NCBI GenBank assembly: GCA_019096195.1
Contig: JAGTXK010000239.1
Location: 744,001-808,000 of the forward strand
Reading direction: 5' to 3'
DNA from: Boletus sp. NGJ
Lineage: Eukaryota; Basidiomycota; Agaricomycetes; Boletales; Boletaceae
DNA: 64,000 nt
The position numbers and the translations under genes are program-made. Shown here piece after piece: positions 1 through 64,000 of the stretch. Numbering within the stretch: the stretch's first letter is position 1; each line of letters begins with the position of its first letter. The notes under the pieces were generated by a model that saw nothing but the letters and a program-made list of their open reading frames with translations, was not told where the DNA came from and searched no databases.

Positions 1-243
1 CATGGTCGCTACTACAGTTCGCAATCTATTGAGTCTACCAGAGGTTCCCAATGACCTTGTTAAGCGTTTTTCCCGCCAAAAACCAGGATTATAACGGTGA
101 CGAGTGGTACACGAGGACCGAGACTGGGCCGGAGTCGGTGGTGGTAGTGACGAACTTCAGGGTGAGAGTTTCGCGGAGTCTAACCGCCTCATGCCGATCA
201 CTTGGCCAAAGTCGCGTCGTATAGCACATCGTCGACGTTAACC

Positions 244-2258
244 ATGTCGCTCAAAGTCCCAAAAGCCAACAACGTCCAGCTCTTCAAGGAAGGCTACAAG
301 GTGCGATGGCCCGACTACATACACGGATCGCTGCACCAACTGACCGATATTTCTAGCATTTGCAAGGGCTTGAGGATGCCGTCCTGCGCAACATCCAGGC
401 CGTTTCGGAGCTATCAGATCTCCTACGGACAAGTTTTGGGCCAAATGGTTTGTTGGATGACGGTGATTGTCCCACTTCGTTGCACTGAATCGCGATAAAG
501 GTCGCAATAAACTCCTGATTAATCACCTGGGTCGACTGTTCGTCACGTCCGATGCCGCGACCATCATCAAAGAGATTGAAGTCGTACATCCGGCTGCAAA
601 ACTGCTTGTGATGGCATCGCAAGCCCAGGGATCTGAAGTTCGTCTAATCCGTGCGTCGTACCAAACCACACCCTCCTGACCATTCCCAGATGGGCGACGC
701 AACCAATACCGTGATCATCTTCGCGGGCGAACTGCTCAAGAAAGCAGAACACCTCCTTATCATGGGTCTACATCCAAGTGAAGTCATCAAAGGATACGAA
801 CTCGCATGCACGAAAGCGCTTGGCGAGTTGGAGAGTACGTCCCTGTACAAAACGACGCGTGATCGAACGCAGCTGACAGCCTTCAAGATCTATCAACATC
901 CAGCCTCCCTTCTCCTTTCACGCAATCCTCACTCGCAGAGGCACTCAAGCCTGCCATCGCATCAAAACAATATGGATTCGAAGATACCCTGTCCGTACTT
1001 GTCGCCGATGCTGCCCTGGCCGTCATGCCAAAGAACCCAAAGAACTTCAACGTGGACAACGTACGCGTCGTCAAAATCATGGGGGGGAACCTCTCCGGCA
1101 GCCGTGTAGTACAAGGCATGGTTTTTGGTCGGGAACCGGAAGGCATCATAAAAAAAGTCACCAAAGCCAAAGTCGTCGTCTTCACTTCCGCACTCGACAT
1201 TGCCCAAACCGAAACCAAGGGCACAGTCCTCATCAAAAACGCCGATGAAATGCTCAACTTTACCCGAGGAGAGGAGAAACACATAGAAAAGGTCTACCTC
1301 GTTTCCTTACGGTTCTACACCATCTTTCACTGCATATACTCACCTCCTGAACATACCAGATCTTCAAAGAGATTGCTGATTCGGGTGTCAAGGTCATCAT
1401 CGCCGGATCCTCCGTCGGCGAACTCGCCCTCCATTATCTCAACAGATTCAACATCGCCGTCCTCAAAGTCCTCTCCAAATTCGACCTCCGCAGAGTAAGC
1501 CGCGTCGTCAACGCCACCCCCCTCGCCCGAGTCGGTGTTCCCACCCCAGAAGAAGCCGGCTACGTCGACGTCTTCGAGACGACGGAAATCGGCGGAGACC
1601 GTGTCACGGTACTCAGACAACTGAGAGACGATGAAGCGGGGTATGATCCAAGGACGGAAAAGACGCGGACGGCGACGATCGTCTTGAGAGGCGCGACGGC
1701 CAACCATTTGGACGACCTGGAACGGGCGATCGACAACGGCGTCAACGTGATCAAGGCGTTGCTCAAGGACCCGAGACTCGTGCCCGGCGCAGGTGCCACG
1801 GAACTCGAACTCGGCAAACGAGTGGACGCGTATGGAAGTGGGCTGAAAGGCCTCGCCCAGCATGCTGTGAAGCGGTACGCTACCGCACTCGAGGTCGTTC
1901 CGAGAACGCTTGCAGAGAATGCGCTCGGTGGTGCAGAGGGCAACGAGGTGCTCAGCCGACTGTGGGCAAAGCATGAGCAAAAGGGCGGAGAGGCCTGGGG
2001 TGTCGATGTCGAGGTACTCGTCCTGCATCGCTCGATTGTCATTCGTCACTTATCACAGGATACTAGGCTGAGAAGGATGGTACGCTGGTAGCCACCGATT
2101 TCAAGATCCTCGATTCCCTAGCCGCCAAGTCGTGGGCTATAAAGCTTGGGACAGAAGCTGCAGTCTCAGTACTGAGCGTGGACAGCATCATCATGAGCAA
2201 GCCTGCTGGCGGACCGAAAGTACCTCAGCAAGCGGGTAACTGGGACGATGATGACTAG
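244..2258 (+). CDS. CCT8: T-complex protein 1 subunit theta (CCT8), cytosolic chaperonin
   Basis: Subunit of the eight-membered TRiC/CCT ring that folds actin, tubulin and other cytosolic proteins with ATP. By eye it has seven exons: 244-300, 357-447, 501-637, 690-834, 873-1291, 1360-2013 and 2067-2258, giving about 564 residues, normal for CCT8. Visible family blocks are SFGPNGRNKLLINHLG near the N-terminus, the ATP-site motif GDATN at the start of exon 4, FNVDNVRVVKIMGGNL, DIAQTETKGTVL, and the theta-type C-terminus AGNWDDDD. The start at 244 (MSLKVPKANN) fits fungal CCT8 N-termini. All junctions keep frame, and the GDATN block is recovered only when the intron at 638-689 is removed. It converges on the next gene. 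Family identity is very sure; exact splice sites are inferred. Confidence 0.95.
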
Positions 2259-2603
2259 ACCGGTATCATGTTCACTCGACAGGGAAGATGTAGCTAGACT
2301 GCAGTACAGTAATAAATTTTCCAATTCCGAGGATGATGAGACCAACATAGTTATCTAAAAAAAAGGGAAAGAAAAGAAAAGAAGGAGTGGAAACGAAACA
2401 GAGTGAGAGTAAAGAGGGGAGAGTGCCGTGTATTGGGAAATTGTACATGTCCATGTTAAATATGCCGCAGACTGACGGAGAAACAGGGAGAGAGACCCAA
2501 ACAAAGAGTACCAGAGAAGTAACACAACACGAATGTCCATCAGTGTAGAAAGATTTAAAGATGCCTCCCAACGAGCATGTCCAAACACCATTGTCGGGTG
2601 TGT
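2259..2603. other. Convergent intergenic spacer
   Basis: This 345-bp spacer lies between the stop codons of CCT8 and the convergent RhoGAP gene. It contains a purine-rich (A/G) run from about 2358 to 2420. I see no gene; it probably holds both 3' UTRs. Confidence 0.6.
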
Positions 2604-5600
2604 TCATTCCATATCCCCAACATGTGTCGATTGGGATGGAGCAATGTCTTCCTCTTCCTCTTCCTCCTCCAGGATTGGCGCCTCCATCTCATCCACTTCC
2701 ACATCATCTTCTGCCTCGTAATCTTCGTCAAATATGACATGGAACTACGTTTCGAGTCAGTATCACACTTGGATCCCTCGATCCAACAACGCACATGAGT
2801 GATGAGGGCCTTGACAAGTTTGTGCGTGTGTCCCATATTGGCGAGGATGAGAGCAAAGTCGTTTTGAGGTGCCCGTAACAGATTCGGACTGAACACGATG
2901 GCGAGCGCTTCCGCTGTCATGTGGTTTTGTTCTTCAAAGTCGGTAACTCTGGACACAACGATGAGATGAGAACACGCTCTTGTCCAAGAAAGAGACGCAC
3001 TTGTCAAGATGCTCAGCGACGCGCTTCAGTAGATCAAAGTTGGCATTTGGCAGCGCATGAACGACATATCGAATCCTCGACAACCGTTCATGCGGGTTTT
3101 CCACCTCTGCAACGACACAGGGAATCAGACGGGTATACAGGGCAGAGAAATCGATGTACTTATGGCCTCGATGATAGCGTAGTACGCAGACGAAGGAAAG
3201 ACGGGTTCTGGCAAAAGTCTAAACCACGACTTGATCAAGTCACCGATCGCATAGACATCCGCGCTCTCAGTAATGGGCATTTCACCCCTGTTGAATGCGT
3301 CGCGGAGGGCATTGATTTCAGAAGCAGCTCCTGCAATACGATCTAGAATACATCGATGTCAAGGACAGCTGCCTCCACGACGGAAAGACGGACTCACAAA
3401 TTCCAACTTCACTCAACCCACGGGTCTCTACTTCTGTCAAACAGCTCGCAATCACAGAAGGAACCGTGCCAGGCAGGATTTCTGCCCCATTGGCTTCACG
3501 TTCAAGTAAGAACTGGAGTTCCACACCGAAGACTAGGTAATATCTCATCAGTACCGTTATTTTCGGCCACGAGATTCGAGACAACACCTACCAGCAGTAG
3601 GGTCCCGGGATGCCGATGGTTCCCCGACAGGATCGATGATATGGTCAGACAACTGTGGCTTGGGAGAGTTACCGAGGTATGTCAGCCGCCGTTTCGCAGC
3701 AACCTTGGACACATCCGTGATCGTATCTATCCATCTCGTCATCTCCTGCCTCGAAAATGCCTGCAGCAAGTACTGTTCTCCCTCTTCCGTATCCAGCTGG
3801 AACATGTACGACCTCTCATTGTTGATAAAATGGGCCACTTTGGCGCCCACGACAGAGAGCACCAGCGACGGCTTCCCAGTCGGTGCGAAATCCAGCTCCG
3901 CAGGTGACTTTTTCGTGATCAACATATGGTCCGTAAACGCACTCGAGATGGGCCGCATCAACTGGAAGAACGCAGACGAGTAGCTCTTCTTCATACGATG
4001 TTGCTTCTGGGCCTGAGTCATCGGTTTTCGGGGTCGCATCACCTTGTTCAGGTATTCGTCCCGGCGCTCCATCCGCAACTGCTCCTGCTTCTTGTCTTTG
4101 CTCAGCCGATCATACAAGTACTTGTCCCGTTTGTTCTTCTCGTGCTGGAGTGAGACAAGACGTTGGAAAGGTCGCATGACCTTTTTTACAGAAGTAGAAC
4201 CACCAATCTGGGCTTGAAGGGCTTCTCGCTGCGCTTCCTCCTTGATACCGCGAAGATCAAAGTGAAGGGAGCCCACTTCCTTTTCGATAATGTTCAGGCG
4301 CTCGAAATCCCGTCGGTCGACATCTTCCCTAGAACGACCACGCATGCTGAGCAATATCGGTGTATTGAGTATGATGTCGCACAAGTGTCTTGAAAAGAGT
4401 ATCAGCACACTGTATAGACCATAAAATAGAAAAATTCTTACCTGCGTTTGTCCAAATTAATAATGGATTGCGAATCCTCCGATGGTATCGTCACGGTATT
4501 CGGTATACTGACGATCTCGAGTATACGTTCCAGAAGCCAACTAATATCGACGATCAACGGATCTCCATACAACTTCTTCGGAACCGTCGGTCGTGACAGC
4601 AGAGGGCCGAGGCTATCACACAAGGCACCACGGGCATTGGCCACGTTATGCCACGGTCGTTGATGCATCCGACTCTCGGGGCTAAGGATGGCGGCAGTAA
4701 GGACGGCTTCGACAAACGATCGTACCACAGGTCGTTCGTGGGGTTCGACAAATCCACTACCTCCCTCGAGACTGCGCATACGAGCAATCTCGATGCCTCG
4801 TAAACACAAGTCCATACGAGCCTGCCGGTTCCGAATGCCAAGTTTCGGCGCCACGAGTTTCGAGACGATCCATTTGCGGAGGATGTTGTATGCCCGTATA
4901 CAGCTCCGGACGCTTGGCGGAAGGAGACGGTAAACGGAGTCCTGAGAGTCGGTTATCATCGATGATGGTTCGACCTCCATAATATGGGAGTACATCGTCT
5001 GTATGTCGACGTCATCCAAGAAGCTGGTCTCCCGCCCAGAGAACCAACCCGTCCGGTCAGCGCCTTGTACTTCAAGCAAATCAGCAGTGATAAACAAATC
5101 CTGTGACAACAAGGGTCAATAGAGAACTTTTCATACCGTCGGAAGACACGCACTTCTTCCGAGACGTTACTGAATGCAGCATAACCCATGGTGTTCAAGT
5201 TCTCCACCAAATCTTCAGCAGTAACCCGATCCAGATCTGGCGCTTGATTCCCGAAATTTCGAATCTGTGGGAGTGTCCCTATAGATCGAGGGACAGCGGT
5301 GGCGAGGGCAGGCGGATGCAAGGTATGGGATATAAACGTCGACAACGCGTCCTTCCTCGTCACATCCAATCCATCCCAGGCTTGGGCAAGTTCAGCGTCA
5401 TCGTCGGGTGGAGGACAGTCGGGCACCGAACGATCCAACGGTGCTTCCAAAAAGGCTCTAACCAGCTCGTAGAGCTGGACCTCGTCTAGACAGTCCTGCG
5501 CACCCCCACCGGTGGTAATCCACTCCTTTACAGCCCCAAAGATTTCAGAACGGTACTGTACAACGTGAATCGGCGCGTTCGTAGACGTGTTGCTAGAAGG

Positions 5601-8600
5601 CCGACTTCCTACGAACCGTTTGCGCAAAAGCTACATCTCGTGAGCCGCGGATAAAATGTATGAAAGAAAACCCTCAAGCCTACCTCGAAAAATACGATCG
5701 GCGTCACGAAGCTGCGGAACACATTCCACCACACCCGCGCGAACTCGGAGTGATCGACGACCAAATCCCTGGTATTCCCATCTCGCAATGATGTTTGCCC
5801 GTTATCATCCGCCACTGCAACTGAAACGCCTTTGAGACCATGGATGAGTACGTTCACCAACCTATCCAGAGTCCCGGCTTGTACGAGTACTCGGATGGGC
5901 CGTTCGGTAGAGACCTCCGTCATGACGGGATGGTTGGCACGTTGGGATATAGCAGGCAGAGAGTTCCTTCGCTGCACGCTACTCTTACGTTCCAGACCCT
6001 GGGAAGAACCCGGTTTCACTCGGATGGACGGCGTACGAACCACCGTTCTATCGCTACCCGACGTTTCAATCGCCGAACTAGGGGGGCGAGACGGAGCACG
6101 GGATGCAGGCCGCGAAGCTGAACCTGGATCCTTGTCTGGTCGTGCTACGAGAAGTAACTCTCCGTCATACACAGGAATGGCGGTCCCTCCTAGATCCACA
6201 TCGCCGATTTTGAGTAGTTTATCTTTACTTGCTGAAGCATCATTTTGTCCGAACGGACGCAAAGAGGTATCGATGCTGCGAAGTTGTTGGAGCTCTTCCA
6301 CGGTGAGTTTTGTCGGCCCGCTCTCAAGACGACCTCTCCACACTTGACCCCGATCAATAAGTGAGACAGTGGGTAAAGGTTCGACAAAGAGAAGGGGAAC
6401 CAGAGGATGACAATGTGTGTGAGGAGGTGCTGTGGACTGGCTCCAGAAAAATGGCTCGAATAGTCCCTTCCTCCGCGGCTCGGCAGCCAAGGAGAGGGAT
6501 ACAAATTGCTCGACGCTAGCACTGGCATCAATGTCCATCTCTAAACCTTTACTTGATGGAACGTACCGCTGGAATTTCAGAGCAAACGCATTCTGTACGC
6601 CTTCCCCTCGAGACAAGTCCTCCCAAAGCGAAACCAACTTGCCAACGTCCGGCGAAAGCGAAGCAGTCTCGACAGGTGACCTGGAACAAAGCGCAAAGTG
6701 CGTCCGGAGACCTTCGAATATATTCTTGGCCTTCAGAAGCGGCTCGGCGGCCCAATATTCGTCCATTTCGTTTCGCGCGCGTTCCAATTCGTAGCGCACC
6801 TGCTCCTTCGTGTCTCCTCCCCACGCGGTCATCATTGGCTCTCTTGCAGTTGCTACATGCCCGTCGCTCTCGGGATAAATCCACGATTCGACAGCGATGA
6901 CACTCTGTCTATCAGCACGTCTCCAGGCTTTTGTCAACCTCGCTACAGGACGGGAGCACAACGCAGCCGATATCGCCTTCCAGGAACACTCATCTCCGGC
7001 AATACGGCAGAGTTCTGCAACCCTGGCCCAAATTGAGATAACCTCGGAGCGCGAATGCGTGCGAGCCGCTCGGTCAAAGTGTGAATTGTTTGCACTGCAT
7101 GAATCCGAACCAAGGATTTGTATCAGAAGCGTTCTCGTCAGCCAGTGAGGATGATCATCGCTGCCAAAGAACTTGGCCGAATGTGGTAACTCCGCATGGA
7201 TTTCATCGTCGGAAGCGCCTTGAGAAGTATCCGCTCCGAGGACATGCTCAGCTGTCAGGTTGTCGGGAAGATCCTGGAATGCACGTCGATGGAATGTTTG
7301 GAGACTGAAAGCGATCAGGAGAGGATCGAGCAACGAAAGGACCTCACGAGAGAAGCCATCTTGTGCGAGCATCGTCCAGATTCTTGGCGGTCGTTCCATC
7401 GCGTCGGTGAACGGAAGCTGTAGGCGCTGCTGTCGAGGATCGAGTAGCTTTCCGGTAGAAGTGGACGGAACGACCGGTGTTTCTAGCGCTTCCATTAAAG
7501 AAGTTATCTTTCCATCTTGAGGTCTTGGCGAGAATGTCCCGAGATTCGGAGAAATCGAACTCGTACCATCTATCTGCGGGGTTCCCGAGTTCGGGTTTGG
7601 TGACGGTGTATAGATCGCCTGGGTAGAGACAGACTTGGGCACACCACCATTAATGGAGAGAGGATTAATGCTGGAATTGGGAATAGTGCTGGATGCAAAC
7701 TCTTGCCAACCAGGCTCGTCAGATGGGTTACCATAATATCTGACATATTCTTGGGCCATCCAAACCACTCTGGCGCGTTCGGCCTCTTTGGTATTCTCCT
7801 CTGCTCCATTGACTAAATTGGAGCAAAGGCGGGTAAATTCGTTCTCAAATTTTGACCGGTCCACAAAGGGAGGCAGACAGAGGATGATCGTAGAGGAGAA
7901 GTCCTTCCACTCGGGACTTCTTCCATCTGTAAAACGCTCCGCAGATTCGGTGATTTCGACCGCGGCAGGAGCGGCGAACGTTGTCGCGAACACAGCTTCA
8001 TGTACGAGTGCTTCAAAGGTTCCCTTCACGATATGCCCTTCGCTGACCACTAGTTCGGGATGCGTCTTTCTTCCCCAATACGCCCGCTTCTTCCTTCCGA
8101 TAGACCCGAAACCATCTTCTCTCCCTTTTCCTGACCTCCCGACTTCCTCAAGGACTTCCGATTCCGCAGCCACCTCATCTTCGATGGTGGGTGGGACGAT
8201 ATCCGTAGGAAACAACTCCTTTATTGCAGCGCTTCTATCACTTGGTGGTTTATAGAAGTACAGCTTTGACCCTTTAAGCTCGGTTTTATAAGGTTTCCAG
8301 CCCTTTGCCAGCGTGAAATTGGCAGCCGTGCTGTAAGGTCTCTGATAAGCTTGTATCATCGGCGCAGGGTCTGTGAGACGATTGATGAATCCAGTGTTGT
8401 AGGTGATCTGAGACGTTCGTCTCGAGACGCTGCCTTTGCTTGCTTCTGGCGCATCGTTGGAGGTAGGTGGAGCTAGCAATGAAGAAGAGGGTTGGTTTGC
8501 AGAAGCTTGCGCAGCTAGATTGGGAGCCGAGTGTTTGTGAGAAGGCGCCGCGAGACTGAAAGGGAAAACCCCGCGACCCATTGAAGCGCCTGAACATTTA

Positions 8601-9597
8601 TCACTGTCGAGAGGTTTCATTGAGTCTCCTGACCCTTTTCTTTTAGGACTGTTTGGGGAGAGGCCGAGTTTGGAAGCAGAAAGCTTCGTCGGTAATCTAG
8701 GGGCGAAAGAGTGCATTCTAGCATTTGGCGTGGGTGGCGAATCGTCAGGCAAAACAAAGCCTTCCGAGACTGGAGAAGAAACGGAGATGGATATATTAGG
8801 TTCGTTCAGAATAAGAGAATCATCGGGAGGGCTATTAGATATATTGGCTGCGGCGGATGGAACAGACTGGAACGTTGGGCTTGCGGGAATGGCATTATTG
8901 GCGAAAGAGGTGGGATGCAGAGTGGCACTACTGTTGCTTCTATTACGGTACTCTTGTATCCTGTGCTGAAAGGAGACATCGACCGTGGCATGAGATAGAT
9001 CGGGGAAGCTTCTGAGGTCATCTGCAGACTTGGACCAAGTTTTGCGGGATATGTTGCGAAGGTCGCCAAGACCCCCGTCAACATCGGGAGAATGTTGTTG
9101 GGAAGAAGATGGGTATACTGAATTTAATTCGAGTGACTTCTTCGGTTTAAAAGTAAGTTCTGCAGTAGACCTGTATACGATGATGTCAGGAAGCCACAGG
9201 TAGGAAAAGCGACGTAATTAATCCGGATATAAGACTCTGCACGCGACCACAACAAATGGAGAAAGAGGGGAACTTACTTGGTAGGATCTATAGCATGGGG
9301 TTCTGACTGGAAGGAAGAGAGGATGGGACGGGGATCTGTGGGTCTGGAAATTTTTGGCCGCCTGATTGAACTGGTACTTGTCCTCGGTTCTGATCCGATT
9401 GAAATGGAGCGCGGGTCCGATGCCTTCTTCCCAAACCATTTTGAGGGTTTTGAAAGGAAATGGGAGATGCCCGAGGGAGAGCTTGAGCGTGCTTGTGGAA
9501 AAGCAACGTGGGCAGGGGAAGAGGGCATCGATGAGGGGAAAGTGGCATCCTGTGGGCCGAGAGAGTTTACGGATTGAGGAACGCGACGTGGAGCCAT
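2604..9597 (-). CDS. BEM2: BEM2-like Rho GTPase-activating protein (RasGEF-like, PH and RhoGAP domains)
   Basis: Large multidomain regulator that would switch off Rho/Cdc42-type GTPases in polarity and cell-wall control. The order from the N-terminus is: a Ser/Pro-rich disordered region starting MAPRRVPQSVN (exon 9597-9290, joined to an exon beginning at 9170), a long helical RasGEF/CDC25-like region within 8752-4440, a PH domain (about 4060-3640; MLITKK to RWIDTITDV) preceded by a charged coiled stretch, then RhoGAP (about 3560-2790). The RhoGAP part shows the arginine-finger block RIAGAASEINALRDAF and the C-terminal block FSPNLLRAP. The gene ends in a Glu-rich acidic tail with stop at 2604-2606; removing an intron after LITH restores this frame. 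Order and size (about 2,000 residues) match yeast Bem2p. Whether the CDC25-like part has exchange activity cannot be read from sequence. Confidence 0.88.
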
Positions 9598-11376
9598 TTG
9601 GGGATGGAGAAAGAGAAAGGAACGCGAAGGTTTTGGGGTGGATTTGCGGTGGGAAAGGGAGTCTAAAGACGAGAGAGATATCGATTTGTGAAAGTAGAGT
9701 CAAAAGACGCGTCTTGGACGTACCAGAGCGTAAGGTAGAGGAGTGTTGAGCGAACGTTCATGCAGTGGACGTGAAACAGAGCTGGACGAGCGTGGCAGCA
9801 ATGAAACCCCACGATGCTGCATTTTAGGAAATGTGGCGCACACCTTTCCACTCTTTCTCGATAACTTATCGATATCACACCAGAACCGAATAATCAACCG
9901 GACTACTCTCTTGCATCTCATGCGTGCGTTTTGTTAGACAGACCACAATCTTCGCGGCCTTAACCCCGCGAGGGCACACAGCCGGACATTAATAAATCAC
10001 TCGCTCTCAGCCCCGTTAACGTTGAATGATCAGCCCTTCAATAAGGCAGAGCCACAATTTGTAATGTCGGTCAGATTTCACCGCACAATTTCGGGAGCTT
10101 GCAGAGCTGCCGCCCGCTTGAGAGGTCGGTCTCATTGGTGAGAACGGGACTCTGCTGTTGCTCTGACCATCAGAATGCAGCTATAACGATTACTCGGGTC
10201 CGGCTCATTAGCCAAGATGTGCCATCAAAGGTGGCGTATCTAGGTTTTCAACCACATCTCAGGACCTGTCGAAAGGTTGAGACTGGCCAATCCGGTCGTG
10301 TCTGCACCGGTAACTTTTGTTGTACATCTGATTCTATAATTTTAGCACATGATCCGCGGATGGAATGGCGTGGATGATTGGGCTGTGATGGGATACATCT
10401 CATCAGCTGCGGAGGACATGCGTGTGTACATTTCCACCCTATAATTCGACCCAACCTATCGGTATCTTGAGGGCTGACCTACATAGACATCAAGCTTCCC
10501 TACCGAAGAGCCGCAGAAGTGACGATGGTTCTGAGTCCATACGGGACGGGGACGCATTATGCACAACCAAGTAAAGTGGCGTTGAGAGGGACGCCAGTGC
10601 CAATTGAGCACTGTTTAGTGCAGATTTTGACGCCGTGAGTGGTGCTCCGAATCTCTCGGAGTAACAGTACTTACGAGAAACCCAAACTCAAGGTGACAAT
10701 TGATACGTGATAATAAATCTCTCATCTCATCTCAACATTGTATAATAGCTGGTTAATCAAGCTGTATACAAAACACCAAGGCAATGTATGGATTCCTGTC
10801 GGAGGGGGAATGCTCTTACGCGCGCCCTACATGCATACGGGGTGTGGGGGTTGGTAACCCAGTCATCTGGTAGAGGTCGAGTTTGTGGAAGGAGGTGTTG
10901 TCGGGCGATATATCTGAATTCCAGTCTGGTTTGGCGTCGATCAATATCTATGCGGGCGTTAATTTTTGCGGTCCATGGGGTTTTTGACAGCGGTCGTCGA
11001 GAGATTAGTACCGTGATGATTCGATCCCATCGGAGGGCCCAGACTCCTCTGGCTGCTTTGGATGGAGGGGCGGTTTGGGGGGACTGAGCCCTTTTGGTAG
11101 GTGACTTCAATCGTTCTGTTTCTCAGAGGCTTACAATCCCTCCACTGTTTCGGTGTTGCCAAGGGTAGTCGTTCCTAGGTTGGGCGGGGATTCGGCACCG
11201 CAGTAACAGCACCAAAGCAGCGCCGCGAACGGTCAAAACATGGCACTTGGTAGTGTCTTCCTCTTGCACGAGAACATCGGATACAAGTAACTTACAGAAC
11301 AAAGTGGTGTACACGATTCCGGTCAACTAGAACTCGTTTATACATCAAATTTCGCCAATGTTACAGCTTCACCACC
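9598..11376. other. Intergenic region between BEM2-like gene and GST
   Basis: About 1.8 kb holding the BEM2-like promoter and the GST 3' end. A CT-rich run (repeats of TCTCA) lies near 10719-10735. On the minus strand 11320-10790 there are stretches with coding-like reading, for example an open segment ILIDAKPDWNSDISPDN followed by FHKLDLYQMTG, but I could not assemble a gene or recognise a family. Confidence 0.4.
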
Positions 11377-12240
11377 CTAGGCCCCGTTCTTGACGGCCTG
11401 CCAGGCAGGCCTGTTGTAGATATCGTTCCACCACCTAGAATTGAACCACAAGTCAACATTGATTGCATGACTAGGTCGCAAGTTCCGCACCTGGCTACGT
11501 TGCGCCTCTTCTCAATCACATCACTGTGACCCGCAAGGGAGAGCGCGCTTCCATAAGCCAAGTGTTGGAGGTCAGCGAGGGTCACGTTCTGAGCTCATGA
11601 GCGATCGGCAGAGTAAACCGGCAAAGCGATAATCAACGTACGTCGCCAGCCAGGTATTTTTGCTTGCTGAGGATAACTTCATACACATCGAGCTTGGCCT
11701 CAAGCTTTTGGAGGTATTCGTTGGCTTTGGCTTGGTCTGGCTGTCCACCAGACCGTCTTTGGCACACCGATCAGAAATTGGACGCTCGCGCAGATGCATG
11801 ATATACATACGCCTTGAACACCTTCTCGTAGATGAGAGGAGCAATTTGGGCGTTAAAGTTGGAGGTCTCGACGGAGGCCGCTTGTTCGAACAAGGCCTCC
11901 TCCTTGGGATCGGTGGGAATGAGGCCAGGAGTACCCTGGTTAGGATATTTCTTGATCAGATAGCGAGCAATGGCGCGAGACTCGTAGAGGACGAAACCAT
12001 CATCGTCCTTGGGATGGTAATCCAATTGTGAGTCAGTGTCTCCACATTGAGCTCGGAGATTCAACGCACGATATAAGGAACCTGGCCGAATGGCTGGAAC
12101 TTGGTGAACCCAGGGGCCTTGTGTTCACCCTTGGACAAATCGATGGGGACAACCTCGTATGGGATCTCCTTCTCTTTGCAGATCAAGGCAACCAAACGGG
12201 TGCAAGTGGACATGGGGAAACCGTAGATTTTGAGGGTCAT
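11377..12240 (-). CDS. Phi-type glutathione S-transferase
   Basis: Conjugates glutathione to electrophiles or reduces peroxides in the cytosol. The start MTLKIYGFPMSTCTRLVAL opens a thioredoxin-fold N-terminal domain. STCTR carries the probable catalytic serine of phi/theta-like GSTs, FGQVPYI holds the cis-proline that binds the glutathione backbone, and DDGFVLYESRAIARYL holds the Glu-Ser glutathione motif. The helical C-terminal domain runs through KKYPNQGTPGLIPTDP, VTLADLQHLAYG and ends RWWNDIYNRPAWQAVKNGA (stop 11377-11379). Several short introns interrupt it. Overall length of roughly 210-215 residues is normal. A TATA-like element lies about 80 bp upstream. Class assignment rests on motif resemblance to plant and fungal phi GSTs. 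Confidence 0.9.
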
Positions 12241-13218
12241 GATTACAGCGAGACTTGATCAAGATGATGGAGGGTATATCGGTAAGTGCAGTTTGGATGG
12301 GGTACATCGCTCGAGTGACTCTTTATATATACGCTGTGCGTATACATATCTGAAACTATCTCGCATTTGAAAAGGCCCAGTAGCTGGGGGTCGGCCAGCT
12401 TACAAATGTGCTTGATATTCTCACGGTGGTCGATAGCATCATTACGGAAGGCACTTGACTTGCGGTGTCACAGCTGCGGCGCTGAGTCGCTGACGGAGAT
12501 GCTGATTAAACCCAGGTTGAAATCAAAGCGCACTCGCCGGGACCAGGGAATTACATGAATGGTCTTAGTAGTAGAGGAATTCCCGATTCAATGGCCATGA
12601 ACGAACGTTTGATTCATCTAACTGACGGGAGAAAGACAAGTGGGCGGCAGGCCCGATGATCGGTGCATATCAATGTTCCACATGACGCCGTATGTAGTCA
12701 TCCATCATGTTGGTAGCGCCAGTTGACCAAGCCAAACTCACAGACGTTTATTTTGTTGGGAACGTCGTTTCCTAGGTATGTATTATTTACATAAAACCGG
12801 GAAGAAATTTTGCTCTATCGGAGAATAGGCTGACGAAAACAGTGGACTCGCACCAGATCTTTGCGCGGCCCGGAGGCTATACGTGGTCGTGTGAATGTGG
12901 CACGCTATGCTTCAAACGTGCCAGTGGAAAGCCACCATGGCAGGCCGTCAGTGGCTCTTCAAACACTGTAACTTATCCCCTCCTAAGCACGACTCGCATT
13001 CAGTCTATTGTGGTGCTCAAACTTGGAGAGAAGTTGAACGATTCTGATAGAACGAGACGTCGAAGCCAAGTTCTTTAGATCACTTGACTCAAGTTCGTTC
13101 CTTCGCTTTCCCGAGCACGGTCAGACGACTTCGCGTGAAATCGGTATGTTTCTCACCAGGATTCTAACTGGTACAAAAGCGTGCTTGCTGGGAGGGCGAG
13201 TGGTCCATAAGGCCTGCA
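12241..13218. other. Intergenic region, GST promoter and fucosidase upstream region
   Basis: About 980 bp containing the GST promoter (minus strand) and the upstream region of the first fucosidase copy. A small open frame at 12842-13078 shows no recognisable motif and I do not call it a gene. Confidence 0.5.
12321..12331 (-). promoter_or_regulatory. Probable TATA box of the GST gene
   Basis: On the minus strand this reads TATATATAAAG, about 80 bp upstream of the GST start codon. Position and sequence fit a TATA element; no experimental support. Confidence 0.4.
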
Positions 13219-16200
13219 ATGGAGGTGTTCAGCCTCCCTTTGCTCTGTGTGGCGTTGCTCGCGTACCTTGGGACCACTTCTGCCTTTCTCATTCTATTTC
13301 CCTCGGTCCCGATCCCGCTATCGAGCTATTTCAATAGCCAGGCAGCATCTATTGATGGCACCACTAGGGAATTTTGACAAGAACGGCTCAACATATGCAG
13401 CAGAGTACCTACCCACAGGACCTTGGTTCTTCAACGGCGTCACGGTGGGTCTATTATGGTCCTAACCGTTCGCGGGGACTGAACCTGCACTTTAGTATGA
13501 CCTCCCTGCTTCATGGGGTTCAGTTGTTGATAACGTCATTGCTGAGGGACAGGACATTGAGCTTCCTGACGCGACCTATGTCCACGAACTCCACCTGATT
13601 TATGCCGGAGATGGCATTGACAGTTAGTAGCATGCATACCCCCGAATGAGCTCTACTAACGAGTATTCCGTACTAGTTCGATTTAATGACACGTTTAGCC
13701 TCAACTATGCGGATAATTCTGTCTCAGAATTTCTGTGAGTCACCCGCCTACCTTCTCTTTACCCAACACTACATTTTGCTTCAGTTGCGGGAAAGAACTG
13801 GTGGAGGTACCCGACGCTGAATTGGGGCGATATCCGAACGTGAGCCTATTTCACAACTTGCATCCCGTAGCCGTACTAATCACTTTTCGCACTAGCCCTT
13901 ACCACTTTGTTAACTATGGTGCTTCGACGAACTGGAATTCGTCTCAAATCATCCAACTCTCAGTATCTATCCCTCGTGTGTCGCGTTAAAGAGTATCACG
14001 CTCCCGCAGACTGCAGACGCCCCAGACAGGCTCCATATTTTTGTGATATCCATCACGCCATCCGTTGTCCCGTCTGTTGTACCAACAGGTCCTGAGCTCT
14101 CGATTCGCACCGTGCAATTTAGCACTCGTTGGGAGGACGTCAATGGGCAACGTGCTCAAGTGATCGCGATCACACTAGCAAATCTCTTACCGGGAAGCCT
14201 TGGGTCGTCCCCGGATGGGTCGATTCAGTCCAAACACGAGGTGGAGGTGATCGGCGAAGGCGTGACAACAGTGACACCAGGAGTTGTATATCGTCTGGTG
14301 CCAGCGGATCAGGCGCGTTTCGATGTGCTCGTGTTGAACGACAACGGTACCGGGAATGAGACTATTCAGATCAAAGATTCCTATGGAACCATTGTCGGGA
14401 CGTCATCTGGGTGGCCTATTACCCCTCTCCGACAGACATGGACAGCTGATGAGAACGTATTGTCCACGCATGAGCCGCCAACTTGCGTGGGTTGATTTCC
14501 TCGGTGTTGGGTAAGCAAGCATGTTGACTCTCGTTCAAGTGGACCCAAGCAAAATTTGGCATATTGTGAGTAGGAGACGGCAATTCCTCTAGAGAACGAA
14601 ACTCACATGCAATAGCATCCATTGGGGTATCTTCAGTGTGCCAGCTTATGTAAACTGTCCTTTCCTGTGACACGTACATTGCTGACACGACGTTTAGGGC
14701 CCGCCGAAGTCTTATGCCGAGTGGCATGAGTGAGTGTTACACACCATTACTTCGAATTTAAACGGTATCCAGCTGGTACCTCCATAACCCACCTAATTCA
14801 AGCAATCCCACCTGGAACTATCATCTGGAAAACTATGATCCATGGTGGCGGGGGACCAGGTGGCTGTGGGAAAGAACTACCGGACCTGTGAGTAACCCCG
14901 TATTGGGGTTAGGGTCACAGCGATTAAACCACGCTTTTCGCACAGGACGTGGTTTATGATGACGACTTCATCGCAAACTTTACGGCAGGAAACTGGAACG
15001 CGAGTGCTTGACTGGATTTGTTCGACGAAGCCGGAGCAAAATACTTTGTCTTTGTCATGGTTTGTCGAACATTTGTCGAGGTCTTTCATCCTGATGTATG
15101 CTACAGAAGCATCATGATGGGTATGCCTTGTTTGACACCAAGAACATGACGCACCGAAGCAGCGTTTACCTCAACCCCTACCGCGACTTCCTCGAGGAGC
15201 TGATGGAGACTGCGAAGGCTGAGAAGCCCAACCTTCACCGTTGGACCTATTATTCGCTTCCCGAGTGGTAGGTCACTCCAATATCGGTTGCGCCTTGCAT
15301 ATAAAGGGTATCGGTTATCTCAAGGTTCAACCCCCACTTCGCGCCGTACGGGTTTGAGCAGTGGCCGGGGGGGCTCCCACACAATGCCTTCAACTATTCA
15401 GAACTCGAACCCTACACTGACATGCTCAATATCTCGGACTACATCCAAGACTTGCAGTACCTACACATGCTTTCTCTGGCTCTTGATTATGGGACTGAGA
15501 TCATGGTATGTCTGTACGAGTATTGGTGCATTCTGTACTGACGCTTGTTGGAGTGGTGTGACATTGGCGGTCCAAACAACACGCTGGAATTCGCATCGCA
15601 GTACTATAACAATGCTATGGAGAATGGGTACCATGTCATCATGAGCGATCGTCTGTCCCCGAGTTACTCTTCTTTTCAACTCCTTGACTGTCAGGTTCAC
15701 AGGTTGCGGTGCGGTCCCTGACTTTGACACGCCCGAGTATGCCCTGTTCGGATCTCTCTCCACACGAAAATGGGAGACGAACGAGGCATGGATCCATTCA
15801 GCTATGGTATCAACAATGCTACCAATGCGACCGAGTACAAGAATGGCTCTACCATCATCCAAACCCTGGTCGACGTGGTGAGCAAGAACGGAAACTAGTA
15901 AGCCAGCTCCCTTGGACTCCTTCTAGTTGGCCGGTGGTTCATCTCCTCTTTAGCCTGCTGGATGTCGGTCCCACTTCAGAAGGTGACATTATCGCACCAA
16001 TGGCAGACATCCTCCTCGCAGCTGGCCGATGGCTCAAGTGCGCCGGCGAATGTGTTTACGCCACCGTATGTATCGTGTGCGTCTGTGATGAAACGCAGTT
16101 TGAAGGAGGTGACAGGACTATTGGTACCCAGCGTCGCAGGATCCGACGGGGTCGTACCGATTCCTGACAACGCCTGAAACGTTTTGTATCGTCGCGTTTA

Positions 16201-16427
16201 ACAAACCCATCCATGGTTCGGTTGTCGTCGACGCGGGCCGCGTGGTGCTTCCTATTCAAAAGGGAGATACCATCACACTGCTCGGGCTGACCAACGGGAC
16301 GACGACAGCTGGACAGGACCTCGAGTGGAGCATTGACGAGAATGGAGTGTTGACGATTGATGTTCCACAGAGTCAGGTCGATCAAGTCGGTTACGCTTGG
16401 GCATTCCAGGTCTCGTATGCAATTTAA
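13219..16427 (+). pseudogene. GH29 alpha-L-fucosidase, tandem copy 1, decayed
   Basis: First of two tandem paralogs of a secreted family-29 alpha-L-fucosidase. The start MEVFSLPLLCVALLAYLG is a signal peptide; then comes the fungal N-terminal beta domain (EYLPTGPW, YVHELHLIYAGDG, TRWEDVNGQRAQ). The GH29 barrel carries FIHWGIFSVPAY, KHHDGYALFD, TYYSLPEW and the nucleophile block WCDIGGPN, followed by a C-terminal beta domain ending VSYAI. Against copy 2, even after splicing, it has at least three lesions. One base is missing near 13965-13975, where the frame runs into TAA. A TGG-to-TGA stop is at 15009-15011 (ASAW in copy 2). One base is missing near 15790-15800 (EGLDPYSF in copy 2). The exon-intron layout is otherwise kept, so decay looks recent. 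Sequencing error could explain single-base gaps but hardly all three. Confidence 0.8.
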
Positions 16428-17104
16428 TGGTAGTGACCACCTATAGAACGAGGATGATGGTGTCACTTGGGACCAGCGCAGCCTTGGCCTTGCCGGAGCA
16501 TTTTGAAACTGAGTGCCCAAAATTTCGAGTAAACGTCGGTCAGACTCGGACGGATTATGATACAGCATGGCGGTAGTGCTACTAGATGGCACGTCAACGC
16601 GTCAACACCGATGCACGCAGCTGGACTGCAGCCGGCCTTGTCCGAAATCACTTGCGCCCGTATCCGCTGCCAACTCTTGTGGAGTAGTTCGAAACCATTC
16701 GCCTACACTAAACAGCCATTGAATCATTCTCACCATCACGTACGTAGTACTTTCTCTTGTCACTTCCTATATTTAAACCAGGTAACGTCCTTGCATGCTT
16801 GACGGTATGACAACTTATCTCTAACGTGCCAAGCGTTCATTTCGGCGTTGTGGCGGCCTCGTTGTGCTAAGCTTCGTCAGACGCTGTATGGTTTCTGTGG
16901 ATTAGTCCACTGGTACGCTGTCTAATTGGACGACTTGGATAGTACTTCCCTTCTCTTCCCTGCACCCACCCCAACCAGAATGAAGATGCACGTGGTAACC
17001 ATGGTAAGACGACTTCACTCGAGAGATTGGTACAATTCTCACTGGGTTTCCAGGCGTTACAGAAGGCGTGTTCTACGGGAGGCGGATGGTTTATGGGGGA
17101 TGCT
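16428..17104. other. Spacer between tandem fucosidase copies
   Basis: A 677-bp spacer carrying the promoter of copy 2. I see no separate gene. Its last part, around 17000-17100, resembles the upstream region of copy 1 near 13140-13218, so the duplicated unit includes some upstream DNA. Confidence 0.5.
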
Positions 17105-20100
17105 ATGAAGGTCTTCAGCATCCCTGCTCTCTGTGGCGCTTTGCTCGCGTACTTTGGCACCGATTCTCCCTCTCTCATTCCATTTCCCTCAACCCCAATC
17201 CCTCTCTCGAGCTATATCGACAATCAAGCCGCATCTATCGATGGTACTACTGGTAGTTTCAACAGGATTGGCTCAACATACGCAGCGGAATATCTCCCTA
17301 CAGGACCTTGGCTCTTGAACGGTGTGACGGTCAATCTCTTGTTTCTCCTCAGCGTTCGTGGGGACTGAATCTGCATCTTTAGTATGACCTGCCGACTTCA
17401 TGGGGCGTAGGCGATGATAACGTCATTACCCATGGCCAAGTCATAGAGCTTCCCAGCGCGACCTATGTCCACGAACTTCATTTCCTCTATGCCGGAGATG
17501 GGACTAACGGTGAGTAGGTATGTCATGCCAATGAACTCAATTAACGCACGTTCCACACTAGATCAGTCCAATCATATGTTTAACCTCAATTTCGCGGATG
17601 ACTCCGTCGTGGACTTTCTACGTGAGTTACCAACCCCCACCGTCTCTTTCGTCAATTCAACATCCCATTTTAGTCACAGCAAAGAATTGGTGGAAATACC
17701 CGACCATAAATTGGGGGGATATTCGAGCGTGAGCTCATTTCACGACCTCGTTCCCGCGAGCCAAATTGACCACGTTTCCGAATTAGACCCTACAGCTTTG
17801 AGAACTATGGCGCTTCCAAGAACTGGAATTCATCTCATATTTACCAACTCTCGATATCTGTTCCCTCGCGTTCCGCATTAAGGAGTATCACGCTCCCGCA
17901 GACTGCGAACACTCAAGACAGGCTTCATATATTTGCGATATCTATTACGCCATCCGTTGTCCCGTCTGTTGTACCAACAGGTCCTGAGCTCTCGATTCGT
18001 ACGCTGTGCAATTTAGCACCCGTTGGGAAGATGTCAATGGGCAACGTGCTCAAGCGGTCGCGATCACACTAGCAAATCTCTTACCGGGAAGCCTTGGGTC
18101 GTCCCCGGATGGGTCGATTCAGTCCAAATACGAGGTGGAGGTGATTGGCGAAGGTGTGACAACAGTGACACCAGGAGTTGTATATCGTCTGGTGCCAGCG
18201 GATCAGGCGCGTTTCGATGTGCTCGTGTTGAACAACAACGGTACCGGGAATGCGACTATTCAGATCAAAGACTCCTATGGAACCATTGTCGGGACGTCGT
18301 CTGGATGGCCTATTACCCCTCTCCGACAGACATGGACAGCTGATGAGAGCGTACTGTCCACGCATGAGCCGCCAACTTGGGTGGGATTGTTTCCTCGGTG
18401 TCACGTGATCGTACTAAGTCTCGTTCCAGTGGACCCAAGCAAAATATGGACTATTGTGAGTATGAGTCGACTGCATGGTGGTAGAGAAGAAACGACTCAC
18501 ACGCACTAGCATCCACTGGGGTCTCTTCAGTGTTCCCGCTTATGTAGGTTATCGTGTTGACCTGTGACCCGTACGTTTCTTACGCGGCGTTTAGGGCGCG
18601 CCGTGGTCTTATTCCGAGTGGTATGAGTAAGTGTTACATATAATTTGTTCCTTTTCTAGACTCTCAGCAGTATCCAGCTGGAGCCTCCATAACTCACCTG
18701 GTTCAAACAATCCTACCTGGAACTATCATCTAGAAAACTATGGACCTGTGAGTAATTCTGCACGGAGTCATTGCATAATTAATCCAATGCTTTTGCACAG
18801 GACGTGGTTCACGATGATTTCATTGCAGACTTTACAGCAAAAAACTGGAATGCAAGTGCTTGGCTGGATTTGTTCGACGAAGCTGGAGCAAAATACTTTG
18901 TCTTTGTCACGGTTCGTGGAGCATTGGTGTTGATATCTTTCGTCCTGACACATTCTACAGAAACATCATGATGGGTATAGCTTGTTTGATACCAAGAACA
19001 CGACGCACCGGAGTAGCGTTTACCTCAACCCCTACCGCGACTTCCTCAAGGAGCTGATGGAGACTGCGAAGGCTGAGAAGCCCAACCTTCACCGTGGGAC
19101 CTATTATTCGCTCCCTGAGTGGTAGGTCATCCTTTCCGAATACCAGCTGTACCAAACAGCTAATGGGTGTTGGACACTTCAAGGTTTAATCCATACTTTG
19201 CACCATATGGGTTCTGGAATTGGCCCGGAGGACTCGCGCACAATCCATTCAACGACTCTGAACTTGAACCCTATACCGGCATGCTCAATATCTCGGACTA
19301 CATCCAAGACCTGCAGTACCCACACATGCTTTCTCTCGCTCTCGATTACGGGACTGAGATCATGGTATGTCTGTACGAATATTGGTATGCTCTGCACTGA
19401 CGCTTGTTGGAGTGGTGTGACATTGGCGGTCCAAACAACACGGTGGAATTTGCAGCACGATTTTATAACAATGCTATGGAGAATGGGTACCAGGTCACTA
19501 TGAATGACCGTTCGTCCCCCGAGTCGTTTTTGAATCATTGTGCTCTGACAATTGATGTTATAGGTTGCAGTGCAGTACCTGACTTTGACACGCCCGAATA
19601 TGCCATGTTCGGATCATTGTCTACGAGAAGATGGGAAACGACTGAGGGCTTGGACCCATATAGCTTTGGTATCAACAATGCCACCGATGCAACAGCATAC
19701 AAGAATGGCACTACCATCATCCACACCTTGGTCGACGTCGTGAGCAAGAACGGAAATTAGTAAGCCAGCTCCCGTAGCCGTTTCTACACTCGTTTATCCC
19801 TTCTTCAGCTTGCTGAACGCCGGACCCACTGCAGAGGGTAATATCATCGCACCGATGGCAGATAACCTCCTCGCAGCTGGCCGATGGCTCAAGTATGCCG
19901 GTGAATGTGTATATGCCACCGTATGTATCGTGAGCGTCTGGATGAAACACAAATTGAAAGACTGTTACAGGAGTATTGGTACCAAGCGTCGCAGGATCCG
20001 ACGGGGTCGTACCGATTCCTGACGACGCCTGAAACGTTCTGTATCGTCGCGTTCAACAAGCCTACCGACGGTTCGGTGGTTGTTGACGCGGGCGGCGTGG

Positions 20101-20276
20101 TGCTTCCTATTCAAGAGGGAGACACCATCAAACTGCTCGGGCCGACCAACGGGACGACGGCAGCTGACCTCGAGTGGAGCATCGACGAGAGTGGAGTATT
20201 GACGATTGATGTTCCACAGGGTCAGGTCGATCAAGTCGATTACGCTTGGGCATTCCAGGTCTCGTATGCAAATTAA
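17105..20276 (+). CDS. Secreted GH29 alpha-L-fucosidase, tandem copy 2 (one 2-nt anomaly)
   Basis: Secreted exo-hydrolase releasing alpha-L-fucose from glycans. The signal peptide MKVFSIPALCGALLAYFG is followed by the N-terminal beta domain (AEYLPTGPW, YVHELHFLYAGDG, FNLNFADDSV, AKNWWKYP). The GH29 catalytic domain shows GLFIHWGLFSVPAY, KHHDGYSLFD, GTYYSLPEW, FDTPEYAMFGSLSTRRWE and WCDIGGPN, whose Asp is the expected nucleophile. The C-terminal domain after YLLNAGPTAEG ends VSYAN. Many introns of about 50-60 nt are needed. Relative to copy 1 there are two extra bases near 18000-18004, breaking the frame at LSIRT. A GTACG donor created there and the acceptor CACTAG at 18067-18072 would define a 74-nt intron that restores frame with loss of about 25 residues. 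So it may be functional with a new intron, freshly broken, or misassembled. Confidence 0.8.
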
Positions 20277-20598
20277 CTCGGTTAGATACCAACCATGTAT
20301 GTGTAGCGGTGTACTGTATGTACAACATATGTGACCATTATGTGCTGCATGAGGACATGAATATTCGAATCATTGAATGAAACGCATTGAACTGTCACAT
20401 GTTGAAGGCTTTTTCATTCTCAGCTTTCATGTGGAACCACTGGCACTGGCAGTGGACGTCCACAACTCGGACATACTGTTGTTGTCGCCGCGTCGGAATG
20501 AACAAAAAAGAAGAAGAAAAAGTCCACCGGTCTTCGAGAAGCCTACAAGAAGCTCTTGCACGACTGTTTACTCGGTTTCTCTCTCAACCTGACCAGCA
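20277..20598. other. Spacer between fucosidase copy 2 and Pro/Thr-rich gene
   Basis: A 322-bp spacer carrying the fucosidase 3' end and the promoter of the next gene. An A-rich patch (AAAAAAGAAGAAGAAAAAG) lies near 20504. No gene seen. Confidence 0.5.
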
Positions 20599-21370
20599 AT
20601 GATGCCCTCACTGACACCCCCGTCCACTGACCCGCTCAGCAACGCGGACTGTACCAAACGAAACGTCGTCCTCCCGCCGCCCTCTGGCATCATCACTCCC
20701 CACCCCGCCGGGACCCCCTCACCACCAAGTTCGACTGCTACAACCCCAACCCCAACCCCAACCACCCCCACCACCGAGTCAGCAGTTAATGACGCGTCTA
20801 TCAACAAGATTCGGACGAAGACAATGAACTGCACCCTCGTTGCCTGTCCGTGGACCGGCGCCCCCATACGCGCGATCATACCGCTTCCTCGGCGTAAGCT
20901 CGGTGCGAACGACGTGCAGGATAATACCATTACCACGCCGAGCCCGAGTCCGAGCGGCATCCATGGGTGTAGCGTGCTTCCGGGTAACATGATGTATGGC
21001 CCACTACCACCGTGCTCGACGCGTTCCACCTTCTTTGATGATGAGGACGTAGACTCTGGGGATGATGAGGACGACGAAGAGGAGGAGGAGTATGAAGGGA
21101 GGGTTGAGGGTTGTGTCGGGAGGGCAACGTTGTGGTGTTGCTCGTACGAGAGCATCACCGCCGCCGAGGGACTCTCTGCTTGGAGCTTCGAGGTACGTCC
21201 ACGCGTATCATCCCGTCATTATGTTCTTTTTTCTGACGAGTGCGCAGGAACTGCGTGTTGAATGTTACGCCCAGTCTCTCGTCGCCAGAGGTACCAAACC
21301 ACCTCCCGCGGTCCAGCCTGCTCTCGCCATCCCACCTGCTTTCGTTCCCCGTTCCGTCCCACGAAACTAG
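20599..21370 (+). CDS. Hypothetical Pro/Thr-rich protein with acidic stretch
   Basis: Not recognised. Starting at MMPSLTPPST it encodes a Pro/Ser/Thr-rich segment with TPTPTPTTPTT, a short Cys-containing block CTLVACPWTGAPIRAI, a strongly acidic run (DDEDVDSGDDEDDEEEEE, about residues 143-160) and a C-terminal part read through an intron at 21193-21247 (GT...CAG), which joins WSFE to ELRVECYAQ and ends at 21370 (VPRSVPRN). A long open frame also exists on the opposite strand; I prefer the plus strand because of the clean splice junction and the matched C-terminus. The low-complexity make-up suggests a mostly disordered protein. No family, signal peptide or membrane segment is evident. Confidence 0.55.
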
Positions 21371-21604
21371 ACTGGCATAATAATATATATTCATTCCCAA
21401 CAACTAGTTTTGTAGATATGCAGAGTAGAGGCCATTACATGCGCGTTATGCAAAATGTGGTATCTATATGGTCGTGGTGTCATACACTACCCTCAAATAT
21501 ATTCACCCAGATCAGAAAATGCTGTAACCATAACAGCAGTGCCTGTGGTGCACGATGTCCCATGACGACAAGGAATGGGGCATGAGGATATCTGGAACCA
21601 AGTC

Positions 21605-25723
<4,119 letters not shown>

Positions 25724-26166
25724 CTTCCCTCAAACTAGTGACGCCTTGAGCGGCTGTCAAATGCTCGGGAAGTCTTGTCGGGAGGAAATGGAGAAACTAA
25801 CGCCAAGGACGATTAATAAGTCTGGGATCCCGTTCTGTGCAAAGTTAGCATTTTGAGAGTGGCGTATGGGAAGACATTCCCTTTACAGGCGATTGTTTGG
25901 CGGCGGCCCTTGATTCAAACAACGCCGGATTCGCGTTCCGGAATCCGATATCTCACAGTTTTGACACGAGTTTCTGACAACCGTAGGCAAGTTAGCAATA
26001 TTAAAAATGCGAGGAAAAGCTGTCGCATTAAACCGAATGTCCATCAGATAAGTATAGAAAGGTCTAAAATATAATGAAAACCAGACATCATGGTAGTGCT
26101 ACCACGTGTTGAAATAGCCATACTCTAACGGCACCGCCGAGATAGATCCACCACATCAAGCAATAT
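25724..26166. other. Spacer upstream of PMR1-like gene
   Basis: A 443-bp spacer with the PMR1 promoter and the 3' end of the C2H2 gene. No gene seen. Confidence 0.5.
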
Positions 26167-27298
26167 CTAAGCAATGCGAGTTCTCTTGAACTGCGACTCG
26201 TTTATGGCACGTGCCTCGCGGCCTGGCACCACTTCGGCGTCGGTGACGTCCATGCCTGGAACCATGCGTTCGATGTGCCGATGCACAGCATCGTCACGCG
26301 AAAATAGACGTCTACAATGGGGACATTTCCACTTCACCCCCAGATGCATGACAACGTGGCGAGAGAGGTTCTCCTGTTTCATCGGCCGAGAATGCGTGCA
26401 CTTGTCCCAACGACAAACGGCACGTGTAGCAGGGCCCAATTGGAGGTGATGGTGGTTTCGAAGGTGTCGGAGTATTCGAGTTCTTTCCCCGACGATCCAC
26501 TTATTGCATGGACTGTCGTAGAGATCAAAACGACACTGATAAAAGCAGCGTTTGTCGCCATAGCGGTGTTGAGCATATTCAATGTCTCCTTCATCGGTTG
26601 GTGGTGGCGGCGGGGGTGAGGGCGGTTCGTACGTTGATGGAAACGTCTGTCCGGGAACCATAAGAGGATCCATGAATGATGGTATATCTTGATTCATGTC
26701 GGGAGCCACGATGTTAGATTGCGGCGCTGAACCGAAGGCTGGAACAGGAGCAAATTTCCTTGCTACGAGTGGTAATTGGCTCGAACCGTGGCAGCGAGCA
26801 GATGCGCGATTACTGATTGTCGCATTATACGGTGTCACTGAACCTGATGCTGGAGCTGGTACGGTCGAGAAATGTAGTTGGCTCCATCCCTGGTGTTGAG
26901 TAGATGCGGGATCGGCAATGTGGCGCAGTCTAGCTTGGTGATACGGGTTAGTCCTGACAAATCCGCTTCTCCCAGGTGGGCGGGATGATTGTGCGAGATT
27001 CGTCCCGGGCATCTGAAGCGCTTGGGTCGATCCTTGACCATGGCGGCCAAGTACAGGATACCATTGCTGGGACGCTGTCGGAAGACAGACCGACACGGAC
27101 CCTTGAAGAAGAGCGGAGGGGACGAGAGTATTCTGACCCACGCTAAAACATGCGGTCTATGAGCAAGTGGCTGCCTCATCGAAGACGGCAGGCTGACCTC
27201 TGAGCGGTCTGACTGTATCCGCCCCCTGATTCCTGGGAACTAGGTGTAAAATTCAAATAGTAGGGATTCATGTTGAAAGAAGGTTGATTGGGGTGCAT
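26167..27298 (-). CDS. C2H2 zinc-finger protein, accessory family member 1
   Basis: Probable nuclear nucleic-acid-binding protein. Exon 1 starts at 27298 (MHPNQPSFNMNPYY) and joins through an intron to the long exon that opens at SVGQNTLVP. A Pro/Ser-rich N-terminal half, including seven consecutive prolines, precedes three Cys/His modules: CRFDLYDSPCNKW...H..HHH, CRWDKC...RHVVMH, and the most classical finger CPHCRRLFSRDDAVHRHIE. The tail is basic (FKRTRIA). The first two modules have the spacing C-x-W/F...C seen in five other genes of this window, so these form one family. Target and role unknown. Confidence 0.75.
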
Positions 27299-28302
27299 CT
27301 TTGATTTGAAAATGTGAAGCATCAGCTAGAGACTATAAAGCATCGGCGTCCACACTCTCCGCTGTGGAGTGACATAGTATTCATTTGCAAGTGCACCGCT
27401 CGGTGAATGGCGATGACGAGGAGTGGTGGTGGTGTAGTACGCGGTTTCATCGCTCTAGCAGAGAGGGCGGCAGGTTAATCGATCATGAACACTTGGCGCA
27501 TGACATCCGCCGCAATGATGGCTCGCACTCTCGCCACGGGTCATATTACATATTACACCCAATCGCGGAGAGTTATCAAGGCGCGTGTTACGGCGCAACT
27601 TGAATTAAATAGCAGTGCATTTCGGGGGTAATGTCGAGCTTTGAGGCATGGACGCCAGGCGATGTACACGCCATGAACCTGGGTGGGTGTTAGCGAATGA
27701 GGAAGAAGCAAGGCCATGACGCCGAGGAGAAAATACCGACCAGAACGGAGATAATTGGTGAAAACCTGACACCAAATGGTATTCGCTTTAGGTTTTAGAA
27801 ATTTCATTCGTGATCACCTGTGGTATCCATACAGGAAAAGGCAAACTATCCCTAACTTGATTTACCTCGGATCGCCATGGATTTGGGCGAGGTGCAACAG
27901 AAACATTCAGCCGTCGCCGAGAAAATCCTATGCTGACTGACGCCTGCTGAGCTTGATGGAGGGTGCATGCCTGCTCCAACTTCGAGGAAAACTTGTGGCC
28001 GGCTGTGAGGGCCTTCATGAAAATCCATGGACAGAAAAACTCGTGGAAAGACATACCGCTAGCAATGCAATGCGTCAGCTACGGTGCGGATATTGCGCAT
28101 TAAATATGGTCGGTGAGGCGGAGGCACGTCATTGAGTATCGGTGGTGATGTGGATCAGATATGAAAATGTGTTTGTTTACCAACAGCTTCTGATCCAAAC
28201 AACTACTGTAGCACGGCTCCCTTGTGCAGTGTTCATCGGTTGCGAGCACTCGCATCTACGATATTCTCTGTCACGAACTACCACAGTCTTCAATCAACCT
28301 CG
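27299..28302. other. Divergent promoter region
   Basis: 1 kb between the start codons of the minus-strand C2H2 gene and the plus-strand SR-rich gene, so a two-way promoter region. Open frames inside show no motif. Nothing else is seen. Confidence 0.5.
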
Positions 28303-29485
28303 ATGTCTTCTGTCCATTACCGTGGTAGAAGCCCTAGTCGGGACCACCACTCGCGGACGGACGGCAGAGACATGCAAGAACCACGCGACCGACGGTCGCA
28401 TAGACATATGGACTCCAGGCGACCCGAGCTCAACGACAAAGACAAATCAACACGAACTCGAAGGCATCGCTCTCGCTCTCACTCTCGCTCGCCTTCCCCT
28501 AGAAAGCGCTCGAGGTCTCGATCGATTTCCAGTGGACCTGTCTCCAGGAGACCTAGATCCTGTTCACGCTCCCTCTCACGTGAACCTGGACGTCGCTCTC
28601 GGTCAAGAGAAAAACACAACTACAAGAGTAAGAAGGAGAGGCGGAAAAGATCTCGATCACCCGCAACCTCCTCTTCGGATTCAGGCTCAGGGTCTGATCG
28701 CAAACGACACAAGAGGAAGAAGCATCGCACACGTGAAGAAAAGGAGCGCAGGCGGAAAGAGAAGAAAGAGAAGAAGGTGAGATTTGATCGCCCGTGCCCG
28801 TTAATCGACGCTAACCGGTCCCGCAGAAGAAAAAGCACGGGTCCGGGACTGTGAGTTCGAGTGCCCACTGGGGAAAATATGGAATCATCAGCGACTCTGA
28901 GTGAGCATGGATTCTTGACGGAGTCCACGAGTTGACATAGCTCCACTAGTTTCTATAACAAAACTCAAGAATTCAGAACCTGGCTTCTCGAAGAACGCAA
29001 ACTCAACCCGGAGGCTTTGTCCAAGGATCAAGAGCGAAAAGAGTTTGCCGTATTTGTAGAGGATTATAATACAGGTATGGCTATACTCCCCTGTGTGTGC
29101 CCGATGGGATATGAAGGATATCACTAGCCACTTTACCCCACGAAAAGTATTATCATATAGAAGCATATGAAAACAGGATGGCCTCTTTGAGGTCGGGAGA
29201 GTTTGTCCCCCCCTCGGAAGACTCGTATGACCCTGCAGCGGACATGAAAGCACACGCCACGAGACACAAGAAGGCTGCTGCTGATCAAGAGAGCTATATG
29301 TCTCGGGAACAATTGATGGAGCTGCGCAAAGTACAGAACGAGCGAATCGAGGTAGGATTGTCCCAAAGTTGTCGCACATTCACCCGTAACCAAACAATTC
29401 GTAGATTGGACGAATGAAACGCTTAGGGATGGATGTGAAGCAGAACATGGGTGTGAGAATGGATGGCAGCATGTTTGACGGTTAG
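28303..29485 (+). CDS. SR-rich nuclear protein, SCI1-like family
   Basis: The N-terminal half is an Arg/Ser-rich region (RSRSHSRSPSPRKRSRSRS and similar) followed by a basic Lys/Arg/Glu stretch, typical of proteins in nuclear speckles and splicing bodies. After an intron comes the conserved block HWGKYGIISDSD, continuing across a second intron as FYNKTQEFRTWLLEERK and then FVEDYNTATLPHEKYYHIEAYE. This block matches what I remember of the plant SCI1-like family (a nuclear protein tied to cell-cycle control in stigma and style) and its conserved eukaryotic relatives. The C-terminus IGRMKRLGMDV...DGSMFDG ends at 29485. Start chosen at 28303 (MSSVHYRGRSPSRD). Family call from memory; molecular function is not settled by sequence. 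Confidence 0.8.
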
Positions 29486-29718
29486 ACTCTTGGATACGGT
29501 CCCCAGTCCCCAGTCCCTACGGACCATTTCGTCCTTGTACTGTGCTCCACCTTACTTTCGAATTCTCTTGTACGGTTGCGACGATCAGAGCTGTCCAATA
29601 CAACATGCACACATCGTGAGGCCACATATTCATATTGTGCCTGCCGGTAGCTGTGCGGCGAGGGCTGCCGAACTCGAGGCCTTGATGCTCGAAACCTTTT
29701 CAACGTTTAACGTCCACC

Positions 29719-31393
29719 ATGCTCGATATCTTGCTCCTCGGCGCGACGGGTAATCACAATTCCCTCGTTCTTCCTGTTCTCGCGCTCACAAGCATCAACG
29801 TAAAGGTTATACAGGGCGCCTGATCGCACGCTACCTCGCCACCCATCCGCAACAGACGGCATTCTCGTTCGGTTTAGCTGCGCGCTCAGATTCAAAGCTC
29901 AAGGCTCTCGTCCACGAGTACGAAGGCCTCGCGGACGTTCCGACATTCGTAGTGGATGTCACAAACGCCAGTGACGTCGACGGCGTCGTACAACGTGCGC
30001 GCGTCATCATCAACGCCGTCGGGACATATTGGCGTTGGGGAACACCTGTCGTAAGGGCGTGTGTGCGCCATGGCAGGCACTACGTCGATCTCACAGGCGA
30101 GGCGCCTTGGGTTAGGGATATCATTTTCGAGCAAGTTGCCATGCAGTCTCCGCCCGCCCACACTACCTGACACGAAAACCTGTGCAGACTCGATTATGCC
30201 GCTAGCCGTTGTGGTTCGGTGATTGTTCCCTGCGCTGGGCTCGACTCTATCCCTTCCGATATCCTCGCGTATTTGGGCAATAAAACACTCAAGGCGTTTG
30301 CGGGGCCTTCGACCACCGTGGATATGTCGACATCGGCATGGAAGCTACGCGGTGCGGGGATATCGGGCGGGACGTTTGCGTCTATCCTCGCCTACCTAGA
30401 GGAAGTTCCCCAGCGCAAGTTCGAAGCAGCAAGAAGAGACTTTGCGCTGAGCCCAGGTAGGTTACTTCGCTCCACGGGTAGGCACGTGATAATGACCCGT
30501 TGCAAGTCCAAGGCGTAAAGAGCCCACAAGCAAGGGCGTTCTACACACTTCCGGTTTCAAATCCACCGATCCAAGGAGCATTGTATCTGATGGCCATGGT
30601 GAATTTGCAAATTGTGCAGCGTTCCTGGGGCTTGTTCGAGCTTGCAACGCGGAACCCCGAACTTGTGCTGGGCACCTCCCCACAGTCTGGTGGTGAACAC
30701 GAGGATACGACGAAGTTATCCTATGGATCGCAGTTCAAGTATGAAGAATTCCTGGCGCTTCCAAGTCGACTTCATTCGCTTCTCGTTGTACTGTTCCTGG
30801 TAACTGTAGCAAGGGCTATGAAGTTATTTCCGTTTGTAGGTGCTGCCATTTTCGCTTTCTCGAACGATCCACTGATGTTGATATGCTTCAGGCTCGGTGG
30901 ATAGCCCGTAGGATCATGCCACAGTCAGGAGATGGTCCTACCGATCAGTATGCATCCTCATCGTTGGAAAGAATTATGTGATCGTAGCTGACCGTCAACC
31001 TACAGACAACTTGAAGCGGGTGCCATCAATATCACAAATATAACGACTTCATTGCCAGACGATCACGGACGGACGACCGCTGTGCGGACAATATTCCGGG
31101 GTAAAGGAGAGCCAGGCTACCTGCTATCATCGAGTAAGTATCCATTGCATCAACGTCCCCACCGTGCGGAACACATTAAGCTGACCGGTGATTTATTCAC
31201 AGTCATGATCACGGAATGTGCCTTGTCTCTCATATTAGACGCGGACCGTCTCCCAGCATTCGCCAGGCGTGGTGGAGTGCTCACACCCATGACTGCGTTT
31301 GGTGATGTATTGATTGAACGCCTAAAGGCTTCCGGACGCATCGCCATCGAGAGCGAAGTGATACTTGTGGACCCAAGTCGGAAACAAGTGTAG
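29719..31393 (+). CDS. Saccharopine dehydrogenase-like oxidoreductase (SCCPDH-like)
   Basis: Opens MLDILLLGATGYTGRLIARYL, a Rossmann dinucleotide-binding site split by an intron after GATG. It continues VDVTNASDVDGVVQRARVIINAVGTYWRWG, CVRHGRHYVDLTGEAPWVRD, then after another intron CGSVIVPCAGLDSIPSDI, all hallmarks of the saccharopine-dehydrogenase-like/trans-acting enoyl reductase family found on lipid droplets and mitochondria in eukaryotes. A hydrophobic stretch LLVVLFLVTVARAM near the middle fits the membrane-binding segment of this family. The C-terminal part (MTECALSLILDADRLPAFARRGGVLTPMTAFGDVLIERL) is complete, ending at 31393. Four or so introns. True lysine-pathway saccharopine dehydrogenase is unlikely; substrate unknown. 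Confidence 0.88.
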
Positions 31394-33528
31394 AGGCGAG
31401 GTAACTGAACTCCATGATACCCGAGCCCTGCATACCGTTCATTCAATTGCCTGCAATTTGCAGAATCGGAGCTCGTCTGTGGCACTCCTGTTTGCTATAT
31501 GTATATATCTATGTCTGTTTCTCGAGTCTTTACGTTTAGCTAGTGATTATGTATTTGTTCTGGCCGATAATACACCTTGTTGTCATGCAATGAGTTGTGG
31601 CCAAGATTAGGAGGGCGGAACTCGAGGTTCAGATGTGGCCCATGGCCGGTACTGCAACGTTGACATTGCGACCCTACCGTGGGATGACCGCTGATAGCGG
31701 TGGTGCATGACGGTATTTGGGCATGGCCCCACCAACAACTGGTCCATCGACCAAGTGTTCACGAGTCCAATCGTCTTTATTTCCACTGCGCTGCCCCCGA
31801 TGCGACTCCAGAATGCACGGGGAGGTGCAGACATGCTTGGCATTACACCGGGCCCGACTCATTTCCCGGTATGGCTGTAACGTCCCTGTAAACTCCTTTG
31901 ATGACGTTGATGAATGAAACTGCGGTTCCGATGCTAACACGTTGATGCCAGGCGCCACGTACGCACCGTGTGATGGGCGCGTGTTCACCACGAGGACCAA
32001 GGGAGAGCCGATGCTTTTATGATGCCCATATGTTCGTCCTTGCGCTCGGCAATTCGAGGAGACTTGACTGTCCATCAGACAACTAAAAAGAGTCAGTTGA
32101 TCGAATACTGGGTATACCCTCGACCTTGGAAAAACCTTGGATGGATGGAGGAGCATCAAGATTCAGCTGGGACGCCAATACGTGCCGTCCTAAGTTTCGT
32201 GTCGACCACAGGCTCGTTCGACACGTGTACAAGAGTGGTGAGCAAATAAATCAAGCTTGGGGGGGGGGTCCAAACTAAGCTCCTTAGTGCCAATGTAGGA
32301 TCGAATCGACAGGTTTCTTGCTGGAGGGTGTCTTGTGGGGATGAGGCGATCACAGTTACGGGTGTGATTTCATATCCCGGAAATGCTCCACATGCCCCAC
32401 TTCGAAAGGCCGACCCTCGCAGTTAGCTGTGGCGACTTGAACACGACGATGCGTGAAGGCAGATGCATATCAAACTGATACATACATCGGGCTTAGCGCG
32501 TTGTCCCTGCGTCTGAGACTTGCGCATCCAATCCTGCCAAGGATTGGAACCTGCCGAGTGTCAGCAAGGATGAGACATAACTGTACATCTGAGATCTATT
32601 GCCAAGATAGCTTCCGCGAGCATATCGGGAACCCAAATGTATACAGTCAGAACCCCAAGGAGTTATTAGCAAATGAAACATGCAACGCGAATCTTTGATC
32701 GACGGTTGATCGTCTCCAAGTACGTTGCAGAATCATGATGCAGATCCATCTTCAAGTTGCAACTTGCTCGGGATTTTGACCACATTGGCAGATCGGCGAA
32801 GCAGACCAACATTCGACTGTAAAGGTACGCGCTGTAGAATAAAATTCAGTTACTTACTACTGACAGACATCAACCTGAGAGGTGCCATCGGGGAAGGTCC
32901 AAGTTGCAGCCTGACGGGTCTTCAAGCTTTCGCAGGGTCAACGGAGCCGGTTTCCATCAAAACCTCGGGCCGGTGCCATTCACGGATATAACCAGAGATA
33001 GGTGCCAGCCAGATACCTTTGTTTATGCTGCTTTATTTTTTGCGGTGGCGCTGGAGGGTGGCTTCCTCCACCTGTGCTGTTCCATGATGGTGTGGCATTC
33101 GATGGGGGGGCTTTCGCATCCGAGTCGGCCGATAGAGTCACCTCTCAGGTTGCCATATTGTCTGCAACGGTTCAACCGGTCGGCTATGTCTGTCTGTCTT
33201 CACAGCCAAGTACTTTCCTCTCCGCGCATCCAAACTTTTGATGCGCCGCCATCCTATAGTAGCCACAGTTCACACTGGCAAGGGCCGCGCGGCCTCCCAT
33301 TTCAACAGCTCAGTCTGGTTCATTTATTGGCTGGTGGCGCAACGCTGTCACTGTAATATATAAACCGCACTATATTCCTGGTATACACTCACCCGCACCT
33401 GTTTGTTTCGCCCATTCTCCGACTTTTGAATGTCCATTATCATTCCACTCTACATCCATCTCTTCACCGAGAAAACCACAGTCCATCTGCCCCGTTCCTA
33501 GGCATACTATCTGCGCTGTTGGTTCGAC
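31394..33528. other. Gene-poor spacer
   Basis: About 2.1 kb without a recognisable gene. Minus-strand 31674-32159 stays open for 161 codons, but its composition and lack of motifs or matching splice sites give no support. A run of ten G lies at 32260-32269. The last 200 bp hold the promoter of the next gene. Confidence 0.4.
33355..33364 (+). promoter_or_regulatory. Probable TATA box of C2H2 gene 2
   Basis: AATATATAAA about 165 bp upstream of the ATG at 33529, followed by pyrimidine-rich DNA. Fits a TATA element with a 5' UTR of ordinary length. Confidence 0.35.
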
Positions 33529-34224
33529 ATGTACTATCCTGGCGACTCTCACAATGGCACACCCGCGCACGGCGTGAGTAAACACGTTCGCGTTTGCGTT
33601 AGCATTGTTACTGTAACCGCTATCATATATAGAACCCCTTGTGGCAGACGACTGTGAACCCTGCGAATCTTTCGTTGGCACAACCTTCGCACGGGCCGAT
33701 CCATCCTTATGCGATCCCTTACAATCTCGCACCCACTGACTGCAACTTCGTGGGATATCTGGCAGTTGCCAACACGCCTCAAGGGGCTACCCCATGCTAC
33801 CCTGCGTGGTCGTCGCAATCTATGAGTGATGTGAGCATCATTGTCGGCTTCGCATGCCTGCTTTTTATAACGATTGTGGCAGACTTCGGGTCAGTGCTCT
33901 GACATTAATGATGTTCCTGTGGAGCACTCTACATTGCCTGTCGGGAAAGTGTCTCGAGGACTCTCGGCCTGCCAGTGGGTATTGGAAGATGGGTCAATCT
34001 GCGCTCGAGCGATCACCGGAGAAACTGTCCCAAAACATCTCGCGGAACATGGGGTCCAGAGAATGCCTAGGAAACAGATCGTGCGATGTGGTTGGCACGG
34101 GTGTAAGAAGTATAGGAAGCGACACGGGGTCACACGCCACGTTCGTGAGGTGCACTTGGGCTTGAAGCGCAAGTGCCACAAAGCGCGTTTCGCTAAGATG
34201 ACCCTTGTCACTCATAAGCTTTGA
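33529..34224 (+). CDS. C2H2 zinc-finger protein, accessory family member 2
   Basis: Three exons by eye. MYYPGDSHNGTPAHG joins across a GTGAGT...TAG intron to NPLWQTTVNPANLSLAQP, and the exon ending SSQSMSD joins to TSGQCSDINDVP. The Cys/His region begins CQWVLEDGSICARAITGETVPKHLAEH, then CGWHGCKKYRKRHGVTRHVREVH, followed by a short basic tail. In the related genes a third classical finger follows; here only KCHKARFAKMTLVTHKL remains, so finger 3 is degenerate or truncated. The CQW...GxxVPKHL block is nearly shared with the gene at the right end of the window. Function unknown; probably a small nuclear protein. Confidence 0.7.
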
Positions 34225-36359
34225 GACGACTTTGGAACGAGATGGCATGTTCTTACGAACATTCTATCGTTTAGTGCGTCCATCCCCTCCCGCTACGCAT
34301 AATACACTGATACGCTCATCTCTTCTAGTTCACTATGGCTTGCATTATTAGTATCCTATTCCCGCATTCCTTACTATCCTTTTGTACGATACCTGTTGGA
34401 CTGGTGTGTTTGGCGGCGGATCCCACGTTCCATGTTCCTCCATCTATGTATCCGCCTTTGCCTAGTGCTTTATCATGTCCAACTTCTTGGTATTAGTGTT
34501 TGCGTCAGAGTTCCGTCATGCCGAGCATACATACTACGTGTCCTTCCTTTTGCTGTCGCAATCACAAGATTTTAACTCCCCAACTTACTCTAACTCAACA
34601 TTAATGTTCTGAGGTGGATAAACCTATAGGTGGGGAAGTTGATTTCAAAAGTTTTAGAGTGGCCTGGGCTCGCTTCGCATGGATCATGATTTACACATGG
34701 CATTTCATGATTTCCAGTACAATCAGAACTGTTCGAGGGCTCAAGTTGTCATTGTCGCCTGTCTGGAAAGACCTGGAAAAATATGTCTAACAGAGAGGGA
34801 GAGCGACCAACGGTTCAACGAACTCACGACAGACTCCGAGTCGCGGCGACTCTTCGTACTTTAAAGTACTAATTGCGCCACAATTCTGAGAACACTCTCA
34901 GGCTAGTCACAGTCGTTCATCATTGACATGTCCAGCACTCCAGGGATTCTCAACTCTCGTCAGAAACCCGCAGCGGTTGCATGCTCGAAGAGTCGGTTTC
35001 CAATGGTACCACCGGTGTTAGGCGACCTATCAACGTATTCGCAGCAACCTGGACGACTTTCGAATTCCGAATCCTGCGTTCTGCTGTTTCGAATCACGCA
35101 GATACACCCACTATGAGGATAGTACTCGCCTGTACAGCGATTCTCCGAGGGCCCTTTATTCGCGAACGCCACTCCTGCAAGTTCTCGATATTTGGTCCCT
35201 AGCCATACAGTCCTTCGACTATGTCCAACGTTCAGACGCTGTGGGAGTGGCTCAACCCGTCCGGATCACTGAACTAGAACTATCTTATGGACTGACTGCG
35301 GAACTGGTGATTGAGAGCGCATGGGCAGACGAGACCCGGGGTGGGTTGTATGTCTTTTCGAGGTGATTCGTCAGTTGGCATTAGGGGCTTCACAAATATT
35401 GAAATATGCATGGAAGGTACGTGCGCTTTGTTGCAGTGCAACACGTTGCGCTGCTTGGAAGTATCATGGCGTCAACATCATTTGGTACGTTGTGTTGCGG
35501 CTGAGATCAACTCCCAAGTTCGCTGGTGAGTTATGCCAAGTATGTGCTTTCTATAAAATGAGAGTAATGCGGTCAAGGGAGTGATACTTCTCGCACTGGT
35601 GATCCGCATGTCGTTACTTGAGATTAATGAAACGCTCGCGGGGAAGCAGCAATCGGTGTCTAGATATCTTCCATTCATTAGATCGGCGGGTACACGTTGC
35701 ACGTACCACTTCATTTTATCCCAGGTGAGTGGGATGCAGACAGGTTGACCTCCAAAGTTCTATCGCGGCGGGAAATGTTCACAGGCGTGGAATGCAGGTA
35801 AGGAAAAGAATCATGATCTCGGTTATCGATGGGGGCAGGAACGAGTAGCTGACCTATATCAGAAGCAAGAGCCGAACATGATAGACGCTCAGCTAACATA
35901 AAAATTGCCAAAGGGCTAGTGCGAGAATTTGATGTCTTTCCTCCCTCCCACTCTCTTTCTTCCCTGTGGATCGTTCTCCATGGGGGTATCTTACTTGGCC
36001 AAGGACTCCATTCCTATGTCTACCCGATGACCTACAGTATTTGCTCGGTTCCCACCGGTTTGCGCTGGCTCAACTCGCTCTTCATCCGATCTGTAGACGC
36101 GGATGGTCTACCCATCCGACTGACCTCTTCGAACTGACACTCACAACCGCGAGACACCCCCGTCTTAATTGACTCAAAACGAGGATGCGGAGATGCCCTC
36201 CATTTTCGGATATGCTGCCGAGTCTGGCTGCTCCTGACCCTATACACTAGCAAGCCATTCCATGATCGAATCTTCCCAATTACACGCTGCACGCCATTTG
36301 GCTGTTGGCAGGGTCATGTCGCATACAAAAACCAACGACCAGCCTACCATCCATGGGAA
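34225..36359. other. Spacer with weak coding signal, possible gene remnant
   Basis: About 2.1 kb. From ATG 34928 to about 35720 there are open stretches with protein-like composition on the plus strand: one reading PLLQVLDIWSLAIQSFDYVQ and on to TRGGLYVFSR (about 35110-35365), and one reading LLALVIRMSLLEINETLAG and ending at a consensus donor near 35724. I could not join them into one consistent gene model and recognise no family, so this is either an unusual intron-rich gene or a decayed one. The rest shows nothing. Confidence 0.3.
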
Positions 36360-37059
36360 ATGGATCCAAACTACATATATTATTCCCCTCCGTCTCCATA
36401 TCTCTCCCCACAAACCCCACCGCTCGCCCCTCAGTGAGAAAGACCTCTGCTGTCTACCTCCTGCTTCCAGAACCTAACTGCTCTCGTGTAGATCGGCGTA
36501 TCAACACCCAGCAGAATATCTTGGAACATATCCCTACGTGCCATACAACATCCACTGGGGGCTCGACGTAAGCTAGTGTTCGTTCCCCCCCCAGGGCGCG
36601 TGCTCATAAACTTGTAGCAGGTACACACGCTCTTACACTTTGCAAACCAAACAATGGAAGGAGAGCCTACCGCGTATGTGTGCGTTTCCGCATGGTCTTT
36701 GTTTTTTCGCCAGACTGCTGATAGCGCCGTGTAGACACCCTGCTGCGATAAGCAGCGCCGGTTTTCCATGTAGATGGTGTACGGGCGATATACCCTGCAC
36801 CCAAGCCTTCCTCGAATTCGACGACCTGATCGTCCACCTACGTCAGGCGCACGACGTGCAGGGAAAGGCTGACCGGAAACTGGACTGTCAGTGGCTGATG
36901 AATACAGGGTACTGCGGCAAAAAGCAGCTTCGCAGGGATGGTTTCAAGCGCCATATTGCCACGCATATCGGTCTTTCAGTTACCTGCACCGAGTGTAACA
37001 AGTCCTTTTCTCGCGAGGACACTCTCCGTGAGCACAAGAAGGATCACGCGAAAAAGTGA
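36360..37059 (+). CDS. C2H2 zinc-finger protein, accessory family member 3
   Basis: The last exon clearly encodes three Cys/His modules: CRWCTGDIPCTQAF...HLRQAH, CQWLMNTGYCGKKQLRRDGFKRHIATH, and the classical CTECNKSFSREDTLREHKKDH, ending AKK at 37059. The probable start at 36360 (MDPNYIYYSPPSPYLSP) resembles the N-terminus of member 1 (MNPYYLNFTPSS). The middle exons (about 36470-36760) are uncertain; one plausible exon reads NCSRVDRRINTQQNILEHIP and ends at a GTAAGC donor. Finger identity is firm, the N-terminal model is not. Confidence 0.65.
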
Positions 37060-38815
37060 CCATGCTGTTCTCTAATTCTTTCATTTTCTTGAAGGGGCTG
37101 CGCACCATGGCAGCCCTGCCTATGCCTTCTAGAAATTCCTTCGTTGTATGTGCGATACGATGATGGCTGTATTTATTGCTGTACGAAGTTTTTTGAATAG
37201 AATGTCATGTCCTTTCAGTGTGCAATACTCGGTGCTGACTCACGGTCCTACCACTGGACGTCCCTATCCTATTCAGCCTTGTTGCAATAATTACATATAC
37301 TGATACACTCAACACCCCAATTTCTAGGGTCGTTTGTAGGGTACATATCCGGCGGTCATCAAGGTCCGGTCGACCAACATCAAACGAGACGGCTGGCTGG
37401 TCGGGAACCCGCGTAGAAAACGTGCTCGGACTCTGTAGTCGCATCTGCGGCGTTGGCACTTGCCGACTCAATTCACCGTGATCCGTCCGCCGTGTACCTC
37501 GGAGAGCTGGCCGATGAAGGATGTCCGCGCGTCCGGATCGACTGCGTGACTTGCCAGTTTTGCGGCCGTCCACGAATCTCGTGGATGGCAGATGGCCATC
37601 GGATGAGCTAACAGACAAGCGGAGACGTCAGAGAATGAACGTCTATCCGCAAAAAAAAAAAAAAGTAGAAGACACGACGCGCGTCGACTAGAGAGGAGTA
37701 TTGGTCGCCACAATCAAACCATCAGAATTAAGCGGGAAAAGCCGGCTCGCACCGGGACGAATTCAGTTGGGAACAGAAACCGGGAAAGCGTTATACTTGG
37801 AGGTGGACAAGGTTCACTCATAGGTGGCATCGACCGTTCCCGGACGTGTGACTGTGGGTCACGATTGTCCGCCGTAGAGTGACGGTGGAGGCCTTCCAAA
37901 GGGCGGTATGAAATGATCCAACCAAGGCGATCGCCGCCTTTTGCCTCGTGTTTGATGGGCCATTGTGAGTCATTATGGCGGGTCCGAGGACGCCACTGGC
38001 CATCGCAGAACGGCGTATGGTCCGGCTCACCGCGGGCCACGTCGGGTCTGCGGTTATTACGGACGGCGCCCTCGTACGAACCGGCAGCGGATACCATTGT
38101 GGCTTTTGCCTGTTCACACCGAATTTAGCAACGACCGATCGACGGGGTTCCCTTACCCGGTTGAAGATGAGGAACACTCTCCTGGAAAGCAACTGTAATT
38201 AAGTCGTGTGGATGCGTCCTGTGCCATCGGAATCTCGTCTGCAAAGCGGCGCAGGTTGACATCAGTTCCAGGCACGTATCGGACGAAATGTGGCATATCT
38301 GCGTTCCACGTGCAACGAGTGAATCTTATCCCCCCCATGCTGTGGGCGAGTCAATGGACTTCCTTACACCCATAGCTGCCGGAGTCGTACGAAAAAAGAC
38401 ATGGGGCGATTGGTGGATTTCCACATCCTAAATTACATGGTTGGAAGGGCTCAAAACACCATCATAACGACGAGACTTGCCACCGAGAGTTGTGCAACAT
38501 AACATCTTCTGGTGTTGTAGTAACACGCTACCCCTCCCGCGCTGTTACCGAAGCTCCTATCCGCCAGTGGACCCCAAGTGCGGTTTTGATTCGAATCGCA
38601 ACATCAGCACTGGTGGGTATGAATGCGTGGCAAACTTCGATTCGGAATATACTGGATCATCGCCCCTTGGCCCCCTTCCACACAGAAAGGTGCCAAGATC
38701 TTGCCAAGATACGCGACTTGACAGCATGAGCATAGCAGAGATTTATATCTGGGGAGTAGCAGCAAAGAACCCGTTGTCAATCGAGTTGAATTGACATACT
38801 CTCGAGGCGACCAAC
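37060..38815. other. GC-rich spacer
   Basis: About 1.75 kb, with an A-run of 14 near 37651. Overlapping open frames run on both strands (for example plus 37975-38202 and minus 37818-38192), which is more consistent with GC-rich noncoding DNA than with a gene. No motif recognised. Confidence 0.4.
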
Positions 38816-39705
38816 ATGCAAAGGCAAGCTGTATTTTGGCCGGACACCGACCCTGGTATCTTCGGGGGTGCAAACCTACCACCCCTTCCAGATCTGACCG
38901 CCGAAGATGCGTCTACAGCAAACGACCAGAGCGACCAGCTTTCTTCAGGGTAAGGACGCTTCGCATCTTCAGCCGGATGGCTTCTTACGGGTTCGATGCA
39001 GCGAGCGGCTTGATTCTATCAGTATTGATATGAACTCGTCAGTTTTGCATGAAACGCCGGCGTACAAAACCTGACGTTGAGCTTATCTACAGGTGGCCAT
39101 CGATATTGGAGGAAGCGATTGCCAATGCGATACAGTCTGAGATTAATACAGTTAGTATTCCTACCCAGGAGATCGACTTGGCTTTTAACCTTCTCCCTAC
39201 GCAGGATGCGGGAATCCAGAATCTGGTAGAAGACACAGATCAGCTGGAACGTCGCACAAACAATAACCTGACGGACCCAACTCTACCTGGCGCTAGCACG
39301 ACTTCCCACTTCCCTCCTTCTGGAGCCCCACCTACACATTCTAACAATGTCCCGACCATACGTCCGGAACACCAGCCATATGTGTGCTCCTGGCATCATC
39401 CGGGTTCAGACACCCAGTGTAACCACGTTGCACCCAATAGGTCAACGTTACTTCGTCATCTTGGTGAAAAGCACCAAGTTTCCGGGGCTCCAGACGTATC
39501 GATCGTTTGCCAGCTGTTGGATTCCAAGACTCATTCGGCGTGCAACACGCCAATACAGCGAAGAAACTTTCCTCGCCACGCCGATATCCATTACTCCGTA
39601 CGCTACCTGTGCCAACACTGTCCCGCAAACAAGTCTTTCTCGCGCCAGGACAGCTGGTGGAAACACATCAGAACTATGCATGCACAAGCACCTCCGGCAT
39701 CATAA
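38816..39705 (+). CDS. C2H2 zinc-finger protein, accessory family member 4
   Basis: Starts MQRQAVFWPDTDPGIFGG, with an acidic segment DLTAEDASTANDQSDQLSS, then a splice near 38950. The main exons carry a Pro/Ser/Thr-rich linker (STTSHFPPSGAPP), then CSWHHPGSDTQCNHVAPNRSTLLRHLGEKH, CQLLDSKTHSACNTPIQRRNFPRHADIH and CQHCPANKSFSRQDSWWKHIRTMH, ending at 39705. The three modules align in order with those of the neighbouring family members. The N-terminal acidic segment could act as a transcriptional activation region, but that is only inference. The exact splice positions between 38945 and 39150 are uncertain. Confidence 0.7.
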
Positions 39706-40340
39706 TTCGTTGCAGACTTACCATATCAATATTCCCGCTACGGATAGTCTCGGTTGCTTCTCAGCCATGGTTATTATTTGTGCCTGGTCTCGGGAGGCCG
39801 TCAGCGGTGTTCTGAATCCGGGTTGTCAATTCGGCGATGCCAACGTTCCCGGTGACCTGCACGACGGAGTACGGCGGAGAATCGAGTTGAATGAAATAAA
39901 GCAATAAAACTAAGTGGTGAAAAGAAGCAGTGGTGGTCCTCGCACGGTAGAGATGTGAAAAGATGCTACAGGATTTTCGTGCAGCATTTTTTATTTATTT
40001 TTGAGTCAATTTATGTTCATAGTGCAGCATGTAACACCAGGTCATCTAGATGCACAAGTGAGGGGCACAATGAGCGTCAAGTTCTGTCACGAATGAGCGA
40101 CAATTCGCACCCGAATCTAGTTAGAGGGAACGCCTTCGCGGACATGGCGTGCGATGCTTCGCGGTTCAACATATCGATCTGCACGACACGCGATGGTTGT
40201 TTGCCATATCCTGGACGCCATGCGTAGCGAGAGGAACACCTACCCACGTGATCGGTGACCCACATAAATAAACAAACGTCAAAGCCGCCAACGAAAACTT
40301 AACTTAACTGATCTACTTCCTATAGCGTATTGGGAATATT

Positions 40341-40413
40341 GTGCCGTCGGCCTTCTCCCACTGGCAAGTGTGTGATGCCGCCTCTTCAGGTGAGCTCGCA
40401 CGTACTGAAAGGA
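40341..40413 (-). pseudogene. Relic of a C2H2 family gene (first finger fragment)
   Basis: On the minus strand this reads ASSPEEAASHTCQWEKADGTI, against ASSPEEAVSHTCQWMRADGTI in the gene at the right end of the window (around 63780-63850). About 70 bp align with roughly eight mismatches, then similarity stops abruptly and the frame ends soon after (FPIRYRK). No second or third finger follows. This is a truncated copy left by duplication of a C2H2 gene. Confidence 0.7.
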
Positions 40414-42435
40414 TGATTGTGATGGAGCCACCTGAAATTCTGCGTTCTACAGAAGGAGCAAAGCCAGGAAGATATGTATCGTCTCCGATGTTGGCAAAGC
40501 CGAGCTTTTTAAGTAAGAAATGCTTAGCGCCGACCTGTGTATACCGTGAGTCGCATCCAGCCACGGGCACAGCTCTACGAAAACCGAAGGATAATAATTT
40601 GACCATTTGTGTGTATTCATTCCCACAGCATTCTATGTGGCCGCTGGCCAGCCAGATTGTAGGGCTTTGCTGTGGGTACTGTCGTGATCTTCTGACCACG
40701 CAGACCAGCCACAACTCCAAGTCTCCTACATGTGGTCCAATCAGCACTCAGGCTACGATCAAACACGTAGCCATTCCTGAGAACTCGCTAGCGCTAGTTT
40801 ATATATGTCTGCTGCGGCGTGAATGCAGTATATTGCCACTGAAATGTACAACTAGCACAATGACGATGCCGGTGGTGTATCGACAAGTTATTCCATCAAG
40901 TGAGATGACATCCTTGTCTTTGGTGGAAGCTTTCCGCTTCAGCCATATGTACTCAAAAGCATACTGAGTGAAACCGATCAATGATTACTTGCTGTAGGGC
41001 GTGCCCATGGAGTACAGCTCGCCATAGCTCTATCATGCACAGGTGTGGGTGGGTTTGATGTCGGTTCGGTCGACTCAGAAAGGAAATCAAGAGGAAGCAT
41101 CTCATATTCATGATCAGGTGAGCTCGCAAGTGTAGGATGAGATAGTACGTACTAACCATCCTGCATATCGAAACGGGCTCTCCTACTGGAAGAAGTTCGA
41201 CATCCTTAAATTCGACGGCAAAATCATGGCATGATCATGGCATCCATACCATTTGTACGATAAAGTTGAGGATTTTTCTTGCTTGCCTCGGCATCGTAAG
41301 AGCTTGCGATAATTGGTTGTCGGAAAAAAAAAAACGGAGAAGCTATCTATAACTCAGTGGGATTGGGTGGGCTCTTGAAGTTAGGTTTGCCCACATAAAA
41401 TCCACCTTTGTACAGTCGGGCTGTGCAGAGAGGGGGGCCATGGAGAGAATTGCATAATCAGAGAGAGGGATTGAGCCACGACGTGTAGAGTAGAGTCTGT
41501 TGGCTTTGGACAACGCTAAAGTCGAGCGTGGATGAAGGAAAGGTGGATATGGATTGCAGGCAATGAATATACAACGACATGCTATGATACGAGGTAATCT
41601 GGTGACCAGACCTTAGTATGAGGCTATGAGCCACCGATATGAAGCTTTGAAGGGTAATGTGTGAGAGACGGAGGGAAGCGGAACCCTGCAGGGCAAGGTG
41701 TGCGAGGGCAGACTCACTTGCTACAGACAGGGTGCGCTATCGCGCTAGGGGCCTCGGGAGTGCGACGATGGGAAATGAAGGGAGTGCGAGGACGAGCGGG
41801 AGAGAAACTGAGGATGCGTGCCTGCTTACGTACGCTCGTCCGAAGAGTCAAGGGAAACTGGCGGCGATATTGGCCGTCGCTACCGCAAGTACTGCACATG
41901 AGGAGGCAGATGTGGCATCCCCATTAGGTTGTACCGAGTCAGAGTTGCCGTACCTCTGGCCCATTCATCGGCGTAACAGCCTGCCAGCGTTGGAATCGTG
42001 TTCACTTCCCTCTTTCCCATTCTAGATAGATGTTGGTAGGCGCCGCGAACAGCCTCACCGCGCACGCACGTTCCTGCTCGTTTAGGATGATATGACCCTG
42101 GGTAAGAGATTCTGGTCTAACAACTGAGGAGCATTGAAGCCCGTAGTGTGCGATTTCACTGCAGATCCGTCGCGATGTACATATAAATCCTCATTTTGCC
42201 CGTGACGCCTTTGAGTATAAATGAGATCCCGTGGAAACGGGTGACCGGATATACTTGCCGAAATGAATGTGGCTTAGCTAGGCACAATCAATTAATCTGA
42301 GATTGAACATGATGTTATGTATTCCCGGAACTTTCTGCCAACTTTAAAAGTCGTTGACCCGGATCGGGAATTGGCGATTCGGAACCACAATGGACCTCGA
42401 TCTTGGACGGAGTATGAAATCAGTGAAGTGGGTAG

Positions 42436-42442
42436 TATATAA
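42436..42442 (+). promoter_or_regulatory. Probable TATA box of C2H2 gene 5
   Basis: TATATAA, about 75 bp upstream of the ATG at 42512. Sequence and spacing are reasonable for a TATA element. Confidence 0.35.
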
Positions 42443-42511
42443 CGGGCCCCGAGGCCAGGTGAACCTCCGCCTTACTGACCCACGCGGACTGAGCAAGGTG
42501 TCGTCTCAGAT

Positions 42512-43830
42512 ATGGAATTCACCAGCAAAGCTACGCCTTGCTTTGCACCTGATGACAGGCTGGACGACACTCTATCCCTCTGGAACCCATGGTCCCCGAG
42601 CCCCTCACATCCCACGTCACTCGACTTGGACTCTTCGTTATCCCGTACGGAGCCAGTACCCGAGTTCGCGGTGCCTCCTTACACTTTCCGTCGAGGCGGA
42701 TATGGGTGAGCGTTAGATGTCATGGTTTGCTTGTCGCTAACGCTGGACGTAGACATACGATGCCGACTGACTATACTTCAGGTCAGGGTACCAGGTAGTC
42801 GTAGTTCACCAACCTATTCCGCGGCACCGACACCGCTGATATCTCGTAGAGAATCCGCGTCTGTTCTGTTGGACACAAGGATCTGGTCTCCGTCCCCGGG
42901 CCTTGGCGCTCCGTATGCGCCTTCAGGATCACACGTTGCATTGGTGGACACGAGTTCTTATGCCCCGCTCCCTCGCTTGGCTGGTGTGTTACTCTAATGC
43001 CAATATCATGCCATTCGATGACACAGTTCAAGGTGATTCAGACGGTTTTACATTTTCATTCGGTGGTAAACTGGAACCGGATCTGGGTTCCGGCTTGGTG
43101 AATTACCATCAGGAACATGTCAGTGCTACAAATGTCAGGATCTCGATTTGCCCATTGATCGTTATTTATATTTCAGCCTGACTACCCCACATTTCCTAAA
43201 GATGGCGTGCTGGCATCATCGTCGTCGTCATACTCTACCTCGGGCTCCACTGAAGACCATGCAGGCTTTCTCAGTGACGAGTCGCAACCTCCAACTGTAC
43301 TACATTGCCCCACAGAGCGGAAGGGCTCAGGTTGCGGACGTGACCAACGTACTTGTGCACTCAATATCGAAAGTTTGTGGATTGACAAAGCCGATCTCCA
43401 CCCTGTCGCCGGTCAGGGTGGTGACATGATCAACGTCCATGAATGTCACTGGGCCAAATCCACCAACCCCTGCGGGATGTGGATCATTGGTTCTAGAGCC
43501 CGCATCGGCGCTCATGTTCGTAAATGGCATGCACGCACATATGTAGCCAGCGCCGGGACTCAGTGCCTGTGGGAAGGCTGCACTGCAGATGTGATGCTGA
43601 AAGACTCGATAAATCGCCACGTCGTTACTGTTCACCTTGGGGAGAGATTTTCTTGCTGGGGCTGTAACCAGAAGTTTTCACGGAAGGATGTGTACGACCA
43701 GCACGTTCAGAAGGGGGAGGCGTGTAGGGATGCGGGTGCTGCGATAGTGTATGGCACAGCGTGCAGGATGATCGACACACACATGGCGTTGCAGCAAGGA
43801 GGTGCAGTTCGTTACGCAGACACCGCCTGA
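42512..43830 (+). CDS. C2H2 zinc-finger protein, accessory family member 5
   Basis: Exon 1 (MEFTSKATPCFAPDDRLDD to RRGGYG) is Ser/Pro-rich. Later exons read GSRSSPTYSAAPTPLISRR, GDSDGFTFSFGGKLEPD and PDYPTFPKDGVLASSSSSYST, joined by short introns whose ends are consensus. The last exon carries CHWAKSTNPCGMWIIGSRARIGAHVRKWH, CLWEGCTADVMLKDSINRHVVTVH and CWGCNQKFSRKDVYDQHVQK, then a tail to 43830. This is the most complete member of the family: Ser/Pro-rich N-terminus, two C-x-W modules and one classical finger. Function unknown, probably nuclear. Confidence 0.75.
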
Positions 43831-46800
43831 TACAGTACAGAGATTTTTTACCTTACCCCCGTGTGTGTATATGATTTCTATCGGATCCTTGGTATTTTCA
43901 TTGGTCGGATGTCTGTCCTAGTCACAGTTAGCCAGTTATTGCTGTGGTCGCAAAGGAGACTAAATGATCGATCGCCCGATCTGCTGATTGCGTACCTCGT
44001 CTCCGTCGAACCACGAATCTCACCCGTGAAGCTTCTACGCAGCTACTCTTTCGGGGGAACTTCGATTGTAACGAATGAAGATTTCATTTGCGCGCCAAGA
44101 TGAGTACCGTACATTGATGCGTATACTGTAACTCGGCATGCTACGTTGACGCCGCAGAAATGAGAATCGGGAGATATTTGAGTCTGACAGAATACGCATG
44201 GTTTTGACATTGACATATACTGTAAAGCTCCCTCTTGGGTGAAGGAACTCGGTCGGTCGATCGATCATCGATCAACGTCCGATTCTCAATTGTGATCGGT
44301 TGATCGATAATCGTAACGTGGCAGTGCCTTCGCCGGCGATACGGCGCACTGATCTGGAAGGGGTTCGTATGATCGATCGGTAGCCTCGAGAGAGCAGCGA
44401 GAGGTGCAATACCTGCGGAGTTATTGAATAAACCACAATTTAGAAGACTAACTGGATGTCGTTGACCATCAATCCTGGATGCCACCCATTCTTGAAGGCG
44501 GAGAGAACTGGAAACCCACGAAATCGTTAAAGCGACTGAGCTGAGAGGCGGGACGACATGGACGTCAAATAATAGCCGCGGATTATAGCATCGAACTTAA
44601 GCAGTGGTATTATAGTGCCGCGCGGAACGACAGGGAAGCACTTCCGGACCGCAGCACACAGCAAGTCGTACCAAAAAAAAAACTAGTTGGGATAGATGGC
44701 TTCCCACGTCGGAGGATGGGACCCTTTCCTCACAGTAGGGTCATAGTTCGCGTGTACTACGCTCGCATCTGAATGACACAGGAGGACACTACATTTTTGC
44801 CTTGTTTATCCGAGTCCTGCCACCGCGACGTCGGACATTTATTTTGATTTATGGCGGGTTCGTGATAGATGCTGAGTAAAGATAAGAACACCACAGGATG
44901 GCATGAGCTATCATCCAATCAAGGACATTCACCTGATATCGGGTCCAGGTGCTGCCCACGGAAGCCAACGCTTGGGAAAATGCGGCAACGAAAGTGGCGT
45001 GTATGGCGGGTTATTGGCTGGCGGAGTCGCAAAGACAGATGCGATGAATCTATCAAAGGAGCCAAGAAAATACCGTTCTCCTAGAGGGGTTGTTGAGTGG
45101 TGCTCGAATAACAAACGCCGGGAGAGCAAGTAGGAATGATTCCCGGTAACCTAGCAAACTACCGATCGGCTTTCCCCGCGGTTGCTTGGCTGACGCGCCG
45201 GTATAGAAAATATTGCCGAAGTCCTCATCGCGCTCGTAAGTTTGCGTTAATTCATTACTTTGGCTCAGATTTAACTGAGGTATTTCAGGCCTTTGTCCTC
45301 CGACAGTGACTCCCGCGGTCGGTCGCTTGATGTACTTTAAAATGGTAGGAGCATCGCAACATCACCGGAAAGCAGATTTAAAGCATCCCTTGGCTCCAGC
45401 ATGGGCTGCCGAGCATGAATACCCCAGTTCACATCGCAGAGATACTGTCCTTCTCTGTGCATAAGCCAGGTGAGTAGGGAAACTGTAGGGTCGGTCGCCT
45501 GGATGATTGCTTGAGAACATGTTGGGCGGAAATGCGGTGGGGGTAAGGAAGGCGCGGCTCAAAGGTGAGTGTATTAGCACTGTCTCACAGAGACGACTTC
45601 TGAAGGACCACAGTCCGATATAACTGCGAGTCCAATTAGAACGCATTCGCGAGTAACATTGTCGTGTTCATACTACTACGTCGAACTCGCACCAGAGCAT
45701 GGCTAGTTGCTGCAAGATTTCTCCTTCACTACTGTTCCAGGATTTCCTAAAGCCCTGTCAAGTTGTCGGCTGAGGATTACCCCGGGGTTTGGAAGAAGAG
45801 TAAAAACGACTCGTTAAAAACATGCCGCCCCTTCGTATTTGGTACAATACCAGCCGCAGACCGACCACCCTCACACTCAATGTCTATCCAAGCTCAACCA
45901 CGAATTCTCCTTCACCGCATCCCCTCCCCGAGACATGGCTTTCGACAGGAAGGTACTGGATTTCGGACGTGAGTTCTCTGTTGCCTATCGTTCATGGTTC
46001 GGACTCTCCGATGCTAACCCCATAACTTGAGTAGTCCATCTATGCATGGCATGCATGTCTGCATCTTCTCAACATTCTTCAATCTGGTAGCAGACGTTTC
46101 CATGGGCAATTACGTGTTACAAAGCACTCAATTCCTGAAGGTAGTCGTTCCTACACCCCATACCTCTAGCATGCAAACCAGGTGTAGTAAGACACCCAAG
46201 TCAATCGTGCTTGCTGATTTTTATTTTCTCCAGTTGTGCCAGTACAATAGAAACGCATGAAGAGGAAAACACAACCACGTTCTGTACAAGAAAACGACTA
46301 TGTAGACAAGAACCCAGGTACAAGTTGAAAAACGAATCTGTGAACCACCGGACGATGAACTTCGTTTCAGACTCGAATTTATGTCCAGTATAACGCCCTG
46401 TTGCTCTTCCATTGTGTCGGACTTGAAGACTAATTGGCACAGCTAAGGTTATCTCCTCCGAAGTCCAGACACCCGCCCATCGCTGGCGGACGAGGCGAAA
46501 AGAGTCTGCCGCGCCACATGCGGGTCTATCCTCGCATCTCTGCTGGTCGTGAGGCATCCGACTCTCCCGAAATCTCAACTCGTCGTGAATAGATCGCGAT
46601 TTTTTACGCAAAACTATGTCTATCTCGGGAGTGTGACGCCCAATCTCGACCCCCATGATGTTCCCAACTACCAGTATTAGGATCAACGCATGCTTTCTAC
46701 GATATCGCTGGATGGGGCATTGCCTTCCCTCGAGAAGGGAACGTTGTATGACGACCTCCGATATTTCGAAGCATGACGGGAGTGGATCCTCGTTCGTGTT

Positions 46801-47440
46801 GGAGTAACGATCACGTTGAGATGTTAACGGACGACGAGGATGTTGATAATGCCAAACGGTAACAAGCCCAAGCTGGTCGGTTCCACACCACCCAATTGTT
46901 GTGCTTCAGCGATCGACTGACGAGATCATCGCAATCGGGCTCTTCACGCATGCTCGTGAGATTGTGGACGCGTGACAATGAATACGAGTCCTGGCTTTTT
47001 TCTGTCTGTGAAGCACATATATCACAGAGTTCCGGAAGTTTACAGAGCCCCCTTGTACAAGTAGTCAGCAGTCACAGAATTATCTGTCGCTTGTTTGACC
47101 TCCCAGTGTATTCGTTCAACTTCGTCGCACTTCTGATACGCCTCTTCTTGTATCGCGGTTTGCAAATATGTAAGGCATACAGGAGACTACAACCTATCCA
47201 TGCATTGATTCAAGTGCTATCTAGAGGAGGGGTATATCATACATGGGAGTAGAGCTAGAGGAACTAGGCCTACAGATGATCGTTCACCATAAACGCAGAT
47301 TTTGAACATTACCTCACGCAAGTGAGTCATCAGACTAGACTACCCAGGATTTTCGTCCTAGGAGAGTGCGCCTGGAGAATAGAGATCTTCATTTCAGTCA
47401 TCTCCTCAAATGTTTGCTGTAACCACACACCGCAAACCTC
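43831..47440. other. Gene-poor spacer
   Basis: About 3.6 kb. Weak open stretches at 44903-45133 (start MSYHPIKDIHLISG) and 45822-46030 (ending at a GTGAGT donor after YWISD) have no recognisable family and lack consistent partners. A strong hairpin is listed separately. The rest shows no gene; it may contain decayed sequence. Confidence 0.4.
44262..44313. repeat. Imperfect inverted repeat (hairpin) in GATC-rich DNA
   Basis: Two 15-bp arms, CGATCATCGATCAAC at 44262-44276 and GTTGATCGATAATCG at 44299-44313, pair with one mismatch across a 22-nt loop. The surrounding 60 bp are rich in GATC/ATCGAT. Could be a terminator-like or protein-binding hairpin, or chance. Confidence 0.6.
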
Positions 47441-48368
47441 CTAAGGCTGTTGGCCAGAACCGGACTGCGCAGGCTGCACCTCAGATAAGGTTCTATGTTT
47501 TGGGTTCCGGCACCTCTTTGCAGGGAAGAAACCGCTGAAGCATGTTGCAGACCTGTCCACGTTCATCTCGTCTATACGGTTTTGCTGATCTAGTCCTCCA
47601 TCTTTTTCGAGATGTATAAGCTCGTGTACGATATCCCATGCGCAATCGTCCGTATTGTCAAACCGTTTAGGAACGGCGCCTTCGTCTATCAGTTGCCGCC
47701 AGAACTCGCGTATGAGCTCGTCCTCCCTAGTTTCTGCCGCTGCTTTGTCCTTTGCGTTGTCCCACATGGTCGTGACTAGACGCGCTCGACCTAGAGGTAT
47801 ATTGCCGCAAAGCCGACGAAACATCTGGAGATTCTTAAGGGCAGAACCAGACATACGATTGTCGGTGATTCGGTGGAGGTAGATTACCCGACTAGCTTTG
47901 ACCGTGGCTGGGTACCTTCGTGTATGTTAGCTGAGTCGAAGATGTTCAGAATATGACCTACTCCCGGTTGAGCCAGTCGGCAATGTTCCTTATTACCTCT
48001 CGATCTGGCCGATACGCCTCGTCGAACCCAAGTGTGTCGACCAAGATGAGACCGTGATCATGTTACGTGACAGTGTATGTATGAGGTGACACCCTTGGTG
48101 TCGGGCTTGATACCACTAGCTCTGCGCCGCTCGGTCCCCCCCCGTGAGGGCGTTGATGAACTGGTGTTTCTCCCAATACAAAAATTCGACCACGAGAGTA
48201 CCATGGATTCACTCACATAGGTCTTCCCAGATCCTCTTTGTCCCAAAAGGCTATTTAACATATGTAGTTGCTTCAGCACGACGACACTACGACAGCCCTG
48301 AACAACACTCACGTAATGATAATGTCCTTTGGAGTTCCCTTGCAGCAGGTCCACTGGCTCTGGCACAT
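47441..48368 (-). pseudogene. AIG1-like P-loop GTPase, locus A, decayed
   Basis: Begins MCQSQWTCCKGTPKDIII and runs over an intron into the Walker A (G1) motif LLGQRGSGKTY. The next segment (INALTG ... GVTSYIHCHVT) and the G3 block (LILVDTLGFDEAYRP, DTPG changed to DTLG) lie in different frames; a run of seven G at about 48137 marks one shift and a second is needed before G3. The following exon keeps LHRITDNRMSGSALKNLQMF and LVTTMWDNAKD (G4-like TMWD) up to CAWDIVHEL. It then runs into unrelated sequence and stops, so the coiled coil and C-terminal tail of its paralog D are missing. Closest relative in the window is D, with which it also shares upstream DNA. Confidence 0.75.
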
Positions 48369-49707
48369 GGGTCTTTTTTGCAGAATTGTCGATTGTAAAC
48401 GCTGTCTGTTGGAAGGTAGAGACTAGTAGAAGGGCCCAGAGATGCAGAGATAGACATCCTCACACGTTTGTGCGGCCCCTCAAGCCACCTGCAACCAAAT
48501 GTTGATTTAGAGTTTAGATCCCATTCCTGCGAACAGGTGTCAACCTAGATCGGTTGTGCAACGAGTGTTCTGTGAGGCATACCCTGTTCTTCCCTGCGGG
48601 GGACCCTGAGATGACCATTGGGCTTGAGGGCATCGGGTATCCAGGGATAGATGGTGAGACAAACCGCTTGGAGACAGGAATGAATAAAACTGAAGTGTGC
48701 CATGAGGTACATACTTTCACTTGCCTTTTCACGGCACCGTGTTTGATCGACGTTGCGGAAATTAAACTCTCATAAGTTCTGAATAGGGACCAAACGCGAG
48801 TCGAACGTTGACCTCGAGTTGATAAGCATGCTACTTGGACTGTATACTGTGCTGTCGTCGTTCGGGGCCGATGTGAAGTATGGCGTCGAATGAGAGTTTC
48901 TGGTAGGGCGTGCTGACTAAATGCGAGGCTCGGGCAACATGTGCGGCGACTCCGAACGTTCGGACATTTTTCGACGAGCAAATGACTTGCTCCTTTTTCG
49001 ATCAGCAAGTACTCGGCTCACGATATTTCAGTTCAATGAGCAGCGGATAGTAACACTCAAACATTCAACAAAAACCACCGTTTGCCAGGTGTCTGGATCC
49101 TCAGTCACTGAAAACTGGCATCTACACTCTGGCTCGAATCTGGCTGTCAAGCCACTGGCCTTCCATGCATTCCTTTTCCACAGTGCAAGTTGCGATTTCA
49201 ATCTTCCTCGATTCATGAATTCTTGACGTTTAGCTTGTAACTGACTACTGCTACTAGGGATATGACCTGTCGCAGTCGATCCTGAACACTAAGGATCTGC
49301 GTGATCAGTGTGGCCAGCCTGTTCTGTACAAGGCTGGATGTCTCTGTCTCTCCACCCTGGCGTCGTGAACATACGGTGTCGCCTATACACTTGGCGGTCT
49401 CATCGTGAAAGGCACCTAGACGTCGTGCGCAGTACAAATGGTTCCAGTCCCCAACGTTGTCGTGTTTACCTTCGTGAACAGCACACGCAAAACGTCGCCA
49501 AGAGTGTTATAGGCGGAGACAAGCCTCAGCTTCCAGCTCGTGATACAGCACACGTAGGAAAAGGGAGTCGCAGGGACACTATTAATCGAGGGAAACCTGG
49601 TACTCGTGACTCTATGCACGTCATTCATTCGCCCATTTCACCAATACAGCACTGTATACTCATCGCGAATTCATCACAGTTCAACAAAGCATCGTGGCCA
49701 ATTTCGC
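48369..49707. other. Spacer with upstream DNA duplicated from locus D
   Basis: About 1.3 kb. Scattered stretches in 48460-48840 resemble the upstream region of GTPase D (53100-53760), for example TTGACCTCGAGTTGATAAGCATG against TTGACCTTGAGTTGATACGCATG at 53733-53755. No gene called; minus 48514-49008 is open but without motifs. Confidence 0.5.
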
Positions 49708-51654
49708 TCACGCCGCACGAACAAACAGCCAAGTATTAGCAATACTGAGAAAAAGGTTTGTCTCAGGGTGACTGGCGGTGGAAGAAGAGGAAGGGACACC
49801 TGCCGTTGTACCAAATCTCTCGGCCAACCACTGGAGAACACGCCTGATGATTGAGGTGTTCCGCTCTCGCACCTCCTCCAACGTCTCTCGTATCCGGGCG
49901 TCTAACTGGTCAAGGTCCTGTTGTAAGTCCTGGACGTCTTCCTCTGTGGCTGCCTGAGCTAAGAGGTCCTGAAGCACTTTCCTTCGCTTTGAAAGGAGCA
50001 CTTGCAACTGGTTATATGATGCCCTCCCAGTCTCAGGTTCGTTTGAACGTCTCGCCCGATCTTCGAGCTCTTCTTGGAGTCGACGTGCTTCACCTCCCAT
50101 GAGCTCGTTCACGATATCCCAGGCAGAAGAGCGCTGGTTTTCGAACCGCTTGAAGAGAGCGCGAACGTTTTGTTTTTCAAATTCTTCTTTCAGAAACCTC
50201 TCTCGCATCTCTGCCTCCGCTGTATCGTCGGCGCCTACCTCGTCCCACATGGTTGTCGCCAGACATATTTGACGCACAGCCACGCCGTTACAACGTTTAC
50301 GAATCGTTTCAATATGTTCATGCGGAGAGCCTCGAATGCGATTGTTGATGATGCGATGCAGGTAGATAATCCTTATTTCGATGTTGGGTTTATAGCTTTG
50401 CACATGTCAGAACATCGATGGCCAAGATTCCTAAAGTAACGAATGATCACATACTGATCGTCTAACCATCTGGCTACCAGCGTGAATATCTCTGCATCTG
50501 ACAATCTGGCGTTATCGAGTCCTGGAGTGTCAATGAAGTCCAACCATCGACCATCACGTTCTATTGTGCGGGAAGTGGGACTTGCAGTGTCAGTATTCAG
50601 GTCAGCTGCCCCCCTATCTCCCGGTGTCTCACCCAGGGCTTTGATAAACTGATAGCTCTCGAAATGAGACTCGAACGTCAAGAAGTGCTGGACTCACACT
50701 AGTCTTTCCAGATCCTATAGGTCCTATGACACTATTGCAAGACTTGTTCAGTATTGAGAAGGTCCCCGAATGACTCACTCACAGAAATATTGTGCTATCC
50801 AAGGTGCGATGGTCGGAAGCGGGATGGTCTAAGTTGTTGATATAAAGTAGTGCACAGAGGCGAAATGGCCAATGGCACGCACCTCGGATGAGTTCGTCTA
50901 CTGCATCCCAGGCAGAAGAAGGCTGGTTGTCGAGCCGTTTGAAGAGCGCGCGCACGTTTTGTTTTTCGAATTCCTCCTTCAGGAACCTCTCTCGCATCTC
51001 TGCTTCCGCTGCATCGTTTTCGCCTACCTCATTCCACATGCTTGTCACCAGACATATTTGACGCACAGCCACATCGTTACAACGTTTACGAAGCGTTTCA
51101 ATATGTTCATGCGGAGAGCCTCGAATGCGATTGTTGATGATGCGATGCAGGTAGATAATCCTTATTTCGATGTTGGGTTTATAGCTTTGCACATGTCAGA
51201 ACATCGATAGCCAAGATTCCTAAAGTAACGAATGATCACATACTGATCGTCTAACCATCTGGCTACCAGCGTGAATATCTCTGCATCTGACAAGTTGGTG
51301 TTATCGAGTCCTGGAGTGTCAATGAAGTCTAGATGTCGACCATCATGTTCTATCGTGTGGGAAGTGGGACTCGCGGTGTCAACATTCAGATGAGTTACCC
51401 TCCCATCTCCCGGTGTCTTAGCCAGGGCTTCTATAAACTGATAGCTCTCGAAACGAGGATCGAACGTCAAGAAGTTCTGGACTCACACTAGTCTTTCCAG
51501 ATCCTGTAGGTCCTATCACACTGTCGGCATTGTTTATCTATGTCGACTGACCGTTAAAAAATGGTACGCACACGAATATCATACTGGAGTGCAGGCTATC
51601 GTTTCTGGGTGTCGAAGGCTGGAAGCAATAGTGGAACGTGCAGTGGCCAGGCAT
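49708..51654 (-). CDS. AIG1-like GTPase with two tandem G domains (locus B/C)
   Basis: Exon 1 starts at 51654 (MPGHCTFHYCFQP). G domain 1: VVIGPTGSGKTS (G1), LDFIDTPGLDN (G3), IYLHRIINNRIRG, and LVTSMWNEV at the G4 position. After DAVDELIR a GTGCGT donor leads to a 46-nt exon (50783-50828) coding DHPASDHRTLDSTIF, which is then in frame with G domain 2: LVIGPIGSGKTS (G1), DTPGLDN (G3), LATTMWDEV (G4). A coiled coil (EEARRLQEELED... and LQQDLDQLDARIRETLEEV) and a tail IIRRVLQWLAERFG follow, ending at 49708. All phases match, so one protein of about 550 residues with duplicated G domains is likely. Alternatively these are two genes, but neither would then have both a proper start and a C-terminus. 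Function unknown; an AIG1/GIMAP-like membrane-associated switch by analogy. Confidence 0.75.
50094..51520 (-). repeat. Tandem internal duplication, 789-bp period
   Basis: Unit 1 at 50883-51520 and unit 2 at 50094-50731 each span the exons and introns from G1 to the SAWD motif. Introns are almost identical between units (about one difference in 60 bp for the intron near 50400-50460 and 51190-51250), so duplication or gene conversion is recent. Confidence 0.9.
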
Positions 51655-51903
51655 ACTATTTCATTGCAAATATTATTATTATATTTTCCACAAAGCGGCG
51701 AGCCTCAGGCTCTCGAACTGAAACGGTTTTAGATCGACATGTCAGCTACAGCGATGGTACAGAATCTACAGAACAGAATTGCGGATGCGAAAACAAGATT
51801 GGCCGAAAGCTTTAGCTGTATTAGTAGAAGATCTGGAGTAGACGGTCGATCGTGATGCCGAGTACCAAAAATCAACAAGATGTGGGGACTAACGTGCGGA
51901 CAT

Positions 51904-53043
51904 TTAGTAATCAAGCTTGACAGCTTGCTGTAAAACATGGCGTTCCATCAGAAATTCCATGCAAACGAGGCAGCGGGCTGGACTTACTGAGCGGGATTTT
52001 CGTCCAGACAGCCAGAGGAGAATACGCCTGGTGAGTGGGATCTTCATCACCCTCATCTCGTCGAACGTCTTCTGTAACTGTGCGTTTATTTTCTCGTATT
52101 CCGCCCGCAGGCTCCTTGCCAGATTCGGATCGTTCGCTAGTTTTGCCTCATCCGCGAGACCCTTAAGCGTCTTCTTCTGCTCTTCAAGGAGTTTCTGGAC
52201 TCGAGAGTATAGAATCTTGCCCGCCTCTGTCTCGCTTAGACGCTTGTGCTGTTCGACAAGTTCTTCCTGCAGGAGTAGCTCATCTCCATTGTTTCCCAAG
52301 TCTGCAATCTGGCGTACGATACTCCATGCACAATGTTGCGTGTTGTCGAACCGTTCAGCAACGGCGCCTTCATTCAGCAGTTTCGACCAGAACTCGTCTC
52401 TGAGCTGGGCTTCCCTACTTTGTGCCACTGCTTTGTCCTTTGCTTTGTCCCACATGGTTGTGACCAGACGCGCTCGATGTAGAGGTATATTACCGCAAAG
52501 CCGGCCAAACATTTGGAGATTCTTGTAAACAGAACCAGACACACGATTGTCGGTGATTCGGTGGAGGTAAATTATCCCAGCGGCTTTAAGCGTAGCGCCA
52601 TCTGGATACCTTTTTATATGTTAAAGGGGATGGAAAGTGTTCAGAATATGACCTACTTCTGCGTGAGCCAGTTGGCAACTAGCCTTAAAATTTCGGAATC
52701 CGGCCGATAGGTATCGTCGAATCCGGGCGTGTCGACCAACACAAGACGGCGACCGTCGTCCGAGATACAGTGTGGCGTGACGTTCTGGGTATCGGACCTG
52801 AGGTTAGCTGCTGTACGCTGTTCGGCATTGCCCATGAGGGTGTTGATGAACTGAACATTCAAATTAACATGCATATTCGACGTCAAGAGTACTACGGACC
52901 CACTCACATTACTCTTCCCAGATCCCGTTGGCCCCATAATCCTGTTTTGTAGAACTGCTTCAGTATGGGACGATAATCCTGGATGAGAATACTTACACAA
53001 TGATAAAGTCGTTTGGGTCTGCCTTGAAGCGGCCCTTGGTCAT
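51904..53043 (-). CDS. AIG1-like P-loop GTPase with coiled coil and basic tail (locus D)
   Basis: Starts MTKGRFKADPNDFII; splices into IMGPTGSGKSN (G1), then VQFINTLMG, G3 in RLVLVDTPGFDDTYRPD, then over an intron into IYLHRITDNRVSG and LVTTMWDKAKD (G4 position) and CAWSIVRQI. The C-terminal half is a long helix: LLQEELVEQHKRLSETEAG, LYSRVQKLLEEQKKTLKGL, LRAEYEKINAQLQKTFDEM. It ends in a basic amphipathic segment KIPLTRRILLWLSGRKSRS and a short tail to 51904. The fold and motif order match the AIG1/TRAFAC-type GTPases annotated in agaric genomes as G-domain proteins. The tail may bind membranes (inference). A short in-frame region upstream of the ATG lacks another ATG. Confidence 0.82.
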
Positions 53044-54318
53044 GATGCGTTTGGCAGAGTTGCTGACAGCGAACGTTGCCAGGTGGGAGAAGGCAGAATG
53101 GGAACTGCGGGTTCTCCAAAGTTGCACAATTTAGGCAACCTCTCACGTTTGTTCGTGCCCTCAATTGGGGCCTCGTTCGTGACGTATGGAATGATGCTTC
53201 GGATTCCGTTCCCATTGACGTATCACGTATGCGAACCTGCTAGTCGTGCAAAACACGTGTTCATACAACTGCAAGCTGAGCTCCGTTCCTTTGGCGTGTG
53301 GTACCCTGAGATGGCTGTTGGGCACAGGGCTGAAGGGGGTCGTCGAACCTCCAACTTCTACCGATTTTGGCCGGAATACTCTTAGTAGATAGCTTCCCAA
53401 CAATTTGAAGGGAGCGCTGTTCCTGTTAAGTGATGGTCAGAGAGAAATGAGTATCTTTTACCCGCTCTCAAATTATCAAGCGCCATACTATCAAGTGCGT
53501 GTACAGTACAGCCTGGACCACGTGGGTACGTGACACGACTTGGATGCGGTCTAACCTTGCAAAGGCCTTAGCATTAATTGGACACTGGGACTGATTGTTG
53601 GAGTGATTGAAGCTCTAATATGAATTGCGACGACTTGGAGAAGGCGAGCGGTCAAAGAATCAGTAATAACTTGTAGCCTTGGAGGTGTGCAGATAATCAG
53701 ATTGATCAACTTCGGGCAGGATGCGAACACGAGTTGACCTTGAGTTGATACGCATGTCATATTGGCATGTTAATGTATGAAGCTTCTGCATGGAAGCAGC
53801 ACCATGACAGCGAGCCGAAGGGTTTGTTGAGAGTGGAGCTGGGTCCAGGATAATGCAAACTTGTGGAGAGAAGCCCAAATAGAGTCCGACGGACACCTTC
53901 CGATAACTATAGGCTCTCCTTGTTGACGTACTCTTCTGAGACTTTCTCCTCTTGGCAACAATCCTCCCTACACGTTTATTTCGTGGTGAAACTCAAACAA
54001 ATTCCTAACGGAGTGTCACAAAGCAAGGGTCGAGGAGGTCTTTGCGTACAGTCTAAGCACATGGCTTCCCGCTGGCCCGGGTGAGGCAGGTGCTTATCAG
54101 CCCATCAAATGTCCGACGTTGGGCGTATGCAGTTCATGAATTAAACTGAAGGCGCTCATGACCTGTGGTTCCACGATCGTAACTTGACGCTCGAGCCTAG
54201 TGGTCAGTCTTTTTAGCTCGGATTTGCTCCCCTCGTTCCGAAACCATTGTAACCTGATATCCGTACTCGAAGCTCTTTTACACCTTCCCGCGTTATCCAT
54301 TCTGACTAGGAATCAGAA
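53044..54318. other. Divergent spacer between GTPases D and E
   Basis: About 1.3 kb between two divergent GTPase genes, so a shared promoter region. The D-proximal part is duplicated upstream of locus A. No gene seen. Confidence 0.5.
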
Positions 54319-56161
54319 ATGGTTTCTGGCAGGCGCTGGATCCCTTCATCGAAATCCAGAAGCGACCCCACACCCCAAACCCTTCCTACATCAAGCGACC
54401 ACCACGGTTCTATCGACCAAGATGACATAGTAATCGCGTATGTTTTCTTGGAGTTAAATTTTATTTCGCTTATCATGCATTCCATTAGGGTGATGGGACC
54501 CACAGGAGCGGGAAAGAGTTCAGTGAGTTACTCGTCGCCAGACTCTACACTCCACCGAGACCGAGACATTCATAGTTCGTGAACAAAGCGGCTGGGAGGG
54601 AGGAAGCCGTGGTAGGCTACAGCTTGACATCCACAACACGAGTGTTGCAGCCCGTCCGAATCCCATGTCCCCACCCTGACGGTCGTCGGGATATTGTCTT
54701 GGTAGACACCCCTGGATTCGACGACACACACCTTTCTGACACCCAGATTCTAAGAATCATAGCCAATTGGCTGAAGAGCACGTGAGTTGACCTGCGCGGA
54801 CCGAACTTCACCTGACTCGATAATCACAGGTACCAGAACAAGATCAAGCTCACAGGTCTTCTGTACCTCCACCGCATTCCAGACGTCAGATTGGCGGGAA
54901 CCCCTCTCAGAAATTTGAACGTATTCCAGGATTTGTGCGGTACAGAGAACCTGAAGAATGTTGTCCTCGTCACAACGATGTGGGACGAGGTTGAAGACCA
55001 GTCAGTTGGTTCCAAGAGGGAAGAGGAGCTTCTTTCGAGCTTCTGGAAGGGTATGATAGACCACGGTTCACGTACCTGTCGTTTCCAAGGAACCCGCGAA
55101 TCAGCTTGGGGGATCATTGATCATCTAAACTTGGAGGGATCTCGCGAGGGGCGCAATCCGCTGCGAATTCAGCGGGAAATGGTTGACCAAGAATTGCCGC
55201 TTCACGAAACAGCTGCAGGAAAAACCTTGCTCCGTGCCCTCGTCCAACTTGTGAGGGAGTTTAAAAGATCCTGGACAAACATGCGTAACGGAGTTCGTCG
55301 GGCAACCGGCCCAAAGAAGCCCACCCTTGGCCTTCGGCGGAATGCCATCCTCAGCAGGTCATCCACGCTCAGGTCTTCTCAAACTAGCTGGTCTGTGGTT
55401 TCGCCGACGGATACTGCAAGTATTGCCTCCCGCGATTCCGCATCTCTGCCCAGCCCGGCTGGGACCACTTCTTCGGGTTGTACTGCCAATGGTCGCCGAG
55501 ATGCACTCTTAGCTACGATCGCAGGCCTCAGGCTCGCCCATCAAGTGGCGGACATGGCCTCTATCCCCGTTGTCCGAGGAACAATTGGGACGGTCTTGAA
55601 AATAGCTCAAATGATCGAGGTCGGTGCTCTACCATTGACAACCGAGCGCCGTACTTATGGGTTTCTAAGGGAATGGGCGGCACGCATCATGCAATTACCC
55701 AGGTGGTAGAGAATTCCGGATGGCTGCTAGACGAGATTGCACAATATGCAGCGAAATCCCAGCTGTCCAGAGATATGAAGAAAACGCTGAGCGCTTTTCA
55801 AAGGTGTGTCACCTCGAATGGCTGCAACTAAAGGGATAATTACGACCACTTCAGAGAGCTCAACAAACTTCAAAAAGTCGTGACGAAGATTGAGGAAAGG
55901 GGCCACGTTGCTCGCTTCTTCCTGCAGGATACGGATCTCCAAGTGATCACGGCGTGCACCACTTCGATAAAGGAGATCTATGATAAGCTTGAAGTACAAT
56001 CATCTTCCACAACTGGTCCTCATTTCGCTGATGGTGTAGCACAGGTTAAGCTTGCCATGGACAATCGTCAGGCTATCGCACGTCTCGAAGATCAATTGAC
56101 GGCGCTTTGTAACAGCACAGCATTGGTGTGCCCATTTCCTAGATTCACTGGATATTTCTGA
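54319..56161 (+). CDS. AIG1-like GTPase fused to MLKL/HeLo-like helical domain (locus E)
   Basis: Six exons by eye (54319-54437, 54489-54522, 54576-54781, 54830-55619, 55670-55803, 55855-56161), about 529 residues. The G domain (about 38-250) has VMGPTGAGKSS (G1), IVLVDTPGFDDTHLSD (G3), LLYLHRIPDVRLAG, VTTMWDEVEDQ (G4 position) and SAWGIIDHL. Then come a short coil (MVDQELPLHETAAGK), a Ser/Thr-rich linker (about 300-340), and a helical C-terminus (about 343-510) containing ATIAGLRLAHQVADMASIP, VVRGTIGTVLKIAQMIE, KLQKVVTKIEERGHVARFF and IKEIYDKLE. The helical part resembles the MLKL-like/HeLo-like four-helix domain heading many agaric NLR and kinase proteins, including the P-V-x-G linker and the K-I-E-R-G-x-x-R block. 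This suggests a GTP-controlled membrane-acting cell-death or signalling protein. The fusion is read from spliced sequence and the domain call is from memory. Confidence 0.8.
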
Positions 56162-56512
56162 TCCTTGGGGCAGCGGCAATGCGAATGTCATGGAATGTTA
56201 GTCGTTCGTGAAGAATCGCAGGAAAACGGACAGCACTCCGCGACCACAAGTCAATCCGCATGATTACCAGGGGTCCACGTGCTTTCGGGTCGTGGAGCCC
56301 ATGCCCTTGAGATATCAGAGGTGCTGGTCGCCAGAGCAGGTCACTTTAACGCTATGATGCCCGTAATTTCATGCGCATAATTCCGATTTCGAACATACAA
56401 CACTATAACTTGTATTCTACGTACGGAGTCCCGTCATTCATGATCGTTGCAGTTGCCAGTGACGACGACGACGATTCCAAATACTGAGTATCCCAATCCA
56501 CTGGCATCGTGA
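56162..56512. other. Convergent spacer
   Basis: About 350 bp between convergent GTPase genes E and F. It holds a short (GAC)n-like stretch near 56461-56472. No gene seen. Confidence 0.5.
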
Positions 56513-57379
56513 TCAGTGTCTAAAAAGCTCTTCTACAGCTGTCCACGCTACTTCGGGATCTCCCTCGAAACGTCTTTGGTGTATTGAGGGCTTCCATCTG
56601 GATTTCCCCAAGGAGCCCATCTCGGCACAAAGCTTGGATCTGCGCTCTGTAATTTTCGACTCTAAGATGTTGCTCGAAGTCGTGTCATAGCTCATGACGA
56701 CGTGTACTCGCTGCGGGAGGTGGCTGTCACCGATCCGAGGAATAGTACCAGAGAACTCCTTGAGGTGGTTTCGCATCAATTCATGTGCAGGGTCGGTTTC
56801 GGCTCGATGCATGTAAATCACCCCGACAGACCGGGGCTGGTATCTGAGGGAGTATCGGCTTCAAATCCTAGCGAAGAGGCAGGGAGAAGTCTTACACTGT
56901 CCGGCTGAGCCATCTTTTAATCTCCTTCTTTGCATCAGGATGGTCGTATCCAGTGAGGAAAGAAGGGGTGTCAACGAATACGACGCTCTTCACCCCCTCT
57001 TGTAGCTCCGTATTTGCTTCGTCAGTCAGTTCACATCGAATCGCTCGAACCTCTCCAGTGAAGGGATGCGAGTCTCTGCTGACTCTGACTAAATCACTCT
57101 GCGTTGCTGCCTTGGTGAACTGTGATGGCGCTGAGACGAAACCAGATTCACGGGGAATATTTGAGCCTACACACGCACCCAACTTTTGCCTGATCCTGTA
57201 GGCCCCACTACACTGTTTGACGACTGGTTGTCAGGGATGAATGGAAACCACGACGACTCTTGAACGTACAATACCACGATATCATCTTTAGATATAGAAG
57301 ATGTCTGGGCAGAGGAGTCTGGCTTGATTTTGCCCCACAAATTAGCAAGCATGTGGGCGAAATCGTATTTCTTTGGCAT
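56513..57379 (-). CDS. Divergent AIG1-like GTPase, short form (locus F)
   Basis: Starts MPKKYDFAHMLANLWGKIKP; exon 1 ends DDIVVL and splices into VVGPTGSGKSW (G1). The next exon reads QFTKAATQSDLVRVSRDSHP, then SVVFVDTPSFLTGYDHPD, so G3 is DTPS rather than DTPG. After an intron come GVIYMHRAETDP and HVVMSYDTTSS where other members have TTMWD, so the base-specificity motif is not recognisable. It ends just after AWTAVEELFRH, without coiled coil or tail. Paralog of locus G. Either a specialised GTPase or one that binds but does not hydrolyse nucleotide. Confidence 0.75.
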
Positions 57380-57646
57380 GGTCTGAAAGGGCACAAAGGA
57401 CTCTGGAATTTGCTGTAAGAGCGCAAGTGGGATTGGATGCGGAGTGAAATGGAGTTAGTATCCTGTGGCCTAAGCTGATTTACTAGATGTCAACGGCCGA
57501 AAACGTTTACGATAATCGTTGAATTTTCGTATAGTATGGCATCCAGCTAAGTGTCGTATTTACTGGAGTACAGGTAGATCAAGGATCATGCAATGCATGA
57601 CCATACAAGTTGGAGTGTGTGATCCCCACCGACGGTAGCATGTCAG

Positions 57647-58537
57647 TCATCCCTGCCGATCTCTTTGGTTAGCCGTAGTTGTGAAAAGTTTCAGTACAGC
57701 GTCCCAAGCTTCATTTGGTTTGTTCTGCTGCAAATATTCATGATGTAAGGAAACACCCCATTCCAACTTCCGCCCCTGAAAGAAGCTCGACTGCAGTTTA
57801 TCAAACTGCTTCTGGAACATATCCTTGTGGAGGTTAATCTTCTCTTGCGGGGTCCGGTCCTCCACAGAGTGATGGGTAAGGATGCCATGCAATCGCATGG
57901 GGGAAGTGGACGGGAACTTGAAATCCCCTGGAAAAGTTGAGGCGAAAACATTCAAGTGCTTTTGAACGGGATTGGAACCAGGGGCGTTCGCGAGTCTATC
58001 CACGTATATGATCCCGAGACGAGTAGACTTGGATCTGAACGGTTGTCGGTTGTCGTCACGTTCAAAAAGCTGAGACCTTACCTTGACTCTGTCAACCAAC
58101 TAGTCGTATTCCTCTCCATTTCTGACTCTTTTTCAAGGTCAGCGAGAAAGGATGGCGTGTCTACGAATACGATGTAGTTGTATTCCAAGGCCCGCGAAGC
58201 AATTTTTGCGTCCGCACTGAGCTCGCATCTGATTGCCTGTACTTTCGTCTCGCTAGATCGAAGTTCTCTGCTAGGTTTGACGAGATCGCACTTCGTCACT
58301 GTTTGTGCGAACTGCGAGGGCACACAGAAGCTCGATTGTAACCTGACGAAGAGAAGGAGAAAGGTCGTACCCAACTCTTTCCGGCACCCGCAGGACCCAC
58401 TATACTGGACGACAGATAGCAAGTTAGTAAGGAATAAGAATAAATATCTTTCCGAAAACACACAATACCACTAAATCATCGGCGTTCAGTTCGAATGTTA
58501 TACCAAGTACGCGCTTGAACCAACTCAGCAATCCCAT
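57647..58537 (-). CDS. Divergent AIG1-like GTPase, short form (locus G)
   Basis: Starts MGLLSWFKRVLGITFELNADDLVVL, then splices into IVGPAGAGKSW (G1). It continues QFAQTVTKCDLVKPSRELR, KVQAIRCELSADAK and YIVFVDTPSFLADLEKE (G3 as DTPS). The last exon reads STRLGIIYVDRLANAPGSN...LHGILTHHSVEDRTPQEKI, where no TMWD or N/TKxD motif is visible, and ends soon after NEAWDAVLKLF. It shares with locus F the length, splice positions, DTPS and absence of a coiled coil. The N-terminal WFKRVLGITF is amphipathic and might touch membranes (inference). Confidence 0.75.
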
Positions 58538-59452
58538 ATCTTGACGAGGTCCGTCGCAAGGGTCGTATTTGCTGGCCAAGAAGTGGAAATCCGGGGGGAA
58601 GGAGGTATGGGCGGGATGAGATTGTACGGTAGTGCCCCGCCTGGTGCTGGCTGTACACGTTGCTTGAGTGAGACCATCCCGTCATCTCAATGTTAACAAT
58701 TTGTTTTAATAACCACCAGAATGCTGGTTATCATTCCAGAACCGCGGGTAGGGTTTATTATGATAGGATGAACGAATGGCAGCCACCCATGCCCAGAAGA
58801 AAAGCCTGTGGATATGTACGGCATAGACCACGCGCTACACACGACAAGTACTAACGTAACAGCCTCTATGTTCAGTACGGACTAATGCGGTTTTCTATTC
58901 TTAACGGACATTTGAGCATCTGGTCTGGCCAACAAGTTGGTAGGTCAATTCTGTACCTTCAAGCTTTCAAGGATCAGGATTGCAGCTAGATAAGTCCTGG
59001 GATATACCCGCGTCAAACCCACAGTTGTTGCGGAGCTGTGGATCAATGCGAGTTATGAATCACTCGAGGCTGCCTCATGTTCTACCTCGATTCACATAGC
59101 ACGCCTTCAGGGCCCTTACTTCTGATTAATATGGTTTTCGTCGACGGCCCAATCCCTGCCAGCGCTATTCAAATTTCCGGCACCATCCTCCATCGAGAAG
59201 AGACACCACCAGGTATGCAATTGATGGATGGATGTGTCCACACCGCATCCGTCTGTCAATCCTATCCTTGCCCCAGAACCATTCTGCTTACCCGTTCCCC
59301 CGCTAGCCACCACAGACGAAGGAGCAGCCCATCACGAGTCCTTTGTAAGGCAGAATCGACACTCCCATTAGCATCGAGTACAGACAAAAGTGCAATGGGA
59401 AGAGGGTGGAGGAAAGTCAGTAACGTTCACCGCCACTCACTCTCGTCAGCAA
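58538..59452. other. Divergent spacer between GTPases G and H
   Basis: About 900 bp between divergent genes. A frame at 59077-59466 (MFYLDSHSTPSGPLLL) overlaps the start of H in another frame and shows no motif, so I treat it as noncoding. Confidence 0.45.
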
Positions 59453-60873
59453 ATGCCATTTTTTAACTCCTCTCAGCAGCTATTGCCAAGATCAAAAAAG
59501 CGGACGAAAAGTGACACAACTTCGTCATCCGCCGAGGGAGAATACCATCCTTCGCCTCTGGCAGATACAAAGCAATACCCACCGGCAGATGATGTCCACA
59601 CAACGCCGGATTATGAAAATCTCGTGACGGTACCCTCCGCGCTTCCAACAATCGCAGAGAAACAACTTCAGACAGACGAGGAACCCACAGAGATGGATGA
59701 AGAGCCTCAGGAATCTCCTGTGTTGGTCTCTCCGATTCAGACCGATCGAAAGCGACACTCTATAAGACGATTTTTCGGCGAAGAGATCCCTCAGACAGCC
59801 CCGGGATCTTCTCAGGTATCCGACAATTCACCTGCGATGGTAAACATAAAGGAGCTTAAAACAGATGATATTGTGATAGCGTAGGTGATGATATCTCGAC
59901 AGTTGAATGGCTAACTTGATATCTCATAGTGTCATGGGTCCAACAGGCTCTGGAAAGAGTACGGTGAGACGAACAGCAAGTAGCGGAATCTGGTCACTCA
60001 TATGTCGTCAGTTCATACGCTGCGCTAGTGGACATGAGACTCAGGGGGTCGGCCATACGTTGAAATCATTTACAAGCCAGGTCCTTGGTATCAGATTCTG
60101 GGATGAGGAGAGTAAGCGACATGTAGTCCTGGTGGATACACCGGGCTTTGACGACACGTTTAAATCCGACCTCGACATTTTGAACATGATTTCTGATTGG
60201 CTCAACTCAAGGTAGTGTATGATGTCTACTAGGCCGCGTTTCTCATCCACATTCCCGTCCCCACAGTTATAACAACGACAAACTTCTCTCCGGGATTTTG
60301 TATCTCCATCGGATAACGGACAACCGCATGGCCGGTACGCCACTGAAGAACCTCCGCGTATTCCGAAAGCTCTGCGGAAAAGACGCTTTAGAGAAAGTTT
60401 ACCTCACTACGACAATGTGGGATGAAGTAGACCCAACGGTCGGCGAAAGGAGGTTGGATGAGCTCAGTTCGGATTACTGGAAGGCGATGATTTCTCAGGG
60501 AGCCCACATAGCTTGTTGCAGGAGTGACGACGACTCGCCGAAGGAGCTTATTCGACGTATCCTCGCCCAGGAAGGCGCTCGCAAGGTGCTGCTACAAGAA
60601 GAGATGGTCGAGCTGGGGAAGGAGCTCAGAGAAACAGCTGCTGGGCAACAACTGTATTCTCAGCTGGAGTTGCTGGTCGAGAGACAAACGGAGCTTCTAC
60701 GGAGGATCGACAAGGAGAGAAAGGCGGCTTCGGATCCAAACGTAGTGGTGGAACTCCAGGCAGAATATGATGATTTGCGGGAGCAGGTAGACGACAAGTT
60801 GGGTCAAATGGCAGAGCTGAAGTTGCCCCGGTTAACGAGATTTTTCCGTTTCTTTGTGCTGAGACAAGACTGA
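59453..60873 (+). CDS. AIG1-like GTPase with long disordered N-terminus (locus H)
   Basis: Exon 1 (from 59453, MPFFNSSQQLLPRSKKR) gives about 143 residues of Ser/Pro/Glu-rich, probably disordered sequence ending DDIVIA. Short introns lead to VMGPTGSGKST (G1), FIRCASGHETQGVGHTL, then HVVLVDTPGFDDTFKSDLD (G3), ILYLHRITDNRMAGTPLKNL, LTTTMWDEVDPTVGERR (G4 position). A coiled coil follows (LLQEEMVELGKELRETAAGQ, LYSQLELLVERQTELLRRI, LQAEYDDLREQVDDKLGQM), then the tail LKLPRLTRFFRFFVLRQD ending at 60873. The tail matches in place and character the basic hydrophobic tails of loci D and B/C. Membrane-associated switch by analogy to GIMAP/IAN proteins; partner unknown. Confidence 0.82.
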
Positions 60874-62885
60874 CGGTGAGCCGAGGTCACAGGCGATCAA
60901 TGTTCTGAATATTTTGAGCCTTCGATGAATTGGTCACGTAGCTACCAGAAGACCTCCAGATATGATATTAGGGATGCATATATAAGTTACGACCTTTATG
61001 GCTCGGAGACTCTGACGTGCCCTCCCAGTTACCTGTTAGTAAATGTGGTGTTTCGGTACGACGAGATATGATCACAGTATATTGCGCGTAGGAAGAGTGT
61101 TATTCAATTCCACTTCATGGTCTACCTCGGCGCGGTATTTACTTGCAAGGGTATCCACAAGGTACCGCGACATTATCGTTTATATATTCCTCGAGTCCTA
61201 TCCTTGCACCTGTCCGGAATTTGTAGTCCATTCTGGCACCGCCGCACCAGTCGACCTAAATCGCCGACGCTCGCATTGATCAGGAATGTGATGACAAATC
61301 GAGAGAGCGTAGAGAGCGTGTTTTACGCGCTGCCCGTCTGACCAGGCTCGAGCTCGATGTTAGTGAACCTCTATGGCGGCTCGGATCTGCGGAGGATGCG
61401 ATAAGTTCAAGTGAGAGTAGGGTGCTCCAGGTTCGAAGATCAAATATCCTACACTGTCGGTAACGACGATCTTGCTGTCATTCTGAGTCGCAACAGTGAG
61501 GATGAGCCCGTCGCGCTTGTCCAAGGCAGGCAGGTTCTACTACGCGTCACCTGCGTGTCCGTCAACGGTAATGTAACCTCGCGATGATCGTTAATAGATC
61601 CTGGATACAGTAAGAAATGAGCAAACTACTTGTACCTCTCCGGAATCCGACTTTACGCAGTTGATAGTCACAGACAACCTTCGTCAGGCTGAAACATCGG
61701 GGCGATGTGCTTCGTCGGTGCCGGCCTTGGGGCGATCTCGACATTCGTCGAGTTCAAGAGGCCTGTTCAATTCTCAATTTCTCGCTGCAGGTATCGTTTG
61801 GTTCTGTCTCGTCGGAATCGATGTGTAGTTGCAAGACTGGACACCTTCGAACAGGTTTAGACGTCACTGCCAGCCTGCATGCTAGTTAGTTGCTGAACGT
61901 CAGCCGCTCAGTCACCGATGCGTTCTAACCCGTCGACATACATACTATACTATGTCAGACTTCACGGTGACATCCAACGCCACGGAACAAGCAATTTACT
62001 TCCATTATCCAATTCCGACCTCCGCGACTCTGAACATACTAGATGAACTGTCACGGTTGCCAAGGTTCCGAGCCGTGCTATCTCAAAGTTAATGCCTTTG
62101 GTTCGTTTCTAGATTCATTCCGAATGTCGTTTCAGAATGATAACGTGATAAGCAGTACAGGTATGTGGCTAGTTACTACTACCCCCCGGCATCCGACTCC
62201 GAACGTCCCAGATGAACTGCCACGGAAATTGTTTGGGCTTTCTCAAAATTAATGCTGTTGGTTCGCTTCTAGATTCCATTCCGAATGTCGTTGCATAATG
62301 ATAACCTGATAAGCAGTACAGGTATTGTGGCTGGTTACTGCTGTATCCTGGCATCGAGGCTGTCCTCCACTGGAAAGCAGAACGATATAAGCCGAATTCT
62401 CGTCGGGGCAGCTGAAGTTGGTTTTTCCCACCAGAAGATGCCTGAAGCGAAGAGGCACCGATCACTCTGGTCACGGTGGGTGATCTCGTTCCCAGGCAAC
62501 CTCTGGACGGCCGTTGACTAATACTCTCATGTGTCCACCTGATCTTTCCCCTCCGAGCCTCCTCGTGTTTCATTTCACGGGGGACCACAACTCGATCTGG
62601 GCACGCAAAAAACACAGAGCGGACGATCGGACGATTTGAAGCCCTCCAAAAGACATGCCGGCTGACTTGATCCGACTGCCACTGGCCAGGTGGGCCGGAT
62701 GGATGGCACCTGGCCGGCGATGCCATTTTCTGGGTTTTCGCATGGACAACCTTCCAATTGGCATTGGCTCTGGCCTTGGATTTTGGAAGGCAGCCATGAA
62801 GTTGGCCGTTGCTTCCGCCCATACATAAACCAGGACCCTTCTCCCCCGTTTCTGTTATTTGCTCTCCAGAGAAACCTCGATCATC
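60874..62885. other. Gene-poor spacer with direct repeats
   Basis: About 2 kb between the GTPase cluster and the last C2H2 gene. Holds the 150-170 bp direct repeats described separately. A minus-strand stretch open at 62169-62822 (217 codons) has no recognisable motif and overlaps the repeats, so it is not called as a gene. Confidence 0.45.
62021..62342 (+). repeat. Two direct repeats of about 150-160 bp
   Basis: Copy 1 (about 62021-62181) and copy 2 (about 62192-62342) share blocks such as AGATGAACTG, TTGGTTCG, TTCTAGATTC and ATTCCGAATGTCGTT, then GATAAGCAGTACAGGTAT, with about 15-20 percent difference. Copies are offset by 169 bp and nearly adjacent. No open frame explains them. Confidence 0.85.
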
Positions 62886-64000
62886 ATGACATCTTCAGGT
62901 TTCTCATTCGACACTGGTGACAGTGACCCCATACGAGATTGGTAGGGGACGCTTTTTGCTGACCCAAACTCGTTGTGATGTTGACTCCCTTCAGTTTCCT
63001 TGACGAGTTTTGGAAAGATATTCTTGACGTGAAACCGACTGTCGTGGGCTCTCCCGACAAGTTCTTCCGGTGAGTATGAAAGAGACATTACATTTGCTTC
63101 CCCTGATTGATAGCGCGTAATAGATATCTCCCGGACATTGATCAGGGCTACCCACGGCCTCAGCCCCCGTCCACCGAAAACCCCGCACACGCGCCTCCCA
63201 GTCTCAATGCGCACACGCGCTTTGATGCCCATGATCGGCCGTCTCAGCCTGACCAGTCTGCTCAGTACCATACACCTGTTTTCAATCCCCCAAACTCTGG
63301 GCCAATGTCAACCATTATGTCGACCCGCCGACCATCTGCGATCCTTGACGCTGGGACTTCATCGATGTCGCAAGGATACTCGTCTGCTGTGAGCACTGAG
63401 CAAATAGCTCTAGTCCCCTGTTTGCATCGCTTGCTTATGTGGCTTACCCCCTTTATAGGTCGCTGTCCATGACGCATTATACTCACCCCAAAATCACTTC
63501 TCTCCAGCGGGAAGGACTGTGTCATCCCACCACAATAGTCCCCCGAGGTTTGCTGATCAAGCCAGGCTATTTAACTCTGAAATAGGAACCCCCTATGAAC
63601 AAATTCCACTCGCCTTGGCTGGGATGACGCTGAGTTCTTCCTCTACCCCTTCCGAATTGGCGTTCCGGCCTATGGTTCCTCGCCCCCCCATTGAAAGAAT
63701 ACAGCACCGAAATCCTCGGAGAGGCAGCTCGGTCACAAATTATCCTTACCCTCCAACTCGGACATCCTCGTTGCCGGTCCAAGCGAGCTCACCCGAAGAG
63801 GCGGTATCACACACTTGCCAGTGGATGAGGGCCGACGGCACGATATGTGGGACACCGATCACATGGGCAGGCGTTCCAAAACACCTCACTACACATGGCG
63901 TCGAAAACATGGCAAACCACATTCGTGTGTCGTGCGGATGGTCAGGATGCCGGATCAAAGGAAACCACGATATGTTGAACCGCGAAAGCATCGTACGCCA
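62886..64000 (+). CDS. C2H2 zinc-finger protein, accessory family member 6 (cut by window end)
   Basis: Starts MTSSGFSFDTGDSDPIRD, followed by short introns and exons FLDEFWKDILDVKPTVV and RYLPDIDQGYPRPQPPSTE. A long Pro/Ser-rich region (STIMSTRRPSAILDAG, PLALAGMTLSSSSTP, NPRRGSSVTNYPYPP) leads to the Cys/His region CQWMRADGTICGTPITWAGVPKHLTTH and CGWSGCRIKGNHDMLNRES, where the window ends before a third finger. The first module is closest to that of member 2 and to the relic at 40.3 kb. The 3' end lies outside the window. Confidence 0.7.

What the first reader, a model, noticed from the sequence alone, without database searches (positions are those of the whole stretch)
54319..56161. AIG1-like GTPase fused to an MLKL/HeLo-like four-helix domain
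Seen: spliced locus E has complete G1 and G3 motifs and TTMWD, then a Ser/Thr linker and a helical C-terminus (ATIAGLRLAHQVADM ... KIEERGHVARFF). Known: helical bundles of this look open many fungal NLR, kinase and heterokaryon-incompatibility proteins and in MLKL drive membrane damage. Inference: here a GTPase switch, rather than an NLR NACHT domain or a kinase, could control a cell-death or membrane-acting domain. I do not know of a described fungal system with this order.
Basis: partly seen in the sequence, partly recalled or inferred. Interest (0 to 1): 0.85.

Follow-up and report, generated by a model that had tools for sequence, protein, structure and literature searches.

The report
Fungal GTPase with possible MLKL-like tail
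A fungal gene appears to join an immune-type (GIMAP-like) GTPase switch to a helical domain that may resemble those that punch holes in membranes, so a GTP switch, rather than an NLR or a kinase, might control a membrane-damaging module; the second half of that identification is still weak.

Summary
The gene is at the stated coordinates. Six exons join in frame into 529 residues: a G domain (GPTGAGKS, DTPG, TTMWD), a 42% Ser/Thr linker and about 190 mostly helical residues. One open frame runs from before G4 through the linker into the second helix, so the halves are very probably one gene. Intron 4 has a poor donor (GTCGGT); codon usage supports it only weakly.

The GTPase half is well supported: GIMAP7, GIMAP2, GIMAP1 and Toc33 fill the ten best PDB matches of its model. 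It is one of eight related loci in about 13.5 kb; no other carries the helical domain.

The MLKL/HeLo half is plausible but unproven. Pfam's best family for the domain is MLKL_N (E 0.0057; 0.0024 for the core), below its cut-off and covering later helices only. An unrelated coiled-coil tail of a paralog scores better by chance. The predicted helix order fits published basidiomycete MLKL-like (BaMLKL) domains, but at pLDDT 37-54, and no MLKL structure was matched. The domain is C-terminal, so release of an extreme N-terminal helix cannot work unchanged.

No paper listed in ten searches describes this order; one BaMLKL search I read in passages excluded P-loop proteins. New variant of a known kind.

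The parts
54319..54437 (+). exon 1 of locus E (start codon, N-terminal stretch, first strand of the G domain)
   Evidence: intron position matched in paralogs D and H
54489..54522 (+). exon 2: P-loop GPTGAGKS (54496-54519)
   Evidence: Pfam MMR_HSR1 1.6e-8, AIG1 1.4e-6 for residues 1-287
54576..54781 (+). exon 3: switch I region and DTPG (54705-54716)
54830..55619 (+). exon 4: G4 TTMWD (54972-54986), possible G5 SAW, end of G domain, Ser/Thr linker (55332-55490), helix hG and most of h1
   Evidence: one open frame 54816-55706; coordinates; codon usage
55620..55669 (+). intron 4 (doubtful donor GTCGGT)
55670..55803 (+). exon 5: end of h1, helix h2 and start of h3
   Evidence: MLKL_N match (about residues 405-473) begins in this exon
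55855..56161 (+). exon 6: rest of h3, HVARFF segment (not helical in the model), h4, a long following helix, stop
55491..56158 (+). C-terminal helical domain, residues 341-529 (MLKL/HeLo-like, unproven; the span includes introns 4 and 5)
   Evidence: Pfam MLKL_N 0.0057; AF2 helices 339-363, 366-384, 389-411, 417-442, 453-478, 485-514 at low pLDDT
59453..60873 (+). paralog H: GTPase without E's helical domain
51904..53043 (-). paralog D: GTPase without E's helical domain
49708..50731 (-). paralog B: GTPase (5' end not modelled) without E's helical domain

Best explanation
Locus E encodes one protein: a GIMAP/AIG1-class G domain, a flexible Ser/Thr linker and a C-terminal helical bundle most likely related to the basidiomycete MLKL-like (BaMLKL) domains. 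Proposed mechanism: at rest the bundle is monomeric or folded against the G domain. A trigger, perhaps a non-self cue, a partner GTPase of the same cluster or phosphorylation of the linker, lets the G domain bind GTP and dimerise or oligomerise as GIMAPs do. That gathers the bundles at a membrane, where they assemble and damage it, killing the fused or infected cell. GTP hydrolysis, possibly stimulated by the paralogs that lack the bundle, would reset the switch. Shown by computation: the gene model, the G-domain motifs and class, the open frame joining the halves, the paralog cluster. Inferred: homology of the bundle (about 0.7), membrane action, cell death, and every step of the switching.
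For: G-domain class: Foldseek ranks 1-10 are GIMAP7, GIMAP2, GIMAP1 and Toc33, best E 1.6e-7; best match in the viral library is an AIG1 protein fragment, E 1.6e-6; the family profile spans GIMAP7 over positions 38-267 at 6.4e-6, the longest coverage among the 60 rows shown of 254. Bundle: MLKL_N is the best Pfam family in each of three intron-4 models (E 0.0057, 0.020, 0.0082) and in both h2-h4 core fragments (0.0029, 0.0024), where Rx_N comes second at 0.046 and 0.070 (its kinship with MLKL is recalled). The reversed domain and nine shuffles gave no MLKL_N match. The predicted order hG, h1, h2, h3, h4 agrees with BaMLKL, a four-helix core with an added N-terminal helix hG (PMC9815663, section 14). 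The eight most hydrophobic 19-residue windows of the protein lie in residues 345-383, in hG and h1. GIMAP2 dimerises on GTP, and several GIMAPs reach membranes through C-terminal segments (PMC8201404, passages). [quoted passage not shown]
Against: MLKL_N stays below its gathering score (14.3-17.8 against 27 bits) and covers profile positions 38/39/43-108 only; hG+h1 alone matched no relevant family. Helical tails reach better chance E-values: paralog B's tail matches ZnuA at 1.3e-4 and Apolipoprotein at 8.2e-4, and the reversed E domain matches five helical or unknown families at 0.021-0.058. In one search Rx_N is third, fifth and third, behind families such as Syntaxin_2, so the superfamily does not stand out there. 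Both AF2 models are poor in the bundle: mean pLDDT 45.9 alone, block means 37-54 in residues 341-520; the short helix hM reported for BaMLKL is not helical in the full model (443-452). Foldseek of the domain: best E 0.14, none at E<=0.001, no MLKL or HeLo in the 50 rows shown of 284. No MLKL or HeLo among the 7 and 6 PDB sequence matches. HeLo proteins rely on an extreme N-terminal helix (PMC12881547, PMC10197012, passages); here h1 begins at residue 366. The peak hydropathy is modest (1.14). No ortholog was examined.
Confidence: 0.45

Rival explanations
1. The C-terminal helices are a generic helical extension, as in dynamin stalks, GBPs or the GIMAP helical tail, that serves scaffolding or membrane tethering. 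The protein is a membrane-remodelling or trafficking GTPase without killing activity, and the MLKL_N match is a coincidence of helical composition.
For: A helical tail of paralog B gives better chance matches (1.3e-4) than E's domain gives to MLKL_N; the reversed domain matches five families at 0.021-0.058; Dynamin_N matches 4 of 4 family members at E<=1; low-confidence bundle and no MLKL structural match in the rows shown.
Against: The best family is the pre-named one in three of three splice models and two of two core fragments; helix number and order fit BaMLKL; the most hydrophobic stretch is hG/h1.
Confidence: 0.3
2. The bundle is an adaptor, not a pore: by homotypic contact with MLKL-like domains of NLRs or kinases elsewhere in the genome, the GTPase regulates or decoys other executioners.
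For: The domain is C-terminal, unsuited to N-terminal helix extrusion; MLKL-like domains are reported as abundant in basidiomycetes (PMC9815663, passages); the paralog cluster is varied and partly decayed.
Against: tblastn of the three C-terminal pieces found no second copy in the window; the interaction is pure inference.
Confidence: 0.15
3. The locus is a decaying copy or the model is wrong at intron 4: a frameshift, so that the protein would end near 55709, after h1, or the locus is a pseudogene. Alternatively a start at ATG 55554 (residue 362) yields a separate protein beginning at h1.
For: Donor GTCGGT is poor and the exon-4 frame stays open across it to 55706; neighbours C, F, G and the tail of A are degenerate; the codon-usage test is weak.
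Against: 55620-55706 in the exon-4 frame scores -0.139 bit/codon, while exons 5 and 6 score positive and best of six frames; 50 nt matches the other four intron lengths (48-53 nt).
Confidence: 0.1

Closest known systems
GIMAP/AIG1 septin-like GTPases (human GIMAP2, GIMAP7; Toc33/34)
   Same: G-domain fold and motif order; several copies side by side
   Different: G4 is TTMWD; YLHRI block between G3 and G4 (difference from human GIMAPs recalled); extra 190-residue helical domain
Basidiomycete MLKL-like (BaMLKL) domains (PMC9815663)
   Same: Predicted hG, h1, h2, h3, h4 order
   Different: C-terminal and attached to a GTPase, not N-terminal in NLRs or separate; sequence match below threshold; hM not seen in the model
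MLKL, HeLo/HELL (HET-S) and plant CC-type domains (RPW8, Rx_N)
   Same: Weak profile matches to MLKL_N and Rx_N
   Different: HeLo and MLKL lead with an N-terminal helix; here h1 follows the G domain and linker; no structural match obtained
AIG1-Hint proteins of Glomeromycotina (PMC8778642, passages)
   Same: Fungal AIG1-type GTPase fused to a second domain in an expanded family
   Different: The second domain is Hint, not helical
Prokaryotic conflict systems with GIMAP/septin-like GTPases (PMC7159879, PMC8195603, passages)
   Same: Same principle: GIMAP/septin-class GTPase in effector-coupled immunity
   Different: Multi-gene systems; 'MLKL' occurs 0 times in either text

Membership tests
GIMAP/AIG1 GTPases | P-loop, DxxG and [NT]KxD-like G4 in order | tested here: met
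   GPTGAGKS 43-50, DTPG 95-98, TTMWD 168-172; the G4 Lys is Met, the Asp is kept
GIMAP/AIG1 GTPases | Pfam AIG1 (PF04548) gathering score 27 | tested here: inconclusive
   28.3 bits for residues 1-287, 26.9 for the full protein; AIG1 matched by 3 of 4 family members, MMR_HSR1 by 4 of 4
GIMAP/AIG1 GTPases | structure closest to GIMAP/Toc G domains | tested here: met
   Foldseek ranks 1-10 are GIMAP7, GIMAP2, GIMAP1 and Toc33; other G proteins follow closely (LeoA rank 11, Era rank 16) and target TM-scores are only 0.46-0.59. Block pLDDT 60-84 in 17 of 19 blocks of residues 31-220, 32-47 in 221-260
GIMAP/AIG1 GTPases | GTP-driven dimerisation | not testable with these tools
   -
MLKL_NTD / BaMLKL domain | Pfam MLKL_N (PF22215) gathering score 27 | tested here: not met
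   16.6 bits, E 0.0057; 17.8 bits, E 0.0024 for the core; 14.3 bits, E 0.029 for the whole protein
MLKL_NTD / BaMLKL domain | four-helix bundle preceded by hG, with hM between h3 and h4 | tested here: inconclusive
   hG and h1-h4 in order, hM not helical, pLDDT 37-54; Foldseek of the domain no MLKL in 50 rows of 284
MLKL / HeLo executioners | bundle at the protein's N-terminus | tested here: not met
   bundle is residues 341-529 of 529
MLKL / HeLo executioners | membrane permeabilisation and cell death | not testable with these tools
   -
Fungal NLR | NACHT or NB-ARC domain plus C-terminal repeats | tested here: not met
   no NACHT or NB-ARC among E's 17 families at E<=1; the only repeat-type entry is PALB2_WD40 at 0.15, chance level

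The most novel reading that the evidence does not exclude
Fungi have a further way to govern MLKL-type executioners: beside NLRs (by amyloid signal or fusion) and kinases, a clustered, fast-changing family of GIMAP-class GTPases in which one member carries the killing bundle itself at its C-terminus and the others act as partners that set the GTP switch.
Probability: 0.3. Interest if true: 0.82.

Novelty: new variant of a known kind. Interest (0 to 1): 0.58.

Why it matters
PMC9815663 (passages) reports hundreds of basidiomycete MLKL-like domains separate from NLRs, with unknown control. A GTPase-bundle fusion would give a testable controller and would tie a GIMAP-type GTPase to a necroptosis-like executioner in one protein. 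It may also be a blind spot: the motif search of that paper kept only BaMLKL hits up to 400 residues and without a P-loop NTPase annotation, which would drop this 529-residue GTPase protein.

Tried and rejected
Homolog searches: the full protein, GTPase alignment A2 and the C-terminal domain in viral contigs, none confirmed by tblastn (3 of 8 scans used); A2 in genome contigs (prokaryotes), none confirmed. PDB sequence searches with the C-terminal domain and its core gave 7 and 6 weak matches to designed or unrelated proteins. Foldseek of the domain alone says little because the model is poor. NCBIfam matches (best Era, 3.6e-7) are all below their cut-offs in the rows shown. Other intron-4 models (518, 526 residues and the rest) were considered; the 529-residue one was preferred for its 50-nt intron and weak codon-usage support. 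tblastn hits at 15.1 kb and 29.7 kb (E 0.77, 0.25) were dropped as chance. Loci F and G have weak tblastn E-values (0.010-0.20) and were kept on P-loop, DTP motif and layout read by eye. A notebook entry of mine says that locus A's P-loop exon is decayed and calls the ATG residue M363; one search shows a readable GQRGSGKT in A, and the residue is M362: both corrected here.

Literature: ten searches; none of the rows listed describes an AIG1/GIMAP GTPase joined to an MLKL/HeLo domain. Lists were capped (20 of 167; 8 of 34; 15 of 9,343, all with 0 occurrences of MLKL_NTD). 'aig1' and 'gtpase' occur 0 times in PMC9815663, 'gtpase' 0 times in PMC12881547 and PMC10197012. The library lacks most subscription papers, and no annotated fungal protein database was available, so this architecture may well be annotated elsewhere. 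Seen: passages of PMC9815663 (plus its section 14), PMC12881547, PMC10197012, PMC8778642, PMC8195603, PMC7159879, PMC8201404; all others as listings. Recalled, from no call: kinship of Rx_N with MLKL, the earlier HeLo-like name of Pfam PF17111 (it matched the read-through model at 0.092), and features of human GIMAPs between G3 and G4.

Full report
What is there. At 54319-56161 (+) six exons give 529 residues. Residues 36-255 are a G domain with GPTGAGKS, DTPG and TTMWD (SAW at 211-213 is a possible G5). Residues 288-340 are a linker with 42% Ser/Thr and pLDDT 23-32. Residues 339-514 are predicted as six helices.

One gene or two. The frame 54816-55706 runs without a stop for 297 codons from before G4 through the linker into helix h1; for the 125 codons beyond the G domain the chance is 0.0025. 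In the proposed frame hG+h1, exon 5 and exon 6 have the best coding score of six frames, and 55620-55706, which would be coding if intron 4 did not exist, scores -0.139 bit/codon. The test is blunt: the G-domain part of exon 4 scores +0.017, with one reverse frame at +0.022, and the linker scores -0.082, with one reverse frame at +0.075. Intron 4 has the family's usual length but a weak donor and is the least certain part.

The GTPase. Pfam gives MMR_HSR1 1.6e-8, Dynamin_N 1.1e-6 and AIG1 1.4e-6 for residues 1-287, all above cut-off; with the whole protein AIG1 (26.9) and Dynamin_N (25.0) fall below their cut-off of 27. A four-member profile finds EngA/Der best in the PDB, then septins, IRGs and GIMAPs, with the longest coverage on GIMAP7 among the 60 rows shown of 254. 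In the structure search of the predicted full model the ten best PDB matches are GIMAP7, GIMAP2, GIMAP1 or Toc33 (E 1.6e-7 to 2.1e-6), though other G proteins follow closely and rmsd values are high; the best viral match is an AIG1 protein fragment. 'AIG1-like' is therefore fair.

The cluster. Seven further GTPase loci lie at 47.4-60.9 kb: A, B, C, D, F and G on the minus strand, H on the plus strand (F and G by weak hits plus motifs). D and H share E's three intron places. B and C are 90% identical over 300 nt, C lacking the tail; A reads DTLG for DTPG and its tail is out of frame against D's; F and G have DTPS and no TMWD. None shows E's C-terminal domain: its three pieces find only themselves and chance matches (E>=0.22) in the window. 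B, D and H carry instead, near their ends, a charged helical stretch and a short basic-hydrophobic segment.

The helical domain. Of 24,736 Pfam families, MLKL_N is best in each of three intron-4 models (E 0.0057, 0.020, 0.0082) and in two core fragments (0.0029, 0.0024). Against it: the scores are 14.3-17.8 bits against a cut-off of 27; only profile positions from 38-43 to 108 match (about residues 405-473); hG+h1 alone match nothing relevant; paralog B's tail reaches 1.3e-4 with ZnuA; the reversed domain reaches 0.021 with DUF2408. Neither the reversed sequence nor any of nine shuffles matched MLKL_N. AlphaFold2 gives hG, h1, h2, h3, h4 and a further helix, in the BaMLKL order, at block pLDDT 37-54; the HVARFF stretch where hM would lie is not helical. 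The domain alone gives mean pLDDT 45.9, and Foldseek of it shows no MLKL or HeLo in 50 rows of 284. I put homology at about 0.7.

How it may work. The review PMC8201404 (passages) says that GTP binding induces GIMAP2 dimers and that several GIMAPs are anchored through C-terminal hydrophobic segments. Adding a membrane-active bundle at that end would make GTP-driven assembly the trigger for bundle assembly. The known HeLo mechanism uses an extreme N-terminal helix, which this protein cannot use unchanged because h1 begins at residue 366. Either the helix inserts as a hairpin with hG, or the linker is cut, or a start at ATG 55554 (residue 362) makes a short form beginning at h1. All three are conjecture.

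Novelty. In the passages I read, fungal HeLo/MLKL-like domains lie at the N-terminus of NLRs, in separate effector proteins (with or without an amyloid motif), or with kinase domains (PMC9815663, PMC12881547), and MLKL-family homologs of Glomeromycotina carry Sel1 repeats (PMC8778642). None of the rows listed in ten searches describes a GTPase partner. The BaMLKL motif search kept only hits up to 400 residues without a P-loop clan annotation, so it would have skipped this protein. That supports 'unreported in what I could search', not 'unique'. I rate it a new variant of a known kind.

Noticed in passing
47444-60873: Eight GIMAP-like GTPase loci in about 13.5 kb, several degenerate (A with DTLG and a tail out of frame, C without tail, F and G with DTPS and no TMWD): looks like a birth-and-death cluster.
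   Followed up: partly
H about 60820-60870 (+), D about 51993-52044 (-), B about 49812-49859 (-): Paralogs share, near their ends, a basic and hydrophobic segment (KLPRLTRFFRFFVLRQD, KIPLTRRILLWLSGRK, NTSIIRRVLQWLAERF), possibly membrane-binding, that E lacks.
   Followed up: partly
55554-55556 (+): In-frame ATG at residue 362 of E, with G at -3 and +4, would start a protein right before helix h1, the arrangement of canonical HeLo/MLKL executioners.
   Followed up: no
863-9217: Ordinary neighbours by Pfam: TCP-1 chaperonin (863-2088 +), RhoGAP (2558-3025 -), PH domain (3560-4456 -), RasGEF (5612-9217 -).
   Followed up: partly
21663-23465 (-): P-type cation ATPase pieces (Cation_ATPase, Hydrolase, Cation_ATPase_C).
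   Followed up: no
39034-39702 (+): ORF with one weak C2H2 zinc-finger match (E 0.00065, below cut-off).
   Followed up: no
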